The position numbers were made by a program, and so were the translations under genes. A DNA stretch of 64,000 bases from Pelobacter seleniigenes DSM 18267 (GTDB lineage Bacteria; Desulfobacterota; Desulfuromonadia; Desulfuromonadales; Geopsychrobacteraceae): the NCBI RefSeq assembly GCF_000711225.1, contig NZ_JOMG01000002.1, positions 694,501 to 758,500 of the forward strand, in the 5' to 3' direction. Below are positions 1 to 64,000 of the stretch, piece after piece. The notes beneath the pieces are model-generated. The model made no database searches, was not told the origin of the DNA, and saw only the letters and a program-made list of their open reading frames with translations. The stretch's first letter is position 1. Every line of letters starts with the position of its first letter.

Positions 1-844
1 TGACGGCACGAATAACCACCGGCGCGTCGATCATCTTGCCGGCCAGCGAGATAACCCCGGTCCCCATTTCCCGGGCGCGCTGAATGGCATCGATCACCTG
101 CAGTGCGTAGTCGATCTGCTCCTGCTTGGGAACAAAGACTTCGTGGACAACTTCGATCTGGCGGGGATTGACCAGCGATTTCCCGCTGAAGCCGAGGACC
201 TTGATCAACTCGGTCTCCTTGCGCAGCGCATCCATATCCGTGGCATCCGGAAAGATGGTGTCAATGGCCTGAATACCGGCGGCCTTGCAGGCCCAGACGA
301 TCCGGGTCCGCGCGGCGAACAGTTCCTCGCCGCCTTTGGTTCTTTCAATCTCCAGGCTGGCGGTATAATCCTCGGCACCGAAAGCCAGCCCGAGGAGCCG
401 CGATGAACTCTTGGCGGTCTTGATACAGTTGATGACCCCTTCGGCCGTTTCGATGGAGGGCAGGATTTTGAAGTGCCCGATGGGTAGCCCCAGTTCCTCC
501 TCATACTCGGTCAAAATGGTGTCAAGCTGCTCGACATATTCCGGCTTGTCAGCTTCGGGCAGGCGAATACCGTCGGTCATGGCCGGCAGGATGGCATCGA
601 GATCCTGCTTCCACCACTTGGTTTTGAGACTGTTGATCCGCACCAGGATCTTCCGGTTGTGGTTCTGGTAGGTCTCCAGGAAGTTTTTGACCAGGACCCT
701 CGCGGCGTCCTTCTCACTATAAGGCACCGAATCTTCCAAATCGATCATGACACAGTCGCTCTGGAACATCGGCACGTTCTGCAGCATGGAAGGCATGTTG
801 CCTGGCACATACAACAGCGATCTCATTAATTCAAAATCAGCCAT
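1..844 (-). CDS. citE: Citrate lyase beta subunit (CitE), 3' end cut by window edge
   Basis: HpcH/HpaI-aldolase-fold lyase subunit that in the citrate lyase complex cleaves the citryl-ACP thioester to acetyl-ACP and oxaloacetate in the cytoplasm. My translation of the minus strand starts MADFELMRSLLYVPGN and continues with the family landmarks MIDLEDSV, ILVRINS, ILPSIETAEG, AFGAEDY and GKSLVNPRQI. The ATG is preceded by GGAGGAATGATTGCC. About 281 codons are present, close to the usual ~290-300, so only the C-terminal end is missing. It follows the PPC gene by 5 bases in the citC-citD-PPC-citE order. CitF (alpha) would be expected just beyond the left edge. The family also contains citramalate lyase and citryl/malyl-CoA lyase subunits, so the exact substrate is inferred from citC and citD. 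Confidence 0.93.
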   Translation of the reverse strand, partial: MADFELMRSLLYVPGNMPSMLQNVPMFQSDCVMIDLEDSVPYSEKDAARVLVKNFLETYQNHNRKILVRINSLKTKWWKQDLDAILPAMTDGIRLPEADKPEYVEQLDTILTEYEEELGLPIGHFKILPSIETAEGVINCIKTAKSSSRLLGLAFGAEDYTASLEIERTKGGEELFAARTRIVWACKAAGIQAIDTIFPDATDMDALRKETELIKVLGFSGKSLVNPRQIEVVHEVFVPKQEQIDYALQVIDAIQRAREMGTGVISLAGKMIDAPVVIRAV

Positions 845-849
845 GGCAA

Positions 850-1320
850 TCATTCCTCCTCAATGTAAATGGTCGGGGTTCCGGATGTCTTCGAAATATG
901 CCGCTCGATCCCATCGATGATCATCTCGGTAAACAGAATTTCGCAACTGGCAAAGACTTCCGCATCAAACAGATGTCCGCCGATCACCTCCCCGGAGCTT
1001 TTGCCGAGCATAATATGGGCATGACAGTCCACCTTGCCATTGTCGCTGGAAATCAGGTTGCCTTCCAGATCCAGCAGTTCCAGCGGCCCTTCGATATGAT
1101 GCTGGCGCATGCGCGGCTCGGTAATCGGCCGTTTGGCGCCGGACTTGATCCCGCGGAAATGGGCGTTGACCACCGACCCGACCGCAGACACGATCACTCC
1201 GTTTTTCACCTCTTCCTGCTCGGCAAACAGAATCAGCCGCTCGACGATCTTCTGTCCCGGCTCGATCTTGATAATAAAGCGGCGACCCTGCTCCCAGGTT
1301 TTACACCAGACTCCGTTCAT
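850..1320 (-). CDS. PPC/DUF296-domain protein inside the citrate lyase operon
   Basis: A 156-residue protein matching the PPC (plant and prokaryote conserved, DUF296) fold: an N-terminal region GRRFIIKIEPGQKIVERLILFAE, the core VKNGVIVSAVGSVVNAHFRG, and the histidine-containing HAHIMLG and GEVIGGHL motifs typical of bacterial members, which often bind a metal. Bacterial PPC proteins are poorly characterised. In plants the domain accompanies AT-hook DNA-binding proteins, but no AT-hook is visible here. The start is preceded by GGGGCC and lies 3 bases after citD, so it is co-translated with citrate lyase. Position suggests a role in citrate lyase assembly, acyl-carrier handling or regulation. 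That is inference only. Confidence 0.8.
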   Translation of the reverse strand: MNGVWCKTWEQGRRFIIKIEPGQKIVERLILFAEQEEVKNGVIVSAVGSVVNAHFRGIKSGAKRPITEPRMRQHHIEGPLELLDLEGNLISSDNGKVDCHAHIMLGKSSGEVIGGHLFDAEVFASCEILFTEMIIDGIERHISKTSGTPTIYIEEE

Positions 1321-1322
1321 GT

Positions 1323-1595
1323 TCAGGCCCCTTCCTGGCTGCTGGCTCTTCTGATCGCCGTTTCCAGGCGGGCGGCAATCGCGTAATCGAGGGCGCCCCG
1401 GTCACTGATCTTGATATGCCCACCGGTCACTGACAAGTCGGCCAGAACTTTTTCGACCTGACGTTTGATCAGGTGCTCAAACTGTTTTTTTACCGTTGAA
1501 TCTATTTCTATGCGCAGGTCATCAGCAGGCTCTAAAAAAACCATCAGGTCACTCGACTGCATTGTCCCTGCCTGAGCTTTTCGTGCGATCTCCAT
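1323..1595 (-). CDS. citD: Citrate lyase acyl carrier protein, gamma subunit (CitD)
   Basis: 90-residue acyl carrier of citrate lyase, which carries the 2'-(5''-phosphoribosyl)-3'-dephospho-CoA prosthetic group on a serine. The N-terminal AQAGTMQSSD matches the family's prosthetic-group motif, with Ser14 the expected attachment site. It continues with the LRIEIDSTVKKQF and ALDYAIAARLE segments of CitD. I chose the ATG at 1595 because GGAG sits seven bases upstream and because it overlaps the citC stop as TGATG, indicating translational coupling. citX and citG, which make and attach the prosthetic group, are not visible in this window. Confidence 0.93.
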   Translation of the reverse strand: MEIARKAQAGTMQSSDLMVFLEPADDLRIEIDSTVKKQFEHLIKRQVEKVLADLSVTGGHIKISDRGALDYAIAARLETAIRRASSQEGA

Positions 1596-2608
1596 CAATG
1601 TCTCCTCTGGTAATTCTTCAATGTTTGCAATAGCTCCCGCGCCTGGACCGAACGGAGAAAATTCAGCGTCGTTGCAGGCACAAGCTCTTTCAACGTCTCA
1701 AAAGCTTCACTTTTCAGGGCCTCGCGCACCCGGAACGCGCTGATCGGCTGGTCACCCCGCGCAACCCGGTCCAACTGCACTGTCTCAACATTATACAGGG
1801 CTAAAACCTTATGCATAGTCTCACTGTAAATACGCGTCGTCCGACAGTAGGGTTCGGTCCCGATGAAGCGTTTTTCGATGTTGAAAAAAGGCGCAATATG
1901 CCTCCCGAACAGCTCCAAGTCAACTTCCATCTGAATCAGCTGCTGGTCATCGTCCCGCTTGAGGAAGTAGCCGGGAAAGGTCACCTGACTGATCGCATAG
2001 TCGGAGGTATCCAGAACTGTCACGTTGGGGATATGGGCCGTCCCTTCCCTGGTCAGCCGGTAACGCACCTCGAAAGGGAAAATGGACCGGTCCTCCCGAA
2101 CCACGAACACATACAGCTGATCGACCCGGGCGGCGGCCTGTTCGATCAGGTACTGATGGCCACGGGTAAACGGATTGCAGTTGACCACAACAGCACCGTT
2201 GCGGCCCGGCTTGACCAGCGCCTGACAGTCGGCCAAGTATTTCTGCAAGCCATGGCCATATTCCAGCAGACACAGTTTGGGATGTTTAACCAGCGGTGTG
2301 AAGTTCAGATGCTGAAAGGACAGGCAGCGATCCGGCTTGGTAAAAACAAAAAAGTTTTCGATGTTTGAATAGGCACAACTGTTGATCAGTTCCGTGATCA
2401 GCTCACCAAGAAGGCCGCCCCCCTGATGGCTGTCACGGATACAGATCATTTTAAAAACATTGTGATCCCTGGCCGCTGTGGCGACCAGTTCACCATTTTC
2501 GAAAACTCCGAACAGCGCGTCGAATGTCTCTTCGTATTTGAAACCATTCGATTCAATAAGCTCTTGCGCTTTGCGTTGATCAAATTTATTAATCAACCTG
2601 ACGACCAT
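1595..2608 (-). CDS. citC: [Citrate (pro-3S)-lyase] ligase (CitC)
   Basis: Activates citrate lyase by ATP-dependent acetylation of the prosthetic-group thiol on CitD. The 337-residue protein has an N-terminal GNAT-like region (about residues 1-125, with IRDSHQGGGLLGELI) followed by the nucleotidyltransferase-type domain with VVVNCNPFTRGHQYL, the HxGH-like ATP-binding motif of the CitC family, then FVVREDRSIFPFEVRYRL. Length matches the family's ~330-350. It is coupled to citD by a TGATG overlap and lies 27 bases after the decarboxylase beta subunit gene, so the Na+ pump and citrate lyase appear to share one transcript. Confidence 0.93.
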   Translation of the reverse strand: MVVRLINKFDQRKAQELIESNGFKYEETFDALFGVFENGELVATAARDHNVFKMICIRDSHQGGGLLGELITELINSCAYSNIENFFVFTKPDRCLSFQHLNFTPLVKHPKLCLLEYGHGLQKYLADCQALVKPGRNGAVVVNCNPFTRGHQYLIEQAAARVDQLYVFVVREDRSIFPFEVRYRLTREGTAHIPNVTVLDTSDYAISQVTFPGYFLKRDDDQQLIQMEVDLELFGRHIAPFFNIEKRFIGTEPYCRTTRIYSETMHKVLALYNVETVQLDRVARGDQPISAFRVREALKSEAFETLKELVPATTLNFLRSVQARELLQTLKNYQRRH

Positions 2609-2635
2609 ATGCGTAAACCCTGCAACTTAATTCAG

Positions 2636-3757
2636 TTAATGTCCAAGTACTGAGAGGAGGACACCGGCCGCGATAGCCGAACCGACCACTCCGGCGACAT
2701 TGGGAGCCATCGCATGCATCAGCAGGTAGTTGGTCGGATCAGCTTCCAACCCGACCTTGTTGACCACGCGGGCCGAGTTCGGCACGGCGGAAACGCCGGC
2801 GGCACCGACCAGCGGATTGATCTTTTTCTTGCTAAACAGGTTGAGAAACTTCGCAAACAATACCCCGGAAGCGGTGGCCAGAGCAAAGGCGGTCGCCCCC
2901 ATCACAAAAATACCGATGGATTGCGGGGTCAGGAAATTGACCGCCAGCGTATTGGCCCCGATGGAAAAGCCCAGCAGGATCGTCAGGATATCGATCATGG
3001 CGTTGCGGGCGGTATTGGCCAGACGTTCGGTCACCATGCTTTCTTTGAGAATATTACCGAAGAACAGGCAGCCTATCAACACCATTGAGCCGGGGGCGAT
3101 CAGGGTACAGACCAGAAAACCGACGATGGGGAAAATGATCTTTTCCCTTTTGCTGACCTGCCGGGAGACCTCCATGCGGATCAGCCGTTCCTCCTTGCTG
3201 GTCAGCAGCCGCATGATCGGCGGCTGGATCACCGGCACCAATGACATATAGGAATAGGCGGCAATAGCGATGGAGCCAAGCAACTCAGGTGCCAGCATCG
3301 ACGACAGGAAGATCGCCGTCGGACCGTCAGCCCCGCCGATAATGCCGATAGCGCCGGCCTGCTGCGGGGTAAAGCCGATGAACAAAGCACCGATCAGGGT
3401 GGTAAAGATGCCGAACTGCGCCGCAGCGCCGAGCAGCACCAGCTTGGGGTTACTGAGCATGGGGGTAAAATCGGTCATTGCCCCGACACCGAGGAAAATC
3501 AGCGGCGGATAGATGCCCTGCTTGACCCCCTGGTAAATGTTGACAAAGAACATCCCCTCTTCCCCGCCCGACATACTTTCCGGGATGGGAATATTGCCGA
3601 CGATCAGGCCGAAACCGATCGGCAGCAGCAGCAACGGCTCAAAACCCTTGTTAATAGCCAGGTAAATGAAAAGACAACCAAAAAGTATCATCACCACGTT
3701 TTGCCAGGCGACCCCGACAAAACCGGTACTCATCAAAAAATCAGTTAGCATGCCCAT
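2636..3757 (-). CDS. Na+-pumping decarboxylase beta subunit (OadB/MmdB/GcdB family)
   Basis: Integral membrane subunit that removes CO2 from carboxybiotin and couples this to export of Na+ across the inner membrane. The 373-residue hydrophobic protein shows family signatures: LLLPIGFGLIVGNIPIP near the N-terminus, FLGVGAMTDFTPMLSNP, IGIIGGADGPTAIFLSS (containing the conserved GGADGPT loop with the Na+-site aspartate), and VSAVPNSARVV plus LLMHAMAPNVAGVVGSA at the C-terminus. The length is typical. Neighbours are the biotin carrier, gamma and carboxyltransferase subunits upstream and citC downstream. The beta subunit alone does not distinguish oxaloacetate, methylmalonyl-CoA or glutaconyl-CoA decarboxylases, so no subunit-specific symbol is given. 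Confidence 0.93.
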   Translation of the reverse strand: MGMLTDFLMSTGFVGVAWQNVVMILFGCLFIYLAINKGFEPLLLLPIGFGLIVGNIPIPESMSGGEEGMFFVNIYQGVKQGIYPPLIFLGVGAMTDFTPMLSNPKLVLLGAAAQFGIFTTLIGALFIGFTPQQAGAIGIIGGADGPTAIFLSSMLAPELLGSIAIAAYSYMSLVPVIQPPIMRLLTSKEERLIRMEVSRQVSKREKIIFPIVGFLVCTLIAPGSMVLIGCLFFGNILKESMVTERLANTARNAMIDILTILLGFSIGANTLAVNFLTPQSIGIFVMGATAFALATASGVLFAKFLNLFSKKKINPLVGAAGVSAVPNSARVVNKVGLEADPTNYLLMHAMAPNVAGVVGSAIAAGVLLSVLGH

Positions 3758-3821
3758 TTTTAACGCTCTCTGGTGGAAATCATGAAAATTATGACCTCTT
3801 CCGCAAACCGGAACAGGCCGC

Positions 3822-4256
3822 TCATTCGATGGTCATCAACTCATCGCCCTGATTGACACTGTCACCAACCTTGATATTCACGGCGGTGATTTTGCCTTCA
3901 GCGCGAGCGTTGATTTCATTTTCCATCTTCATGGCTTCCATTTTGAACAGGGCCTGACCGACCTTGACCGTATCGCCGACCTTGACATAGACCTGCATGA
4001 TGGACCCCGGAATCGGGGCCAGCACCGAACCGTCGCTGGCGGCGACCGGTCCTTTGGGTCTACCTGAGGCCAGCGGCGCAGCGCTCACCACCGGGGCCAG
4101 AATGGCATCCGCTCCTTCCGGCAACACCTCGGCAATCGAGTCGATGGAAACGGTATATTCCTTGCCGTTGATTTCCAACAAGGCTTCTTCAGCACTCAGG
4201 CTGTTCAATTGCACTTCAAAATCTTTATCATTCAACTTCAATTTATATTTACGCAT
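3822..4256 (-). CDS. Biotin carboxyl carrier subunit of the Na+-pumping decarboxylase
   Basis: A 144-residue biotinyl-domain protein that shuttles carboxybiotin between the carboxyltransferase and the membrane beta subunit. The C-terminal half carries the biotinylation motif EAMKMEN with the acceptor Lys110, followed by VGDSVNQGDELMTIE. An Ala/Pro-rich linker (about residues 48-80) joins it to an N-terminal domain, as in MmdC/GcdC. GGGAGG precedes the ATG, and the start overlaps the end of the gamma-subunit gene by 8 bases. It is a stand-alone carrier, as in methylmalonyl-CoA decarboxylases, rather than being fused to an OadA-type alpha subunit. Confidence 0.92.
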   Translation of the reverse strand: MRKYKLKLNDKDFEVQLNSLSAEEALLEINGKEYTVSIDSIAEVLPEGADAILAPVVSAAPLASGRPKGPVAASDGSVLAPIPGSIMQVYVKVGDTVKVGQALFKMEAMKMENEINARAEGKITAVNIKVGDSVNQGDELMTIE

Positions 4257-4599
4257 GAGAGCCTCCCTCAGACAGCGAGCGCATTTTCCCTGCAGAAGCC
4301 CAGATCGATCCGACCCGGTTCTGTCGCGGTATAGTTAATTGGGTCCATTCCCCCAGGCTGCGTTCCGATTCAAGATGCACAACCAGCCCAGCGACAGCAA
4401 TCAGCTCTTCCCTGGTCGGTTCCCGATCGGCCGCAGTGACAGCTGCAACAGCCTTCGGTTTGGCACTCTTGCCGTTCAAAGCCCCCAGAACGACAATGAT
4501 GCCGCTGATCAGCAACAATCCACAAAAAACAATCAACATCCCGGTGATCATGAGACCGACCCCATGACCTGCAACCACATTATGCCAGCCAAAGTTCAT
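4249..4599 (-). CDS. Decarboxylase gamma/delta subunit (OadG family)
   Basis: Small single-span membrane subunit that assembles the decarboxylase complex. The 116-residue protein starts MNFGWHNVVAGHGVGLMITG, then has one hydrophobic helix (about residues 14-39) and a polar tail rich in Lys, Ala and Glu with EELIAVAGLVVHLES. This is the OadG/MmdD layout: N-terminal periplasmic stub, one membrane span, cytoplasmic tail. No clear ribosome-binding site precedes the ATG, so its translation may depend on that of the upstream carboxyltransferase gene 35 bases away. It overlaps the biotin carrier gene by 8 bases. Confidence 0.82.
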   Translation of the reverse strand: MNFGWHNVVAGHGVGLMITGMLIVFCGLLLISGIIVVLGALNGKSAKPKAVAAVTAADREPTREELIAVAGLVVHLESERSLGEWTQLTIPRQNRVGSIWASAGKMRSLSEGGSHA

Positions 4600-4633
4600 A
4601 TCTAATATCCGTTCGTCTCAGCAATCATATCGG

Positions 4634-6184
4634 TTAAAGGGGAATATTGCCGTGCTTCTTGCGCGGGTTACTATCCTGCTTGCCCTCCAGCATGACCAGG
4701 GCGTTACAGATCCGGAAACGGGTACGCTGCGGCAGAATGACCGCATCCACATAACCACGCTTGGCCGCTTCATAGGGATTGGCAAACTTGTCTGAGTACT
4801 CGGCAATGCGTTTTTCGAGAATTTCCTTCGCTTTGTCTGGATTCTCTTTGACCTCCCGGGCAAACAGAATCTCTGCTGCGCCCTTGGCCCCCATCACCGC
4901 GATCTCAGCAGTCGGCCAGGCGTAGTTGATGTCACCCCGCAGGTGCTTGGAACTCATGACGCAATAAGCGCCGCCGTAAGCTTTACGCACAGTGACCGTG
5001 ACTTTCGGTACGGTCGCTTCGGCAAAAGCGTACAACAGCTTGGCGCCGTTACGGATGATCCCGCCGTACTCCTGGGTCGTTCCGGGCAGGAACCCGGGCA
5101 CGTCGACAAAGGTGACCAGCGGAATATTGAAGGCGTCGCAGAAACGGACGAAGCGGGCAGCCTTGACCGAAGCATCGTTATCCAGCACCCCGGCGAGATG
5201 AAGGGGCTGATTGGCGACAATGCCGACCGACTGACCGCCGTAGCGGGCAAAGCCGATCACGATATTGGGTGCATAGTCGGGCTGGATCTCGAGGAATTTC
5301 CCGTCGTCAACGGTAGCGGCAATCAGCTGCTTGATGTCGTAGGGATGATTCGGGTTCTCCGGCAGCAGGTTGCACAGGCCCATCTCCTCGCGATTGACAG
5401 AATCGTTGGTATCCAGACGCGGCGGGGCTTCCATGTTGTTTTGCGGAATATAGGAGAACAGTTCCCGCAACTGGCTGATTGCCTGTTCTTCGTTGTCGGC
5501 GGCCAGGTGGGCGACGCCGCTTTTGGTGGTATGCACACTGGCACCACCAAGGGTTTCGACATCGACATCTTCATGGGTCACCGCTTTGACCACCTTGGGA
5601 CCGGTCAGGAACATGTAACTGTTGTTCCGCACCATCACGGTGAAGTCGGTCAACGCCGGAGAATAGACGGAACCGCCGGCACAGGGACCGAAGATCCCGG
5701 ACAGCTGGGGAACCACCCCGGAGCTGGTGACATTACGCAGGAAAATATCCGAATAGCCGGCCAGACTTTCGATCCCCTCCTGAATCCGCGCACCACCCGA
5801 GTCATTGAGGCCGATCACCGGCGCACCGTTTTTGACCGCCATGTCCATGATTTTGCAGATCTTCTCGGCAAAGGTTTCCGACAGTGATCCGCCCAGCACG
5901 GTGAAATCCATGGAAAACAGGTAAACCAGACGGCCGGCGATGGTTCCGTAGCCGGTGACGACACCGTCGCCGAGGGTTTCCATCTTCTCCATCCCGAAAT
6001 GGTGACAACGGTGCCCCTTGAACATATCGAATTCTTCGAAACTGCCTTCGTCAACCAGCAGTTCGATACGCTCACGGGCAGTCAGTAGCCCTTGGTCATG
6101 GCGTTTCTTAATTTTCTCGATCCCGCCCCCGGAGAGAGCTTTCTGCCGTTTCTCCAACAGCGCATTCATTTTCGCTTCCATCAT
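4634..6184 (-). CDS. mmdA: Acyl-CoA carboxyltransferase alpha subunit (MmdA/PccB type)
   Basis: Carboxyltransferase of the biotin-dependent, Na+-pumping acyl-CoA decarboxylases, moving the carboxyl group of (S)-methylmalonyl-CoA to biotin. About 516 residues with the two crotonase-like halves of the family: [16 protein letters not shown], the oxyanion-loop motifs SGGARIQEG and [16 protein letters not shown] in the N-half, and [14 protein letters not shown] and [11 protein letters not shown] in the C-half. It lacks the pyruvate-carboxylase-like TIM barrel of OadA. I prefer the ATG at 6184 because AAGGG lies ten bases upstream; an earlier ATG at 6193 directly abuts that AAGGG. The four pump genes together indicate a methylmalonyl-CoA-type decarboxylase. 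A propionyl-CoA carboxylase beta subunit is the alternative but is less likely beside oadB/oadG homologues. Confidence 0.88.
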
Positions 6185-6236
6185 CAGCGACATCCCTTAA
6201 TCATCAAAGTTAATAGCAAAAATTTAAATAACGTTA

Positions 6237-6524
6237 TCAGCCGTTGTAATAGACTGAATAGAGCGTTTCCGAACCGGTAATCTTATCAACCTCAGTCTGG
6301 AGTTTTTGGCGCCGCTCATCGGCCAGCCAGACATTCCAGTCCTTCAGGGTCTGCCAGGTACTCAGCACCAGGTATTCGCTCGGGTCATCATAATTAACCA
6401 GCGTTTCCCCCGATACATAGCCGGGCTGGGCATTGGCCAGGGCCCTCATCTCCAACAATAACGGCCTCAATTCCGCAGCTTTATCCTGCGGCACATGACG
6501 TACTATTACGATTCTTACCGACAT
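6237..6524 (-). CDS. ABM-fold (antibiotic biosynthesis monooxygenase-like) protein
   Basis: A 95-residue protein starting MSVRIVIVRHVPQDKAAELRPLLLEMRALA, followed by QPGYVSGETLV and YLVLSTWQTLKDWNVWLA. This is the ferredoxin-like dimeric alpha/beta barrel of ABM/YgiN-type proteins. Members include quinol monooxygenases and heme-degrading enzymes, but many have no known activity. The ATG at 6524 is chosen because GAGGGAGAG lies just upstream; a longer reading frame to 6587 has no such site. It sits between the 44-residue ORF and mmdA in the same direction. No catalytic residue assignment is possible from sequence alone. Confidence 0.78.
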   Translation of the reverse strand: MSVRIVIVRHVPQDKAAELRPLLLEMRALANAQPGYVSGETLVNYDDPSEYLVLSTWQTLKDWNVWLADERRQKLQTEVDKITGSETLYSVYYNG

Positions 6525-6640
6525 AGCATCTCTCCCTCGATCATTTAAAAAATTATTCGCCAGATACGACAAAGGCCCAACGCTCAAGATCTGGTCGGGC
6601 CCAAGTCAACAACCGGCACTGGTCATACCGAGCTACCGGA

Positions 6641-6775
6641 TCAGTCAGATCCGTATTTCCAGTCGTCGTCAGTTTCGCCGGCAAGCAAAGCGGTGTAATC
6701 AAGATCGGAGTCGGCCGGTTGCGGGGACGGGTTGACAAACTCTTCCAACCAGTAAGACAGTGCTGCTTCACCCAT
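6641..6775 (-). CDS. 44-residue acidic small protein, unrecognised
   Basis: Short ORF with a strong ribosome-binding site: AAAAGGAGATTGAGAA directly precedes its ATG. The product begins MGEAALSYWLEEFVNPSPQP and ends ETDDDWKYGSD. It is acidic, has no signal peptide or membrane span and has no family that I recognise. It is the first gene downstream of the ~320-base gap after the LytTR regulator gene, so it may be the first gene of the mmdA-citE transcript. A different frame over the same bases encodes a longer but Arg/Pro-rich product without a good start, which I regard as a shadow. A leader-peptide or small-subunit role is possible but unproven. Confidence 0.6.
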   Translation of the reverse strand: MGEAALSYWLEEFVNPSPQPADSDLDYTALLAGETDDDWKYGSD

Positions 6776-7096
6776 TTCTCAATCTCCTTTTTTGTGTCTT
6801 GGGTTAATCAACTTTGAATGTTTCGCCGTCAGAATAGGAGAAATAGAGAGAGGTAAAAAGTACCTTAGCAACAAACGGCAGGATTCATCAGGTAAGCGGT
6901 CGGAAAGGATGGATAAGCGGGAACACGAAAAACCGGTTTAAATCCGCATCAACAATAGCCCTTCGACATTCGAAGAGCCATTGCCAAACGTCTTCGATCA
7001 GCCTTGCCCCGTCGGCCGGACCGCCCTGGGGAGCAGTCCGCAACTAGTGAAAATACAGGTCTTTTTTTGGCGGGTCGCAGCACTGCCAAAAACCCA
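6776..7096. other. Intergenic region ahead of the pump/citrate lyase genes
   Basis: No convincing gene. The part next to 6775 is presumably the leader of the minus-strand transcript. Near 7060-7095 there is an inverted repeat, TTTTTGGC and GCCAAAAA, about 13 bases apart just past the LytTR gene stop, which could act as a terminator in either direction. I could not define LytTR binding sites or a sigma-54 promoter with confidence. Confidence 0.5.
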
Positions 7097-7807
7097 CTAA
7101 AGGCTGAAAGCGTCTTTCAATTTGCGCAGGTAGCGACGACTGACCGGCAGCGCGTAACCACTGTGGGTCCGGACTTCGGCGAGGCCGTTTTCCTGGGTCA
7201 CGATCTCGTCAACAAAACAGGGGTTGACCAGATACTGTTTGTGACAGCGCAGATATCCGGCGCGGCCTTCCAGAACTTTCAAGGTCAATTCGGTAAAGAA
7301 GCCTCCTTCCGCGGTGTAGACATGAACGCCGCTGATATCGGAGTGTACGTACTCGACCGCCTGCGGATCGATCAACTTGATCTTATGGCCGCTGGTACAG
7401 GGAATCCGGTTGAGCTGGGCCATTTGGTAATTGGGAGCTTCCTTGGCCGCGACGGCAGCACGGATTTTCTGCATGGCGCGGGACAGATGCTCAGGATCGA
7501 CCGGCTTCAACAGATAATCAAGGGTCTTTTCTTCAAAGGATTTCAGAGCATATTCATCAAAGGCGGTGACAAACACCACATAGGGCATGATCTCCTCTTC
7601 AATCATCCCGAGCAGATCGAACCCGTCCAGAACCGGCATCTTGATATCCAGAAACAGCACATCAGGATGTTCATGGTTCACCATCCTGATCGCTTCCATC
7701 GCATTTTCACAACTTCCGACTATTTCAACACCGCCGATGTCCTCAAGGAGAACAGACAATTCTTCCCGCGCATGAAACTCATCATCGACAATCAGTACCC
7801 TGATCAT
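7097..7807 (-). CDS. LytTR-family response regulator
   Basis: Cytoplasmic DNA-binding response regulator of 236 residues. Residues 1-120 are a receiver domain: acidic pocket VDDE at 8-10, phosphoacceptor Asp54 in FLDIKMP, and the Thr/Lys positions in VTAFDEYA and YLLKPVD. Residues about 130-236 form the LytTR domain: IKLIDPQAVEYVHSD, FFTELTLKVLE, RCHKQYLVNP and VSRRYLRKLK. It overlaps the kinase gene upstream by 4 bases (ATGA). The placement between the transporter genes and the decarboxylase/citrate lyase genes suggests it controls this locus in response to a carboxylate, as BtsR/YpdB-type pairs do for pyruvate. That is inference. Confidence 0.9.
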   Translation of the reverse strand: MIRVLIVDDEFHAREELSVLLEDIGGVEIVGSCENAMEAIRMVNHEHPDVLFLDIKMPVLDGFDLLGMIEEEIMPYVVFVTAFDEYALKSFEEKTLDYLLKPVDPEHLSRAMQKIRAAVAAKEAPNYQMAQLNRIPCTSGHKIKLIDPQAVEYVHSDISGVHVYTAEGGFFTELTLKVLEGRAGYLRCHKQYLVNPCFVDEIVTQENGLAEVRTHSGYALPVSRRYLRKLKDAFSL

Positions 7808-9489
7808 TTCACTACTCCGTTTTTGTCGGGCAGAATCAAGGAAACCTTGGTCATTTCGTCAGGGACGCAAGCGATTTCCGTCCCGAACTGACTCCCGTAA
7901 AGATTCTTGATCCGCTTGTCCACAATATTCATCCCCAGACCGTCGGTCCGGATTTTTTCACAGTAAGCGCCGGCGTCATCAATCACCTCGATGAAGATGC
8001 GCCCTTCCTCGCGGCGGGCGGTGATCCTGACTTTACCGGCATTCAGCATATTGGAAATTCCATGTTTGATAGCATTTTCGACGATCGGCTGCAATGTAAA
8101 GGTCGGCACTTTTGTCTTCAGCAATTTGGCATCAATATCCTGCTCGATGATGAGCTTCTCGCCAAAGCGCGCCTTCTGGATGACCAGGTACGAGTTGACA
8201 TGATCCAGCTCTTCTTCCAGGGTCGCCAGATCGCTCGAACGTTTGAGGTTTTTACGAAAATAATTGGACAGATGGAGCAACAGGCTGCGGGCCTGGTCCG
8301 GGTCCTTGCGCACCACCGCCACAATGGTATTCAGTGCATTGAACAGAAAGTGAGGGTTGACCTGGGCCTGAATCAGCTTCAACTCCGATTTGACCAGCAG
8401 GTTTTTCTGATTTTCATAGCGATCCCGCAGCAGTTGCTCGGAAAGCAGGCGGGCGATCCCTTCACCGAGGGTCTTGTTCAGGTTCAGGAACAACTTGTGC
8501 TTGGGTTCGTAGAGTTTGATGGTGCCGACAACCTCGTTATCCGCCCGTAACGGCACGATCAACGCCGACCCCAGCGGACAGTCTTCGCGCAGCGCGCAGG
8601 AAAATTTTTCCTTCACTCCATCGGAGTAAATAACCTTATTGTCGCGGATCGCTTCCCGGGTCTGCGGCGACGCGATGGTCAGTCCAGGACGATGATGATC
8701 CGCCCCTTCGCCGACAAAGGCCAAGGTGGTCTCGCGGTCGCTGATGCCGACCGCCCCGACGCCGGTTTCATCGTAGATGATTTCCGCCAGTTTTCCGGCG
8801 GTTTCCTGATTAAACCCCTTACTGAGAATCCCCAGACTACGCTCGGCAATGTTCAACGCTTTGGCGGAAAACATCGCCCCAACCTTGTCGAGCATGGTCT
8901 TCTGGTCGCGCATCATGGTCATGAACAGGGCCGCGCCCAAGGCATTGGCCACGATCATCGGAAACGCATAGCTGTGGATCATCGGCCAGGCTGCTGCGGT
9001 CGGGCTGACCAGGATCCTCAACACCGCAAGCTGCAGAATCGCTCCGCCCAAAGCGGTCAGGAGAGCCACACTCGGGTAAAACAGTTGCTCGGACTGATTT
9101 TTCCGCTGCAGGTACAGATGAACCATGCCGCCGAGCAGGCCTTGTGCGGCCGCGGATAGTCCCTGAGCGACCGCAACCAGGGTCAACTGCCCGAAGAATA
9201 CGGAAAACAGTCCGCTGACCGCACCGACTGCAAAGCCGATCAGCGGTCCGCCGATGAGTCCGGCAATCACGTTACCGATGGCGCCGGCATTGAAAACGGC
9301 ATCATGAATGGGCAGCCCGACGTAACTGCCCAGCGTTGCGAACCCGGAAAAGATAATGAACAGAAAGAGTTTATGTTTGACCAACAGGGTATCGCTGGCC
9401 AGCGGTTTGAATGCCGGGGACTTACTGAACAGGTAGGCAATAAGCAGGAAAATCGCCATCTGTTGCAGCAGGTCAAAGAGATAGATCAT
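7804..9489 (-). CDS. LytS/YehU-type sensor histidine kinase
   Basis: Inner-membrane kinase of 561 residues. The N-terminal ~200 residues are several hydrophobic spans matching the 5TM-LYT sensor (GLPIHDAVFNAGAIGNVIAGLIGGPLIG is characteristic but only partly quoted here as GAIGNVIAGLIGG). A GAF-like segment follows (about 215-345, with VGAVGISDRET and CPLGSALIVPLRAD), then the His_kinase core with phosphoacceptor motif VNPHFLFNALNTI and an ATPase domain with QPIVENAIKHG and GLGMNIVDKRI. This domain order is that of LytS/BtsS sensors of small carboxylates. No strong ribosome-binding site precedes the ATG. It overlaps its regulator gene by 4 bases. Confidence 0.9.
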   Translation of the reverse strand: MIYLFDLLQQMAIFLLIAYLFSKSPAFKPLASDTLLVKHKLFLFIIFSGFATLGSYVGLPIHDAVFNAGAIGNVIAGLIGGPLIGFAVGAVSGLFSVFFGQLTLVAVAQGLSAAAQGLLGGMVHLYLQRKNQSEQLFYPSVALLTALGGAILQLAVLRILVSPTAAAWPMIHSYAFPMIVANALGAALFMTMMRDQKTMLDKVGAMFSAKALNIAERSLGILSKGFNQETAGKLAEIIYDETGVGAVGISDRETTLAFVGEGADHHRPGLTIASPQTREAIRDNKVIYSDGVKEKFSCALREDCPLGSALIVPLRADNEVVGTIKLYEPKHKLFLNLNKTLGEGIARLLSEQLLRDRYENQKNLLVKSELKLIQAQVNPHFLFNALNTIVAVVRKDPDQARSLLLHLSNYFRKNLKRSSDLATLEEELDHVNSYLVIQKARFGEKLIIEQDIDAKLLKTKVPTFTLQPIVENAIKHGISNMLNAGKVRITARREEGRIFIEVIDDAGAYCEKIRTDGLGMNIVDKRIKNLYGSQFGTEIACVPDEMTKVSLILPDKNGVVK

Positions 9490-9673
9490 GACGTCAATCG
9501 CAATAATGCAAAGGTTACCAGGGGCGTTGGTGAACTGACAAAAACGTCCTCCACCGGGTTATTTTGTCAAGAATCCCTGTGATACGCCAAGTCATTCTAC
9601 AGGTCAAGGGCTATCGCTTCAAGGCTTTCCGGCAGCGCCGGGCCGATCCGACAGGAGAGTCAACCGCAAAGAA

Positions 9674-10168
9674 TCAGGAAATTCGCTCGTCGGCAACAAC
9701 CAAACCGTCTGGATCGGCATACAACCAGGCGCCGGGCCGAAACATGACTCCGGAGAAACTGACTGGGATACCGCTTTCACCGATCCCTTTTTTAATGCTT
9801 TTGCGGGGTATCGTAGCCAGGGCCAGCACGCCGAGGGGCATTTGCCCGATTTCCGCGGAATCCCGGATACAGCCATACATGACAACCCCGGCCCAGCCGT
9901 TATCGACCGCCTTTTGCGCCAGCCGGTCACCGAGCATGGCACAGCGCCTGGAGCCGCCAGCATCGACCACCAGGATCTGCCCATTGCCAGGGGTACCCAG
10001 CAATTCACTGACCGTGGAATTGTCTTCAAAGCATTTGATGGTCGCGATTGGACCACAAAAATAATTCTGTCCGCCATAGTGGGTGAACAACGGCTCACCG
10101 ACCTGGAGGCGGTCTTCATACTCATCATAAAGGTCAGCAGTTGCCCAACTTTGTTGTTGCTCGGTCAT
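9674..10168 (-). CDS. RraA-like protein with the HMG/CHA aldolase D-X20-R-D motif
   Basis: A 164-residue member of the RraA/HMG-aldolase family, which includes RNase E regulators and metal-dependent aldolases that also decarboxylate oxaloacetate. Motifs: TADLYDEYED, PLFTHYGG, IATIKCFEDN, ILVVDAGGSRRCAMLGDRLA and YGCIRDSAEI. The spacing from the Asp of LGDRLA to the Arg-Asp of CIRDS is D-X20-R-D, the metal and substrate motif of active aldolases that is lost in E. coli RraA. I chose the ATG at 10168, preceded by GGAGATGTCTT; the open frame extends further upstream without coding-like sequence. Context with citrate lyase suggests oxaloacetate or a related oxoacid as substrate (inference). Confidence 0.82.
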   Translation of the reverse strand: MTEQQQSWATADLYDEYEDRLQVGEPLFTHYGGQNYFCGPIATIKCFEDNSTVSELLGTPGNGQILVVDAGGSRRCAMLGDRLAQKAVDNGWAGVVMYGCIRDSAEIGQMPLGVLALATIPRKSIKKGIGESGIPVSFSGVMFRPGAWLYADPDGLVVADERIS

Positions 10169-10293
10169 AAGACATCTCCATAATGAGAAGAGGGGGAGTA
10201 AAACGGTCGGCCAGTTGCCAAACCGGGGAAAAGCTATTTTCAGCTGCATAGGAGCGAGAGGGAACGGACAGGAAAAAGCTGAATTCATCGTCT

Positions 10294-10325
10294 GATCCCG
10301 ACGCGGAATCACCCGCGCCGGGATC
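10294..10325. terminator. Intercistronic hairpin between tctA and rraA
   Basis: Arms GATCCCG and CGGGATC enclose a second stem CGCGG/CCGCG with a single A-C mismatch between them. No U-tract follows on the minus strand, so it is more likely an mRNA-processing or stability element, or a weak attenuator, than a strong terminator. Confidence 0.5.
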
Positions 10326-10343
10326 GAAAACAACCGGTAAAAA

Positions 10344-11846
10344 TCAGGCCGTTTTTTTGTTCATGATCCGCCCCAGCAGCATGGGGGCAAAAACGATCAG
10401 AATAGCCAGGAAGTACAAAAAGAGACTGCTTCCCGATTCAAACAGAATCGACCAGTCTCCACCCGAAATAGACAGGGCCCGGCGCAGGTTGTCCTCGAAA
10501 ATGTTACCGAGCACCACGCCTAAAATAACCGGGGCAAGGGAGAACTGCAGTTTGCGCAGCAACCAGCCGAAGACTCCCAGACCGATGATCATGTACAGGT
10601 CAAAGGGATTGCTGACCACGGAATAGATGCCGACAAAAGCCAGCACAGCGATCAGCGGGGTCAGAAATTTCTGCGGGATAGTCAACAGCCTGGCGAAAAT
10701 TCCGACCAGCGGCAGGTTGATCACCAGCAGGGCGATATTGCCAATATACATGGAGGCGATCAATCCCCAGGCGATTTCCGGCCGGTTCTGGAACATCAGC
10801 GGACCCGGAGTGACATTGAACAGCAACAATGCGCCCAGCAGAATTGCGGTGGTTCCTGAGCCGGGAATCCCCATGGTCAACATCGGCACCATCGCACCGC
10901 CGGCCGAAGCGTTGTTGGCCGCTTCCGGAGCCGCCAGGCCGCGAACATCGCCGCTGCCGAAATTCTTGCCGCTTTCACCGGCCAGACGCTTTTCCGTCCC
11001 ATAGGTCACAGCCGAAGCGACCGAGGCCCCGGTTCCCGGCAACACGCCGATGAAGAAGCCGATCAACGAACTGCGCAAAATCGTCCACTTGACTTTCATC
11101 AAATCCTGCCAGGACACGAAGCTCTTGCCGATGGGCAGCACTTCCAATTTGCCAGTCACCTGCTGCTCGACCAGACTGATCAGTTCCGCCATCCCGAACA
11201 GACCGATGACGATGATCAGGAAATCGATCCCGGAAAGCAGGTCCGGAATATCAAAGGTGAAACGTGGCACCCCGGTATTGGCATCAATCCCGATGGTGGT
11301 GATCATAAAGCCCATGATCGCCCCGAGCAGGGTTTTAACCGGGTTTTTCCCGACCAGGGAGGAGAGGCAGGTAAAAGCGAAGACCATCAGCGCCACATAA
11401 TCGGACGGGTTGAACTTGATCGCGACCGAAGCCAGCAAGGGACCGAACAGTGACATCAGAATGACAGCAATAGTACCGCCGATAAACGACGCCACCGCGG
11501 ATAACGACAAGGCCCGTCCGGCTTCGCCCTTTTTGGCCATGGGGTTACCGTCGAGAGTGGTGAACACCGCCCCGGCATCGCCCGGCACATTGAGCAGAAT
11601 AGAGGAAATCCGGCCGCCGTATTCGGCTCCGTAGTAGATCCCCGCCAGCAGTATCAACGCGGACTCGGGCGGCAAACCGGCACTGAAAGCGATCGGCAGC
11701 AAAATTGCGACCCCGTTGATCGGCCCGATTCCGGGCAAGGCCCCGATCAGCGTTCCCGACAGACAACCGATGACCACATACAGAAAGTTTGCCGGTTGCA
11801 GGGCAACGGCAAAGCCCTGCGACAGATTCGAGAAAACATCAAACAT
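10344..11846 (-). CDS. tctA: Tripartite tricarboxylate transporter large permease TctA (set 1)
   Basis: Large membrane subunit (500 residues, about 12 hydrophobic segments) of a TTT-family secondary carrier. Family motifs: GCLSGTLIGALPGIGPINGVAIL split by the conserved ALPGIGP loop near the N-terminus, YYGAEYGGRISSILLN, GFFIGVLPGTGASVAS in the second half, and EAANNASAGGAMVPML followed by LGIPGSGTTAILLGALL. Length is typical. It forms tctC-tctB-tctA with the genes upstream and is followed by the rraA-like gene. The carrier takes up tricarboxylates or other carboxylates with an ion gradient. Here citrate is the likely substrate because citC, citD and citE are downstream on the same strand. Confidence 0.94.
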   Translation of the reverse strand: MFDVFSNLSQGFAVALQPANFLYVVIGCLSGTLIGALPGIGPINGVAILLPIAFSAGLPPESALILLAGIYYGAEYGGRISSILLNVPGDAGAVFTTLDGNPMAKKGEAGRALSLSAVASFIGGTIAVILMSLFGPLLASVAIKFNPSDYVALMVFAFTCLSSLVGKNPVKTLLGAIMGFMITTIGIDANTGVPRFTFDIPDLLSGIDFLIIVIGLFGMAELISLVEQQVTGKLEVLPIGKSFVSWQDLMKVKWTILRSSLIGFFIGVLPGTGASVASAVTYGTEKRLAGESGKNFGSGDVRGLAAPEAANNASAGGAMVPMLTMGIPGSGTTAILLGALLLFNVTPGPLMFQNRPEIAWGLIASMYIGNIALLVINLPLVGIFARLLTIPQKFLTPLIAVLAFVGIYSVVSNPFDLYMIIGLGVFGWLLRKLQFSLAPVILGVVLGNIFEDNLRRALSISGGDWSILFESGSSLFLYFLAILIVFAPMLLGRIMNKKTA

Positions 11847-11853
11847 AGAAACC

Positions 11854-12294
11854 TCACAAAATCGCTGCCAGAAGGCCTTTTGGCAGATTCAAATCAAGCA
11901 GCAGCGCGCAAACGATATAGCCCAGCACACCGGTAGCGATCCCGAACAGGATCGATTCTTTGTAGGTGGCGCTGAACAGCCGCGAAAAGATCCCGCAAAA
12001 AATAGCTGTCGCAATAATGAACCCGGCGGGCTCATAAAAGTGGGCATAGGCGATCAGCAGGACAACAACAATCCCGATCCGGGTCAGAACCCGGCCAGCC
12101 ACACCAAACTTCAACTCGTCCGGCCGGATCAAGACATAAAGACTGCACAGTACGGCGCAGACCGCCAGAATCCGCGGCCAGCTTTCCGGGCCAAGGGGAT
12201 CGTACTGAAAAGGTGCTTTGATCACTGTAAAGGCGACTACTCCGTAGACAACGGCAACCAGCAAAACAATGGTTCCAAAAATTCTATCAGCCAT
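11854..12294 (-). CDS. tctB: TTT transporter small membrane subunit TctB (set 1)
   Basis: About 146 residues with four hydrophobic spans, starting MADRIFGTIVLLVAVVYGV and carrying PFQYDPLGPESWPRILA, the proline-rich loop typical of TctB. It ends LLDLNLPKGLL, close to the usual LPxG C-terminus. I prefer the ATG at 12294 because GGAG lies ten bases upstream; the ATG at 12303 is only one base from that site. It is 7 bases from tctA and downstream of an attenuator-like hairpin. Confidence 0.88.
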   Translation of the reverse strand: MADRIFGTIVLLVAVVYGVVAFTVIKAPFQYDPLGPESWPRILAVCAVLCSLYVLIRPDELKFGVAGRVLTRIGIVVVLLIAYAHFYEPAGFIIATAIFCGIFSRLFSATYKESILFGIATGVLGYIVCALLLDLNLPKGLLAAIL

Positions 12295-12312
12295 GAATTT
12301 CATTCTCCAAAA

Positions 12313-12342
12313 ATGGCACCGGCTGAGCTAAACCGGTGCCAT
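12313..12342 (-). terminator. Attenuator-like hairpin between tctC and tctB
   Basis: A perfect 10-bp stem, ATGGCACCGG with CCGGTGCCAT, has a 10-base loop and is followed on the transcribed minus strand by TTTTTGG, then the tctB ribosome-binding site. This looks like a leaky intrinsic terminator that would give more tctC mRNA (binding protein) than tctB/tctA mRNA. Confidence 0.65.
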
Positions 12343-12356
12343 ATGATGGTGGGTGG

Positions 12357-13325
12357 TTATTTGATCAGACCAGCTTCCCTGGCAACACCGCGCATTTTTT
12401 CGACCCGGCGTTTCACTTCTTTGTCAAACTCTTCGCCAGCCATGTTGAAAGGCAGCAGGCCTTTATCTTTCTGAATCTTGGCAAATTCTTCAGTTTTGTA
12501 AGCGGCCTTGAAAATATCGGCCCAAGCGTTATAAGCTTCGTCGGAGACATTTTTGCCCATGTAGTAACCGCGCATGATGGTCCATTCCGCATCGTAGCCC
12601 AGCTCTTTTGTGGTCGGGATCTGATCGAAAGGAGCGGGCAGCCGCTCGCTGGACATGACAGCAAGAATTCTCATGTCACCGGTTCCCAGGTGGGAAACCA
12701 TTTCGCCGACATCACCGGTATACAGCTGAATGCTGCCGCCAAGCAGTCCGGCAATGGCATCGCCGCCGCCATCATAGGCGACATAACGCATTTTCCGCGG
12801 ATCCTTGCCGATCGATTTCAGCAGCAAGGCGGCCTTCATCCAGTCCTGGCTGCCGACCGAGCCACCGGCACCGATGGTCATTGCGGATTCGGTCTTTTTG
12901 AACTCTGCCATAACGTCGTCAAGAGTCTGGTATTTGCTGTCCCCTTTCACCACGATCGCACCGAAATCGGCACCAGCAGCGGCGAGGAAGCGCACATCGT
13001 CAGCAGTCCATTTGCCGAATTTGCCGGTCGCGATATTGAGCAGGGAGCCAGAGGAGAAGGCGACGATGGCATTGGGATCGTCAGTCCGGGTGGTGTTGAA
13101 CAGATTGAAGGCAACCGCACCGATACCACCGGGCATGAAGGTGACCTGCATCAAATTCGGCAGTTGATCTTTCAGACCGATCTGGGCCACACGACAGGTT
13201 AAATCGAAACCACCGCCAGGTTTGGCCGGTGCAATACACTCCGGTTTTTCGATGCTCGCTGCCGACACCGGCAACGCCAGACCAAGAGCGAGAAACAAAC
13301 ATGCCACAACCTTAACCAACTTCAT
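12357..13325 (-). CDS. tctC: TTT transporter periplasmic binding protein TctC (set 1)
   Basis: Periplasmic solute receptor of the TctC/Bug family, about 322 residues. It starts MKLVKVVACLFLALGLALPV, a Sec signal peptide probably cleaved after VSAA. Mature motifs are ECIAPAKPGGGFDLTCR (the substrate-loop with PGGGFD), YMPGGIGAVAFNLF-like text seen as FMPGGIGAVAFN, VGSQDWMKAALLLKS and DGGGDAIAGLLGG. The ATG at 13325 is preceded by GAGGAGGTAAGTTT; an upstream extension of the frame lacks signal-peptide character. It is the first gene of the minus-strand unit, facing a second tctC across a 276-base divergent region. Confidence 0.93.
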   Translation of the reverse strand: MKLVKVVACLFLALGLALPVSAASIEKPECIAPAKPGGGFDLTCRVAQIGLKDQLPNLMQVTFMPGGIGAVAFNLFNTTRTDDPNAIVAFSSGSLLNIATGKFGKWTADDVRFLAAAGADFGAIVVKGDSKYQTLDDVMAEFKKTESAMTIGAGGSVGSQDWMKAALLLKSIGKDPRKMRYVAYDGGGDAIAGLLGGSIQLYTGDVGEMVSHLGTGDMRILAVMSSERLPAPFDQIPTTKELGYDAEWTIMRGYYMGKNVSDEAYNAWADIFKAAYKTEEFAKIQKDKGLLPFNMAGEEFDKEVKRRVEKMRGVAREAGLIK

Positions 13326-13601
13326 AAACTTACCTCCTCGTAACGAAAATGAGTTTTGCCCGCAGGCGTGGTAAACGACAACATCAGCATTGTTGATGCC
13401 GCTGGTAAACGAATCGACAAAAGGATCTGCCCCGGCTACAACGACCCTTCCGTGGGCCTGATTTCCTCTCATTCAAGGGCGGATTTTCAATTGTTGTTTT
13501 ATAAATACTCAGGTGCTAGTATTCTGTAAACGTTATGGAACTAAAGGTTTTTTCTGTTTTTAATGTTATTTTTGTTCTTTTTGAAAGCAGTCGGGATAAA
13601 C
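13326..13601. promoter_or_regulatory. Divergent control region between the two tctC genes
   Basis: 276 bases serve both transporter operons. A direct repeat TGGTAAACGA occurs at 13369-13378 and 13403-13412 (34 bases apart, about three helical turns), and a short dyad CATCA/TGATG lies between them. These are plausible binding sites for one of the two response regulators encoded nearby. The assignment is inference. Confidence 0.4.
13494..13522 (+). promoter_or_regulatory. Candidate sigma-70 promoter for the plus-strand tct operon
   Basis: TTGTTT (-35 like) and TAGTAT (-10 like) are separated by 17 bases, about 80 bases upstream of the second tctC. Both hexamers are imperfect. Confidence 0.35.
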
Positions 13602-14579
13602 ATGAAAAAACTGTTGCTTTTCATCGTATTTCTGCTGGCCGGACAGCCACTGGATCAGCGGCTTTGGGCCTTTGAAGCAGACCATCCTGAATGCCTGGTC
13701 GCGGCCAAGGCCGGCGGTGGGATGGACATTAGCTGTCAGCTGGTCGCCAATTCGCTGCTTGCGGCCCGACTCATTGATACCCCGATGCAGATTAAATACA
13801 AAACCGGTGGCATTGGCGCCGTGGCGTACAACCATGTTATTGGCGTACGCAACAATGATCCGCAGCTGATTGTCGCCACCAGTTCAGGATCTGCCCTGAA
13901 TATCGCCACCCAAAAATTCGGTCATTACGATGTCAACTCCGTGCGCTGGCTGGGCGCCGTTGCCGCAGATTTCGGGGTCATTGCCGTACGGCGGGATGCC
14001 CCTTGGAATTCTCTCAACGACTTGGTCAATGCTCTTCGCCAACCTTCTTGCAGTATCAACATTGGCGGCAGTGGCTCCATCGGCAGCCAGGACTGGATGA
14101 AAACCGCACTCCTCGCTCAGGAAGCCGGTATCAAACCGACCCAGATACGCTACGTCGGCTTTGAAGGACCCAAGGATGCCATTGAAGCGCTGCTGAACGG
14201 CTATATCGACGTCTTTCCGGGCGACGCTGCGGAGTTGAAAAGCACTTTGCAGAACGGGAAAATCAAGGTCCTCGCGGTGTTGTCCGAGCACCGCCTGCCG
14301 GAAGGGTTCGCGGATGTCCCGACCGCCAGAGAGCAGGGTTATCTGGTTGAATGGACCATCTGGCGCGGATTTTACATGGGGCCGCAGGTCAGTGAAGAAA
14401 GCTACCAATGGTGGATCAACACCTTCAGGCGAATGGTCAAAAGCCCCGAATTTGAGCAGGAACGGATCAAGCTTGGCCTGTACCCCTTTGTGGTGCTCGG
14501 TCAGGAATTCACCACCTTTGTGGAAAAATCTGTGAACAAGCAAAAAGAACTGGCCACGGGTATTGGTCTGATCAAATGA
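13602..14579 (+). CDS. TTT transporter periplasmic binding protein TctC (set 2)
   Basis: Second TctC/Bug-type receptor, 325 residues. It begins MKKLLLFIVFLLAGQPLDQR, a signal peptide, and the mature part has ECLVAAKAGGGMDISCQ, YKTGGIGAVAYNHV, GSIGSQDWMKTALL and EGPKDAIEALL, aligning throughout with the set 1 protein. The loop reads AGGGMD rather than PGGGFD, so ligand specificity may differ. I start at the ATG after GGGATAAAC; the frame extends 39 bases upstream. The stop overlaps the next start by 4 bases. It faces the set 1 gene, as expected for a duplicated and diverged transporter. Confidence 0.92.
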   Translation: MKKLLLFIVFLLAGQPLDQRLWAFEADHPECLVAAKAGGGMDISCQLVANSLLAARLIDTPMQIKYKTGGIGAVAYNHVIGVRNNDPQLIVATSSGSALNIATQKFGHYDVNSVRWLGAVAADFGVIAVRRDAPWNSLNDLVNALRQPSCSINIGGSGSIGSQDWMKTALLAQEAGIKPTQIRYVGFEGPKDAIEALLNGYIDVFPGDAAELKSTLQNGKIKVLAVLSEHRLPEGFADVPTAREQGYLVEWTIWRGFYMGPQVSEESYQWWINTFRRMVKSPEFEQERIKLGLYPFVVLGQEFTTFVEKSVNKQKELATGIGLIK

Positions 14580-15016
14580 GTGATCGGCTTTTTTCCCTCG
14601 TGCTGCTCCTGCTCGGTCTGGTCTACGGGGCTTCGGCCCGCGTGCTTAAGGTTCCATTCAGCTATGACCCCCTGGGGCCGGCTCCGGTTCCGCTGTTTCT
14701 GGCGATCCTGCTGATCATCCTTGCGATCCTGTTGATCATTCATCCGCAGCCCATCGACCTGCCCCGGGCAACCACCTGGAAGCGCTTCCTGTGGCTGGCC
14801 GCAACCCTGGTCTTTTATCAATTAACCTGGCTCCCCCTGGGCTTTCTGCTCTCGACAACCATCAGCCTTTATCTGGCCTCACGCCTGTTTTACTGTTCCT
14901 GGATGCAGGGGCTCATGACCGCCCTGATACTCTCCGTCATCTGTTACGGAGTCTTCAACTTCCTGCTCGATGCCCCGCTGCCGCTGGGGTCAATTTTCAA
15001 TTACGGCGGCAACTGA
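14576..15016 (+). CDS. TTT transporter small membrane subunit TctB (set 2)
   Basis: 146 residues with four hydrophobic segments. It starts MSDRLFSLVLLLLGLVYGAS, contains FSYDPLGPAPVPLFLA (the DPLGP loop shared with the set 1 TctB) and ends LLDAPLPLGSIFNY. It overlaps tctC by 4 bases (ATGA) and is followed one base later by tctA, so translation of the set is tightly coupled. It is the small membrane component needed with TctA for carboxylate uptake. Confidence 0.88.
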   Translation: MSDRLFSLVLLLLGLVYGASARVLKVPFSYDPLGPAPVPLFLAILLIILAILLIIHPQPIDLPRATTWKRFLWLAATLVFYQLTWLPLGFLLSTTISLYLASRLFYCSWMQGLMTALILSVICYGVFNFLLDAPLPLGSIFNYGGN

Positions 15017-15017
15017 G

Positions 15018-16481
15018 ATGGAGTTCTGGACCGAACTCGGCCACGGCTGGCAATTGGCTTTTTCCGCCTTGAACCTGGCTATGATTTGCCTGGGTGTATT
15101 GCTAGGGGCCTTGCTCGGTTCAATGCGCGGCCTTCATGCCATTCATGGGGTCGCGCTGTTGCTGCCGCTGACTTACGCTTTTTCCCTGCCGATTGAATCA
15201 ACCCTGATCCTACTCCTGACCGTTTACTATGCCGCCGAATTCGGCTGGCAGGGAGAAACTGCGTCCGCTACGGAAACACCTGCCGAGCAGAAACATCTGG
15301 CCACAGCCCAGACCCTCTCCGGGATTGGCTCTTTTTTCGGCGGGATGACCGCCAATATCGGCATGATCCTGTCGATCATCTTGATCAAACAGGTGGCCCT
15401 GCGCTTCGGTCCCGCCGAATATTTCGTGTTGGTGATATTCGCCTTCGCCTCGTTGTCGATCAGAGCGGGAAGCTATCCTTTTCGCACCATCATCAGTACC
15501 GTGCTGGGAATCATGATGGCAACCATCGGCATCGATTCGACGACTGGCATCCTGCGCTTTACCATGAACATTCCACAAATTTTTGATGGCATTGAATTCA
15601 CCACGGTGGTCGTCGGCCTGTTTGTCATCAGCAAGCTGTTCGAACTGCTTGAAGCCAGCCAGCAACCACCAAAACCGCAAGCCAAGACGGAACATCTGCG
15701 CCTGAACCGGGTCTCCCTGCTCGCCTGTCGTTGGGCCATGCTGCGGTCCGCGGTATTCGGATTTATTATTGGGGTATTGCCGGGCGGTGGTGCGATTCTG
15801 GCCAGTAAACTGAGCCTGAAGATCGAAACAACCTTGTTCGCCAGTGACCGTGATCGCCTGCGGGGCAGGCTCAAAGCGGTCGTTGCCAAAGAAACCGCCA
15901 ACAGCGCCGCCGTGGGTGGCGCCATGGTTCCGCTGCTGGCGCTGGGGATCCCGGGCAGCGGGACCGCCGCCATCTTGCTCGGCGCCCTGCTGCTGCATAA
16001 TATTACCCCCGGTCCCGGCCTGTTTACCCAACACGCCGACCTGATCTGGGCCCTGGTCATGTCCATGGGGTTGGGCAACCTGCTGCTGCTCGGACTCTAC
16101 TGGCCGCTGGCGCGCCTGCTGCAGCGAGTCAGGGAAATCCCGGACTGGTTGTTCAGCCCGGTGCTTATGGTCCTGGCCTTCATCGGCGTATTTTCCATCA
16201 ATGAAAGCTCGCTCTCCCTGCTGATCATGCTGCTGCTGGGTGGCTGCGCCTATCTGCTGGAGCGCTGGCATTACCCCTTGCCTCCCCTGCTGCTCGGGTT
16301 CGTGCTGGGCGAAGTGATGGAAAACGCCTTACGGCGAGCTCTGGCCATCAGCGGCGGCAGCCTCGACATCCTCTACCGTGGACCGATCTGTCAGACGCTC
16401 TGGCTGCTGACCTTCCTGGTAATCCTGGTCCCGCTGCTGCTCAGCTGGTTCTTTGGCGGACGGACCGGAGCAGCCAAATGA
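15018..16481 (+). CDS. TTT transporter large permease TctA (set 2)
   Basis: Large permease of about 487 residues starting MEFWTELGHGWQLAFSALNL. It carries the TctA landmarks VLLGALLGSMRGLHAIHGVA (note SMRG where the family usually has LPGI), YYAAEFGWQGET, GFIIGVLPGGGAILAS, ETANSAAVGGAMVPLL and LGIPGSGTAAILLGALL. The N-terminal ALPGIGP loop of the family, intact in set 1, is replaced here, which may alter transport or make this paralogue a sensor-coupled variant. The start at 15018, one base after the tctB stop, is chosen over an upstream frame extension. It overlaps the kinase gene by 4 bases. Confidence 0.9.
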   Translation: MEFWTELGHGWQLAFSALNLAMICLGVLLGALLGSMRGLHAIHGVALLLPLTYAFSLPIESTLILLLTVYYAAEFGWQGETASATETPAEQKHLATAQTLSGIGSFFGGMTANIGMILSIILIKQVALRFGPAEYFVLVIFAFASLSIRAGSYPFRTIISTVLGIMMATIGIDSTTGILRFTMNIPQIFDGIEFTTVVVGLFVISKLFELLEASQQPPKPQAKTEHLRLNRVSLLACRWAMLRSAVFGFIIGVLPGGGAILASKLSLKIETTLFASDRDRLRGRLKAVVAKETANSAAVGGAMVPLLALGIPGSGTAAILLGALLLHNITPGPGLFTQHADLIWALVMSMGLGNLLLLGLYWPLARLLQRVREIPDWLFSPVLMVLAFIGVFSINESSLSLLIMLLLGGCAYLLERWHYPLPPLLLGFVLGEVMENALRRALAISGGSLDILYRGPICQTLWLLTFLVILVPLLLSWFFGGRTGAAK

Positions 16482-18094
16482 CCGCGCTGCGACAATTTTT
16501 CAGACGCCGCCTGGTCCCCCGCAAGTTGCTTGATTCGGTGGCGCTGGTGATCATGATCCTGGTGGTCTTCCAGATGATCTCCCTCGGCGTTCTGTTTTCG
16601 CGGATGATTTATGAGATTGTCGAGCAGCAGACTGAAAAGCGCGCCCTGCAGGCCGCCAAGCATGTTGCCCTGATTCCGGAATTGCGGCGCATTGTCAACC
16701 ACCAGGATCAACTCGACACATTAGCCTCGCTGGCCAATGCCATTCGGCTGGAGGCCGAGGCGACCGGGTTGATCATTACCGACAGCCATGCGCTGCAGAT
16801 CTATAACAGCGACAGCCGGCAAATCGGTCACCTTTATGAGATTCCCAACCTGAATCGTGTTTTGCGCTACGGCCATCCCTACGTTTCCAAAAGCAGCCTC
16901 CAGCATGGTGCGCTGATCAGCGGCAACGCCCCGATTTTCAACGACGACCTGGATATCGTCGGCATGGTCTCGGTCAACTACCAGATTGAAAGCGTCCGTC
17001 TGCTGACCAAAGGGTATCTGGAAAAAGAGCTGTTCTACATCTGGGTTTTCATTACCCTCGGCCTGGTCGCGGCCATTTTGATCGCCCGGGGGGTCAAGCG
17101 CGCCACATTGGGCCTGGAACCCCAGGAGATCGCTTCCCTGTTCCAGGAACGTGAAGCCATCATTGCCTCCATCCGCGAAGGGCTGGTGGCCACGGATGCC
17201 CGGGGAACGATCACCCTGTTCAACCAGACCGCGCGCAATCAGTTCGGCGAAGACCTGCTCGGCCAATCCATTGTCAGTAAGTTCGCCGATATCGATTTTT
17301 CTCCGGTGTTTACCGCCGGGGAGCAGCTGGTCAACCAGGAGCTTCCGGTCAAGGGGGTCACCATGATTTTCAATATCGTGCCGATCCGCTTCGAAGGGCT
17401 CATCCAGGGCATTGTCATGACTCTGCGCCCCCGTGATGAAGTCGACCTGATGGCGCGCGAATTATCCCAGGTACAGGCCTACTCCGATATGCTGCGGGCC
17501 CAGACCCACGAATATACCAACCGCCTGCATGCCATTGTCGGCATGATTCAGATGGAAACCTATGAGGATGTCCTTGACTTCATCGCCACGGAGACCAGCG
17601 GACACCGCATTCTGATCCGCCAGCTGACCGAATCCATCCCTGATCCGGCCTTGTCAGCTTTTCTGATCGGCAAATACATGCATGCCCTCGAATTGAAAGT
17701 TGATTTTACAATTGATCCGGAAAGTCATATGGTTGATATCCCCGACAGTATCAACCGGCACCAGCTGGTCACAATTCTTGGCAACCTGCTCAACAACGCG
17801 TTTGAGGCGGCCCAGGGCAACGCCAGGCACCCGGTGGTCAAGATTTTCATGAGTGATTACGGCAATGACCTGATTTTCGAAATTGAAGACAACGGCCCGG
17901 GGGTTGCCGAGCAGCTGAAAAGCACCATCTTTCATAAGGGGGTTTCAACAAAATCCGGCGAAAAAAGGGGGTATGGCTTACATCTGGTCAAGAATGCGCT
18001 CAAAGTACTGAACGGGGGGATCAGCGTACAGCATAGCGAACTGGGCGGAGCATTGTTCATTATCGAAATTCCCAAAAGGAATCATGCACAATGA
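16478..18094 (+). CDS. CitA/DcuS-like sensor histidine kinase
   Basis: 538-residue inner-membrane kinase. Membrane spans at about 18-38 and 185-207 flank a periplasmic sensor of the CitA/DcuS PAS-like type (YVSKSSLQHGALISGNAPIF, VGMVSVNYQIES). A cytoplasmic PAS domain (about 220-330) follows, then the phosphoacceptor motif AQTHEYTNRLHAI typical of the citrate/fumarate kinase family. The ATPase domain has GNLLNNAFEAA, IEDNGPGV and KRGYGLHLVKNAL. It overlaps tctA and its regulator gene, so transporter and sensor are made from one message. It probably senses a di- or tricarboxylate in the periplasm, perhaps with the TTT binding protein (inference). Confidence 0.92.
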   Translation: MTALRQFFRRRLVPRKLLDSVALVIMILVVFQMISLGVLFSRMIYEIVEQQTEKRALQAAKHVALIPELRRIVNHQDQLDTLASLANAIRLEAEATGLIITDSHALQIYNSDSRQIGHLYEIPNLNRVLRYGHPYVSKSSLQHGALISGNAPIFNDDLDIVGMVSVNYQIESVRLLTKGYLEKELFYIWVFITLGLVAAILIARGVKRATLGLEPQEIASLFQEREAIIASIREGLVATDARGTITLFNQTARNQFGEDLLGQSIVSKFADIDFSPVFTAGEQLVNQELPVKGVTMIFNIVPIRFEGLIQGIVMTLRPRDEVDLMARELSQVQAYSDMLRAQTHEYTNRLHAIVGMIQMETYEDVLDFIATETSGHRILIRQLTESIPDPALSAFLIGKYMHALELKVDFTIDPESHMVDIPDSINRHQLVTILGNLLNNAFEAAQGNARHPVVKIFMSDYGNDLIFEIEDNGPGVAEQLKSTIFHKGVSTKSGEKRGYGLHLVKNALKVLNGGISVQHSELGGALFIIEIPKRNHAQ

Positions 18095-18780
18095 AAACGA
18101 TTGAAGTTCTGATCATTGAAGACAACCTCAAGGTTGCCAAGGCGCATCAGCTGTTTGTCGAAAAGGTTGAGGGTTTCACAGTCACCGGCGTGGTCAACTG
18201 CCTGGCTGATGCCGCGGATATGGTGAAGGTTCTGGAGCCTGATCTGATCCTGCTGGATGTCTATTTTCCCGACGGCAACGGCATGGATTTTTTGGCCCGG
18301 CTACGCCGCAACCACGCCGATTGCGATGTCATCCTGATCACCGCCGCCAAAGAGGTCAAACTGCTCCATAGCGCCCTGCGCAGCGGCGTATTCGACTACA
18401 TGATCAAACCGGTCTTCTTTCAACGTTTTGAAGAGGCCCTCGGCAACTACCGTCAACACTGGACGCGGCTGAACGCCCTTGACGACATGGATCAGGAAGC
18501 CGTCGATCACTTTTTTCGTACTGCCCAGGGCAACACGCAACAACAACCTTGCCAGGATGTCCCCAAGGGCATCGACCCATTAACCCTGGAAAAAGTCATC
18601 GAAAGTTTCAGCGCCACCCCGGATCAGGGGCAAAGCGCCGAAGAAGTCGGCCACAGCATCGGCGCCAGCCGGACCACCGCACGAAAATACCTGGAGTACC
18701 TGATTTCCACCGGTTTTCTGCGCATTAATCTCGAATACGGCACCATCGGCCGACCGGAACGCAAATACTTCAAGACCTGA
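18091..18780 (+). CDS. CitB/DcuR-like response regulator
   Basis: 229 residues: receiver domain 1-125 with acidic pocket IIEDN, phosphoacceptor Asp56 in LLDVYFP, and conserved Thr/Lys in LITAAKE and MIKPVFF. The C-terminal part has the DcuR/CitB-type winged helix ending: VGHSIGASRTTARKYLEYLISTGFL then YGTIGRPERKYF, partly quoted. Start overlaps the kinase gene by 4 bases. It likely controls the divergent tct promoters. The last gene of the plus-strand unit, it is followed 25 bases later by the convergent dehydrogenase gene. Confidence 0.92.
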   Translation: MKTIEVLIIEDNLKVAKAHQLFVEKVEGFTVTGVVNCLADAADMVKVLEPDLILLDVYFPDGNGMDFLARLRRNHADCDVILITAAKEVKLLHSALRSGVFDYMIKPVFFQRFEEALGNYRQHWTRLNALDDMDQEAVDHFFRTAQGNTQQQPCQDVPKGIDPLTLEKVIESFSATPDQGQSAEEVGHSIGASRTTARKYLEYLISTGFLRINLEYGTIGRPERKYFKT

Positions 18781-18805
18781 CCTGCCACAGCAAGGGCGAA
18801 GAGCC

Positions 18806-19789
18806 TTACCGGTTACCCAAGACCTCCGGATTGGCAATATTTTGCGGATTCCCGGCGGCAAAACTGACCAGGTTGGCAAACGCCGCCTGAAAGTAGAGTT
18901 CGTAACTGCCCTGCTCCACATAGCCCAGGTGAGGGGAGCAGAGGACATTGGGCAAAGTCAGGAGCGGTTCCTGGTCCGGCCGGGCTGGTTCCTGGTCGTA
19001 AACATCCAGCGCCGCCGCACCGGGACGCCCGCTTTGCAGGGCTCGATACAACGCCCCGTCACTGATAAGCGCCGCCCGGCTGGTATTGACCAGCAAGGCA
19101 TCCGGTTTCATCTGCGCCAGGTCGGCCAGGGTCACACAGCCACGGGTCTGGTCATTGAGGCGCAACTGCAGGGAAAGGATATCGGCCGTGGCAAAAAATT
19201 CAGCCTTGCTCGCGGCAATGGAAAACCCATCCGCCAGCGCCCGCTGGCGGGACGGCTCCCGCCCCCAGATCAGGACATTCATTCCGAAGGCTTGGCCATA
19301 GCGGGCGATCCGCTGGCCAATCTTACCGTAGCCCCAGATTCCCAGGGTCAAGCCTTGCAAGGTCCGGCCCAGCCCCAGGCTGCCGGAATCCTGCCAGCGC
19401 CCCTGTTTGCAATTCTGCACATAGGGAACGATATGCCGGCTGGCCGCCATGATCAGGCTCCAGCACAATTCCGCCGGCGCCACCGGCGAGCCAACCCCTT
19501 CAGCCACGGCGACCCCATGGGCGGTGCAGGCCTGCAGGTCGAGATGGTTACTGAGCTTACCGGTCTGGCTGATCAGCTTCAGGTTGGGTAATTGCGCCAG
19601 CAGGGCCGCGTCAATGGTCGTGCGCTCCCGGATCAGCACAAGAGCGTCCTGGTCACGCAAGCGCTGCACCAATTCAGCCTGCGAAGCTGGGGCAGAACAA
19701 TAGACCGTCGGCGTATGCCCCTGGAGCAAGGAGTAGCAGGCAAGATCTTTGACTACATTCTGATAATCATCAAGAATCGCAATTTTCAT
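18806..19789 (-). CDS. D-isomer-specific 2-hydroxyacid dehydrogenase
   Basis: 327-residue NAD-dependent dehydrogenase interconverting a D-2-hydroxyacid and its oxoacid. Rossmann motif LGIWGYGKIGQRIA (GxGxxG variant), FGMNVLIWGRE, the catalytic-site segments VNTSRAALI and the Glu in QEPARPDQEPLL, and the catalytic His in CSPHLGYVEQGS. The ATG at 19789 follows CGGGGTGG. It is convergent with the response regulator gene and has no operon partner. The substrate (phosphoglycerate, glyoxylate or another oxoacid) cannot be told. Its position beside carboxylate uptake genes hints at organic-acid metabolism. Confidence 0.88.
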   Translation of the reverse strand: MKIAILDDYQNVVKDLACYSLLQGHTPTVYCSAPASQAELVQRLRDQDALVLIRERTTIDAALLAQLPNLKLISQTGKLSNHLDLQACTAHGVAVAEGVGSPVAPAELCWSLIMAASRHIVPYVQNCKQGRWQDSGSLGLGRTLQGLTLGIWGYGKIGQRIARYGQAFGMNVLIWGREPSRQRALADGFSIAASKAEFFATADILSLQLRLNDQTRGCVTLADLAQMKPDALLVNTSRAALISDGALYRALQSGRPGAAALDVYDQEPARPDQEPLLTLPNVLCSPHLGYVEQGSYELYFQAAFANLVSFAAGNPQNIANPEVLGNR

Positions 19790-19950
19790 GACCACCCCGA
19801 TTTATCGCGGGAACATTGCAGTCCCGGTTGGCAATAAAATGATCTTCAGCAAAACAGCTGTTCACAATGGGGCTATCATTCACAATTGTTGTCATTTCAG
19901 CAAGAACAATGATGATTATCCGGTCAAAAGGGCACGTGTCCGCCGACAGC

Positions 19951-22182
19951 TCACTGTGTTGTGGACGGTGCTTGCTGCAAGGTTGGCCGAAGCCCCTTCT
20001 TTTCCAGGGCAGTCACAACCTGGCGGGCGGCCTGTTGCCCGCTGAAGGGTCCAACCGTCACCAGGGTGGTCGGCAATTTGACCCGGGTTTCTTCAAGGCT
20101 CAAGGTCAGCCCTTTTGCTGCCAGCCGCTGTTGTTCCCGCTCGGCTCCAGCCCGATCAAAGAATGACCCGGCATAGGCCCGGTAGCCGTCCACGCCATGG
20201 GGCAGAACAAAGCCGTCCGCTCCGCTGCCAGCCAGTTGCTCCAACGCGCTCTTGGCCGGACCGAGACTGGAAAAATCTCCCAGCACCAGGCGGATCACGA
20301 ACTGGGAATGAGGCTCCCCTTCGGCCTGCTGGGGTTGCAGCCCGGCCGCTCTGATCAGCCGCCGCACCCGCGGCAGTTCCGCAGCAATGAACTCGCCAAT
20401 GCGGAGTCGATACGCAACCGCTGCGGCTGGTGCTTGGGCAGCCACAGCCTTTACAGCCGGCTCCGCTTTTGCAACGGATTGGCCGGTCGCCGCCGGTTTG
20501 ATCTCCTGTTCGAGAGAAGGTTTATTATGCTCTTCCTTTTGCTCTTCGGCAGCATTTTTGAGAATCGCCTGGGTCACCTGCTGGGCGACCCGGGCAGAGG
20601 CGGCGGACTGTTCCGGGGTGGCTTCTGGAGTCGCCGCGGAGACCGTAGCGACCGCCTGCTCAGCACTGGGAAAACCGCGGGGTTCGGCGGTCAGATCCTC
20701 GGGGTCGGCCGTCTCAATATGGATATCTTCCCGTTCCAGCAAAACTCCGGCATCCTTCCACAGCAAGGCCACAGCATTGGCGAAATCCTCGAGGGCTGCC
20801 ACCTGGCTGTTGCGGGCATAAAGCAGGTCGCTTTCCGCATCGAGCAGGTTCTGGACCGTCGACGTTTTACGGGCCAGACTGGCACGGTAACGATCGAGCC
20901 GCTGTTGTGCGCTCTGCACCGCCTTATCAGTCACCTGAATCTGCACCCGGGCAGAAATCAACGCGCGCATATCCGCTTCGATATAATCGCGAATTTTCCA
21001 TTCCGTAGCGGTCAAACGGCTCTGCAGCTGCCGGGTGCGTAACTTTTTCATCCGGTAATCGCTTTCGGCGGCGGTATTGCCCAGCGGCATACTGAACTGC
21101 AGCCCGGCTGACCACCAGCGCCCCTTACCCTGGCCCATCTGGTCGACGCTATCACTGAAACGATCATCCAAACCACGTACCCCGCCGCTGGCGGTGATCC
21201 CCAGGTTCGGCAGCAGCTTGCGTTTGCTGACTCGCTCGCGCAGTTCGTTCGCTTTCAGGTCCAGCCGCAATTGCTTGAGCTCTGCATGCTGCTCCTGGGC
21301 CAGCTCAATTGCCTGATCCAGGGTTTCCATCGGCTCTTCCCGGGAAGGGGGGTCCACCGGGATAAGGGTGGTTTTATCCGCCACGCCGATCAGGTAGCGC
21401 AGTTTTGCTTCCTGATCCTTGATTGCCCGTTCCGCATCAACCAGCTCTTTTAAGCGCTGACTGATGGCGTATTCGGTATTGGCAATTTCCACATCCTGTT
21501 GTTCACCCGGGGCATCCTGACGTTGAATGTTTTCCTTCAGCTGCCGGGCCGAGTTCAGGGCATCTTCCTTTGAGTCCAGCACCTGCCGTAAAGTAAACAA
21601 CCGGTTATAGGCTTTTATCACCGAGTAAACGGTTTCACTGACCGAATCCCGGAAATCTTCCAGGGAGGCTTTATGGTCGTACTCTGCCAGGGAGATGTTC
21701 AGTTCCATGGTTTCCCGACCAAAATTTTTCAGCAACGGCTGATAGATGGAGATGCCCACAGAGGTATACCAATCGGTCCAGTCATCATCCGGGAAATCAG
21801 AAACCGGCTTGGTATAGCCGGCCCGGGCCGAGGCCGTGACACTACCGCCGGTGGACAGGTATTGGGTCAGCCCCAGTGACGAGGAGGTATCTTTGGTGCC
21901 ATAGGTTTCTCCGGTGTAAAAGGTCTGCCCGTGATTGGCCGAGAAACTCAACACCGGATCATAAATACTCTGGCTACCTTCCATGTCCGCCGCCGCTAAA
22001 GATGAATCAAGGGCATCGACACGCAAATCGAGATTGTTACTGATGGCCATGCCCAGGGCCACCTTGAGTGGCAGGTTGACACTCTCGGCAGCACGGGCCG
22101 CTCCACCTGGCGCGACCGATAAGAGCAGCACCAGAGCGCACAGCAGACGAAGACAAGTCTTGGAAACAGATCGTATTTTCAT
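19951..22182 (-). CDS. TolC-family outer-membrane protein fused to a SPOR-type C-terminus
   Basis: 743 residues, clearly longer than ordinary TolC-type proteins (~450). A signal peptide (residues 1-30, ending GGAARAAE) is followed by the outer membrane efflux repeats (about 35-480) with SNNLDLRVDAL, VGISIYQPLLKNFG, a long helical part and TVQNLLDAESDLLYARNSQ. A Pro/Ala/Glu-rich linker (about 485-590) leads to two SPOR-like modules (about 590-743: FVIRLVLGDFSSLGPAKSAL, YRAYAGSFFDRAGAEREQQRL, TLVTVGPFSGQQAARQVVTAL), a fold that binds denuded peptidoglycan. An envelope export or anchoring role is inferred. The start lies just past a terminator, with no clear ribosome-binding site outside the hairpin stem. 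Confidence 0.85.
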   Translation of the reverse strand: MKIRSVSKTCLRLLCALVLLLSVAPGGAARAAESVNLPLKVALGMAISNNLDLRVDALDSSLAAADMEGSQSIYDPVLSFSANHGQTFYTGETYGTKDTSSSLGLTQYLSTGGSVTASARAGYTKPVSDFPDDDWTDWYTSVGISIYQPLLKNFGRETMELNISLAEYDHKASLEDFRDSVSETVYSVIKAYNRLFTLRQVLDSKEDALNSARQLKENIQRQDAPGEQQDVEIANTEYAISQRLKELVDAERAIKDQEAKLRYLIGVADKTTLIPVDPPSREEPMETLDQAIELAQEQHAELKQLRLDLKANELRERVSKRKLLPNLGITASGGVRGLDDRFSDSVDQMGQGKGRWWSAGLQFSMPLGNTAAESDYRMKKLRTRQLQSRLTATEWKIRDYIEADMRALISARVQIQVTDKAVQSAQQRLDRYRASLARKTSTVQNLLDAESDLLYARNSQVAALEDFANAVALLWKDAGVLLEREDIHIETADPEDLTAEPRGFPSAEQAVATVSAATPEATPEQSAASARVAQQVTQAILKNAAEEQKEEHNKPSLEQEIKPAATGQSVAKAEPAVKAVAAQAPAAAVAYRLRIGEFIAAELPRVRRLIRAAGLQPQQAEGEPHSQFVIRLVLGDFSSLGPAKSALEQLAGSGADGFVLPHGVDGYRAYAGSFFDRAGAEREQQRLAAKGLTLSLEETRVKLPTTLVTVGPFSGQQAARQVVTALEKKGLRPTLQQAPSTTQ

Positions 22183-22195
22183 ATTTTTATAAAGA

Positions 22196-22217
22196 AGCCC
22201 TCCCCGAAGGGAGGGCT
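22196..22217 (-). terminator. Terminator between the repeat cytochrome and the TolC-like gene
   Basis: AGCCCTCC and GGAGGGCT pair around a C(TTCG)G-type tetraloop as read on the minus strand, followed by TCTTTAT. The stem also contains the only Shine-Dalgarno-like GGAGG upstream of the TolC-like gene, so structure here may limit its translation. Confidence 0.65.
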
Positions 22218-22239
22218 AAAGTGACTATTAAAAGAGTCA

Positions 22240-22821
22240 TTAAAGAGCGTTTATCGCATCAATCTCTTCTTGAGTCAGATTGACCCGTCCGCCAAGGTGG
22301 CTGGCCGGAACATTGGCGCCGTAGTTACTCTGGCCGTGACAACCGGCACAGTTTTGGTTGTACAGCGCAGCACCGTCCAGGGCCGGGGTCGGATCAGGCA
22401 CCGGAGTCGGGTCAGGCACCGGGGTAGGATCGGGAGTCGGAACCGGGACCGGAGTCGGATCGGGGGTCGGAACCGGAGTAGGATCAGGAGTCGGAACCGG
22501 GACCGGAGTCGGGTCGGGAGTCGGAACCGGGGTTGGATCGGGAGTCGGCACCGGTACCGGAATGGGATCAGGAGTTGGAACCGGAGTCACCCCGTCATCA
22601 TCATCACGATCAGAATTCCGATCATGATCGTCATCCCGGTCACGGTCATGCCGCCAGTTGCGATGATCATAACTGCGACCCTGCTCATATCGATCGTATC
22701 TTCTGCTCTTTTCATAGCGGCTATCCCGATCATCATCGGCGAAACCGGTGGCAATAAAGGTTGTCAGCAGTAAAAGAGCAATTCCAAGAATAGAAACTAT
22801 TTTTTTCAAATCACTTTGCAT
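22240..22821 (-). CDS. Secreted monoheme cytochrome with Asp/Arg-rich and Pro/Thr-repeat linker
   Basis: 193 residues. Signal peptide about 1-28 ([20 protein letters not shown]), then an Asp/Arg-rich segment (29-76), a Pro-Val-Pro-Thr-Asp repeat linker (79-147) and a short cytochrome c domain with one heme motif, CAGCH (Cys158, Cys161, His162). The C-terminus, [20 protein letters not shown], stops soon after and contains no Met, so the distal heme ligand is not the usual one. ATG at 22821 follows GGAGAAGTGAA. The 5' leader holds two GEMM-I riboswitches with terminators. The linker resembles a wall- or surface-spanning spacer; a role in extracellular electron transfer is inferred. Confidence 0.85.
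22381..22587 (-). repeat. Coding tandem repeat for the Pro/Thr linker
   Basis: Short direct repeats built from GTCGGATCGGGAGTCGGAAC-like units (plus-strand sense) encode PTPDPTPV-type blocks. The nucleotide units are near-identical, so copy number could vary by slippage, changing linker length. Confidence 0.85.
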
Positions 22822-22951
22822 TTCACTTCTCCATTTAGTTGATTCTTTTGCGATATCCTTCTTCTTCAATCCAAACGATAATGTGACATTCCCAGTTCTA
22901 TCGACACGACCTCCTTTCGTGAAATACCCCGCTTTTTCAGCGTCCGGACAC

Positions 22952-22996
22952 AAAAAAACCGGGGCCGATAATCTGGTCGATATTTCGGCAACCCGG
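22952..22996 (-). terminator. Expression-platform terminator of the downstream GEMM-I riboswitch
   Basis: On the minus strand CCGGG, the 3' end of the aptamer, pairs with CCCGG, with an inner GCCGA/TCGGC stem, followed by TTTTTTT. The same bases form the closing part of the aptamer, so ligand binding should prevent terminator formation (an ON switch). Confidence 0.75.
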
Positions 22997-23062
22997 CTGT
23001 CTCAAGGAGACCCTGTGGGCTTTCCGCCCCACCCTTGCGAGTGGTTTAGTATTGTCGTCTAT
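22986..23062 (-). ncRNA. GEMM-I (cyclic dinucleotide) riboswitch aptamer, second in tandem
   Basis: Minus-strand RNA with the GEMM-I core: GACAATACTAAACC, a P2 hairpin CCACTCGCAAGGGTGG capped by a GCAA tetraloop, GGGCGGAAAGCC, then a P3 stem and the terminal AGCCGGGTTGCCG. It differs from the upstream copy by only two bases in the core (CACAGGG versus CATAGGG, GAGACAGCC versus GAGATAGCC). Class members bind c-di-GMP or, in Geobacter-like variants with A at the base that contacts one guanine, 3',3'-cGAMP. The ACAAUACU segment suggests the latter but this is not certain. Confidence 0.88.
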
Positions 23063-23089
23063 CGTTGGCAGTGAACGGTGATGACCAAT

Positions 23090-23136
23090 AAAAAACCGGG
23101 TCACCGCATATCAAAGTCGATATTTCGGCAACCCGG
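23090..23136 (-). terminator. Expression-platform terminator of the upstream GEMM-I riboswitch
   Basis: CCGGGTTGCCG pairs with CGGTGACCCGG over 11 positions including G-T wobbles, with an inner ATATC/GATAT extension, followed by TTTTTTATT on the minus strand. It shares its 5' arm with the aptamer's closing sequence, as for an antitermination-type ON switch. Confidence 0.78.
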
Positions 23137-23202
23137 CTATCTCAAGGAGACCCTATGGGCTTTCCGCCCCACCCTTGCGAGTGGTTTAGTATTGTCGTCT
23201 AT
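23126..23202 (-). ncRNA. GEMM-I (cyclic dinucleotide) riboswitch aptamer, first in tandem
   Basis: Promoter-proximal copy with the same core as the one at 22986: ACAATACTAAACC, the P2 hairpin with GCAA tetraloop, GGGCGGAAAGCC, a P3 stem and AGCCGGGTTGCCG. It precedes its own terminator. The two aptamers plus terminators lie in one leader of about 400 bases ahead of the repeat cytochrome gene. Confidence 0.88.
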
Positions 23203-23223
23203 CTCCTGCAATTTTTCGGAGAC

Positions 23224-23251
23224 CTTAAACGAACTAAAAAAAAACAGTCAA
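23224..23251 (-). promoter_or_regulatory. Candidate promoter for the riboswitch-cytochrome transcript
   Basis: On the minus strand TTGACT (-35) is 16 bases from TTTAAG (-10), about 22 bases before the first aptamer, in an A/T-rich stretch. Confidence 0.55.
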
Positions 23252-23643
23252 CACATTTTTTTACAATTAAACAACAGACAAGAACTAAGCGTTTAAAATA
23301 ACAAGAACAATAGCTTATATTTTTTTTAAAGAAGATTAATTCCCGTATGTATTGGTGGGATTATCTATAGAAATGTTTCAGCGCATTAAAAAAGTTAATT
23401 TTCTATACCAAATCAAATTCAGTGAAGAACACATATGGAAGGTAATAAATGACGCTATTTTCATAAAAAACCATTGTAAAAGGGAGTTACCATCGTAAAC
23501 CACAATTCTTATGTGACTTTTATTTATATTTTACCGTAGACTTATATGCGTATAAATATTTTTCATATAAAGATATTCTTCAAAAATACCACTCATGTGA
23601 ATTATAGTCATATTTATCATTTTACATCGAAATCGGAGCTGAC
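23252..23643. other. AT-rich intergenic region between divergent genes
   Basis: About 390 bases, markedly AT-richer than the neighbouring genes, between the riboswitch promoter and the metallophosphoesterase gene. It presumably holds the promoter for the latter. I see no gene or clear repeat. Confidence 0.5.
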
Positions 23644-24762
23644 ATGAAGCTGTTCCTGGTCATTTTCCTTCTCACCTATGCCGCCGTTCACACCCTGGTG
23701 TTCTGGGGATTCTACCCTCTGTTCCAGAATCATTATGCTCTGCCCGGCCTGCTGGGAATCTGGATGGCAGCCATGATTGCCGCCCCCATCGCTGTTCGCT
23801 TGTGCGAACGGCAGGGTTTTGAGTCCCTCGCCCGCGGCCTGGCATGGGTGGGATACAGTTGGATGGGCGGGGTTTTTATCGCTTTCAGCCTGTTTGCGGT
23901 TATCGCCTGCGGGGATCTACTTATGAAGCTGGTCAGTTGGCCGGTTCCCGCCCTGACCCGTTACTCTGTCCACAGTGCTACAAGCGCAGGAATAGTGCTC
24001 TTTCTGGTGGTCGTCGGGAGCTGCTACGGCCTTTACGAAGCCCGCAACCTGCGCACTGAAAGGGTCACCCTGACGTCCTCAAAGCTGCCACCAGGCACCA
24101 AGCCCCTGCGCATAGCCCAGATTTCCGACCTGCACCTCGGCTTGATCCACCGGGACGAAACCCTCGCCCCGATCATCGCCCGGCTGCAGCAACTCGAACC
24201 CGACCTGCTGGTCGCAACCGGAGATATCGTCGACGCCCAGATCAACCACCTGGAAGGCTTGGCAGAACTCTGGCAGAAGTTGACAACACCACTGGGAAAG
24301 TTTGCGGTCACCGGTAACCACGAGTACTATGCCGGCCTTGATCAGGCCCTCGATTTCCTCGGCAAGAGCGGCTTTCGAGTCCTTCACAACGAGAGTATCG
24401 AAGTCGGCGATTATATAAAACTGGCCGGGGTCGATGACCCGGCCCGAGGCAACCAACCTGCTGAAGAAAAGGCCCTTGGCAGTCCCTCAGAACGTTTCAC
24501 TCTGCTGCTGAAACATCGCCCAGCGATAGAAGACAACTCTGTAAATGGCTTTGACCTGCAACTGTCAGGGCATACCCATCGCGGGCAAATCTTCCCGTTC
24601 AACCTGCTCACCGGATTGCAATACCCCCGCCAGAACGGCCTTTACGCTCTAGCCGGCGGCGCCCACCTCTACACCAGCCGCGGCACCGGCACCTGGGGCC
24701 CACCCATGCGGATATTCTCTCCTCCGGAGATCACTCTGTTTGAGATCGTGGCTCAGGAGTAG
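23644..24762 (+). CDS. Membrane-anchored metallophosphoesterase
   Basis: 372 residues. The first ~135 contain four hydrophobic spans, anchoring a calcineurin-like phosphoesterase domain (about 150-365). Metal-binding motifs appear in order: ISDLHLG (Asp162, His164), ATGDIVD, GNHEYYAG and SGHTHRGQIF. This order and the membrane anchor match YkoQ/YaeI-type enzymes, some of which act on lipid pyrophosphates or UDP-diacylglucosamine; the substrate here is unknown. ATG follows GGAGCTGAC. It is monocistronic, divergent from the riboswitch-cytochrome unit. Confidence 0.88.
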   Translation: MKLFLVIFLLTYAAVHTLVFWGFYPLFQNHYALPGLLGIWMAAMIAAPIAVRLCERQGFESLARGLAWVGYSWMGGVFIAFSLFAVIACGDLLMKLVSWPVPALTRYSVHSATSAGIVLFLVVVGSCYGLYEARNLRTERVTLTSSKLPPGTKPLRIAQISDLHLGLIHRDETLAPIIARLQQLEPDLLVATGDIVDAQINHLEGLAELWQKLTTPLGKFAVTGNHEYYAGLDQALDFLGKSGFRVLHNESIEVGDYIKLAGVDDPARGNQPAEEKALGSPSERFTLLLKHRPAIEDNSVNGFDLQLSGHTHRGQIFPFNLLTGLQYPRQNGLYALAGGAHLYTSRGTGTWGPPMRIFSPPEITLFEIVAQE

Positions 24763-24890
24763 GAAAATTGATAAAAATTACTGACCTTAACCAAATAAAG
24801 AGAAGAGAGTGGAACCGCGAAAGAAAGTTAATAAACAGGGAGCGTTCCTCGTTTTCCCTGAATATTTCCACAGATTCTGCTGACCAGCCA

Positions 24891-24935
24891 TCGCGAGAAA
24901 ACCCTTCTCGCACTCCGGACGGGGTTTTCTCGCGA
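24891..24935. terminator. 14-bp perfect inverted repeat downstream of the phosphoesterase gene
   Basis: TCGCGAGAAAACCC and GGGTTTTCTCGCGA flank a 17-base loop between convergent genes. It lacks a clear U-tract on either side, so it may be a factor-independent barrier or a repeat remnant. A smaller hairpin CAGGGA/TCCCTG followed by AATATTT lies at about 24837-24861. Confidence 0.5.
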
Positions 24936-24957
24936 TTCAGGCAAAAGCAGCAGATCG

Positions 24958-25137
24958 TTAAAGTGGCTCGGGATTACAAAGGTTAGCGGCAGAGTGTGTT
25001 TGAGAGCCACAATTTCCGCAGACAAATTGTGGGTTGTTGAAAAGCTTATCGATCTCAGGATTGGGACCTTCATTTTTCAACTGACAAGCCGTCATTTCGC
25101 TATAATCTTTGTCGCTCGCTTTTTTATTTTCTGTCAT
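24958..25137 (-). CDS. 59-residue zinc-ribbon-like small protein
   Basis: Small cytoplasmic protein starting MTENKKASDKDYSEMTACQL and ending with VCGNCGSQTHSAANLCNPEP: two knuckle cysteines C-G-N-C and a third Cys near the C-terminus, with a His between, suggesting a single metal-binding knuckle. The ATG is preceded by GGAAGGAGAAAGCAC. The frame runs further upstream without coding character. Similar tiny proteins ending in a CxxC...C knuckle are common in this bacterial group, but I know no function. It is convergent with the phosphoesterase gene. Confidence 0.65.
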   Translation of the reverse strand: MTENKKASDKDYSEMTACQLKNEGPNPEIDKLFNNPQFVCGNCGSQTHSAANLCNPEPL

Positions 25138-25511
25138 GTGCTTTCTCCTTCCCGCTCTCGCAGACATTTCCTTCATTTTAGCGTGAAGCTGTCTTGACGC
25201 ACAAGTTTGAGGAGGTTTATTCCCATTCAGCAGTTCTTCTGTTTCATGCGCGGCCGATCAGTATTCGATGGGTCTTTCATTGAACGAGCTTGATGAATAA
25301 ACAGCGTAGCAGGGTGAAAAAATTGGCAGACCTGGCATGAAATTAAAATTTTAATAGAAACTGCCGTTTTCAAGAAATATCCTACCAATTTGGTTATAAT
25401 AAAATATAATTGTTTTCCGTCTTTCTCATAAGGCGCTTCCCTTCTTGTGGCAGCATCTCTGCCAACACTCCTTTGAACTGCTGCTCGTCAGGTTGGTAAA
25501 GGAGTGACAAT
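25138..25511. promoter_or_regulatory. Promoter region of the aconitase gene with a dyad operator candidate
   Basis: The dyad ACCAATTTGGT at 25384-25394 directly abuts TATAAT (25395-25400), a position suited to repression. A 14-bp palindrome ATTAAAATTTTAAT lies about 40 bases upstream. The -35 element is not clear. No gene seen in the remaining ~300 bases. Confidence 0.4.
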
Positions 25512-27452
25512 ATGGCACAAAACATAACTCAAAAAATCATCTCGGCTCACCTCGTTGAAGGGCAACTTGTCCCCGGCGAAGAAATTGCTATCCGTATCGA
25601 CCATACCCTTCTTCAAGACGCGACCGGAACCATGGCTATGCTTGAATTCGAGGCATTGGGACTTGATCGTGTCGGAGTCGACCTGGCCACGCAATATGTC
25701 GATCACAACCTATTGCAAACCGATTTCAAGAATGCGGATGATCACAAGTATCTACGCACCGCCTGTGCTCATTACGGGGTACATTACTCGGAACCGGGTA
25801 ATGGTATTTCGCATATCGTGCACATGGAACGTTTCGGTCGGCCAGGGCTGACCATGCTGGGTGCCGATAGCCATACTCCGGGAGCGGCAGGGGTTTCGAT
25901 GCTGGCGATTGGCGCGGGCGGGATGGATGTCTCCTTAGCAATGGCCGGATATCCTTATTATTTCCCCTGCCCAATAGTTCTTGGGGTCAAATTGACGAAT
26001 CGTTTGTCCGACTGGGTCAGCGCGAAAGACGTGATCCTGGAAATGCTCAGGCGCTATGACGTCAAAGGATGCGTCGGCAAAGTGATTGAATATTTCGGCC
26101 CAGGAGTTGAAACACTCTCAGCCACTGACCGCATGACGATCGGCAACATGGGGACTGAACTGGGTGCAACCTCAACAGTTTTTCCTGCAGATGGACGAAC
26201 CCGGCAATGGCTTGAATCTCAAGGTCGGGGAAAAGACTGGAGCGAACTTACCGCCGACCAAGGCTGTTCCTATGACGAGTACGATGAAATCGATCTGTCA
26301 AGTGTTGAACCACTGATCGCCTGTCCGACATCGCCGGGCAACATCAAGCGGATTGAGGAGGTTGCGGGAACTAAGGTCGATCAGGTCATCGTCGGATCCA
26401 GTGTCAATGGCAGCTATCGGGACCTGATGGTTACAGCCAAAATCCTGGAAGGAAAACATTCCGCAGGAGGTCTATCATTACATGTTAATCCAGGGAGTCG
26501 GCAGGTACTCGAAAATGTCGCAGAGAGCGGCGGTATCATGCCGCTGTTACTGGCAGGAACGCGCATTCATCAATCCGGCTGTTTGGGGTGTATCGGCATG
26601 GGCCAGGCGCCAGGCACTGATGAAGTAAGCCTACGGACTTTCCCGCGCAACTTCCCCGGCCGTTCCGGGACCAAGAGTGACAAGGTTTATCTCTGTTCCC
26701 CGGAAACTGCTGCCGCCTCGGCTCTCAAAGGGGTCATTGCCGACCCGCGTGAGTTGGCCGAACAGATGGATTATCCGCGCATCAGCGACCCGAACAATTA
26801 CCTTGTCGATACAAGTTCCATTGTTTTCCCGAGTCCGGAATCGATGCAAACCGAAATTCTTATGGGTCCGAACATCATGCCGTTTCCGGAGTTGGACGCC
26901 TTACCCGAAACCCTGGACGCTAAAATTGTGCTGATTGTCGAAGACAACATCTCAACGGATACGATAATGCCCGCAGGAAGCAAGGTTTTGCCATTACGCT
27001 CCAACATTAAGGCCATCAGCGAGTATGTCTACTACCAGATTGATCCAGATTTCCACAAGCGCTGTCGGGAATACCGGAATGCAATTATCATTGGCGGAGA
27101 GAACTACGGACAGGGGTCCAGTCGAGAACATGCTGCGCTGGCCCCGCGCTATCTTGGAGTACGGGCCAAAATTGTCAAAAGCTTCGCCCGTATTCACAAA
27201 GCCAACCTATGTAATTTCGGGATCCTCCCCCTGACCTTCAAAAACCCCGGGGATTTTGAACGAGCATCACAAGGAGCCCGGGTCGAATTGCCGGATTTGC
27301 GGAAAATCATCGAACGCGGTGGAGTTGAAATCCCAGTTTTGATCGATCAGCAGGAAATTATCACACGACTTGAGGTTTCGGATCGACAGCGTCAGCATCT
27401 ATTGGCCGGTGGAGTCTTGAATTTCGTTAGAAACCAGATAAAAGAAGCCTGA
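25512..27452 (+). CDS. Aconitate hydratase
   Basis: Interconverts citrate and isocitrate with a [4Fe-4S] cluster. The 646-residue protein is the shorter, mitochondrial-like form used by many anaerobes. Motifs: IDHTLLQDATG, GADSHTPGAAGVSMLAIGAGG, a cysteine ligand in LIACPTSPGN-type context, the paired Cys in HQSGCLGCIGMGQ, and in the swivel domain GGENYGQGSSREHAALAPRYLG with the catalytic Ser. The ATG follows AAGGAGTGACAAT. Flanked by a strong terminator, it is monocistronic. It links the citrate locus of the window to the TCA cycle. Confidence 0.94.
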   Translation: MAQNITQKIISAHLVEGQLVPGEEIAIRIDHTLLQDATGTMAMLEFEALGLDRVGVDLATQYVDHNLLQTDFKNADDHKYLRTACAHYGVHYSEPGNGISHIVHMERFGRPGLTMLGADSHTPGAAGVSMLAIGAGGMDVSLAMAGYPYYFPCPIVLGVKLTNRLSDWVSAKDVILEMLRRYDVKGCVGKVIEYFGPGVETLSATDRMTIGNMGTELGATSTVFPADGRTRQWLESQGRGKDWSELTADQGCSYDEYDEIDLSSVEPLIACPTSPGNIKRIEEVAGTKVDQVIVGSSVNGSYRDLMVTAKILEGKHSAGGLSLHVNPGSRQVLENVAESGGIMPLLLAGTRIHQSGCLGCIGMGQAPGTDEVSLRTFPRNFPGRSGTKSDKVYLCSPETAAASALKGVIADPRELAEQMDYPRISDPNNYLVDTSSIVFPSPESMQTEILMGPNIMPFPELDALPETLDAKIVLIVEDNISTDTIMPAGSKVLPLRSNIKAISEYVYYQIDPDFHKRCREYRNAIIIGGENYGQGSSREHAALAPRYLGVRAKIVKSFARIHKANLCNFGILPLTFKNPGDFERASQGARVELPDLRKIIERGGVEIPVLIDQQEIITRLEVSDRQRQHLLAGGVLNFVRNQIKEA

Positions 27453-27481
27453 ATGGAGGGGCACATTTCCCCCAATTGAAC

Positions 27482-27515
27482 AGCACTGTTTCGGACCTGA
27501 GCCCGAAACAGTGCT
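27482..27515. terminator. Bidirectional terminator between aconitase and ferredoxin genes
   Basis: A 13-bp perfect stem, AGCACTGTTTCGG with CCGAAACAGTGCT, separated by 8 bases and followed by TATTTG, between convergent genes. Confidence 0.8.
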
Positions 27516-27535
27516 TATTTGACTTCTGCAGACGG

Positions 27536-27718
27536 TCAGGCTGTCGTCTCCCAGTTGATGACATCGACGGGACAGACGCTGTCACAGCTTCCGCAATCGG
27601 TGCATGTTTCTTTATCGATAACATGCACATCCCCCTGTTCACTGATCGCATCAACCGGACAAACTTCAGCACAAGCACCACAGTTGATACAGCCTTCGTC
27701 GATCCAATGAGTTCCCAT
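27536..27718 (-). CDS. 2[4Fe-4S] ferredoxin
   Basis: 60-residue bacterial-type ferredoxin. Two cluster motifs CINCGACAEVCPVD and CTDCGSCDSVCPVD bind two [4Fe-4S] clusters for low-potential electron transfer in the cytoplasm. The ATG follows AAGGAGGACTAC. It lies just downstream of the hybrid cluster protein gene on the same strand, separated by a hairpin, and may supply electrons to it (inference). Confidence 0.94.
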   Translation of the reverse strand: MGTHWIDEGCINCGACAEVCPVDAISEQGDVHVIDKETCTDCGSCDSVCPVDVINWETTA

Positions 27719-27837
27719 GTAGTCCTCCTTGAATAAATAGTTTTATTTTTTAGAAACCTACCCCATTTCAACAAGATTCCAATTGAAGAAACAAGATAAT
27801 GACGATCACAACATCGTGTACCTTGGCTTTGTCACCA

Positions 27838-27862
27838 CGCTACCCGGGTGAACCGGGTAGCG
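27838..27862. terminator. Terminator between hcp and ferredoxin
   Basis: CGCTACCCGG pairs with CCGGGTAGCG around GTGAA. On the plus strand it is followed by CTTTTTAAT, on the minus strand by GTGGTGA. It sits after the hcp stop, so ferredoxin expression could be uncoupled from hcp. Confidence 0.65.
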
Positions 27863-27878
27863 CTTTTTAATATATTGA

Positions 27879-29501
27879 TCATCCAAGAATCTGTTTGAGG
27901 TCCTCTTCTGCCGTGGTAATCGGTCCGATATTGTAATTTTCGACCAGGAAGTTAAGGACGTTCGGAGTCACAAAAGCAGGCAATGTCGGACCCAGTTTAA
28001 TATTCTTGATACCCAGGTGGAGCAGCGTCAGCAGGATAGCAACCGCTTTTTGCTCGTACCAGGACAGGACCAGCGACAATGGCAGTTCATTGACGCCGCA
28101 TTCAAAGGCTTCGGATAATGCCAAAGCGACCTGAATAGCACTGTAGGCGTCGTTGCACTGGCCGACGTCGAGTAGACGCGGGATTCCACCGATATCACCC
28201 AGGTCCATTTTGTTAAAGCGGAATTTGCCACAGGCCAGGGTCAGGATCACGGTATCCTTTGGAGCTTTTTCAGCAAACTCAGTGTAGTAGTTCCGGCCGC
28301 TCTTGGCGCCATCGCAGCCGCCGACCAGGAAAAAGTGCTTGATGGCACCGGCCTTGACTCCTTCGATAACTTTATCGGCCACACCGAGGATAGCGTTATG
28401 GCCAAAGCCAGTGAGGATTTCCTGCCCCGGATTCTCTTCAAAACCATCGCACTCCTGGGCTTTCTTGATGACTTCCGAGAAATCAAAGCCGTCGATATGT
28501 TTGACGTCAGGCCACTGCACCAGGCCCCAGGTGAACAGCCGACCCTTGTAATTGTCGGCAGGCTTCTGGATGCAGTTGGTGTTGAAGATAATCGCGCCCG
28601 GAAAATCCTGGAATTCCTTGTACTGATCCTGCCAGGCCCCGCCGAAGTTGCCGGCCAGGTGTGCATATTTCTTCAGTCCCGGATAGCCATGGGCAGGCAA
28701 CATCTCACCATGAGTGTAGATATTGATACCGGTCCCCTCGGTCTGTTTGAGCAGTTCTTCGAGGAACTTGAGGTCGTGACCGGATACCAGAATGGCTTTG
28801 CCAGCCTTGGTGCCGAGTTGGACCGGTGTAGGAACCGGATGACCATAGGCAGCAACGTGAGCCTGGTTGAGCAGTTCCATGGTCAGATAGTTGATTTTTC
28901 CTGCTTCCAGGGCCAGGTTGACATTGGCCATCAGATCAAGGCTGTCGTCAAGTTGCGCGGCCAGAGCCTTATGGGTGAAGGCGTAGATTTCATCCGCTTC
29001 CTTCCCCAGAATACGGGCGTGATCCGCATAGGCTGCGTAGCCTTTGATGCCGTAGGTGATCAGTTCGCGAACTGAATGAATATCGTCATCAACGGTATAA
29101 TCCTTGACCCCGTGCAGTTCACCAAGCTTGACTTGTTCGGCAATACTCTCCGGAAGATTCCAGCCCTGAGCCGCTGCGGGGATTGTTCCTGTGACAGGGC
29201 CGGCCATTGTTTTGGCCTTATCGCGCAAACGAACTCCTTCAACAATAAAGCTGGAAACCGCCTCGGCAGAAAAATCAACATTGGTGACAGTCGTAAACAG
29301 ACCGTCGATCATAAAACGATCAATTTCGTTATCTTTAGTGCCCATTTCCCTGGCTTTGTTGGCCCAGAAAGCAATGCCTTTCAACGTATAAACCAGTAAA
29401 TCCTGCAGGGCGGCAACATCAGGCTGCTTGCCGCATACACCGATCACAGTGCATCCAGTACCTTTTGAGGCTTGCTCACATTGGTAACAGAACATCGACA
29501 T
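27879..29501 (-). CDS. hcp: Hybrid cluster protein (hydroxylamine/NO reductase)
   Basis: 540-residue Hcp. It carries an N-terminal cluster motif FCYQCEQASKGTGCTVIGVCG (partly quoted: Cys5, Cys8, Cys17, Cys23) and the hybrid-cluster ligands in HGEMLPAHGYP, NTNCIQKP, GCDGAKSGR, LTLACGKFRFN and LLDVGQCNDAYSA. The enzyme reduces NO and hydroxylamine and serves nitrosative-stress defence and protein S-nitrosation control. ATG follows AAGGAGGATACCAGC. Decayed reading frames of typical Hcp partners lie just upstream. Confidence 0.95.
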   Translation of the reverse strand: MSMFCYQCEQASKGTGCTVIGVCGKQPDVAALQDLLVYTLKGIAFWANKAREMGTKDNEIDRFMIDGLFTTVTNVDFSAEAVSSFIVEGVRLRDKAKTMAGPVTGTIPAAAQGWNLPESIAEQVKLGELHGVKDYTVDDDIHSVRELITYGIKGYAAYADHARILGKEADEIYAFTHKALAAQLDDSLDLMANVNLALEAGKINYLTMELLNQAHVAAYGHPVPTPVQLGTKAGKAILVSGHDLKFLEELLKQTEGTGINIYTHGEMLPAHGYPGLKKYAHLAGNFGGAWQDQYKEFQDFPGAIIFNTNCIQKPADNYKGRLFTWGLVQWPDVKHIDGFDFSEVIKKAQECDGFEENPGQEILTGFGHNAILGVADKVIEGVKAGAIKHFFLVGGCDGAKSGRNYYTEFAEKAPKDTVILTLACGKFRFNKMDLGDIGGIPRLLDVGQCNDAYSAIQVALALSEAFECGVNELPLSLVLSWYEQKAVAILLTLLHLGIKNIKLGPTLPAFVTPNVLNFLVENYNIGPITTAEEDLKQILG

Positions 29502-29621
29502 GCTGGTATCCTCCTTTGGTTTTGGTGTTTTTTCCGGCTCTTTCTTGCCAAATAAGATCTAACAATCTATTCCGCGAAGGGGCTAAAGAACACTGCTCTC
29601 TGCTTCGATATGACTCCGAAA

Positions 29622-29917
29622 TCATGACATGGGGCTAAAGACGATTGCTGAAATCTGTTCAGTTTCATCTGTGGTGACCTTTTGGGCTGCGGCTTCCATG
29701 TTGCCAACGAAGTGACAGTCCCGATCATGCTCGATAAGCATGGCTTTTATGGGAGGATGTTTCTCTGGCATGCCATTTTTGCCTAAATCAACGAACAAAA
29801 CGCCCTCTTTCTTGGCATGGTGGAAGTGGTCCGCGAAGTTTTGCGAATAAAAGTCTACCGTATCAAGGGAAAAGGTCCAGTTCCTGAACGTTCCTTTTTC
29901 CACCAGAGCTGTAGTTT
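29622..29917 (-). pseudogene. Hemerythrin-like gene remnant lacking its N-terminus
   Basis: The frame reads SLDTVDFYSQNFADHFHHAK, then KEGVLFVDLGKNGMPEKHPP and KAMLIEHDRDCHFV, which matches the later two thirds of a hemerythrin (HHE) domain, including its HHxKxExxLF and LxEHD iron ligands. The first helix and its histidine are missing: an in-frame stop lies just upstream of about 29917 and no good start exists. Hemerythrins bind O2 or NO through a di-iron site. The remnant sits beside hcp, a usual neighbourhood for NO-related genes. An independent small protein starting from GTG at about 29903 is possible but lacks the fold core. Confidence 0.6.
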
Positions 29918-30052
29918 GTCAACCAAGGCAATCATTGCTGCCAGCTTATCGACACAAGGGCTGCTGTCACCCAATTTCGGGCAGACGTTGACCAGAACCC
30001 GGCCTTTGATGTAATCACGATGGAATTCAGTGTAGAAAAATGAAGTGTTTTC
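29855..30052 (-). pseudogene. C-terminal remnant of a 4Fe-4S partner protein of Hcp
   Basis: A short frame overlapping the hemerythrin remnant reads FYTEFHRDYIKGRVLVNVCP then KLGDSSPCVDKLAAMIALVD. This is close to the C-terminal ANFHxDFIKGKVxxxGCPKLDD segment of the 4Fe-4S dicluster protein commonly encoded next to hcp in anaerobes (family resemblance from memory). The remainder of that protein, including the cluster motifs, is absent, and stop codons flank the fragment. It suggests a deletion joined two neighbouring genes. Confidence 0.5.
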
Positions 30053-30107
30053 TTATGACTGGAATTCGTTTAAACGTCAAATCTCATCAAGAGACTTGAG
30101 TAGAAGG

Positions 30108-30158
30108 AATTCCACTTTCACCCTTTGGAATACAGTCCCAAAAGGGGAAAGTGGAATT
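30108..30158. terminator. Large inverted repeat downstream of glmS
   Basis: AATTCCACTTTC-A-CCCTTT pairs with AAAGGG-G-GAAAGTGGAATT (18 pairs, one A/G mismatch) around a 13-base loop. On the plus strand GGATTTTTTAATT follows. It may terminate glmS transcripts or be a remnant of a mobile repeat. Confidence 0.5.
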
Positions 30159-30240
30159 GGATTTTTTAATTACTTCATTCATCCTGATCAGTTGCCGGCT
30201 TTATTTATTTCCAACATCCTCAAAGAACAGATCTGGAAAG

Positions 30241-32070
30241 CTATTCCACGGTCACGCTCTTGGCCAGATTCCGCGGCTGATCAACGTCCGTCCCTTTGAG
30301 CACGGCGACGTGATAGGCCAGCAGCTGGATCGGGATAGAGGTTAAAATCGGCATCAGGTCGTCGTCGAGTTCAGGCACCTGAATCAGGGCCGAGACCTGC
30401 TGTCGCAAGCGTTCGTCGGTGCCGCTGGTAATGGCGATGACAATCCCACCGCGAGCGCAGACCTCCTGCATATTGGAGACGACTTTGTCGTAGGTTGCGT
30501 TCTGCGGCACCAGCACCACAACCGGCAAATTTTCGTCGATCAGCGCGATGGGGCCGTGTTTCATTTCGCCAGCCGGATAGCCTTCGGCGTGGATATAGGA
30601 AATTTCCTTGAGTTTGAGGGCTCCTTCCAAGGCAATGGGATACTGGTTGCCACGCCCCAGATATAAGAAGTCCCGAGCATTCATGTAATTTTTGGCGATA
30701 TTCTCGATCGAGCCATCCAATTCCAGAACCTCTTCCACCTTGCGCGGCAGGGTGAGCAGATCGGTTATTTTCTGCTGACAGCCCGCTGCGCTCAGCTGGC
30801 CGCGCACCCGCCCCAGTTTGAGGGCCAATAGATACAGCGCCACCAATTGCGTGGTAAAGGCCTTGGTGGAGGCAACACCGATCTCCGGCCCGGCATGGGT
30901 GTAAATCACGGCATCGCTTTCCCGGGCTATGGATGAATCGACCACATTACAGATACAGAGCGTCTTCCCCCCCTTGCTTTTGGCTTCGCGCAGGGCGGCC
31001 AGGGTATCGGCGGTTTCGCCGCTCTGACTGATCAGCACGGTCAGGCTGTTGGCAGCGACGATGGGGTCGCGGTAACGGAATTCGCTGGCGATGTCGATCT
31101 CCACCGGAATCCGCGCCAGTTTTTCCAGATAAAATTTACCGACCAGCCCGGCATGCCAGGAGGTGCCGCAGGCGATCACGAAGATTTTATCCAAACCGGC
31201 CAGATCCTCCGCGGTCAGATTCAGATCTTCCAGGAAAACGTCCCCTTCGTCCAGCTGCAGCCGGCCGGCCATGGTATCAGCGAGAGCACGCGGCTGCTCG
31301 TAAATTTCCTTGAGCATGAAGTGCTTGAAGCCGCCTTTTTCAGCCATCAGCGGGCTCCAGGTAATGGTCTTGCTCTGTTTTTCCAGTAGCGTGCCCTGCA
31401 GATCGGTCACCCACATTTTTTCCGGGGTAAAGACCGCCACTTCACCGTCTTCGAGAAAAATCATTTCCCGGGTGTGCGACAGCATGGCCGGGATATCGGA
31501 AGCAACTAGATATTCCCCCTGCCCCTGGCCGACCACCAGTGGCGAGCCAAACTTGGCGGCGATGAGTTTATCCGGCTCCTGCTGGCAGACGATGGCCACG
31601 GCATAGGCGCCTTTCACCTGGCGCAGGGCGGAACGGACCGCTTCCTCGAAATCGCCACAGCGGCGATAATGCTCATCAATGAGATGGGCGATAATCTCGG
31701 TATCGGTTTCCGAGCTGAACTGGTGTCCAGCCTCGACCAATTGCTCTTTGAGCTTCAGATAATTTTCAATGATTCCGTTGTGAACCACAACGATACCATC
31801 AGCTTTGTGAGGATGAGCATTGATCTCCGACGGCCGGCCGTGAGTCGCCCAGCGGGTATGGCCGATGCCTCTGGTGCCCAGGGCCGGCGTCGTGGTCAGG
31901 ATCTTTTCCAGATTGATCAGTTTTCCTTCCGCCCGGCGAATTTGCGGGGCACCGCCGTTCAGCGTGCAGATCCCCGCTGAGTCATAGCCCCGGTATTCCA
32001 GTTTTCGCAGTCCTTCAATAATGATCGGTGATGCTTCTTGCCCACCGATATAACCAACGATTCCACACAT
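30241..32070 (-). CDS. glmS: Glutamine-fructose-6-phosphate aminotransferase (GlmS)
   Basis: 609-residue enzyme making glucosamine-6-phosphate for peptidoglycan and LPS. It starts [10 protein letters not shown], with the N-terminal Cys as glutaminase nucleophile. Two SIS domains follow: [17 protein letters not shown] and [13 protein letters not shown], then [20 protein letters not shown] and the C-terminal LAKSVTVE. The ATG at 32070 is set by the essential Cys2; the open frame extends upstream artificially. Size equals the E. coli enzyme. It follows glmU by 19 bases in one unit. Confidence 0.97.
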
Positions 32071-32089
32071 GGGAGTACCTTTCGGATGA

Positions 32090-33469
32090 TCAGGATTTTT
32101 TTTGTTTACGGGTCCGCCAGCCGGGAACAATTTTCTGCGGTGTTCTGGCCAAAGCCAGGGAATCGGCAGGGACATCCTTGGTAATGGTTGAACCGGCGGC
32201 GATCAGGCTGTTGCGACCGATCTTGACCGGGGCGACAAACTGGGTATCGCTGCCGATAAAGACATCATCTTCGATAATCGTCTTGTGCTTGTGGACACCG
32301 TCATAGTTGCAGGTAATGGTGCCGCAGCCGAAATTGACATTTTTCCCAACTTCGGCATCTCCGATATAGGTCAGGTGACTGGCTTTGGTCCCCTCGCCGA
32401 AAATCGATTTTTTTGCCTCGACATAGTTGCCAATTTTATTTTTCCCAAGTAACACATTGCCCGGCCGTAAATGTGCCATTGGCCCAATTTCACAGAGCTC
32501 ACCAATGCGGGATTCTTCGATGACCGAACCAGCCTTCAGATGAACCCCGTCAGCAATCACCGAATCAACCACCACGACGCCGGTTTCTACGATACAGTTG
32601 CGGCCGATGCTGGTCTTGCCGCGCAGATGCACATTGGGATGCAGGACCGTATCCATACCGATCTCGACCCCGTTATCGATATAGACCGTGGTCGGGTCGG
32701 TCATTGAGACGCCGCCCTGCATCAGTCCGGCATTGATCTTCCAGCGCATCAGGACTTCGGCCTCGGCCAGCTGGCAGCGATCGTTGATTCCCATGGCTTC
32801 GGTCGGATCCTCAACACACAGGGCACGCGTTTTTTTGCCGGCCGCAACAGCGGCTGCGACCACATCGGTCAGGTAATATTCCTTCTGGGCGTTGTTCTTG
32901 TTCAACCCTTTCAAGGCGCCAAGGACAAAGGCCGCATCGAACAGATAGGTCCCGGTGTTAATTTCCGTGACCTGGCGTTGCTGCTCGTCGGCATCTTTTT
33001 CTTCGACAATCTGCAGCACCTGTTCGCCAGCGCGGATCACCCGGCCATAGCCGGTCGGATTCGGCATCTGCGCGGTCAGCACGGTCACTGCCGCATCCTC
33101 GTGGGTATGGTAGTTGTAGAGCTGGCGGACCGTATCCGCAGTCAACAGCGGGACATCCCCGCACAACAGCAGCAACGGGCCACTGTAACCACGCAGCGCA
33201 TTGGCCGCACACATCAGCGCATGTCCGGTTCCGAGCTGATCGGTCTGCTCAACCCATTCGATATCAGCGGCGGGAAAAGCCTCGCAGACCTGCTCGGCAC
33301 CATGGCCGATAACAACTTTCATCTGCTGAAAACCGGCCTGTCGGGCCGCTTCCAGCGGATACCCCAGCATCGGGCTTCCACAGAGCGGATGCAGCACCTT
33401 GGGCAGCGCCGATTTCATCCGGGTCCCTTTTCCTGCAGCCAAAATAATTGCGACTAATCCTTTATTCAT
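32090..33469 (-). CDS. glmU: Bifunctional N-acetylglucosamine-1-P uridyltransferase/acetyltransferase (GlmU)
   Basis: 459 residues. The N-terminal nucleotidyltransferase domain has [15 protein letters not shown] and GTGHALMCA; the C-terminal left-handed beta-helix has hexapeptide repeats ([46 protein letters not shown]). It converts glucosamine-1-phosphate to UDP-GlcNAc. The ATG follows GGGGATGTGA. It is co-directional with and upstream of glmS, the common glmU-glmS pairing. Confidence 0.97.
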
Positions 33470-33522
33470 TCACATCCCCTGGGCAGAAAAACTATTCAGG
33501 TTATTAAAAATGGCCATTATGG

Positions 33523-33702
33523 AATGGCGCTAATTTAAGCAACTCTGCAGTAAACTCGGAACTGTCCCCAGGGTTATCAGGGGCTGTCCCAAGAGTTTGC
33601 GAGCATTGAAACTGTCGCGGTTCGCACCGCAAAGACCTGGGACAGCCCCCGTGCGGGGACAGTCCCGGTTTTGCTGCCAGCGACTCTTAAACAAGCTCCA
33701 TT
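33523..33702 (+). repeat. MITE-like element, copy 1 (180 bp)
   Basis: Non-coding element with terminal inverted repeats AATGGCGCTAATTTAAG at the left and CTTAAACAAGCTCCATT at the right (three mismatches). The interior contains several GGGACAGCCCC / GGGGACAGTCCC blocks. A closely similar copy lies in reverse orientation at 42396-42572. No target duplication is evident at this copy. Confidence 0.75.
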
Positions 33703-33895
33703 TTGCACACCATGAGCTTTTTTCAAATCCGGTCAAAAAAATGTGCTTTTCAGCAGTCTGCGCTAAACAGACTAAATATTTGAACATAATATGCGGCTAG
33801 TCAAGCACCACGACCGCATCTGCGGATATTTTGTCCGGATATTTACATGAAGTTGACAGTAGCGTATAGTTTTGCAGCCTAGGGGGTTCTTTTTT

Positions 33896-34444
33896 ATGAA
33901 TGATCGTCGTTCGATAGCGCAGGAGCTGGATGACATCCAGCAGGAAATCAAAGAGCTGGAAATACTCTATGAGCAGTATTTTGCCGGTCTGGAGCGGCGT
34001 GAGCCATACCAGAAACGCAAAGATGTCGCCCGCCGCCTGCGCCACTTTACCAACCGGCATATTGTCTGGACCGATCTCAAGTTCCGTTACCAGGGCCTGG
34101 CGTCTCGCTTCATGTCCTACGGCCAACATTGGGACCGGATCTTGCGGCTGATTGACGAAGGGAAATACCACCGTCATCTCGCCAAAATAAAGAAACCCTC
34201 CGTGGCCCAGAATTCCACTCATTCCTCGGGCGAACAGGACGAAGCGAGCCAACTGCAGCAGCAACTCAAGCAGGCCCGGCAGGCCTGCGGAATCGGCGGG
34301 GAAACACCCAGTGCCGAGAAAGTAGCCGCATTTCTCGCCTCGCAGCGTGAAAAAATCCGCGAACGCTACGGCGACAAGCCGATTCAGTTCAGTATCGATA
34401 CCAGCGACGGCCGCCCCCGCATCAAAGTCAGCCTGAAGAAGTAA
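33896..34444 (+). CDS. MXAN_5187-type protein of unknown function
   Basis: 182 residues, highly charged and mostly helical, without signal peptide or membrane span. The segments IEQEIKELEILYEQYFAG-like (seen as QQEIKELEILYEQYFAGLER), RREPYQKR and FRYQGLASRFMSYGQHWDRI match the MXAN_5187 C-terminal domain family found across Myxococcota and Desulfuromonadales. The C-terminal part has VAAFLASQREKIRERYG and ends IKVSLKK. The ATG follows AGGGGG; the frame upstream starts with TTG. It precedes the radical SAM gene by 8 bases, suggesting a pair. Function unknown. Confidence 0.75.
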   Translation: MNDRRSIAQELDDIQQEIKELEILYEQYFAGLERREPYQKRKDVARRLRHFTNRHIVWTDLKFRYQGLASRFMSYGQHWDRILRLIDEGKYHRHLAKIKKPSVAQNSTHSSGEQDEASQLQQQLKQARQACGIGGETPSAEKVAAFLASQREKIRERYGDKPIQFSIDTSDGRPRIKVSLKK

Positions 34445-34452
34445 GCCCAACC

Positions 34453-36312
34453 ATGAACATTCTCATTGTTACCCTCCATGTCGCCCCTTCGGCACAGGCC
34501 GTGGCACTTGCGGCGGGCTGTCTGAAAGCGGCATTGCCGCACCATCTGCAAAAACAGACCACCCTGCTCGATATCTTTCCCGGCCAGCCCCACGAGGAGC
34601 TTTGCGCCACCCTGCTGGCGCACAATCCCGAGGTCATCGCTTTTCCCCTTTATGTCTGGAACCGGGCACAGATCCTTGAGCTGAGCCGCCGGCTGAAACA
34701 GGAACGGCCACAGGTTTTTCTGTTCGCCGGGGGGCCGGAGGCCGGTGCCGACAGTTTCGGGGTCCTTCGGGAAGGAGCTCTTGACGGGGTGATCCGGGGC
34801 GAGGGGGAACACCCCTTTGCCGAGCTGCTGAGCAACCTGGAGGCCAACAAGCCATTGACCTGCAGCGCTTTCGTCAGCCGGGCGGTCAGCTCCGCGGGCC
34901 CCCTGCCGCCGGCGGCCTGCAGTGATCCGGCGCAGCTGGTTTCACCCTGGCTAAGCGGCCAGCTCGAATTACAGGAGGGCTGCGGGGTGCTCTGGGAAGT
35001 TGCCAGAGGCTGCCATTTCAACTGCGCCTTCTGCTATGACACCAAAGGACGCAGCGGCGTCTGTCCGCTGCCGTTTCCCCGCCTGCGGCAGGAGCTGGAA
35101 CTGTTTCGCCGCAAACGGGTCAGTCAGATCTGGGTGCTCGATTCAACCTTCAACGCTCCGCCGGAACGCGGCAAGAAACTGCTCAGGCTGCTGGCCGAGG
35201 TCGCTCCCGAGATCCATTATCATATTGAGGCCAAGGCTGATTTTCTCGATGCCGAAACCGCCGAGCTGCTGACTCGGCTGCCCTGCTCGGTGCAGATCGG
35301 CCTGCAATCGGCCCAGCCCGAAGTGCTCAAGCCGCTCCGGCGCAAACTGGATCAGGAACAGATGAGCCGACAGCTGCAGCTGCTAACAGACGCCGGTGTG
35401 ACCTTTGGCCTTGATCTGATTTACGGTCTGCCCGGTGACAATCACCAGGGCTTCTGCAACAGCCTTGATTTCGCTCTGAACCGGCAACCGAACCAGGTCG
35501 ATATCTTTCCACTGGCGGTACTGCCCGGCACCGAACTCTTTGCCAGCCAACAGGCGTTCGGCATTGCCGGGGAAATGGATCCGCCCTACCAGCTGACCGC
35601 TAACCGCAGTTACCCGCCGGCAGACCTGGCCGCAAGTCGCCTGCTGGCTGCGGCAACGGATATCTTTTACAACCGCGGCCGCGCCGTCGGCTTTTTCCTG
35701 CAACTCTGCCAGGCTGTACAGCAAAGCCCGGCAGCGTTGCTGCAAAGCTTTGCCGACTGGCTCATCCGCGACCGGCAACTCCCCCTGGAGCAGATCCTGG
35801 CCGCAGAAACCTGGTGGCCGACCGCTATCCTGCCGCTGCAACTCCAGTTCGCAGCAGACCGGCTCAAGCACCAGCAGCGCGGCAACTGCATCAGCATCGC
35901 GATCGATCTGATCCATTATCATTACCTCTGTGCCGAAACCGTCCTGGCCGACGAATGCTGCCCGATTGAGTTATCCGGCAAGCGCGGGAACCGTGGCAAG
36001 CTCCGCTGGCGTCGTAACCCGCAGCTGCACATCCATCAGTTCAATCATGCCCTGGCTGATATTGAAAGACATGGTGCGCTGCCGCTGACCAAGCTGGCCG
36101 GAAAATTGAAACCTGCCCGAGAATATGGAATTTTTCTACGTCAGGGGGGGGATTTTATTATCGAAGCGCTGAGTGACGAATTTGCGGAGTTCCTGCTCGC
36201 GGCAGACGGTCGCCAGGACATGATCAGCTTCAGCAGGAACTTCCCGGCGGTCAGCCGGGATGAAGTGGATTTTGCCATCGCCCAGGGACTGCTGATCCCG
36301 GCCAACGCATAA
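34453..36312 (+). CDS. B12-binding-domain radical SAM protein
   Basis: 619 residues. A cobalamin-binding-like Rossmann domain (about 1-130: MNILIVTLHVAPSAQA, FAGGPEAGAD, RGEGEHPFAELL) is followed by a radical SAM barrel with the cluster motif CHFNCAFC (CxxxCxxC) and YGLPGD. The C-terminal ~200 residues form a helical domain, probably DUF4080 or similar. The classical DxHxxG B12 motif is not obvious, so cobalamin dependence is uncertain. It follows the MXAN_5187-type gene by 8 bases. Its last four codons (PANA and stop) lie inside the 149-bp repeat copy that begins at 36301. Confidence 0.85.
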   Translation: MNILIVTLHVAPSAQAVALAAGCLKAALPHHLQKQTTLLDIFPGQPHEELCATLLAHNPEVIAFPLYVWNRAQILELSRRLKQERPQVFLFAGGPEAGADSFGVLREGALDGVIRGEGEHPFAELLSNLEANKPLTCSAFVSRAVSSAGPLPPAACSDPAQLVSPWLSGQLELQEGCGVLWEVARGCHFNCAFCYDTKGRSGVCPLPFPRLRQELELFRRKRVSQIWVLDSTFNAPPERGKKLLRLLAEVAPEIHYHIEAKADFLDAETAELLTRLPCSVQIGLQSAQPEVLKPLRRKLDQEQMSRQLQLLTDAGVTFGLDLIYGLPGDNHQGFCNSLDFALNRQPNQVDIFPLAVLPGTELFASQQAFGIAGEMDPPYQLTANRSYPPADLAASRLLAAATDIFYNRGRAVGFFLQLCQAVQQSPAALLQSFADWLIRDRQLPLEQILAAETWWPTAILPLQLQFAADRLKHQQRGNCISIAIDLIHYHYLCAETVLADECCPIELSGKRGNRGKLRWRRNPQLHIHQFNHALADIERHGALPLTKLAGKLKPAREYGIFLRQGGDFIIEALSDEFAEFLLAADGRQDMISFSRNFPAVSRDEVDFAIAQGLLIPANA

Positions 36313-36449
36313 GTTTTCAGATTGGCAACGAGCAATTTTTCGTTGTGGCTAGGAAATCAAGGGCTTAGGCGGAGGCGTAGTTCTTTACGCCGCACAAATA
36401 AGCCCGCAGATTGACACCGCCACGGCGGGAAAGGACCGTTTCCGGATGA
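36301..36449 (+). repeat. 149-bp dispersed repeat, copy 1
   Basis: From GCCAACGCATAAG to TTTCCGGATGA this stretch matches, in reverse orientation, the copy at 45345-45493 with only scattered substitutions and equal length. It contains nested inverted repeats: GGGCTTA/TAAGCCC around GGCGTA/TACGCC, and AACGA/TCGTT. Its first 12 bases are the end of the radical SAM coding sequence. Confidence 0.8.
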
Positions 36450-36464
36450 AAACCGGGTAACAAA

Positions 36465-37832
36465 CTACTTCAACAGCAGGTCGACAACCCCCTGATAGGT
36501 CTGCCGCTTGCGCTCAGAACGACCATACAGCGTCGAAGAAAACAACGCTGTTGCGGCATGCTCACCGAGCATGGAAAACAGCTGATAGTCGATGGATTCC
36601 AACTGCTCTTTCTGAATGAACAACCGATAGATCGCCAATAAGCCGATCATCTGCCCGTGAATAACCAACGGGATGGCAACAATCGGCGAAAGGATATCGT
36701 CCGAACCACCACTGACCGAGCCGGGGAGAAAATAGTTCTCTTCCTGGGCCGCGGTTTTTCCCAGCACCCCTTCGCCGAGGGGGACTTCGGGGAAATTCTC
36801 ATTGGTATCAAACCCCTCCCCCGTTTCAAAGTGCAGCTTATTGGTATTTTTGTCATAGAGGAAAACCGCGAACTTCTCCGCCCCGACAAAATTGATCACC
36901 ACTTCCTTGATAATCTCCAGGGTCTCTTCACGATCCAGGGTGGAATGCAGCCGGGACGAGGCAATATACAGATTGGTCAGGTTATTATTGACCTCTTCGA
37001 CCTGCACCAGCTGATTGGCAAAATCGAGATTTTCCTGTTCCAACTCGCCGATCCTGCGCAAAGCATCGTCCTGAGCATTGCGCAGGTGGGTGCATTCCTG
37101 TTCGAGCAGCTGCATTCGCCGGCTGAGATTATCGTCGCCCCCCTCTTGCTGAAGCTGGGCAGCCTTCTGGTCGAGCACCAGCTGGGCCAGCATCCGTTTG
37201 CTCTTTTGATCCGGATAAATAAAGTAAACCCCGCAGCCCTTCTGATCGTCATCAGCGGTTCGCTTGATCTTGCCGAACAGGGTGATGGGCTGGCCATCCG
37301 CCCCTTCCAGGCGGATCTCCACGGTGGCGTTTTCCTGCAACGGAGTTGACGATTTCAGATACATCCCGCTGGCGGAAAGGTCCTCCGCTCTGGCGACATT
37401 GATCTTTTCACCTTCATATATCTGGATCGGGATTTTGACTTTGACCCGTTCATTGAGCCGGCGGCGAATATCACCGAGCAGCCGCTTGACTTTCTCCTGC
37501 AGCTCCTCCTTATTCACCGGCTTGGTGATATAGTCGTCACAGCCGGCGTCGAGGCAATTTTGGACTTCTTCCGGTTTGCCGGCCGCAGTGACCATGAGAA
37601 TCGGCAGTTTATGCCAGCGGGAATTTTTACGAATGGCGCGACAGACCTCGTCACCATTGATGCCCGGCATATAATAATCAAGCAGCAGGATATCAGGGGA
37701 AATCCTGTCCAGCCGTTTCAGGGTCTCTTCACCCGAGGATGCAGTGACCAGTTCATAGCCGCAGCCTTCAAGGTACGAGCGTTCCAGCTCCAGAAAAAGG
37801 TCGACATCGTCAACCAGCAGGATTTTTGCCAT
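36465..37832 (-). CDS. Response regulator with REC, PilZ and GAF domains
   Basis: 455 residues. Receiver domain 1-120 (VDDVD, phosphoacceptor Asp52 in LLDYYMPG, Lys104 in ITKPV). PilZ-like domain about 122-225 with RRRLNERVKVKIP (RxxxR region) and DLSASGMYLKS, the two halves of a c-di-GMP binding site. A coiled coil (about 238-292) and a C-terminal GAF domain (about 300-450: FAVFLYDKNTNKLHFETGEG, PLGEGVLGKTA). Start ATG after CGGGAG. It has no DNA-binding domain and is monocistronic, so it likely acts through protein contacts in response to phosphorylation and cyclic dinucleotide. Confidence 0.88.
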   Translation of the reverse strand: MAKILLVDDVDLFLELERSYLEGCGYELVTASSGEETLKRLDRISPDILLLDYYMPGINGDEVCRAIRKNSRWHKLPILMVTAAGKPEEVQNCLDAGCDDYITKPVNKEELQEKVKRLLGDIRRRLNERVKVKIPIQIYEGEKINVARAEDLSASGMYLKSSTPLQENATVEIRLEGADGQPITLFGKIKRTADDDQKGCGVYFIYPDQKSKRMLAQLVLDQKAAQLQQEGGDDNLSRRMQLLEQECTHLRNAQDDALRRIGELEQENLDFANQLVQVEEVNNNLTNLYIASSRLHSTLDREETLEIIKEVVINFVGAEKFAVFLYDKNTNKLHFETGEGFDTNENFPEVPLGEGVLGKTAAQEENYFLPGSVSGGSDDILSPIVAIPLVIHGQMIGLLAIYRLFIQKEQLESIDYQLFSMLGEHAATALFSSTLYGRSERKRQTYQGVVDLLLK

Positions 37833-37979
37833 AGTCAATCTCCCGAGCAAAAGAAGATTAAATATACTTCATATATAGATAAAAGTAAACAGACGGTTCA
37901 CCGCCTGCGATCTGACCGCCCGGTGACGTCACCTGGTAAGCACAGGCTAAGACAACTCGATCATCCACTACATATGGAA

Positions 37980-38008
37980 AAGGCTCCCGGGAGTTTCCCG
38001 GGAGCCTT
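37980..38008 (-). terminator. Terminator of the thioredoxin-like gene
   Basis: AAGGCTCCCGGGA and TCCCGGGAGCCTT pair around a three-base loop. On the minus strand the stem runs into TTTTCC. Confidence 0.85.
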
Positions 38009-38037
38009 GCAGAAAAGAAGCTTGATTCTGTCTTGTC

Positions 38038-38313
38038 TCAGGCGACAATGGCGACATCTTTCAGATAGCGCGGCCGTTCGGCTATGAAATTGACGATTTC
38101 ATCAACCGCAGGGACACGCCCGGCAATGCGGACCTGATCATCTATCATCAGAGCCGGAACCACATAAATCCGGTTATCGATCATCTTTTTTGAATCATTG
38201 TACTGATGGACTTCTGCCTCAACTCCAAGTTTACTCAGAGCTTCACGAACGTTTTCAACAGTATTCTGACAAGTCTCAGGATGCCCCGGTTTACAGAGAA
38301 TATCGATTCGCAT
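38038..38313 (-). CDS. Small thioredoxin-fold protein
   Basis: 91 residues: MRIDILCKPGHPETCQNTVE, then NVREALSKLGVEAEVHQYND, a cis-Pro-containing VVPALMIDDQVRIAGRVP and a helical end. This is the thioredoxin_3-like fold, but the first two Cys are spaced C-X7-C (Cys7, Cys15) rather than CXXC, so redox activity is uncertain; a metal or cluster role is possible. GGAGGG precedes the ATG. It is separated from clpB (upstream on the map, same strand) by about 170 bases. Confidence 0.75.
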   Translation of the reverse strand: MRIDILCKPGHPETCQNTVENVREALSKLGVEAEVHQYNDSKKMIDNRIYVVPALMIDDQVRIAGRVPAVDEIVNFIAERPRYLKDVAIVA

Positions 38314-38480
38314 AAGTGAGCCCTCCATGCTTGAGGTTTACAAATCAAAAAGCGGCTCTTCTTCGGCAAGTAATCAAAGCCTTGAAGATTTCTGGTAACC
38401 TGAATTATTACCATTTTGGTTAATTATAGCCGTTCCTGCCCGCTTGGCAAGAAAATTCTACGCCAAGCAGAAAAAAACCA

Positions 38481-41087
38481 TCAGCGTTCAGCAGTTACCA
38501 CGAGCTCACCATCTTTCAGATCGACCAGCAACCGACTCCCTTCCGGAAAATCGCCGGCGATAAGGGAGCGGCCGACCTTGGTTTCCAGCTGCCGCTGGAT
38601 AAACCGTTTCAGCGGCCGCGCGCCAAAGATCGGATCGTAGGCGGTCTCGGCAATGAAGTCGCAGGCGGCATCCGTCAGGGTCAGAGTCAAGCGCCGTTCA
38701 GCAACCCGTGCCTGCAGTTCGGCGACCAGCAGCTGGACAATTTGCCGGATTTCCTGTTTGGACAGCGGCTTGAAGATAACCGTGTCATCGATCCGGTTAA
38801 GGAATTCCGGTCGAAAATTTCGCCGCAACTCCTGTTCGACCTGGTGCAAAACGGTTTCGGGGATCTCCCCGTCGCGGATGCCTTCCAGCAGGTACTGCGA
38901 GGCGATATTCGAGGTCATGATGACCACGGCGTTTTTGAAACTGACGGTCCGTCCTTTGGAATCTGTCACCCGGCCGTCATCGAGCACCTGCAGCAGGACA
39001 TTGAAGACATCCGGATGGGCTTTCTCGATTTCGTCAAAGAGCACCACCGCATACGGCTGCCTCCGCACCGCCTCGGTCAGCTGGCCGCCCTCTTCATAGC
39101 CGACATAGCCGGGAGGGGCTCCCAGCAACCGGCTGACGGCATGCTTTTCCATATATTCCGACATATCGATGCGAATCAGATTGTCCTCGCTGTCAAACAG
39201 GGCTTCGGCCAAGGCCCGGGCCAACTCGGTTTTACCGACCCCGGTCGGGCCGAGGAAGATAAAGGAACCGATGGGCCGACGCGGATCCTTGATGCCGGCC
39301 CGCGCTCTGATCACCGCATCGGCTACCCGCTGCACCGCCTCATCCTGACCGATGACCCGCTGATGCAGGATCTCGTCGAGCTTCAGCAGTTTATCCCGCT
39401 CGCTCTCAACCAACCGCGTGACCGGGATTCCGGTCCAGCGAGAAACAATTTCGGCAATCTCATCATCGGTCACTTCTTCCCGCAACAGTTTGGCTTGCGC
39501 ATCGGCACTTTGCAGCTTTTCCTCTTCCTGCCGCAGTTGTCTTTCCAGTTCCGGCAACCGGCCATGTTTGAGTTCCGCAGCCCGGTTCAGATCATAGCTG
39601 CGTTCCGCCTCGCCGATGGCCAGGCGCACCTTTTCAATCTCTTCACGCAACTGCTGAACCGAACGGATGCCGCCCTTTTCAAGCTGCCACTGGGCAGCCA
39701 GGGTCTGTTCGTTCCCCTTCAATTCGGCCAGTTCTTTCTGCAGCACCGCCAGCCGTTCCTTGCTGGCCGGATCCTTTTCCTTTTTCAGGGCCGCTTCTTC
39801 GATTTCCAGCTGCATCAGCCGGCGGGTAATCGCGTCCAGCTCGGCAGGCATGGAATCGATCTCAGTCCGAATCGTCGCACAGGCCTCATCAACCAGGTCG
39901 ATGGCTTTATCCGGCAGAAAACGGTCGGCGATATAGCGATGACTCAATTCTGCGGCTGCAACCAGGGCATTGTCCTGAATTTTGACCCCGTGATAAACCT
40001 CAAAGCGCTCTTTGAGTCCGCGCAGGATACTGATCGTGGCCTCAACGTTTGGCTGTTGAACCATGACCGGCTGAAAGCGCCGTTCCAGGGCCGGATCTTT
40101 TTCCAGATATTGGCGATATTCGTCCAGGGTCGTGGCACCGATACAGTGCAGTTCCCCCCGGGCCAGCATCGGCTTGAGCATGTTGCCGGCATCGATAGCG
40201 CCGTCGCTTTTGCCGGTCCCGACAATGGTATGCAGTTCATCGATAAAGAGCAGGATCCGCCCCTGGCTGTCATGAATTTCCTTGAGCACGGCTTTCAGCC
40301 GTTCCTCAAATTCTCCCCGGTATTTTGCACCGGCGACCAGCGCTCCCATATCGAGGGAATACACGGTTTTCCCTTTGAGCCCTTCGGGAACGTCGCCGCG
40401 GACAATCCGGTGGGCCAGGCCTTCGACAATGGCGGTTTTACCAACCCCCGGTTCACCGATGAGCACCGGGTTATTCTTGGTCTTGCGCGACAGGATCCGG
40501 ATCACCCGGCGAATTTCTTCGTCACGACCGATCACCGGATCGAGTTTACCTTTTTTGACCTCTTCAACCAGGTCGCGACCATATTTGGCCAGGGCTTCAT
40601 AAGTCGACTCCGGATCCTGGCTGGTCACCCGCTGATTGCCGCGAACCTGGGTCAAGGCCTGTAGCAGCTTGTCGCGATCAACATGCAGTTTTTTGAACAG
40701 CCGCCCGGATGCGCTCCGCTCCCCTTCGGCCACTGCGGCCAGCATAATATGTTCAACGCTGACATAGTCATCCTTCAGCTGTTTGGCCTCGTTTTCGGCC
40801 TGCAGCAAAAGGTTGCTGAGCCGGCGACTGGCGTACAGTTTGGAGCTGTCGGCCCCGGGACCACCCATCCGCGGTCGGTTTTCGAGTTCTTTGCGCAGCC
40901 CGTCGACAACTTCAGGAACAGCGATATTCATCTTCTGTAACAGGCGCGGAGCAAGACCTTCCTGCTGTTCAAAAAGCGCCAGCAGCAGATGTTCACCATC
41001 AATTTCGACATGGCCTAGGCGCAGGGCGTGAGCCTGAGCGGCCTGTAAGGCATCCTGAACTTTCTGGGTGGTTTTATTCATGTCCAT
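38481..41087 (-). CDS. clpB: ATP-dependent disaggregase ClpB
   Basis: 868 residues, typical length. N-terminal Clp_N repeats, first AAA+ domain with [15 protein letters not shown], coiled-coil M-domain (about 400-525, Glu/Lys/Arg-rich), second AAA+ domain with [15 protein letters not shown] and a C-terminal ClpB domain. It rescues aggregated proteins with DnaK and small heat-shock proteins. GGAGTGATG precedes the start. It lies downstream of the two hsp20 genes on the same strand, beyond a terminator, making a heat-shock neighbourhood. Confidence 0.97.
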
Positions 41088-41213
41088 TTTTCATCACTCC
41101 TGTTTCGCCTGATTATTTTATTATAAACGGCCAGCCCGGCCGGTCGTCCCGAGCGGTTGAGAGAGCCGCCGGTGATGCATTTATAGTATAACGCCTGTCT
41201 GGCGCTTCGCGGT

Positions 41214-41241
41214 AAAAAGCCAGGGTCTGGCGACCCTGGCT
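41214..41241 (-). terminator. Terminator after the hsp20 pair
   Basis: AGCCAGGGTC and GACCCTGGCT pair around TGGC and are followed on the minus strand by TTTTTACC. Confidence 0.88.
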
Positions 41242-41286
41242 TGAGTTGCTAATAATGTTCATTCCGGATCGTTTGCACCGACTACC

Positions 41287-41661
41287 TCAATGCAGGGTTT
41301 TGACGGCAATCCGCTTCGGCTTGGCTGCCGCGCTTTTCGGTAACCGCAGGGTGAGGACCCCATCTTTCAAGGCAGCCTCGCCGGCATCAGCATCAATCCG
41401 CTCGGAGAGCTGAAACTGCCGGTAATAGCCATATTGTCTCTGGTCTTCAGCGGCTTCCACCGCTGCCTCCAGGGTCAACACCCCGCGGGAAACTTCCAGT
41501 TGCAACGCGCTTTCCTGCACTCCCGGCAGGTCGGCCAGCACCACCAGTTCATCAGCAGTCTCATAGATATCCACTGCCGGGGTGGCCCAATGCAACGGCT
41601 TTGCCTGGTTTATTTTTTCAACGGAATCGAGTTCCTGTTTCATCATCTCTTTGTCACTCAT
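41287..41661 (-). CDS. Hsp20 small heat-shock protein (downstream)
   Basis: 124 residues with the alpha-crystallin domain: PAVDIYETADELVVLADLPG, LTLEAAVE and the C-terminal GVLTLRLPKS signature (GxLxxxxP). It holds unfolding proteins for later refolding. GAGGAGATAAAACC precedes the ATG. It is 52 bases after the other hsp20 gene and followed by a terminator, then clpB. It is distinct in sequence from its neighbour, so the two may form mixed oligomers (inference). Confidence 0.93.
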   Translation of the reverse strand: MSDKEMMKQELDSVEKINQAKPLHWATPAVDIYETADELVVLADLPGVQESALQLEVSRGVLTLEAAVEAAEDQRQYGYYRQFQLSERIDADAGEAALKDGVLTLRLPKSAAAKPKRIAVKTLH

Positions 41662-41713
41662 GGTTTTATCTCCTCGAAAAATACGTTATTGAATCGATCT
41701 GTCCACTCTTGGT

Positions 41714-42145
41714 TCAGCCGACATTGACGGCGATTTTCTTCGGTAAAGCCGCCGCGGCTTTGGGTAAATCAATTCTGAGGATCCCGTGCTTATATTCAGC
41801 CTCGACCTTTTCGGTATCCAGTTCCGCAGCCAAAACCAGCGACTGTTCGAAGGCTCCGCTGCGCCGTTCTTTGCGATACCAGCGGACATCGTCACCGGCA
41901 GGCGGATTATCCTGGAAACGACCGGAGATAGTCAGCTTACGGCCCAGGACATCAATGCTCAGTTGCTCTGGGTCGAGTCCGGGCAGCGTCGCTTCAACGA
42001 CAAAGGCAGCTCCTTTATCTTCGGCTCTAAGCAGGCCGACCGCGGGACCGGGACGGTTGCTGCCCATCAGGCCGGTGTGGCGAAAAAGCCGATTCATTTC
42101 CCGTTGCATGCTGTCCATTTCGTTGACAAATTGTAATGCGAACAT
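41714..42145 (-). CDS. Hsp20 small heat-shock protein (upstream)
   Basis: 143 residues. N-terminal helix region NEMDSMQREMNRLFRHTG, alpha-crystallin domain with FVVEATLPGLDPEQLSIDVL, RKLTISGRF, and the end HGILRIDLPKAAAALPKKIAV. AGGAGGAAAACAT precedes the ATG. First gene of a two-hsp20 unit with a candidate promoter about 60 bases upstream. Confidence 0.93.
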   Translation of the reverse strand: MFALQFVNEMDSMQREMNRLFRHTGLMGSNRPGPAVGLLRAEDKGAAFVVEATLPGLDPEQLSIDVLGRKLTISGRFQDNPPAGDDVRWYRKERRSGAFEQSLVLAAELDTEKVEAEYKHGILRIDLPKAAAALPKKIAVNVG

Positions 42146-42201
42146 ATGTTTTCCTCCTCTGTGGGTTATTTTCGTCTTGGTTGCCTTTCTGGTATGGCTT
42201 C

Positions 42202-42229
42202 ATTACAAATGCAATGCCAACTTCGTCAA
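42202..42229 (-). promoter_or_regulatory. Candidate promoter of the hsp20 pair
   Basis: On the minus strand TTGACG is separated by 16 bases from TGTAAT, about 57 bases before the first hsp20 ATG. I see no CIRCE element (TTAGCACTC-N9-GAGTGCTAA) nearby. Confidence 0.5.
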
Positions 42230-42293
42230 ACATATATAACATATTGTTTTTATTAATTTTTACAGAGAAAAAGCAATCAGGAGAAGAAAGCCG

Positions 42294-42346
42294 GCGACGT
42301 CGCAGCTGTTGCATGGGCAAGCGGCATGCGACAGCTGCGACGTCGC
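42294..42346. repeat. 22-bp near-perfect hairpin upstream of hsp20
   Basis: GCGACGTCGCAGCTGT pairs perfectly with ACAGCTGCGACGTCGC; one G-T pair and GCATG/CATGC extend it to 22 bp with a 9-base loop. There is no U-tract. It lies between the hsp20 promoter and the MITE-like copy 2. It could be a strong transcription barrier, a regulator site (the arm is itself palindromic around GACGTC) or a mobile-element relic. Confidence 0.6.
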
Positions 42347-42395
42347 AGAACCGGACAGGCTCCGTTTAGGGCTGGATAGACAGGGGACAACGGGG

Positions 42396-42572
42396 AATGG
42401 CGCTAGTTTAAGAGGAGATGGCATCAAAACCGGGACTGTCCCCGCACGGGGGCTGTCCCAGGTCTTTGCGGTGCTAACCGCTACAGCTTTCATGGCTCGC
42501 AAACTCTTGGGACAGCCCCCGATGGCCCTGGGACAGTCCCGAGTTTACTGCAAAGTTGCTCAAACTGCCATT
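42396..42572 (-). repeat. MITE-like element, copy 2 (177 bp) with 11-bp target duplication
   Basis: Reverse-orientation copy of the element at 33523. Terminal repeats AATGGCGCTAGTTTAAG and CTCAAACTGCCATT. The 11-base sequence GGGACAACGGG occurs at 42384-42394 and again at 42574-42584, one base outside each end, which looks like a target-site duplication. Confidence 0.75.
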
Positions 42573-42700
42573 CGGGACAACGGGCCAAGCTTGGGCCTGA
42601 ACGTTGCCAGGCCCCTGTCCCAGCGCGCTCTGAGCACAACAGCAAGGAGAGCCCCTGATGGTTTGACACACGGCCAGGCTCGGGGAAAAAGAACGGGAGA

Positions 42701-44134
42701 TTACTCGGTCAGTTCCTCACGGCTCAGATTAAGCCGCTCAAGATGCCGGTACAGGGTGGCTCGATGCACCCCCAGAATCCTGGCCGCCTCGGACAGGTTA
42801 CCGGCCGCGGCCTGAAAAGCCTGGCGAATATTCTCCTCGGTCAGCAGCGGGCGCTGCCCTCCCCCGACCGGGACATCATGACCGTTGTTCTGGGTATAGA
42901 TCGGAACCGCCTCGTGGTGGGTATAGGGGACAACCATGGGTAGATGACGCTGGGATGCCGGAGTCACCGACTCGGCCACGGCGCGGGAAAACTGCTGCCG
43001 CTCACGAATCCATTCGGTGAAAGCGCGGGCGCTGATCGCTTCAGTTTCAGTTTCGATCACCACCCGTTCAATGACATTGCGCAATTCACGCACATTACCG
43101 GGCCACAGGTACGACTGCAGCAGCCTGACCGCTTCGCTGGTCAGCCGCTTGGCGCCCTTGCCGTAATGGGCATTGAAACGGGCCAGAAACATCTCCGCCA
43201 GCAGCGGGATATCCTCGGGGCGTTCCCGCAACGGCGGCAGATGAATCCGCAATACCGCCAGCCGGTGATAGAGATCAGCCCGAAAACGTTTTTCGGCAAC
43301 AGCCTGTTCCAGCGGCACATTGGTCGCACCGATAAAGCGCACATCGACCTGCCGACTGCTCTCGCTACCGACGCGCTGGACCTTGCCGTCCTCCAGCACC
43401 CGCAACAATTTGCTCTGGGTCGCCATGGGCATATCGCCGATCTCATCGAGAAACAGGGTGCCCCCGTCGGCCCGTTCAAAATAGCCGCGATGATCGCGCA
43501 GCGCCCCGGTAAAAGCGCCCCGTTCATGGCCGAACAGCTCGGACTCGAGCAGCTGCTCGCTGATAGCCGTGCAGTTCAGCGCCGCAAAGGGTTTGTGATG
43601 GCGGGGACTCTCCTGGTGCAAAGCCTCGGCAACCAGTTCTTTGCCAGCGCCGGTCTCCCCGGTAATGATGACCGCCGCGTCCGAAGCCGCATACAGGCGG
43701 ATTTTACGAAACACTTCCCGCATCGCCGGGCTGACCCCGACCAGGTTACGAAACCCGGTTTCCTGCCTGCTTGCCAGGGTTTCCGTACGCAGGCTGATGC
43801 GAACCAAGCGGCCCAGGTAATCTTCGGTCAAACCGGCAAACTGGATATCGGCCAGGAATTCCGGCTGGTCCGGCCGAATCCGCAGCTTAATCCCGTCGAG
43901 ATCCCGGCCATGGGTCAGGACATCATCCACCAGTTCGGTTAATGCAGGGACCGCGTCAGGGAACATGGCATCCACTGCGCGGCCGCGAACTTCGAGCAGA
44001 TCGACCCCCAGCCAGCCGGCAAGGCGTTCGGACAGGCGATGAACCTGCCAGCCCCCGTGGCCCCAATACACCAGGATAATATCCGGGGCAACAGCGGGCA
44101 GATGTTTGGAATTGTGATCTTTAGAAATCGCCAT
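42701..44134 (-). CDS. Sigma-54-dependent transcriptional activator
   Basis: 477 residues. An N-terminal PAS-like sensor (about 1-125: DIILVYWGHGGWQVHRLSER, ADIQFAGLTEDYLGRLVRIS), the AAA+ domain with GETGAGKELVAEALH, the sigma-54 contact loop GAFTGA, FLDEIGDMP and WPGNVRELRNVIE, and a C-terminal Fis-type helix-turn-helix (AAGNLSEAARILGVHRATLY). No receiver domain, so it senses a ligand or signal directly. Targets are unknown; the neighbouring respiratory cluster is a candidate. Confidence 0.93.
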   Translation of the reverse strand: MAISKDHNSKHLPAVAPDIILVYWGHGGWQVHRLSERLAGWLGVDLLEVRGRAVDAMFPDAVPALTELVDDVLTHGRDLDGIKLRIRPDQPEFLADIQFAGLTEDYLGRLVRISLRTETLASRQETGFRNLVGVSPAMREVFRKIRLYAASDAAVIITGETGAGKELVAEALHQESPRHHKPFAALNCTAISEQLLESELFGHERGAFTGALRDHRGYFERADGGTLFLDEIGDMPMATQSKLLRVLEDGKVQRVGSESSRQVDVRFIGATNVPLEQAVAEKRFRADLYHRLAVLRIHLPPLRERPEDIPLLAEMFLARFNAHYGKGAKRLTSEAVRLLQSYLWPGNVRELRNVIERVVIETETEAISARAFTEWIRERQQFSRAVAESVTPASQRHLPMVVPYTHHEAVPIYTQNNGHDVPVGGGQRPLLTEENIRQAFQAAAGNLSEAARILGVHRATLYRHLERLNLSREELTE

Positions 44135-44552
44135 AGCAGATGGAATAAAATCGAATCAATTTTCGGTTAGTTTTCTCAATAAAAGAGAAACTGTTTTCCG
44201 GTTTCTCTGGGAATCATAACAAAAATTCACTGAAAGCGTTGAGAAACTATCAGCCGGCCCCAAAACAGCGTTAACAACTCTGCAAATCCTCGCACCAGCG
44301 GCCTATAATCCTGGTATTCCTGACGCAATCCCATTATGATAGGCAACGGAAACCAGCCGATCCGCTGGCCTGTTCAAGCGGTCGGCCGGACTCGGGGGCA
44401 CAGCTCAATTTTGGTGAGATCCCGTGCAGTTAGCTCTTAGATCATTCTGAAGTATTTGGCTTGTGGGCAAAACAAGCTGCCGTCAGCGCGCAAAAGCTCC
44501 AGAATGAATCAATGTGGCTCCCCGCACAGGGCAAGAGGGACAAGGAGCGGAC
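44135..44552. other. Intergenic region between the activator and lipoprotein genes
   Basis: About 420 bases between divergent genes, so it presumably carries both promoters. I see no gene, strong hairpin or sigma-54 site that I could defend. Confidence 0.45.
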
Positions 44553-45323
44553 ATGAGCATTTTCCAACGCATCGCCAGCGGTTGCACTTTGTTTATTCTT
44601 CTGTTGAGTGGTTGTTCGGCTGTGCAGATCGCCGGAACCACCAGAGTCGACTGGCGGCAGGTTTCGCTGGTCAGCCTCGAAGCACCAGAGGCGGACCCTT
44701 GGCAGCTGACCCCGCTCATCAAAGCTGAATTGATCGGTCTCGGCTTCAAGCCGGTGGACCCGGGGGACAAAGCCGACCTGCTGGCCCGGTTCACCGCCGT
44801 GGCAGGCCCTGACCTGACTGCAGACAGCAAGATTGTCACCCGCCTGCACAGCCTGCATATCGAATTTCTCAATCCGCAGAACCGGACGATCGTCACCGCC
44901 GTCGATTATTTTTACCCCAATGGTGTCGATCTGCCCGTTCCCGCCAGCGGGGTGAAAGAGGCCTTTGCCGAACTCCGCCAGAATATCGCCGCCCAACAGG
45001 GGGAAACCCCGGCACCGGCCAGCGCCGTAGTGCCTGCCCCACCGGCGACACCGGCCACCCGTCCGCAAGCTCAACCGCCAGCGACCGCAACCATGCCCAC
45101 GCCGCCAGCAAGTTCCGTCCCAACCAACCAGAGTGTTGCAAGCGATGCGGTCCAATCGGCAGCGAAGCTTAATCCTCCGGCTGCGGAAAAAGCCGCCCCT
45201 CAAACCATTTCAACCAGCGAAACACAAGAACCGTTGCCCCGAAAAAATCGTTCACCCTGGCTACCGAAATTTCAATCCTGGGGGGTTGAACATTGGGGAG
45301 ACGCCGCTGACAGCGGTTATTGA
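44553..45323 (+). CDS. Lipoprotein with DUF4136-like N-terminal part and Pro/Ala-rich tail
   Basis: 256 residues starting MSIFQRIASGCTLFILLLSG, with lipobox LLSGC, so lipidated at the Cys. The first ~145 residues are a compact periplasmic domain (WQLTPLIKAELIGLGFKPVD, PGDKADLLARFTAV, FLNPQNRTIVTAVDYF) resembling the DUF4136 type of envelope lipoproteins. The rest is Pro/Ala/Thr-rich low-complexity sequence ending in a basic-aromatic stretch (RKNRSPWLPKFQSWGVEHWG). ATG follows AAGGAGCGGAC. Monocistronic; function unknown. Confidence 0.75.
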   Translation: MSIFQRIASGCTLFILLLSGCSAVQIAGTTRVDWRQVSLVSLEAPEADPWQLTPLIKAELIGLGFKPVDPGDKADLLARFTAVAGPDLTADSKIVTRLHSLHIEFLNPQNRTIVTAVDYFYPNGVDLPVPASGVKEAFAELRQNIAAQQGETPAPASAVVPAPPATPATRPQAQPPATATMPTPPASSVPTNQSVASDAVQSAAKLNPPAAEKAAPQTISTSETQEPLPRKNRSPWLPKFQSWGVEHWGDAADSGY

Positions 45324-45344
45324 GCAGCTGCCCCGGGCTAGTTG

Positions 45345-45493
45345 TCATCCGGAAACGGCCCTTTTCCGCCGTGGCGGTGTCAATCTGCGGGCTTATTTGT
45401 GCGGCGTAAAGAACTACGCCTCCGCATAAGCCCTTGATTTTCTTACCACAACGAAAAATTGCTCGTTTCCAATCTAAAAACGTATGCGTTGGC
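45345..45493 (-). repeat. 149-bp dispersed repeat, copy 2
   Basis: Reverse-orientation copy of 36301-36449 in the gap between convergent genes. Equal length and scattered substitutions only; the internal hairpins are conserved. Confidence 0.8.
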
Positions 45494-45517
45494 ATCCGGA
45501 GTTTCCGGATGCCAACG
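45487..45517 (-). terminator. Terminator of the cytochrome operon
   Basis: CGTTGGCATCCGGA pairs perfectly with TCCGGATGCCAACG around GTT, just after the tetraheme cytochrome stop. The minus strand continues CATACGTTTTTAG. One arm overlaps the 149-bp repeat copy 2. Confidence 0.8.
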
Positions 45518-45519
45518 AG

Positions 45520-46341
45520 CTATTCCGGCGGTATATGCTGCAACTCCGCACAGATCCGTTCGAACTCGTCCTGCTTCAATTCCAAGGGTGGCATTTGTGC
45601 AAACGGCCTGACCTTGCGGGGATTTTTCAACCACTTTTCCAGGTTCTCGACAGTCCAACGCTGCTGTTCGTCGCCAAAACTCTGCGGATAAAACTCAGAA
45701 AAAATCCCCGACAGGTTCGGGCCGATGAGGCCATGCCCCAAACCGCCGAACCGGGCGGTCAAAGCCCGATGGCACCCCCCGCAATGTTTTTCGAACTGGA
45801 ACTCGCGGGTCACCTCTGCCCCTTCAAAGTGCACCACGGTCGGCTGTTCCTGCTCCGGCGGGGGCACAGTCTGGCCCCCCTCTAGAATGGCATTGACCAG
45901 GGCGATACGTTGGCTTTCGTAAAAATGAAATTCAGGCATGAAGAGGACCGGATTGCGGATACTTTCTTCCAATTCCTCCGGGCGTCTGGTCTGCTGGGCC
46001 AGATCCAGATCGGCGGCCAGCAGGTTGCCCTGATTGCCGCTGCGATGACAACGCCTACAGGCATAGTCCTTGAGCAGTTGGCGACCACTGACCGCAAGCG
46101 GGTGTTCCGGTAGGGTAAAGGCGACATAGCGCGCCGCTAGCAACCCCTGATGAGCGATATTGAGCCGTTTGGTCCCGGCAAAGCCACGATGACAGTCGGT
46201 ACAGGAGCCGCGCTCCGGGTAATGAAGCGGATGACAATCAAGACAATGATTGACGGTTCCAGCCGTTTTGGGCAGGTCTGCCGCAGCCACGCCGACGCCA
46301 ACGACAACCATGAGCAACGGGATCAGAAGACGAAGGACCAA
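45520..46341 (-). CDS. Periplasmic tetraheme cytochrome c
   Basis: 273 residues with a signal peptide (MVLRLLIPLLMVVVGVGVAA) and four CXXCH motifs: CLDCH, CTDCH, CRRCH and CGGCH. The last lies in a cytochrome c-like domain with GLGHGLIGPNLSG and a Met in FAQMPPLEL, a likely distal ligand. The start is a TTG at 46341 preceded by CGGGGTGAAAA and overlapping the upstream cytochrome b gene. An internal ATG is possible but would shorten the signal peptide. It is the last gene of the Rieske/cytochrome b set and would take electrons from it. Confidence 0.88.
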   Translation of the reverse strand: MVLRLLIPLLMVVVGVGVAAADLPKTAGTVNHCLDCHPLHYPERGSCTDCHRGFAGTKRLNIAHQGLLAARYVAFTLPEHPLAVSGRQLLKDYACRRCHRSGNQGNLLAADLDLAQQTRRPEELEESIRNPVLFMPEFHFYESQRIALVNAILEGGQTVPPPEQEQPTVVHFEGAEVTREFQFEKHCGGCHRALTARFGGLGHGLIGPNLSGIFSEFYPQSFGDEQQRWTVENLEKWLKNPRKVRPFAQMPPLELKQDEFERICAELQHIPPE

Positions 46342-46730
46342 TTTTCACCCCGAAAAAACATGGCAATGATTGTCAACAGGACAATCCCCACAAAACTCAA
46401 CACAGTGAGTAGATTGATGAGGCGCTGATCTCGGGCAAACCAGCGGGCCCGCTCAGCCGGCCTGCTGCAGGGCAACCAGGGCAGCACCAGAAAGAACAGC
46501 CCCAGGGACAGGATCAGGTAGACCAGCAGGCTGGAATAGCTGACCAGCTCCTGGGTCCACATCAGAAACCAGGCCGATTTGGACGGATTGGGCACCCGGC
46601 TGATATCCGCCGGACCCTGCAGCGGAGCCGGGATAAAAATCGCCAGCACCAGCAGCACCAACGCCAGCACGACAAAGGCGATCTTGATGATGCGGAAAAA
46701 GTGGGGAGAGGATTTGACATAATCACTCAT
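46323..46730 (-). CDS. Cytochrome b C-terminal part (subunit IV-like)
   Basis: 135 residues, three hydrophobic helices: IIKIAFVVLALVLLVLAIFI, SLLVYLILSLGLFFLVLPWL and LLTVLSFVGIVLLTIIAMFF. The segment PADISRVPNPSKSAWFLMW includes a PxPxxxxxxWF region characteristic of subunit IV and bc1 C-terminal domains near the quinol site (the PEWY-like loop is not conserved here). Start ATG at 46730 overlaps the cytochrome b stop (ATGA). With the gene upstream it makes a split cytochrome b, as in b6f and related complexes. Confidence 0.83.
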   Translation of the reverse strand: MSDYVKSSPHFFRIIKIAFVVLALVLLVLAIFIPAPLQGPADISRVPNPSKSAWFLMWTQELVSYSSLLVYLILSLGLFFLVLPWLPCSRPAERARWFARDQRLINLLTVLSFVGIVLLTIIAMFFRGENWSFVF

Positions 46731-47365
46731 AAGTACGGCAACACCCCCTTGTCCTTGCGAATGCGATAAAAATGCAGGCTGCAGAGAATCAACATACACA
46801 GCGGAAGCACCGCGATATGCAGAACATAAAAGCGCACCAGTGACAGCGGCTGACCAATATCGTCCGGCACCAGAAAATTACGCAGAAACTCACCGAAGGG
46901 CAAGGTTGCGAGCAGGTTCATCCCGGTCTGGGTGGCCCAGAGCGCCAACTGGTCCAGCGGCAGCAGATAACCGGTATAGCCTTCGAACAGGGCCAGGCAA
47001 AGCAGGCCGAAGCCGATTACCCAGTTGAGCTCGCGGGGCTTGCGAAAGGCCCCCGTCAGCAACACCCGCAGCGTATGCAGAAAGATCAGGACCAGGAAAA
47101 AGTTGGCGGCCAGCCGGTGCAGATTGCGGATGTACCAGCCGCCCGGAACCTGGTTCTCGATATAGAGGATCGACTCAAAAGCCCCTTCGGCAGAGGGCTG
47201 ATAATGAAAGATCAGCAGCGCCCCGGTCAGAATCAGCAGCAAAAAAGCGGTAAAGGCCAGCCCACCCAGGCAGAAGGTATAGGTCAGCTTCAGGTTCCGG
47301 CGCAGCACCACGCGCGGAAACAGGTGTTTGATGAACTCTTTGACGAAATCGTCATCCTTTTTCAT
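46727..47365 (-). CDS. Cytochrome b N-terminal part (b6-like)
   Basis: 212 residues with four membrane helices. Two histidine pairs for two b hemes: LHRLAANFFLVLIFLH (13 residues between) and LHIAVLPLCMLILCSLH (14 residues between). The 13/14 spacing is that of cytochrome b6. It oxidises quinol in the inner membrane, passing one electron to the Rieske protein. The start overlaps the Rieske stop by 4 bases. Gene order Rieske - b6-like - subunit IV-like is co-directional with the multiheme cytochromes. Confidence 0.9.
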   Translation of the reverse strand: MKKDDDFVKEFIKHLFPRVVLRRNLKLTYTFCLGGLAFTAFLLLILTGALLIFHYQPSAEGAFESILYIENQVPGGWYIRNLHRLAANFFLVLIFLHTLRVLLTGAFRKPRELNWVIGFGLLCLALFEGYTGYLLPLDQLALWATQTGMNLLATLPFGEFLRNFLVPDDIGQPLSLVRFYVLHIAVLPLCMLILCSLHFYRIRKDKGVLPYL

Positions 47366-47754
47366 ATCAGAACCACCAGTTTGTTGCCGCGCTCTTCAAC
47401 AGTCAGTCGGGGCAGCGGGCGCTCCGCCGGCCCTTTGAGGACGTTTCCGGCACGATCGAACACACTGCCGTGGCAGGGACAGATCAGATTTTCAGCGGTC
47501 ACATTGACGGTACAGCCCAGATGGGTGCAGACCAAGCTCAGCGCGTAGACATCATCTTCGCCACGGATCACCGCCACCCGTGACCGTTTGAAGACCAGCG
47601 CCCCGCGCAGCGGAATCGCATTTTTCTGCACTTCCAGCAGTGTTTGCCGGCGCACTTTCCGACCCGGCACCAGAAAACGCCACAGCGCTCCCAGCCCCCC
47701 GAGCAGAGCTATTCCGGTGAGGAATCTGCGCCGCGACCGAGCAATTTTTGCCAT
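47362..47754 (-). CDS. Rieske iron-sulfur protein
   Basis: 130 residues. N-terminal Tat-like sequence RSRRRFLTG with a hydrophobic anchor, then the cluster-binding motifs CTHLGC and CPCHGS that hold a [2Fe-2S] cluster with two Cys and two His. It collects electrons from quinol at cytochrome b and hands them to a c-type heme. The start lies inside the end of the nine-heme gene (46-base overlap). It ends with a 4-base overlap with the b6-like gene. Confidence 0.94.
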   Translation of the reverse strand: MAKIARSRRRFLTGIALLGGLGALWRFLVPGRKVRRQTLLEVQKNAIPLRGALVFKRSRVAVIRGEDDVYALSLVCTHLGCTVNVTAENLICPCHGSVFDRAGNVLKGPAERPLPRLTVEERGNKLVVLI

Positions 47755-48950
47755 CGTTCCACATAGGCCCTGGTATAGGGGCCATCCTTTTTATTGAGCT
47801 CTGAAAACTGTTGCGGGCTGATAAAAGACCCGTTACTGACCTGCTGCCCCTGCTGATTCCAAAACGAGGGCAAAGTCATTCCGTCAAGATCGATACGATA
47901 AACCCGGTCATCTTCAGATTCCAGCAGATAACGCCGCCGGTCGTCATGACAGCTGTCGCACATGACGCTGCCACGACGAACAGTATGGGGGAAAAACGCT
48001 TTCCATTGCGCACTCAGCAGGCGGTTCTCCACCCCGCTGGAATCCTCGCGCAGATCGGAATAATAGGCGATAAACTCCGGTCGGATCGGGCTGACCCGGC
48101 CACGCGCATTGAGGCCGAGCGGCGGAGCATCCTGCTTGCGTAAATAGACCCGGGTCAGGTAATCGCCCACCGGCGGCTCAGCCACATGAAACTGTTCAAT
48201 CTTGTCCTCGTTATCCTTGCCGATGCGCAGATAAAAGGTCCCGTATTCCTGCGCCGCCCAGGCGGAATGACAGGCATAGCATTCCAGCTTTTCCAGATGG
48301 GCGGCGATGCCGTGCTCAATCACCTGCGGATCCGGCTGATGACAGTCCCGGCAGCTTTGCGCGCTCTTGTGTCCGGCAATCAGGCTGGCCATGGTATGGC
48401 AGTCCTGACATTGCAGGCCGGCTTCGGCATGCAGGTCGGGGCGCATTTTGAGATAGTGTTCCCCCAGCAACTCCGGACCACGCTGATAGCGGGGATGGTC
48501 TTCACGGGGTGCTTTGCCGAGATATTCCGGGCCCACAAAATAGCCTTTATGGCAGGACAGGCACTGTTGCTGGGTCGCGGCACCGATTTTGTGGCCATCC
48601 CCGCCATGGCAATCCAGACAGTCGGAAACATGACAACTGGTGCAGTTATTGGCAAAAAAGTTGTCATCCAGTCCGTGAAAGGCGGTGTTGGCAAAGTGCT
48701 TTTCAGCCCCCCGCACGGTCATGGCCTGGTCAAAAATCTGCCCATAGCCCTGATGGCAACCGGTACAGCCCGCGGCTCTGGTGGCCAGAGAGGATGGCTG
48801 CGCCAAGCGCTCCGAGCCGGAACTGTGGCAGGCAGCACAGGCCAGTTCGGCATGCACGCCGGCCAACTTGACCTGGGCTGCGAAAACCGGCACGCCCCCA
48901 CTCAGCTCAAGGCTGAACAGCAGCACGCTTAAGACAACTGTCCAACGCAT
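47709..48950 (-). CDS. Nine-heme c-type cytochrome
   Basis: 413 residues starting MRWTVVLSVLLFSLELSGGV, a signal peptide cleaved near VFAA. Nine CXXCH motifs: CAACH, CTGCH, CTSCH, CLDCH, CLSCH, CQDCH, CRDCH, CYACH, CDSCH, all before residue about 340. The distal part is heme-free. The ATG at 48950 has AAGGA upstream and lies inside the end of the 12-heme gene (44-base overlap). It could link the Rieske/b complex to the 12-heme lipoprotein or the Mo enzyme. Confidence 0.9.
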   Translation of the reverse strand: MRWTVVLSVLLFSLELSGGVPVFAAQVKLAGVHAELACAACHSSGSERLAQPSSLATRAAGCTGCHQGYGQIFDQAMTVRGAEKHFANTAFHGLDDNFFANNCTSCHVSDCLDCHGGDGHKIGAATQQQCLSCHKGYFVGPEYLGKAPREDHPRYQRGPELLGEHYLKMRPDLHAEAGLQCQDCHTMASLIAGHKSAQSCRDCHQPDPQVIEHGIAAHLEKLECYACHSAWAAQEYGTFYLRIGKDNEDKIEQFHVAEPPVGDYLTRVYLRKQDAPPLGLNARGRVSPIRPEFIAYYSDLREDSSGVENRLLSAQWKAFFPHTVRRGSVMCDSCHDDRRRYLLESEDDRVYRIDLDGMTLPSFWNQQGQQVSNGSFISPQQFSELNKKDGPYTRAYVERWQKLLGRGADSSPE

Positions 48951-50748
48951 CGTAATCCAGTTCCTTCTGATAAATTGGATCTTTGGAGTCATTGTGGCAG
49001 ACCAGGCACAGGTTGACCGCGAGAATTTTGTTCACTTCCCGGGTATTAAACGGCCGCGAACCCTCCCGGGTAATGGCGGAAAAAGCCTTGACCTGACCTG
49101 CGTTCATGGTGACATAGCCATCGAGCGGTTTTTCAGCCGATTTTTCACAGAGCATAGTCGCTTCGATACTATCGGCGCTGACCACGTGCTGACCAAAGCC
49201 GAGGAACGCCGGATTGGCATGACATTCGGCGCAACCGATGGCCCGGGTTCCGGTATTGTGGCCGAAAAATGGGGCAAAGCGCAATTGCTGGCGGCCGTTG
49301 TAAAGGGCGACGTATTCATCCAGCGGCTTGTTCCCCTGCTGGTCGATCACCGTCACAAAGGTCTGACAGCCGGGGGTGACCGTGGACACCTTGCCACGTT
49401 GATTGAGGGCCAGGGGAAAAGGATAGAGCATCCGATAATCTTCGGTTTCACTGAACTGGCCCGGGGTTTTCACCCCCTTGATAAAATCGGTCCCGAGTTC
49501 GCGCTGATCATATTGGGTGTGGCAGCCGTAGCATTGCGCGACGCTCCGGGAATGACAGGCATAGCACTCCATCCGTTCGTGACCGACGATGGTGTGTTCC
49601 GGGGTCCCGGTGATCACCTTGCTTTCCCGCAGCTTGCCATCCCGCTTGCCCTGCAGCCAGACCTTACCGTCGGCCACAAAAACATTGGAATATTTGCGCC
49701 CTTTGCCGGTCAGGACCATCTCATCCCCCTGCTTCATGGGGTGCTGATAATGGGCCGATTCGCGCAGGACCTCGTCGTTTTCACGGCTGATCGGTTCGCT
49801 CCGCGGCCGCTGCCGGGCTGACCCGTGGCAATCTTCGCAGGCGATCTCGGTCTGCAGGTACATATTTTCGTAGGCATAGCCGTCCCCCATGACATCGCGC
49901 GAGGTGTGGCAATCGATGCACTCAAGCCCCTTTTCATGGTGAATATCGGCTTGAATCCTGGTCACATTTCGAGCCCCGCCGATAATCTTCGGCCCCGGAT
50001 CGCCCGCGGCGGTCGGAACCAGGCCGTTGTTTCCGTCGTTCCACCCCTGGTAGGACAGGGCGATCCGGCCGCTGCGATTATGGCAGCGCACACAGACCTG
50101 GTTGTCCGGCAGCACGGCCATTTCGTGACTGGCCGAATGGGGCCACTTCCCCTTGACCGTGGCATCGTTCCCCTGGTAGGTGGCATTGTCGTTATAGGGG
50201 AAATGGCAGGCCGCACAGCCGGAGGCGTGACTGCCGCTCCATACCCGGTTCATATCGATGCCAACATGGCAGACCGCGCAAAATTTCCGGTACAGTTCGC
50301 CGGACAGGTTATCCAGTTCGGCAACATTCGCCAAGTCCCGCGGCAGCCCGGCCGCGTCATGCACCGCTTCACCGCGGGTTGCATAGAGTGTTCCGTCCTC
50401 ACCTTCCCAGGTTTTCTGGATATTTTTGATCATGCCGGTGTTGGTGTACATCAGGTTGCCCCGAACCCGCTCCAACTGGTAGGGATGACAGCTGCCGCAG
50501 GTTTTCTCCCAGTGGGCGGGATCAGCAGGATTTTTCGGCCCGAACATGGTCCGATGGGAGGCTTTTTCTTCTCGGGCCGCGGGGTCGCCGCCATGACAGG
50601 AAACACATTCCAGATGCGACGCGGAGGCCAGTTCCAGCCCCTGATGACATTGGGCACAGGTCGAACCGTCGCCGGCGGGGCCGCGACAACCGGCAAAAAG
50701 CAGGCCGAGGACAGCCCACAACAGATATATCAGTCCCGCTGGTCTCAT
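48907..50748 (-). CDS. Twelve-heme c-type cytochrome lipoprotein
   Basis: 613 residues. MRPAGLIYLLWAVLGLLFAG is a signal with lipobox LFAGC, so the protein should be membrane-tethered. Twelve CXXCH motifs: CAQCH, CVSCH, CGSCH, CAVCH, CAACH, CVRCH, CIDCH, CEDCH, CYACH, CYGCH, CAECH, CLVCH. The CIDCHTSRDVMGDGYAYENM segment resembles the octaheme/decaheme respiratory cytochromes. No good ribosome-binding site is visible; an alternative TTG start lies 33 bases upstream. A terminator about 150 bases upstream separates it from the Fe-S subunit. Confidence 0.9.
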   Translation of the reverse strand: MRPAGLIYLLWAVLGLLFAGCRGPAGDGSTCAQCHQGLELASASHLECVSCHGGDPAAREEKASHRTMFGPKNPADPAHWEKTCGSCHPYQLERVRGNLMYTNTGMIKNIQKTWEGEDGTLYATRGEAVHDAAGLPRDLANVAELDNLSGELYRKFCAVCHVGIDMNRVWSGSHASGCAACHFPYNDNATYQGNDATVKGKWPHSASHEMAVLPDNQVCVRCHNRSGRIALSYQGWNDGNNGLVPTAAGDPGPKIIGGARNVTRIQADIHHEKGLECIDCHTSRDVMGDGYAYENMYLQTEIACEDCHGSARQRPRSEPISRENDEVLRESAHYQHPMKQGDEMVLTGKGRKYSNVFVADGKVWLQGKRDGKLRESKVITGTPEHTIVGHERMECYACHSRSVAQCYGCHTQYDQRELGTDFIKGVKTPGQFSETEDYRMLYPFPLALNQRGKVSTVTPGCQTFVTVIDQQGNKPLDEYVALYNGRQQLRFAPFFGHNTGTRAIGCAECHANPAFLGFGQHVVSADSIEATMLCEKSAEKPLDGYVTMNAGQVKAFSAITREGSRPFNTREVNKILAVNLCLVCHNDSKDPIYQKELDYDALDSCLKRAAVQP

Positions 50749-50903
50749 GACTACGATCGGTATCTCACATGCTGCTGGCAAGCGATAAAATCCGGGATGA
50801 AGTTCAATACAAGGGGCAGGATCCAGCGCAGTCTAGCACGGATCGACTCCACGAAAAACACTCCACCACAGTGATCGGACTTTTTTCTGGCTGGAACAGG
50901 ACA

Positions 50904-50936
50904 AAGAAAAACCGCTCACCGTGACCAGCGAGCGGT
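50904..50936 (-). terminator. Terminator between the Fe-S subunit and the cytochrome genes
   Basis: ACCGCTC and GAGCGGT pair and are followed on the minus strand by TTTTTCTTTG. It divides the Mo-enzyme genes from the cytochrome/bc genes, unless read through. Confidence 0.75.
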
Positions 50937-50960
50937 TCATGGCCGGAAAGCCCATCCGGA

Positions 50961-51776
50961 CTATTCAGTCCGATCAGAATCCTGCTCTTTTGACTTCATC
51001 CATAACGCGGCCATCCCCAACAGCCCCATGCCCTGCAGATGCCGGGAGGTCTTTTTGGACAGATGGGCCATGAGCAGGCGGCGCTGATTGATCTGGGCCA
51101 GTTCCTGCGGGGTCGAGGTTTTATCCAGCAGGTAGAGGTCGCGCTCCTTGCCAAAATAGCGCACATTGGGGCCAAGTTTGACCGCTGCTGATTCCAAACG
51201 AACCGCGCCTTTTTTGATATAGGCCGACACCGCGGAATCCGGATCACTCACATCGCCGAAGATCCGGGCTCCGGCCAGACAAGTTTGCACACAGGCCGGC
51301 TCCCCGCCCAGGGCAATCCGCTCGACACAGAACGTGCACTTGTCCGCTTTCGGCTCATCACCATCTTCATTCATATACCGGGCCGTATAGGGGCAGGCTT
51401 CGGCGCAAGCACCGCAGCCAATACAACGCTCCTTGTCGATCTGGACGCTGCCGTCAAAGGGATCTTTCCAGGTCGCAGCCACGTCCATGGTCTTGGTCGT
51501 ACCGTCTTTACCGGTAAAAGTCTTGCTGACCGTGTCAGCCGGGCAAACCTCGACGCAGGACGGCTTGTCGCAGTGATTACACAGGCCCGGGTAATAAGTG
51601 TAGGCCAGCCCCTTCGGGGTTTTTGTCGGCCCGAGGCGCTCAACCCAGCTGCGCCGGCGGACCCGGTTTTCCGAATCTTTGCCGACCGGGACATTCCATT
51701 CCGCCCGACAGGCAACCGAACAGGCATGACAACCGACGCATCTGTTCAGATCTATGATCATTCCATATTGGCTCAC
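50961..51776 (-). CDS. Four-cluster [4Fe-4S] subunit (PsrB/DmsB type)
   Basis: 271 residues with the four Cys-rich motifs of DmsB/PsrB/NrfC proteins: CVGCHACSVAC at residues 13-23, CNHCDKPSCVEVCP, CIGCGACAEACP and CTFCVERIALGGEPACVQTC. It carries electrons between the molybdopterin subunit and a redox partner. No signal peptide; it would be co-exported with the Tat-bearing catalytic subunit. The extended C-terminal tail (after about 205, IKKGAVRLESAAVKLGPNVR...) ends in a hydrophobic helix-like LLGMAALWM followed by a charged end, unusual for PsrB and possibly a contact for a cytochrome. Confidence 0.92.
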   Translation of the reverse strand: MSQYGMIIDLNRCVGCHACSVACRAEWNVPVGKDSENRVRRRSWVERLGPTKTPKGLAYTYYPGLCNHCDKPSCVEVCPADTVSKTFTGKDGTTKTMDVAATWKDPFDGSVQIDKERCIGCGACAEACPYTARYMNEDGDEPKADKCTFCVERIALGGEPACVQTCLAGARIFGDVSDPDSAVSAYIKKGAVRLESAAVKLGPNVRYFGKERDLYLLDKTSTPQELAQINQRRLLMAHLSKKTSRHLQGMGLLGMAALWMKSKEQDSDRTE

Positions 51777-51838
51777 GAGTTTCCTCCATCTGGTCTGAAA
51801 AACGAATCCAACCTATCCTCCCTGCGAAAATAATCGGC

Positions 51839-54085
51839 TCAGGCGGGGATGGACAGTTCCTTGCCGTCTTTGATAAAGCGGACAAAGTTGTTCCGCATGC
51901 CGTGGGTGCCGGTCTCGGGATCGATGGACGGATTGCTGATCAGGCTCTGATCATCCACCCCGGCTCCAACCCCGACCGTCAGCGCCGGATTCATGGAGCC
52001 ATAGCCATGGGCCATGTAGACCGTATCGGAGCGGATCCCCGGAGTGACCTTGACCACGGTCGCAGTCCGCGATTTCACCCCTTGGTCATTGACCAGTTCC
52101 ACCATGTCCCCGTCTTTCAGTCCCATTTTTTTGGCGCTCTGCTCGTTCAGCCAAACCGGGTTGAGAGTCGATTCCTGGTGCAGCCAGACATTGTTCTGGG
52201 TCCGATTGAAGGTGTGCACCGGCAGCCGCCCGTAAACCAGACGAGCATAACCGGCAGGCGGTTGCGGAACTTCGGTATAGGTCGGCACCGGAGGATAGCC
52301 GGCCTCTTCAAGGGCTTCGCTGTAAAAGACCACGTCCAGTTCGACATCATAGGGATCTTCCCCTTCCTGGAGATGGATGCCGTCTTCGGCGCGCAGCTGC
52401 TTGAGGGACAACGTCGGCTTGGCTCCGGCCAGCATGATATCGACCATCTCCTCGGCGGATTTGGCCTTGATGTGTTCACCGTAACCCATCCGTTTGGCCA
52501 GCTCGTTGGTGATCCAGACCGAATCCTTGCGCTCGTGATCCTTGGTTTCAGGAGCGACCAGCGGCATGCGGGCGGCGATATACTGCTGATGTTCTTCGGC
52601 AAAATCCCACTGGGTGCCACGCTTGATGTAATCGTAGCGCTCCAGATAGGAGACCTCGGGCAACAGGATATCCGCATACATGGTGATATCGGTCGGCATC
52701 ACGTCACAGACCAGGACAAAATCCATCTGCTCCAGCATGGCAATGGTCTGGGCCTGATTCGGCACCGTCTGGATCGGATTCTGGCCCCAGGTCACCATGG
52801 CTTTGATCGGATAAGGTTGGCCGGTCAAGGCCGCGTTACGGATCAGATCGGTCGGGGTTCCGGGTGGTGAAAACTTGTGGACTTTTGCCAACCGCCGCAA
52901 GGAATATTCTTCGGCATGTTCTTTCATCGGTGTGGGCCAGCTGAACCGGCCGAGCTTAGGCCCGATGGGGCGGACAAAACCGCCGACTGAACCGATGGCG
53001 CCAAGCATTCCGGTCAAGCAGGCCATGGCCCGCTCACGCTGGAAGTCGTTACCATACCAGCTGGTATGCCGGCCCGGGTGAATGGCGACATGCGGCATAT
53101 CGGCGGACAGCATATCGGCAACCTGCTTGATCTGTGCCTCGGGCACATCACAAATTTTGGCCGCCCAGCTCAGGCTGGCGTGGGCGATCCCTTCACAGAA
53201 ATCATCGAACCCGTCGCCATTGTCATCCACATACTCGACATTGTATTTTTCGTTTTCGGCCAGGTAATTCATGATCGCGAGCAGGAAAGCGGTGTCGGTG
53301 CCCGGTTTGATCTTGACCCAGACATCAGCTTTGGCAGCGGCGGCCGAGAAACGGGGATCAACCACGATCAGCTTGGCACCGTTTTCCAACCCTTTCAGAT
53401 AACGCTTCAAATGAGAGACATGGACATTTTCCCCCAGGTGGCTGCCGAGCAGGAAAATCACCTTGGCGTTGGGCATGTCCACCTCTTCCCCGGCCGGTAC
53501 GCCCAGGGTGGCCAGGTAAGCCAGGTCGCGCGCGCCACGGCATTGGAAGAAGGAGGCTTCGGAATTGTTCGGTGTACCGACGACATGCTCAAAAAAGTGC
53601 ATCGGATAAACAGCCGAAGAACCATGGGGAAAAATGGTTATCCCCTGCGGGCCGTATTTATCAATGGTGGCTTTGAGCCGGGTCGCACACTCATCGAGGG
53701 CTTCGTCCCAGGAAATCCGTTTCCACTTCGGAGCACCCCGCTTGCCGATGTTCTTCAGTGGATACTTGAGGCGATCGGGATCGTAGAGCAGCTTGATCCC
53801 GGCATTGCCGCGGGCACACAGGCTCTTGCCGTTATCGATGCTTTTGGGATTCCCCTCCAGTTTGACCAGCTTGCCGTCCCGGACCTTGCCGATCACCTGA
53901 CAGCGCCAGAAACACATCTCGCAAATACCGCCGGTCACGGTCTGCGTTCCCGCCATGCTGCCGGGAGAAACATACGGGTATTTCACAAAAGAATCGTCCG
54001 CTTGGACCAGATTGGCAAACGGAAGTACGGCTGCGGCGCAGCCGGTCGATTGCAAAAATCTGCGGCGGGTCATCTTAACTGCCAT
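51839..54085 (-). CDS. Tat-exported molybdopterin oxidoreductase, PsrA/PhsA/TtrA-like
   Basis: 748-residue catalytic subunit with a Tat signal MTRRRFLQSTG. Binds one [4Fe-4S] via Cys55, Cys58, Cys62 and Cys90 (C-X2-C-X3-C-X27-C), then a bis-MGD Mo or W site. Cys182 in FFQCRGARDLA is the likely metal ligand, as in polysulfide, thiosulfate and arsenate reductases; the Ser/Cys/SeCys alternatives of DMSO reductase and formate dehydrogenase do not fit. Other motifs: GSHLGENVHVSH, VVDPRFSAAAA, PGTDTAFLLA, CDVMPTDITMYADILLPEVS. Substrate is unassigned. ATG follows GAGGAAGAGGATC and overlaps the TorD-like gene. The membrane NrfD/PsrC anchor is absent. Confidence 0.92.
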   Translation of the reverse strand: MAVKMTRRRFLQSTGCAAAVLPFANLVQADDSFVKYPYVSPGSMAGTQTVTGGICEMCFWRCQVIGKVRDGKLVKLEGNPKSIDNGKSLCARGNAGIKLLYDPDRLKYPLKNIGKRGAPKWKRISWDEALDECATRLKATIDKYGPQGITIFPHGSSAVYPMHFFEHVVGTPNNSEASFFQCRGARDLAYLATLGVPAGEEVDMPNAKVIFLLGSHLGENVHVSHLKRYLKGLENGAKLIVVDPRFSAAAAKADVWVKIKPGTDTAFLLAIMNYLAENEKYNVEYVDDNGDGFDDFCEGIAHASLSWAAKICDVPEAQIKQVADMLSADMPHVAIHPGRHTSWYGNDFQRERAMACLTGMLGAIGSVGGFVRPIGPKLGRFSWPTPMKEHAEEYSLRRLAKVHKFSPPGTPTDLIRNAALTGQPYPIKAMVTWGQNPIQTVPNQAQTIAMLEQMDFVLVCDVMPTDITMYADILLPEVSYLERYDYIKRGTQWDFAEEHQQYIAARMPLVAPETKDHERKDSVWITNELAKRMGYGEHIKAKSAEEMVDIMLAGAKPTLSLKQLRAEDGIHLQEGEDPYDVELDVVFYSEALEEAGYPPVPTYTEVPQPPAGYARLVYGRLPVHTFNRTQNNVWLHQESTLNPVWLNEQSAKKMGLKDGDMVELVNDQGVKSRTATVVKVTPGIRSDTVYMAHGYGSMNPALTVGVGAGVDDQSLISNPSIDPETGTHGMRNNFVRFIKDGKELSIPA

Positions 54086-54671
54086 GATCCTCTTCCTCCT
54101 CGGTAAAAAAGTCGATCAACGAAACCAGGACCACATAGTAGGGGTGCCTGCTTTCACGACTGACACGCTGATAAAAACTGCCAAACCACGGCCGAAAACA
54201 CTGCCGGAGAAAAAGCTCCGCCGCCGCTTCCCTCCCCTGCTCCAACAGCAGGGCAACAAAACGCAATTCATTCCCCAGATAATCGGGAATATCATGACTG
54301 CCCCGCAGCTCGAAATTCTCCTGCCGGTAAAACGCCTTGGCCCGCTCGGCACTGGCACCGTAGAGCATCCCGTCTCCGTCGAGATAAACCGAGCCGTACG
54401 GCGGAGCGATCACATGAGGAACGGCGTTGATAAACAGCCGGGTATACTCAACCTGGAGACCTTCAAACTGTTCCGGGGACGCCGGGTAAGAAGGGAACAT
54501 TGCCTCAGCAGAAATGCTGCCGATCTCGTGCAGGAGTCCTTCCAGAGCGGCCCAATATGCGGGCGTCAGCCAGGACCGCTGCGGATATTCCATGGCCGCG
54601 GCCAAAAAACACAAAATCTCCGCAAGCCTGGTGCAAGCGTTACCAACCGGTTTTTCCATCGCCATTGCCAT
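54075..54671 (-). CDS. TorD-family maturation chaperone
   Basis: 198-residue cytoplasmic chaperone that holds the Tat signal of molybdoenzymes until the cofactor is inserted. Motifs: EYTRLFINAVPHVIAPPYGS, VYLDGDGMLYGASAERAKAFYRQ and IPDYLGNELRFVALLLEQG, all hallmark TorD/DmsD signatures. It overlaps the catalytic subunit gene by 11 bases and precedes it. Either the first ATG or an in-frame one a few codons later may be used. It is followed upstream by a ~300-base gap. Confidence 0.92.
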   Translation of the reverse strand: MAMAMEKPVGNACTRLAEILCFLAAAMEYPQRSWLTPAYWAALEGLLHEIGSISAEAMFPSYPASPEQFEGLQVEYTRLFINAVPHVIAPPYGSVYLDGDGMLYGASAERAKAFYRQENFELRGSHDIPDYLGNELRFVALLLEQGREAAAELFLRQCFRPWFGSFYQRVSRESRHPYYVVLVSLIDFFTEEEEDHGS

Positions 54672-54978
54672 TATCCGACCACATTTTTCAACAGGGGTTC
54701 ATTCCGGCGGTCAAGTTCCGTTCCACCTGAGCCCCTCCTGACAGGTTATCGAAGAAGTCCGGCCGGGGACTTGTTCGAGCATGAGCAGAAAAAATCAACC
54801 GCTGCCGGCCTCACCACCTCACCCCCACGAACAGCCATCGGTTTTACTTCCCGGCTTTAGACCACCAAGCAATCGGCCATCAACTGACAGCCTTGCCTGG
54901 ACCAATGGCAGCCAACTGCGCCGGCCCGGTCGCCTGGATAGCTGCAGCGACCGGGTATCCGTTCCGGCAGGTCGAAAA
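54672..54978. other. Intergenic region with a hairpin
   Basis: About 300 bases ahead of torD. A 9-bp stem CCCGGTCGC/GCGACCGGG (54925-54955) just after the small-protein gene could end its transcript but has no U-tract. A separate promoter for the torD-Mo unit is possible; I could not define one. Confidence 0.45.
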
Positions 54979-55209
54979 TCAGCAGCCTTGCAGTTTGGCA
55001 CCGCCACCTTTTTTCGGAGCGCCGTCTTTGGTTTCGATTTTGATTTTATCGCCGACAGCAAAATCCTCGGCCTTGCCTTTGGTGATCTTGATGGTAACCA
55101 TTTTGCCGTCAACAGCGGTCACTTTCCCTTTGTACTCCGCTGCAAAAATAAGCCCTGAAAAGCTCAACGTCAGCAGACATGCCAGCACCAGAACCAACAG
55201 TTTTTTCAT
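54979..55209 (-). CDS. Small secreted beta-rich protein with terminal Cys
   Basis: 76 residues. Signal peptide MKKLLVLVLACLLTLSFSGL to IFAA, then a short domain YKGKVTAVDGKMVTIKITKG, AVGDKIKIE and a basic glycine tail KKGGGAKLQGC ending in Cys. The fold looks like a small OB/KOW-type beta barrel. The ATG follows AAAGGAGATTGTTC. It lies between the porin and torD; a similar small gene occurs in the Geobacter ext-type clusters as I recall, function unknown. The ending GGGAKLQGC resembles the GGGC end of the neighbouring rhodanese lipoprotein. Confidence 0.72.
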   Translation of the reverse strand: MKKLLVLVLACLLTLSFSGLIFAAEYKGKVTAVDGKMVTIKITKGKAEDFAVGDKIKIETKDGAPKKGGGAKLQGC

Positions 55210-55234
55210 GAACAATCTCCTTTCGGTTGTTTCA

Positions 55235-55274
55235 CTGGGGTCACCGGCGCGGTTAACCGCACCGGCGACCCCAG
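55235..55274. terminator. Strong hairpin between the porin and small-protein genes
   Basis: CTGGGGTC and GACCCCAG arms with an inner CCGGCGCGGTTAACCGCACCGG. It lies in the transcript between porin and small protein and may stabilise or attenuate it; no U-tract follows on the minus strand. Confidence 0.6.
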
Positions 55275-55291
55275 CCAGCAAATGATGCAGG

Positions 55292-56461
55292 TTAGAAGAT
55301 GACCTGAACCTGGCCGACAATGGTTTCGAAATCCTCGACGGAGTCTTCCTTGTCGTAGTCGAGAGTCGAATACTCAACCGTCACTTTCAGATTCTGGCCG
55401 CGCAGGTAATAGTTGAAACCGAGCCCCATGATATCGACTTCCTGGTCATAGACATCATTCAGCTTGGCGAATGACCAACCTTCAGCACGGGCAAACAGTT
55501 GCAAGGGCAGGTTCGGCAGCATGTAGCCGACCTTAACGTAGCCGCCGTTCTTCTCGCCGTTGAGCCCGGTCACGTCAGTATCCGGAGTGCCATTTTTATA
55601 AGCATCGTCCATGTCATATTTGACATAGGCACCCGACAGGGTAAATGTCCCCACGTCTTCAATCGGGTATTCGGCAAACAGGTCAACGGTCCAGGCGCTG
55701 TAATCGACTTCTTTATTGCCGGCGTAGGCAACGGCGGCTTCGGTCTGATAAGCGGCCCCAATGGTCAGGACTTTCTTTTCACCCAGGTAGGTCCCGCGAT
55801 AGCCGTAACCATTTTCCGGATCCAGCAGGGTCACGTGAACACGGCCGGTGAAACGGGGATTGGACTCTGGAGAGGACGCCGAATCATTGCGGCCGTTCAT
55901 GACATCGAAGCGGTACTGGAATTTATCCTCAAACAGGTTGCCCCAGACGGCCACGCCCTTGTCCCGGGTGGAGACAAAAGGAGCGCGGATCATGATGGAG
56001 CGGTCCAGGGTCAGCGGCATTTCGCAGGCTTCCAGGTTTTCCCGGGTCAGGTTGTACTTGAATTTCCCCATCCACAGATTGAAGCTGTTGCTGAATTTGA
56101 AGCGCAGGACTGCGTCGAGCATTTCAAAATCGCCGTCGCTGCCATCCGACACACCGAGGGGCAGGATGTTGCGATCTTCCGAATATTCGGTCTGCACATA
56201 GAGACCGAAGTTATCACCCCAGGCACCCATCAGGGCGAGCCGGTTGCGGCGAAAGTTGAATTCGGTGGCATCGCCGTCGCCGTCAGGGCTGGCGCCGGTA
56301 TCGCGATGCAGCACCTGGAATTGACCTTTGTAGTCGAGTTTCAAAAGCCCCTCGTCATCAGGGCCGAAAGTCCAGATCGGGCCGGCCAAGGCACTACCGG
56401 CGATCATGCAGAATGCCGTTGCAACTGCACAAAGCAAACCTGCTTTCTTGAGCATAGTCAT
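55292..56461 (-). CDS. Outer-membrane porin (phosphate-selective porin O/P-like)
   Basis: 389 residues with signal peptide (MTMLKKAGLLCAVATAFCMI to GSALA). The mature part begins PIWTFGPDDEGLLKLDYKGQ and alternates short hydrophobic strands to the end in VGQVQVIF, a C-terminal Phe as outer-membrane beta-barrels need. Segments MGAWGDNFGLYVQTEYSEDR and DAVLRFKFSNSFNLWMGKFK are typical of OprO/P-like and ext-cluster porins. ATG follows AAAGGAGACTTTAAGT. Placed after the rhodanese gene it could bring the acceptor oxyanion into the periplasm (inference). Confidence 0.87.
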   Translation of the reverse strand: MTMLKKAGLLCAVATAFCMIAGSALAGPIWTFGPDDEGLLKLDYKGQFQVLHRDTGASPDGDGDATEFNFRRNRLALMGAWGDNFGLYVQTEYSEDRNILPLGVSDGSDGDFEMLDAVLRFKFSNSFNLWMGKFKYNLTRENLEACEMPLTLDRSIMIRAPFVSTRDKGVAVWGNLFEDKFQYRFDVMNGRNDSASSPESNPRFTGRVHVTLLDPENGYGYRGTYLGEKKVLTIGAAYQTEAAVAYAGNKEVDYSAWTVDLFAEYPIEDVGTFTLSGAYVKYDMDDAYKNGTPDTDVTGLNGEKNGGYVKVGYMLPNLPLQLFARAEGWSFAKLNDVYDQEVDIMGLGFNYYLRGQNLKVTVEYSTLDYDKEDSVEDFETIVGQVQVIF

Positions 56462-56487
56462 ACTTAAAGTCTCCTTTTTCAAAAGAG

Positions 56488-56515
56488 CTCCAGTGGTGCA
56501 GAAACACCACTGGAG
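56488..56515 (-). terminator. Hairpin with T-tract between rhodanese and porin genes
   Basis: CTCCAGTGGTG and CACCACTGGAG pair around six bases. On the minus strand CTCTTTTG follows. Likely a partial terminator that lowers porin relative to rhodanese expression. Confidence 0.72.
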
Positions 56516-56533
56516 ACAGTCATTGAATCAGAA

Positions 56534-59011
56534 CTAGCAGCCGCCACCCAGATCACCGGAACCGGAGGTCGGAGCACCACTGTCTGAACCGGAATCGGAC
56601 ACCGGAGTGGTCTGGTATTCATAGTCAGCATCTTCCACCTGGTTGGCCGTGGCCGGAGTCAGTGACAGGGCTGAACTATCGGCGTTCAACGGTTCGATCT
56701 GCTTCATCCGATCGGCATTGTAGTTGATGACGCTCATATAGGTTGTGGAGTCGGTTGCCCAAGCGGAGTAATCCACGGTCCCTGCAGCCAATTCCCCGCC
56801 TTTACTGGCGTCAGCAGACATTTTGCCCCACTGGCTCCAGGAACCGTCATAGGTCATGGCATCGACCCCGAGGATTCCATCCAGGACAAAGAAACCGACC
56901 GAAGCGATATAACCGGTCCGGCAATAGGAATAGATCGGATTGCTGTAGGATCCGTCCATAGAAGGCGTCGTTCCGCCCAAGGCCTGCAGCGCTGCTTCAA
57001 TCTCGGCAGCAGATTTGAAACGGAAATCACCATTGGCGTAATCGACATTGAAGTTCGTATAATTGAACGATGTTCCGCCTTGCAAGGTTCCTTCAAAGAC
57101 CACGTAATCCCCGGCCACATCACTGAACACGCCGGGCGTTGAGCCGATGGCGCTCTTGTCACCACGGAAATCAATGGCCATGCCGCGTCCATCGCGCACG
57201 GCATCCATCAGTTCAGCCAGCGACACGCGGGTATCGAGTTGGGCGCCGCTGCTCAGGTCGGCCACGCTCAGGGTCGATGCGGTGATGGTCGGAACCTCGG
57301 TGGTCAGTTCGGGTTGCGGCCAGGCAGCGTTATAGCCGTTCAGCACCTTGATACGCTCTTTGGGGAAACCCCAGTAACGGAACAGGAAATAAGCGCGACT
57401 GGGGTAATAGGTGGCAGTCGCCGAAGAGGTGATGACCACGGTGGTATTGGCGTCGATCCCGGCGGCCTGGATTCTGGCATCCATGCTGGCACCGTCCAGG
57501 ACCATATTGACGGCCGGAGCCGGACCTTCGGTACGGGTAATGGCCTGGCCGGTGATATTCCAGAGCTGGGCTCCAGGAATGTGGGCGGCGGCGTAGGCAT
57601 CGGCAGTCGTGACATCCAGGATGACAACCTTTTCACCGCTGGCAGCATTGACCAGGTCGCTGTTCATCCAGCCTTGCAGGGTCGCATAGTCGATCAGCAC
57701 CTCACTGGTTGCCGTCGCGGAGGGAGCGGCGATGGTGGTGGTCCCGCTACCGTCGGCGTAAGCACCGTCAGCAGCTTCGACCTGGCTCTGGACGACATCA
57801 CTGTCATCGGTGGGGACATCCCCGGTAAACGGACTGGGCTGAGGTTCAACCGCCGCAGCGATATTAAGGGTTTCGATGGTCAGTGGGCCGGGGTAGACAT
57901 TTTTGTTGTAGGTGTAGGTATCGCCATTCAGGTACATGTCGATGGCCCAGGGTGAGTTGACGGGCAATTCGCCACCGGCAGCTGAATTATTGGAATATTT
58001 GCCGAGCTGGCTCCAGGAACCGTCATACAGCTGCACATCGGCATCCAGAATGGCATCAAGGGCAAAGAACAACGGGGTGGCCGAGTAACCGCTGGTGCAG
58101 TACACGGTTGCTTTTTTCGAGGCATCCCAGCCTTTGGCAGCGAACAGAGCTTCGATCTCGGCAGCGGTCTTGAATTTACCGGAGCTGAACATCTCACCCT
58201 GGCTCAGATACTGGCCGCCTTCCGGATGGCCGTCGACCACGACGACGTCGCCGCCCAACAAGCCTGAGGTTGCGTTGTTGCCGAGATAATAAGTGGAGCC
58301 GCGGGCGTCAAAGACGATATTCGTAGTTGAGTTAGGTAAGGTTTTGATAATTTCAATAATTTCGCCGACCGAGGCACGGAGGTCATCATTGAGCCCGGCC
58401 AGGTTCCGTACACTATAGGTCGAAGGAGTGGGACTCGGAACATTTTCGTTCATCAGGTTGGGGTATGCGGCGGCAAAAGCGTTGTTCCCGCCGTTCAGAA
58501 GCTTCAGGCGGGATTTCGGGAAGCCCCAGTAACGGAAAGTCCAGTAAGCCCGGGTCGCCATGTACGGGCTGCCATCTGTGGTAAACACGATGGTGGTGTT
58601 TTCATCGATCCCCAGGCGCTGAATGACGGCATCCATCATCGCCCCGGTGGCTACCAGCGGAGCAGCGTCAGCCACGCCTTCAAAGCGGGTCAGAGTCAGG
58701 TCGGCACCTTCTACCCGGCAGGCACCGTCGATACGCTCGGCACCAGTGGAGCGGAAGTCGAGGACGACAACTTTTTCACCATACCCGGTCTCATTTCCGA
58801 CCAGCCCGGCATCCATCCAGGACTTGAGTGTGGCAGGTTCAATCAGCACATTGGTTGCAGCTCCACCGACAGCGGCATTGTCGGTTTCTGTGGGGGTGTC
58901 ATAGCTGCTTCCTCCCCCGCCGCCACAGCCCCAGACAAGCAACGTGGCAGAGATTACGAGCAGAAACAACGCGCCCATTCTCAGAGAGCTTCGTTTGATC
59001 CTTCCTGACAT
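56534..59011 (-). CDS. Four-module rhodanese-like lipoprotein
   Basis: 825 residues. Lipobox VWGC (Cys29) followed by Gly-Gly-Gly-Gly. Two homologous halves (about 50-360 and 435-760), each a tandem rhodanese with an inactive first module (Thr/Ser at the active position: TTDGSPYMATRAYW, TSSATATYYPSRAYF) and an active second module with CTSGYSATP (Cys305) and CRTGYIASV (Cys697). The protein ends SGSGDLGGGC. It would transfer sulfane sulfur or bind chalcogen oxyanions in the envelope. The ATG follows AAAGGAGGTCAT. First gene of the unit, with a candidate promoter at 59159. Homologous arrangement with a porin recalls Geobacter extH-extI. Confidence 0.88.
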   Translation of the reverse strand: MSGRIKRSSLRMGALFLLVISATLLVWGCGGGGGSSYDTPTETDNAAVGGAATNVLIEPATLKSWMDAGLVGNETGYGEKVVVLDFRSTGAERIDGACRVEGADLTLTRFEGVADAAPLVATGAMMDAVIQRLGIDENTTIVFTTDGSPYMATRAYWTFRYWGFPKSRLKLLNGGNNAFAAAYPNLMNENVPSPTPSTYSVRNLAGLNDDLRASVGEIIEIIKTLPNSTTNIVFDARGSTYYLGNNATSGLLGGDVVVVDGHPEGGQYLSQGEMFSSGKFKTAAEIEALFAAKGWDASKKATVYCTSGYSATPLFFALDAILDADVQLYDGSWSQLGKYSNNSAAGGELPVNSPWAIDMYLNGDTYTYNKNVYPGPLTIETLNIAAAVEPQPSPFTGDVPTDDSDVVQSQVEAADGAYADGSGTTTIAAPSATATSEVLIDYATLQGWMNSDLVNAASGEKVVILDVTTADAYAAAHIPGAQLWNITGQAITRTEGPAPAVNMVLDGASMDARIQAAGIDANTTVVITSSATATYYPSRAYFLFRYWGFPKERIKVLNGYNAAWPQPELTTEVPTITASTLSVADLSSGAQLDTRVSLAELMDAVRDGRGMAIDFRGDKSAIGSTPGVFSDVAGDYVVFEGTLQGGTSFNYTNFNVDYANGDFRFKSAAEIEAALQALGGTTPSMDGSYSNPIYSYCRTGYIASVGFFVLDGILGVDAMTYDGSWSQWGKMSADASKGGELAAGTVDYSAWATDSTTYMSVINYNADRMKQIEPLNADSSALSLTPATANQVEDADYEYQTTPVSDSGSDSGAPTSGSGDLGGGC

Positions 59012-59158
59012 ATGACCTCCTTTGGTTTGACAGGTTGAATAACCCGCATGTTGAATAGAATCGACGAATGAATACCTCTCTCAGCACAACTGATTAAAAT
59101 AAGATAGAAAGAATAACCTTTCGTAAGAACGAACATTCTTTTCTCACAGATAGTGCGA

Positions 59159-59187
59159 AAAATACCCTGATATTTTCCGTAGATCAA
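59159..59187 (-). promoter_or_regulatory. Candidate promoter of the rhodanese-porin unit
   Basis: On the minus strand TTGATC is separated by 17 bases from TATTTT, about 150 bases before the rhodanese ATG. No sigma-54 -24/-12 element was recognised in this leader. Confidence 0.5.
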
Positions 59188-59437
59188 GGGCTATTTTGAT
59201 GGATTTCAAACAAAAGTTGATAGAATCAAAAAACGTCTGGCTAACTGCTGGAGATGACTATTTATTCATCGATAGATATGTATAAATATTCATATTTTTA
59301 GATTTCTAGAATTCTTTTCCCGATTTTATTTACGGGCTTTTTTTTCAGCATAGACAAATGTATGCTTAACAATCCGTAACTATCATCGAACTCTTATTTA
59401 TTTTGTTCCTGTAACCAATTGGAACTTAAGGGGATCA
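59188..59437. other. AT-rich region between the rhodanese unit and gspA
   Basis: About 250 AT-rich bases, presumably with the gspA promoter. No gene or strong structure seen. Confidence 0.45.
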
Positions 59438-61075
59438 ATGTACGCCGAATATTTCGGACTCACTGAAAAACCGTTTTCCATCGCCCCGGACCCCGGCTAT
59501 CTGTTCATGAGCGCCAGCCATCGGGAAGCTTTGGCCCACCTGCTCTACGGTCTGCAAACTGAAGGGGGGTTTGTCCTGTTAACCGGTGAAGTCGGAACCG
59601 GCAAAACCACTATTTGCAAAAGCCTGCTCAACAAAATCCCCCCGTCAATTGACCTGGCCTTTATCCTGAACCCGCGCATCACCGAAACCGAGCTGCTCGA
59701 AACCATCTGTGACGAGTTGCATATTCCCAGACCGCTCGGAACATCCAAAAAAAATCTGGTTGATCGCCTCAACCAGCATCTGCTGGAGACGAACGCCAAA
59801 GGGCGCAAAACCGTCCTGATTATCGACGAAGCGCAAAACCTTGCCGTGGAGGTTCTGGAACAGCTGCGCCTGCTCACCAACCTGGAGACAGACAAGCGCA
59901 AACTGCTGCAAATCATTTTACTGGGCCAACCGGAACTGCGCGAGATGATCAACCGCCCCCAGCTCAGACAGTTGGCCCAACGCATCACCGCCCGCTATCA
60001 TCTCGGCCCCTTGGCCAAAACCGATATCGCCGGCTATATCTTTCATCGCCTGCAGACCGCTGGTGGCAAAGAGATGCTGTTCAACAAACAGGCCGTCAAA
60101 GAGATTCATAAACAGAGTCTGGGCATTCCCCGCCTGATCAATCTGCTTTGCGACCGTTCGCTTTTAGGTGCGTATACCCAACAAAAAAAGCTGGTCACAG
60201 CGGCTACAGTAAAACAGTCCAGCCGGGAAGTTTTTGACCGTCAGTCAGACAACCGTCGCCAGATCTTTTCAGTAACTGTGCTAATTACGCTTTTTCTAGC
60301 GGCCGGGATCGCCTATAGTCTGTTTGCTCCGAAAAACCACCTGCAGGTTGTTGAACCGTCACCTCCAAGCGCAGCTGCCCCCGAACCAGATCTTCAAGTT
60401 TCAACCGAGCCTCCTCCCGTGGCAGCGCTTGAACCGGCAGTACCCGAACCAACGCTCAGCAAAACCTGGCCACCGGGGTTCGGTTTTACCAACAGCGCAG
60501 CAGAGGCGTTTGCCGACCTGGCAGCACTCTGGGGCCTGTCGTATCCAACCGATGACACATCCCCGTGCGACTTCGCCCTGGCTGCCGGCCTCAGGTGTTA
60601 TGATCGCCAGGAGAGCATTGTCAGCTTGCGGGAGCTGAATCGCCCGGCCATCCTGACTCTTTATGATGACCAGGGGACCGCTTTCTACGCCCTGCTGGTT
60701 CAACTGGATGAGGACCGGGGCAAATTCATGGCTGCCAAGCAGCAACGGGAATTGGATATCGCGGCGTTGGAAACCCGCTGGTTCGGCGAATACCGTATCC
60801 TCTGGCAGCCCCCGGAAAAATATTCCGGAATTGTTTATCCGGGCGCTCAAGACGCGGTGGTTCCGTGGCTGGCGCAGTCCCTGGTCACCCTCGGGCTGTA
60901 TCCGGCAAACGCTCAGGGTGAAACCCTGGAAGGACAATTGTTGGGCACATTGAAACGCTTTCAGTTTTCGGTCGGACTGACTCCGGATGGTGTGTTGGGA
61001 CCGAAAACCATTATTCACCTCAATCGCGCCATCGAATCACCCGGCCCGCGGCTGTTTCAGAGTGAGGCGAACTGA
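59438..61075 (+). CDS. gspA: Type II secretion AAA ATPase GspA
   Basis: 545 residues. N-terminal AAA domain: YFGLTEKPFSIAPDPGYLFM, Walker A GEVGTGKTT, Walker B LIIDEAQNL. A membrane span at about 279-300 leads to a periplasmic part that ends in a peptidoglycan-binding-like repeat (VTLGLYPANAQGETLEGQLL, GLTPDGVLGPKTI). GspA/ExeA assembles the secretin pore by opening the peptidoglycan. ATG follows AAGGGGATCA. It overlaps gspB (TGATG). Confidence 0.92.
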   Translation: MYAEYFGLTEKPFSIAPDPGYLFMSASHREALAHLLYGLQTEGGFVLLTGEVGTGKTTICKSLLNKIPPSIDLAFILNPRITETELLETICDELHIPRPLGTSKKNLVDRLNQHLLETNAKGRKTVLIIDEAQNLAVEVLEQLRLLTNLETDKRKLLQIILLGQPELREMINRPQLRQLAQRITARYHLGPLAKTDIAGYIFHRLQTAGGKEMLFNKQAVKEIHKQSLGIPRLINLLCDRSLLGAYTQQKKLVTAATVKQSSREVFDRQSDNRRQIFSVTVLITLFLAAGIAYSLFAPKNHLQVVEPSPPSAAAPEPDLQVSTEPPPVAALEPAVPEPTLSKTWPPGFGFTNSAAEAFADLAALWGLSYPTDDTSPCDFALAAGLRCYDRQESIVSLRELNRPAILTLYDDQGTAFYALLVQLDEDRGKFMAAKQQRELDIAALETRWFGEYRILWQPPEKYSGIVYPGAQDAVVPWLAQSLVTLGLYPANAQGETLEGQLLGTLKRFQFSVGLTPDGVLGPKTIIHLNRAIESPGPRLFQSEAN

Positions 61076-61827
61076 TGTCTTTTATCCTTGACGCGCTTAA
61101 AAAATCTGAGGAGAGCCGTACGGACGAAACGGTTGCGGGTATCGGCAAACACCTGCTGGCCCCACAGCGCAAAGCACGCAGGAAATCGGCATTCTGGCCA
61201 TTGCTGGTGCTGATGGCATTGGTTTTTATGGGCCTGGGCTGGTGGCTCGGACAGCCGGCCGAACAATCCCCAGTGATTCGGGCCCTGGAGACCCAAAGCC
61301 GGTTGAACAATCCCTTGCCGGCACCGCTGGCGTCCAGCCGGAGGCCCGTTGAGCAAGCAGTCCGGGAAAAGCCAAATTCCGCAGATGCTAACAACGCTCG
61401 GGCCGAAAGCGCTATGCCCCAACGGCAAACCGAAGTCCAGCCACCGGTTCACAACGTGCCTCCTGCGCCCAGGGCGCCGATTCCAAAACGCCTGTTAAGC
61501 CAGGAAGCCCCAGCTCCCGCCGTAGCGACGCCTGAGAACAGCCTGCCCCCCGGCAATCAAACTCAGGCCGAACCTCCGGCAGCCAACCGGAGCATTCCTC
61601 TGCTGGAGAACCTGCCGCCCTCGCTCCGCGGCCAGATTCCTTCTTTGAACATGTCGCTGCACTTTTATAGTTCGGACGCATCCCGGCGGATGATTCGTGT
61701 TAACGGATTGATTCTGCGCGAGGGAGAAGCCCTGGCAGACCATCTTCTGGTGCAGGAGATCAGAGAGAAATCGGTCATTTTTCGCTTCCGCGATACGTTG
61801 TTCAAACTCAAGGCACCTGGAGACTGA
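61075..61827 (+). CDS. gspB: Type II secretion protein GspB
   Basis: 250 residues starting MSFILDALKKSEESR, the hallmark GspB N-terminus, with one membrane span (about 42-60) and a periplasmic Pro/Ala/Gln-rich spacer. The C-terminal folded domain (about 170-250: LPPSLRGQIPSLNMSLHFYS, SRRMIRVNGLILREGE, VIFRFRDTLFKL) is the T2SSB domain. Together with GspA it helps insert the GspD secretin. Start overlaps the gspA stop. Confidence 0.92.
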   Translation: MSFILDALKKSEESRTDETVAGIGKHLLAPQRKARRKSAFWPLLVLMALVFMGLGWWLGQPAEQSPVIRALETQSRLNNPLPAPLASSRRPVEQAVREKPNSADANNARAESAMPQRQTEVQPPVHNVPPAPRAPIPKRLLSQEAPAPAVATPENSLPPGNQTQAEPPAANRSIPLLENLPPSLRGQIPSLNMSLHFYSSDASRRMIRVNGLILREGEALADHLLVQEIREKSVIFRFRDTLFKLKAPGD

Positions 61828-62038
61828 TACGCATGGAAAATGGCCGGCAGCATGCCGGACCGAGCAGGGGCAGCAAGCCAAGCCGGCAGAAAATAAAAAA
61901 TCGGTTTGCTTGATCGAAGCAGGGTAAGCGATTATGATGACGAACCGAAAACGATGGCAGGGGCAGAACATCAAACGAATTTCGGAAACCGATAATTGTA
62001 AAGAATTTGCCGCACTGCGCTGAAGGTATGGACCGGGC

Positions 62039-62953
62039 ATGCTTACGCTTTATCAAAAATATCACACCTATCTCAACCTGCTGTTACTGACCCTGCTGGG
62101 CCTGGCCTGCGGCATTTTCAGCGGTTCTCTGCTGGAAGCTTATATGGACCCGCTGCCGGTCATTGAGACCGCAACCGTAAAAGCCGACCGGGAAGAAGCC
62201 CAGCAGATGAGCGTTGCGGATCTTAACAGTATCCTGCGCCACAATATCTTCGACCCGGCCAGTCGGACCACCTCAGCGACCCTGGACCTGAGTCAGGAGA
62301 CAGAGAGTGGACAAGAGGACGCGGCCACCGCACGCCAGCAAGTTGCAAGCAAAAATATGACCCTGTTCGGTACGGTTGTCGCCGGTGCGGATTCCCTGGC
62401 GCTGATTGGTATCGATAAGGATCTGGATGTGTACCACCTGCAGGACCTCCTGCCGGGTGGCGGCACCATTGAAGAGATCGCCCGCAATATCGTTAAAATC
62501 CGCAACGCGGACCAGTCACTGACGATTCTCCAGAGCATTGAGGACAAGAAGGCCGACCGCCCCGGCGCAGCAGGCAATGCCGAGAACGCGAGTGCTGCCA
62601 GCGATGCAAATTCGGGCATCCATCAGATCGACGAGGGGCACTGGGTGGTACCCCGCGAAACCGCGGAAAACACCCGGGCCAATCTGGGCACGGAATTGCG
62701 CCTGGCACAGATGCAGCCACGCATGACCGACGGGAAAACGGACGGTTTCATGATCCGTCGACTCCGCCGCAACTCGATCCTCAATAAGCTCGGACTGCAA
62801 CGCGGGGACGTGGTCCTCAATGTCAACGGCATGTCGCTGAACAGCCCAGAAGCGGCACTACAGATCTTTCAGCAGTTGCGTGAGGCACGGCAAATTACCG
62901 TCGGCGTCGAACGCAAGGGCGAAGCAATGACTTTTTCGTATGAACTTGATTAG
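62039..62953 (+). CDS. gspC: Type II secretion protein GspC
   Basis: 304 residues. Membrane anchor YLNLLLLTLLGLACGIFSG, an HR domain (about 60-150: SILRHNIFDPASRTTS, ASKNMTLFGTVVAGADSLAL, LDVYHLQDLLPGG) and a C-terminal PDZ domain (SILNKLGLQRGDVVLNVNGM). It links the inner-membrane platform to the secretin. The 210-base gap before it holds a GCCGGC/GCCGGA hairpin (61851-61867) but no clear terminator. GspD follows 12 bases later. Confidence 0.92.
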   Translation: MLTLYQKYHTYLNLLLLTLLGLACGIFSGSLLEAYMDPLPVIETATVKADREEAQQMSVADLNSILRHNIFDPASRTTSATLDLSQETESGQEDAATARQQVASKNMTLFGTVVAGADSLALIGIDKDLDVYHLQDLLPGGGTIEEIARNIVKIRNADQSLTILQSIEDKKADRPGAAGNAENASAASDANSGIHQIDEGHWVVPRETAENTRANLGTELRLAQMQPRMTDGKTDGFMIRRLRRNSILNKLGLQRGDVVLNVNGMSLNSPEAALQIFQQLREARQITVGVERKGEAMTFSYELD

Positions 62954-62965
62954 GAGGCCTCTCAA

Positions 62966-64000
62966 GTGAATTTCATAAAATTGAGCCACACCCTGACTTT
63001 GCTTGCCTTGCTGACGCTGCTGGCGTACCCGCCGTTGCTCAGACCGGCCTATTCGGCCCCGGCCGATAAGGAACGGATCACTCTTGATTTTAAAGACGTC
63101 GAACTGACCGACCTGATCAACACCGTCAGTGAACTGACCGGCAAAAATTTTCTCTATGATGAGAGCGTCAGAGGAAAAGTCACCATCGTCTCCCCGGAAA
63201 CCATGACCCTTGATGAAACCTATCAACTGTTTCTGACCGTGTTGAATGTCAAGGGCTACACCATTGTTCCTTCGGGCAAAGTGAATAAAATTGTCTCCAC
63301 CAAAACGGCCCGCCAGGAAGGGTTGCCGGTCTACAGCAACGGCCGCAGCAATTCCAGTGATCAGTTCATCACCCGCATGGTCCGGCTGGAATACCTGGAT
63401 GTCGATACCGTCGCCACCGCGGTTTTGGCGCCGCTCATGCCGGCAACCGGTAACATCATCACCTATGCGCCGACCAACACCCTGATCCTGACCGAAACCG
63501 CAGCGACCATTGATCGCATGGTCACAATCCTGCAAAAGCTTGACAAACCGGATTCCTCCGGTGACTTGGAAGTCATCCCGCTGAAATACGCCAATGCCGA
63601 AGAAGTGGCAAAAATCGCCCAGGATATCCTGGAAGAACAGGCCACGGCCACGCGTCGGCGCAGCAACCAGAAGATCTCCACCACCCAGGAAAATGGCAGC
63701 AAGATCCTCCCTTACCCTCGCACCAATTCGTTAATCGTGGTCTCTAATGCTGAGGACCTGGCGAAAATCAAAAATCTGGTCGCCCTGCTCGACAAGGAGG
63801 TCGGCGAAGAGGAAGCGGATATCAACGTTTATTACCTGGAGAACGCCGATGCCGAAACCCTGGCGGCAACCCTTAACGAAATCCTGACCGGGGTCAAGGC
63901 TGCCCAGACTCAAAAGGATACCACCAAAACGCCGGCGACCAGCAACAGTTCATCGGCCATTTCATCCCAGCCGGTCACGATTACGGCGGACAAACCGACC
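62966..64000 (+). CDS. gspD: Type II secretion secretin GspD, 3' end cut by window edge
   Basis: 345 codons of the outer-membrane secretin are present. A GTG start after GGAGGCCTCTCAA is followed by a signal peptide (HTLTLLALLTLLAYPPLLRP) and the N0 domain (ITLDFKDVELTDLINTVSEL, GKNFLYDESVRGKVTIVSPE). N1, N2 and N3 repeats follow (VRLEYLDVDTVATAVLAPLM, PTNTLILTETAATIDRM, LEVIPLKYANAEEVAKIAQD, PRTNSLIVVSNAED, INVYYLENADAETLAATLNE). The Ser/Thr-rich insert near the right edge is the usual N2/N3 loop. The pore domain lies outside the window. Confidence 0.95.
   Translation, partial: MNFIKLSHTLTLLALLTLLAYPPLLRPAYSAPADKERITLDFKDVELTDLINTVSELTGKNFLYDESVRGKVTIVSPETMTLDETYQLFLTVLNVKGYTIVPSGKVNKIVSTKTARQEGLPVYSNGRSNSSDQFITRMVRLEYLDVDTVATAVLAPLMPATGNIITYAPTNTLILTETAATIDRMVTILQKLDKPDSSGDLEVIPLKYANAEEVAKIAQDILEEQATATRRRSNQKISTTQENGSKILPYPRTNSLIVVSNAEDLAKIKNLVALLDKEVGEEEADINVYYLENADAETLAATLNEILTGVKAAQTQKDTTKTPATSNSSSAISSQPVTITADKPT

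Follow-up and report, generated by a model that had tools for sequence, protein, structure and literature searches.

The ext operon of Geobacter sulfurreducens encodes a Rieske/cytochrome b complex and cytochromes for which, in the available part of its description, a terminal reductase is only proposed (PMC5877670). The same text reports that mutation of extI impairs the reduction of both selenite and tellurite, and names ExtKL as a candidate selenoprotein for selenite/tellurite reduction (PMC5877670). Among the molybdoenzymes, PsrA has been grouped with the selenite reductase SrrA (available part of PMC10100899). Sets without an NrfD membrane subunit, Phs/PsrAB and the MOLY cluster, have already been described (PMC12998232, PMC13047784 and PMC9751629, each available in part). 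The MOLY cluster (MolyA, MolyB and MolyC) is anchorless and a candidate for sulfur disproportionation, and the accessible sections of its description tie this type of Mo unit to sulfur, not to selenium (PMC12998232).

The locus described here lies in a 64,000-nucleotide stretch of the Pelobacter seleniigenes DSM 18267 genome, referred to as the window. Profile matches in the window confirmed all of the genes named between positions 59011 and 45520 of the minus strand. With NCBIfam or Pfam matches to extH, I, J, M, N, P, Q and S and to a Rieske protein (ExtO) in one cluster, this region is, on profile evidence, assigned to the published Geobacter ext operon for "selenite/tellurite reduction", as had been suggested in a preliminary description of this DNA. 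The twelve operon genes follow the order extH-I-J-torD-Mo-FeS-extM-N-O-P-Q-S:

56534..59011, minus strand: extH, rhodanese-like lipoprotein of double length (NF040901, 591 bits, two stretches)
55292..56482, minus strand: extI, outer-membrane porin (NF040900, 679.5 bits, cut-off 150)
about 54979..55209, minus strand: extJ, small exported protein (NF040942, 81 bits, cut-off 52.5; frame 54979-55212)
54075..54671, minus strand: TorD/DmsD-type chaperone, MolyC-like (PF02613, 71 bits)
51839..54085, minus strand: molybdopterin catalytic subunit, group A, MolyA/PsrA-like (PF00384/PF01568/PF04879)
50961..51776, minus strand: ferredoxin-type FeS subunit, MolyB-like, with 16 Cys and a C-terminal extension (profile matches, alignment)
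50909..50938, minus strand: predicted terminator-like hairpin between the FeS gene and extM (13-pair stem, then a T-rich tail)
48907..50781, likely start near 50748, minus strand: extM, 12-heme cytochrome, likely a lipoprotein (NF040943, 1122 bits, 12 CXXCH)
47709..48992, likely start near 48950, minus strand: extN, 9-heme cytochrome (NF040967, 703 bits, 9 CXXCH)
47362..47754, minus strand: extO, Rieske protein (PF00355, 47.8 bits)
46727..47365, minus strand: extP, N-terminal half of cytochrome b (PF00033, 138.6 bits; NF040969, 235 bits, cut-off 290)
46323..46730, minus strand: extQ, membrane subunit, likely the C-terminal half of the b subunit (NF040970, 225.6 bits)
45520..46341, minus strand: extS, 4-heme cytochrome (NF040971, 400.8 bits, 4 CXXCH)
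45487..45517, minus strand: predicted terminator-like hairpin after extS (14-pair stem)

The extJ start is the first ATG of its frame, and the open frame of extQ extends to 46799. Both extJ and the position of torD-Mo-FeS in the slot of ExtKL in close relatives had been overlooked in the preliminary description. The rhodanese lipoprotein and porin that it placed before the Mo genes correspond to ExtH and ExtI, with the correction that the rhodanese is of double length and matches the ExtH model in two stretches. ExtH has active-site-type loops at Cys305 and Cys697 and a Cys29 near its start; its lipobox was assigned by eye, and double-length versions also occur in several relatives (840-889 aa). 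The 12-, nine- and four-heme cytochromes proposed earlier agree with the CXXCH counts of ExtM, ExtN and ExtS, which sum to 25; we attribute the single CXXCH of the FeS subunit to a cluster motif and not to a heme site.

The Rieske protein and split cytochrome b on the same strand are likewise borne out, by PF00355 and by the ExtP and ExtQ models, with ExtP below the curated NF040969 cut-off, as are all extP matches in the 11 genomes searched. The heme-b-type histidines 83, 97, 183 and 198 of ExtP are invariant in 44/44 aligned rows, and the Rieske motifs CxCHGS and CTHLGC are present in 44/44 and 41/44 rows respectively. Both the four heme-b histidines and the Rieske centre used to recognise bc1/b6f complexes are therefore present. 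A PEWY-type Glu is expected in the quinol-oxidation site of such complexes. In ExtQ, this Glu is absent, Ala occupying that column in 44/44 rows, none of which includes P[EDPV]W[YF], and a standard Q-cycle is therefore not assured.

In close relatives, the site of the torD-Mo-FeS genes is occupied by ExtKL, a selenocysteine pentaheme cytochrome. Seven ext loci were fetched from the same family: ExtKL lies between extJ and extM in five, L090 carries a molybdoenzyme set and one locus ends at a contig end. ExtKL has no match in the window's genome at 1e-20, and no remnant was found in the window (best tblastn match, E 0.013). In the ExtO/P/Q tree, four rows whose genomes carry ExtKL form the sister group of the window (100/98) and more ExtKL-bearing rows lie outside, a nesting which suggests that the operon is vertical and that the module was exchanged. 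The Mo genes had been thought to have been added to an ext locus; their cassette character stands, but they appear to be in place of ExtKL. In GC, torD, Mo and FeS resemble the flanking ext genes; composition is uninformative here, and recent foreign import as judged by it was set aside. Distant NrfD-bearing relatives of the Mo enzyme are found between extI/extJ and extM in L090, L125 and L124 (extM cut off in the last). In 25/94 loci, such relatives are the known module closest to extM on its upstream side; these loci are a non-random sample, some having been chosen for a Mo gene in the vicinity of extM.

The best NCBIfam match of the Mo subunit is PhsA (NF012032, 417 bits, under the curated cut-off of 694) and, among enzymes of known structure in the PDB, its sequence best matches PsrA (2vpw, 505 bits). 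It carries a Tat-type signal and an invariant Cys182, which aligns with a Cys of PsrA at a position that we take to be the Mo ligand. No conclusion was drawn from its predicted structure (mean pLDDT 62). An arsenic oxyanion, among the substrates first suggested, is unlikely: the ArrA model (NF041714) gives 134.5 bits against a curated cut-off of 1600, and on these scores, with PsrA as the nearest solved enzyme, an arsenate reductase was rejected. Membrane anchoring through the C-terminal extension of the FeS subunit was also rejected as not general, the hydrophobic tail missing in 2/15 aligned rows. With its Mo A subunit, FeS B subunit, TorD/DmsD chaperone and no anchor, the unit fits the published MOLY cluster by gene content. 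Two species in the strain table of the available part of PMC12998232, Desulfobulbus elongatus (L161) and Desulforhopalus singaporensis (L195), have group A, the window's type.

As first noted, none of the twelve operon genes encodes NrfD, which PsrABC/PhsABC operons include. The accompanying view that this is unusual does not hold: no NrfD match lies within 7 kb in the best 80 of 258 related loci, and NrfD-less units have been published (see the partly available sources above). Since the unit fits the MOLY cluster, absence of NrfD is its norm. The search of the genome suggested earlier returned four NrfD genes, all outside the operon. That one of them serves the Mo enzyme in trans is highly improbable: each adjoins an FeS-type gene, three of them (L001, L004, L002 through L010), though not L003, also have a match to a molybdoenzyme family next to them, and the related loci without neighbouring NrfD point the same way.

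Association of the Mo unit with ext genes is found elsewhere. A window-type unit directly adjoins extO-P-Q-S in three g46 genomes (L105, L106 and L107), in which the sole extP match is the one next to the Mo unit; this supports, as a hypothesis, the previously suggested route from quinol through Rieske/b and the cytochromes to the Mo enzyme. The complete arrangement was seen in the window's genome only, and on the tree the window, f6 with Desulfuromusa, and g46 form a three-way fork that is compatible with one origin of the linkage or with several. Outside the class, no group A unit was found near ExtI in the 12 loci read, among which L325 has ExtKL with ext genes; L328 and L331, also outside the class, carry other Mo genes (~30% identity).

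The Mo unit and the ext genes might also be neighbours in separate pathways, the unit having been inserted between two transcription units. The terminator-like hairpin between FeS and extM, which makes a single transcript doubtful, would be consistent with this, but L081 and L090, whose slots hold other modules, and L107 also have hairpins at a slot border, though none was found on the coding strand at the ExtKL borders of L082. A third such hairpin lies between extH and extI; the three have stems of 12-14 pairs, and the region's total of 22 terminator-like matches is near chance (shuffled mean 17.7, sd 4.3). The sigma-54 promoter pattern is likewise at chance level (3 found, 2.95 expected). 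No ext gene occurs within 7 kb of the unit in 75 of the best 80 of the 258 related loci, several of which are incomplete, G124 keeps ExtKL in ext with its Mo unit on another contig, and the 124 genomes of the class that bear ExtM show no mutual exclusion of ExtKL and the window-type unit (five with both, Fisher p 0.40), all of which favour separate pathways. Weighed against the lack of an ExtKL match in the window's genome and the recurrent linkage beside a sole extP match, we consider them unlikely.

A tentative extension is that ExtKL, the NrfD-bearing PsrABC-like set (MoB) and the NrfD-less MOLY unit are interchangeable end modules, in an exchangeable catalytic slot, of one Rieske/b-multiheme chain, MOLY being driven by a bc-type complex. 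In the same 124 genomes, ExtKL and MoB are near-exclusive (one genome with both; raw Fisher 4e-19, relatedness ignored) and 7/124 have none of the three modules. Of five independent pairs in an ExtM tree of 93 rows, an average of 3.1 have any Mo varying in opposition to ExtKL and 0.0 have the two varying together (p at least 0.125); about seven changes underlie the ExtKL/molybdoenzyme pattern, which is not significant after tree correction. The counts leave out ExtKL-like matches at 33-37% identity in G112, G243 and G251 (G251 has ExtM and MoB, and its inclusion gives two genomes with both ExtKL and MoB), MoB genomes without ExtM (G220, G127 and G256) and an NrfD-bearing group C (340-411 bits, 25 genomes, two also in MoB); at most three Mo candidates were scored per genome, and some Mo genes may be missed. 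The extension is weakened by the absence of ExtKL/MOLY-unit exclusion and by the small number of loci, three, in which the NrfD-bearing set sits precisely between extI/J and extM.

The reading that we prefer, and to which we give about an even chance, is an ext-type periplasmic respiratory pathway whose ExtKL module has been replaced by an NrfD-less molybdoenzyme reducing a chalcogen compound. The path and direction of its electrons, its substrate, its location in the cell and its energy coupling are inferred as follows. Quinol would be oxidised by the ExtO/P/Q Rieske-cytochrome b complex and ExtS, ExtN and ExtM would carry the electrons on, by way of the FeS subunit, to the Mo site, where a chalcogen compound, at first guess selenite or tellurite and at second a sulfur species, would be reduced in the periplasm. 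The porin ExtI may pass substrate or product and the rhodanese lipoprotein ExtH may handle zero-valent chalcogen.

Identical wiring could serve a sulfur substrate (elemental sulfur, polysulfide or thiosulfate), as proposed for MOLY, with the rhodanese handling sulfane sulfur and ext serving sulfur respiration, a possible though somewhat doubtful reading. The unit has the anchorless A, B and chaperone content of MOLY (available part of PMC12998232) and PhsA and PsrA as best family matches, and most of the best 80 of 258 group A loci bear Desulfobulbales names or unspecific MAG labels; the remaining operon genes, however, belong to a cluster that mutant data connect with selenite and tellurite (available part of PMC5877670). 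In addition, no DsrA over the cut-off was found in the window's genome or in seven other unit-bearing genomes, making a sulfate-reduction-type disproportionation route unlikely there. The direction of PsrA-type enzymes is unreadable from sequence, and the Mo enzyme could be oxidative, with electrons from a sulfur or selenium compound passing through the cytochromes to quinone or outward; we regard this as quite improbable. MOLY has been discussed for disproportionation, which requires an oxidative branch (PMC12998232), but the ext mutant phenotype is lost reduction and the displaced ExtKL is a candidate for selenite reduction (PMC5877670; both sources in part).

MOLY/PhsAB-type enzymes have no membrane subunit and no known electron partner, and the ext linkage suggests a candidate. 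A Mo unit in place of an ext module names a candidate partner for each system and makes both testable; if true, a bc-type complex driving MOLY-type enzymes would be a new coupling of a PsrA-family molybdoenzyme to the quinol pool. MOLY genes should also be taken with caution as evidence that sulfur is disproportionated by the sulfate-reduction route, given the eight unit-bearing genomes, the window's host included, without DsrA over the cut-off.

Compared with extHIJKLMNOPQS of G. sulfurreducens (GSU2940-2930), the window has the same order of extH, I, J, M, N, O, P, Q and S, but torD-Mo-FeS where G. sulfurreducens has ExtKL, and nine heme motifs in ExtN where ten are stated (available part of PMC5877670). 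The window's ExtH is also double the length of its G. sulfurreducens counterpart. The PsrABC-like sets of groups B1 and B2, found close to ext genes in other Desulfuromonadia, share with it a PsrA-family enzyme upstream of extM; their Mo subunits are ~38-42% identical to that of the window, and they have NrfD, whereas the window's unit has none. The respiratory selenite reductase Srr of Bacillus selenitireducens, reportedly described by Wells in 2019, is said to belong to the PsrA family and to share its operon with a chaperone and rhodanese-domain proteins, as in the window, but to have a membrane anchor, SrrC, and no cytochromes. The MOLY cluster has in common with the window a PsrA/PhsA-like Mo subunit, an FeS subunit, a TorD-type chaperone and no membrane anchor; in contrast to it, the window's unit, in a host without a DsrA match, sits inside an ext operon with a Rieske/b complex and multiheme cytochromes.

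Read from 59011 down to 45520, the minus strand carries in order extH, extI, extJ, torD, the gene of a molybdopterin (Mo) subunit, the FeS subunit gene, extM, extN, Rieske, extP, extQ and extS. The parts of this locus are already known. Nine of the twelve genes are members of the Geobacter extHIJKLMNOPQS cluster and, according to PMC5877670, mutation of extI in G. sulfurreducens impairs the reduction of both selenite and tellurite. As the preliminary description stated, the c-heme motifs total 25 (12 + 9 + 4 CXXCH) and NrfD is absent from all twelve genes.

Features of the operon
minus strand, extH, rhodanese-like
minus strand, extI, porin
minus strand, FeS subunit, 16 Cys
minus strand, extM, 12 CXXCH
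47709-48992, minus strand, extN, 9 CXXCH
47362-47754, minus strand, Rieske protein
minus strand, extP and extQ, cytochrome b halves
minus strand, extS, 4 CXXCH

NCBIfam model NF040968, which bears the name of the iron-sulfur subunit ExtO, hits the nine-heme cytochrome at 704 bits, on a par with the ExtN model, and is not among the NCBIfam matches of the Rieske protein; its name looks misassigned. The minus strand also encodes a sigma-54-type regulator (42701-44134), downstream of the operon. Elsewhere in the window, two tandem c-di-GMP-I type riboswitches (22984-23060 and 23124-23200, minus strand) precede a cytochrome-like gene (22240-22953; its weak CBB3 match falls slightly under cut-off) and an outer-membrane efflux protein with a SPOR domain (19951-22182). 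Geobacter switches of this type may answer cGAMP.

The torD, Mo and FeS genes had been viewed as added to the ext genes; replacement is indicated instead. The slot between extJ and extM is held by ExtKL, a predicted selenocysteine pentaheme cytochrome, in five of the seven same-family ext loci fetched and by a molybdoenzyme set in one (L090), the remaining locus being cut, and ExtKL has no match in the window genome at 1e-20. In the ExtO/P/Q tree, four same-family rows are sister to the window (100/98) and all come from genomes with ExtKL, so the operon looks to have been inherited and its module exchanged. The ExtKL pentaheme frame ends at a TGA; in all 17 loci checked it stays open past this codon, beginning there with the conserved residues PTPNR... 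(in one, L083, it stops again after 38 residues), in agreement with the selenocysteine prediction in PMC5877670 and PMC6148476. Loss of selenocysteine decoding is not a likely cause of the missing ExtKL, since the window genome has a SelB match over the cut-off. In three genomes of one genus (L217, L219 and L220, genus g30), two consecutive extH-extI pairs precede extM, and ExtKL is encoded at a different site.

Among 94 annotated loci, which are not a random sample, the nearest module upstream of extM is ExtKL in 35 and an NrfD-bearing PsrABC-like set in 25; extI is nearest, with both missing between, in 21 (in seven of these, the fetched stretch has a Mo gene of the NrfD-bearing type at another position), no module is in reach in 12, and long ExtM is missing in one. 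The NrfD-bearing set lies at most 550 bases from extM in 11 of its 25 loci, at most 1 kb in three and 1.5-3.9 kb in 11; extI or extJ also precedes it only in L090 and L125, and in a cut locus outside the 25 (L124). ExtM is present in 124 of 277 genomes of the class, accompanied by ExtKL in 60, the NrfD-bearing set in 49, the window-type unit in 14 and none of the three in seven. ExtKL and the NrfD-bearing set are nearly mutually exclusive among these 124 (both in one), whereas ExtKL and the window-type unit, together in five, show no exclusion (p 0.40). On the ExtM tree, the ExtKL/molybdoenzyme pattern comes down to roughly seven changes; an independent-pairs test of it falls short of significance.

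Linkage of the Mo unit to ext genes recurs in three loci of genus g46 (L105, L106 and L107, two corresponding to MAGs named Geobacteraceae), where extO-P-Q-S come after a window-type unit and both extM and extN are missing; the sole ExtP match of these genomes is the one beside the Mo unit, and extM is on another contig. Genome G141 carries the unit behind extI and extJ, and its extP is on that contig too, at a distance of about 26 kb; in G184 and further members of g46, either contig ends cut the view or extP is found together with extN. The Mo tree is compatible with either a shared or a separate origin of the window and g46 linkages.

A route from quinol through ExtO/P/Q and the cytochromes to the FeS and Mo subunits is likely, its observed base being gene content, position and linkage only. 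ExtO/P/Q would oxidise quinol, electrons would reach the FeS and Mo subunits by way of ExtS, ExtN and ExtM, a chalcogen compound would be reduced in the periplasm, and ExtI and ExtH would handle passage and the zero-valent product. Two features call for caution: all 44 ExtQ rows have Ala where the canonical Glu of the quinol site would stand, and the FeS gene and extM are separated by a terminator-like hairpin. The quinol-site region of the window ExtQ (46323-46730) reads PNPSKSAWF instead of a PEWY-type motif. Similar hairpins mark slot borders in other loci: L090 has them ahead of Mo and behind NrfD, L081 ahead of ExtKL and L107 behind FeS. On the coding strand of L082, neither border of ExtKL has one; the hairpin match total in the window region is near chance.

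Among open-access papers, supplements aside, we found no report of a MOLY unit joined to ext genes and no description of Mo enzymes in the place of ExtKL. Geobacter, Desulfuromon- and Rieske are all absent from the main text of PMC12998232, and 'molybd' from those of PMC5877670 and PMC6148476.

By sequence, the solved structure nearest to the Mo subunit is Thermus PsrA (505 bits; ArrA 145), and its best NCBIfam match, PhsA, is below cut-off. Cys182 aligns with a PsrA Cys and is invariant in 11- and 19-row alignments. Within 7 kb, the best 80 named Mo-unit loci of 258, several cut by contig ends, have a chaperone in 76, an FeS subunit in 79, ext genes in five and no NrfD match. The missing NrfD, initially taken as the main surprise, is thus the norm of this family: PMC12998232 sets the MOLY cluster apart from membrane-anchored relatives, and PMC13047784 and PMC9751629 also mention Phs/PsrAB without NrfD. 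The Mo unit fits the description of the Desulfobacterota MOLY cluster in PMC12998232.
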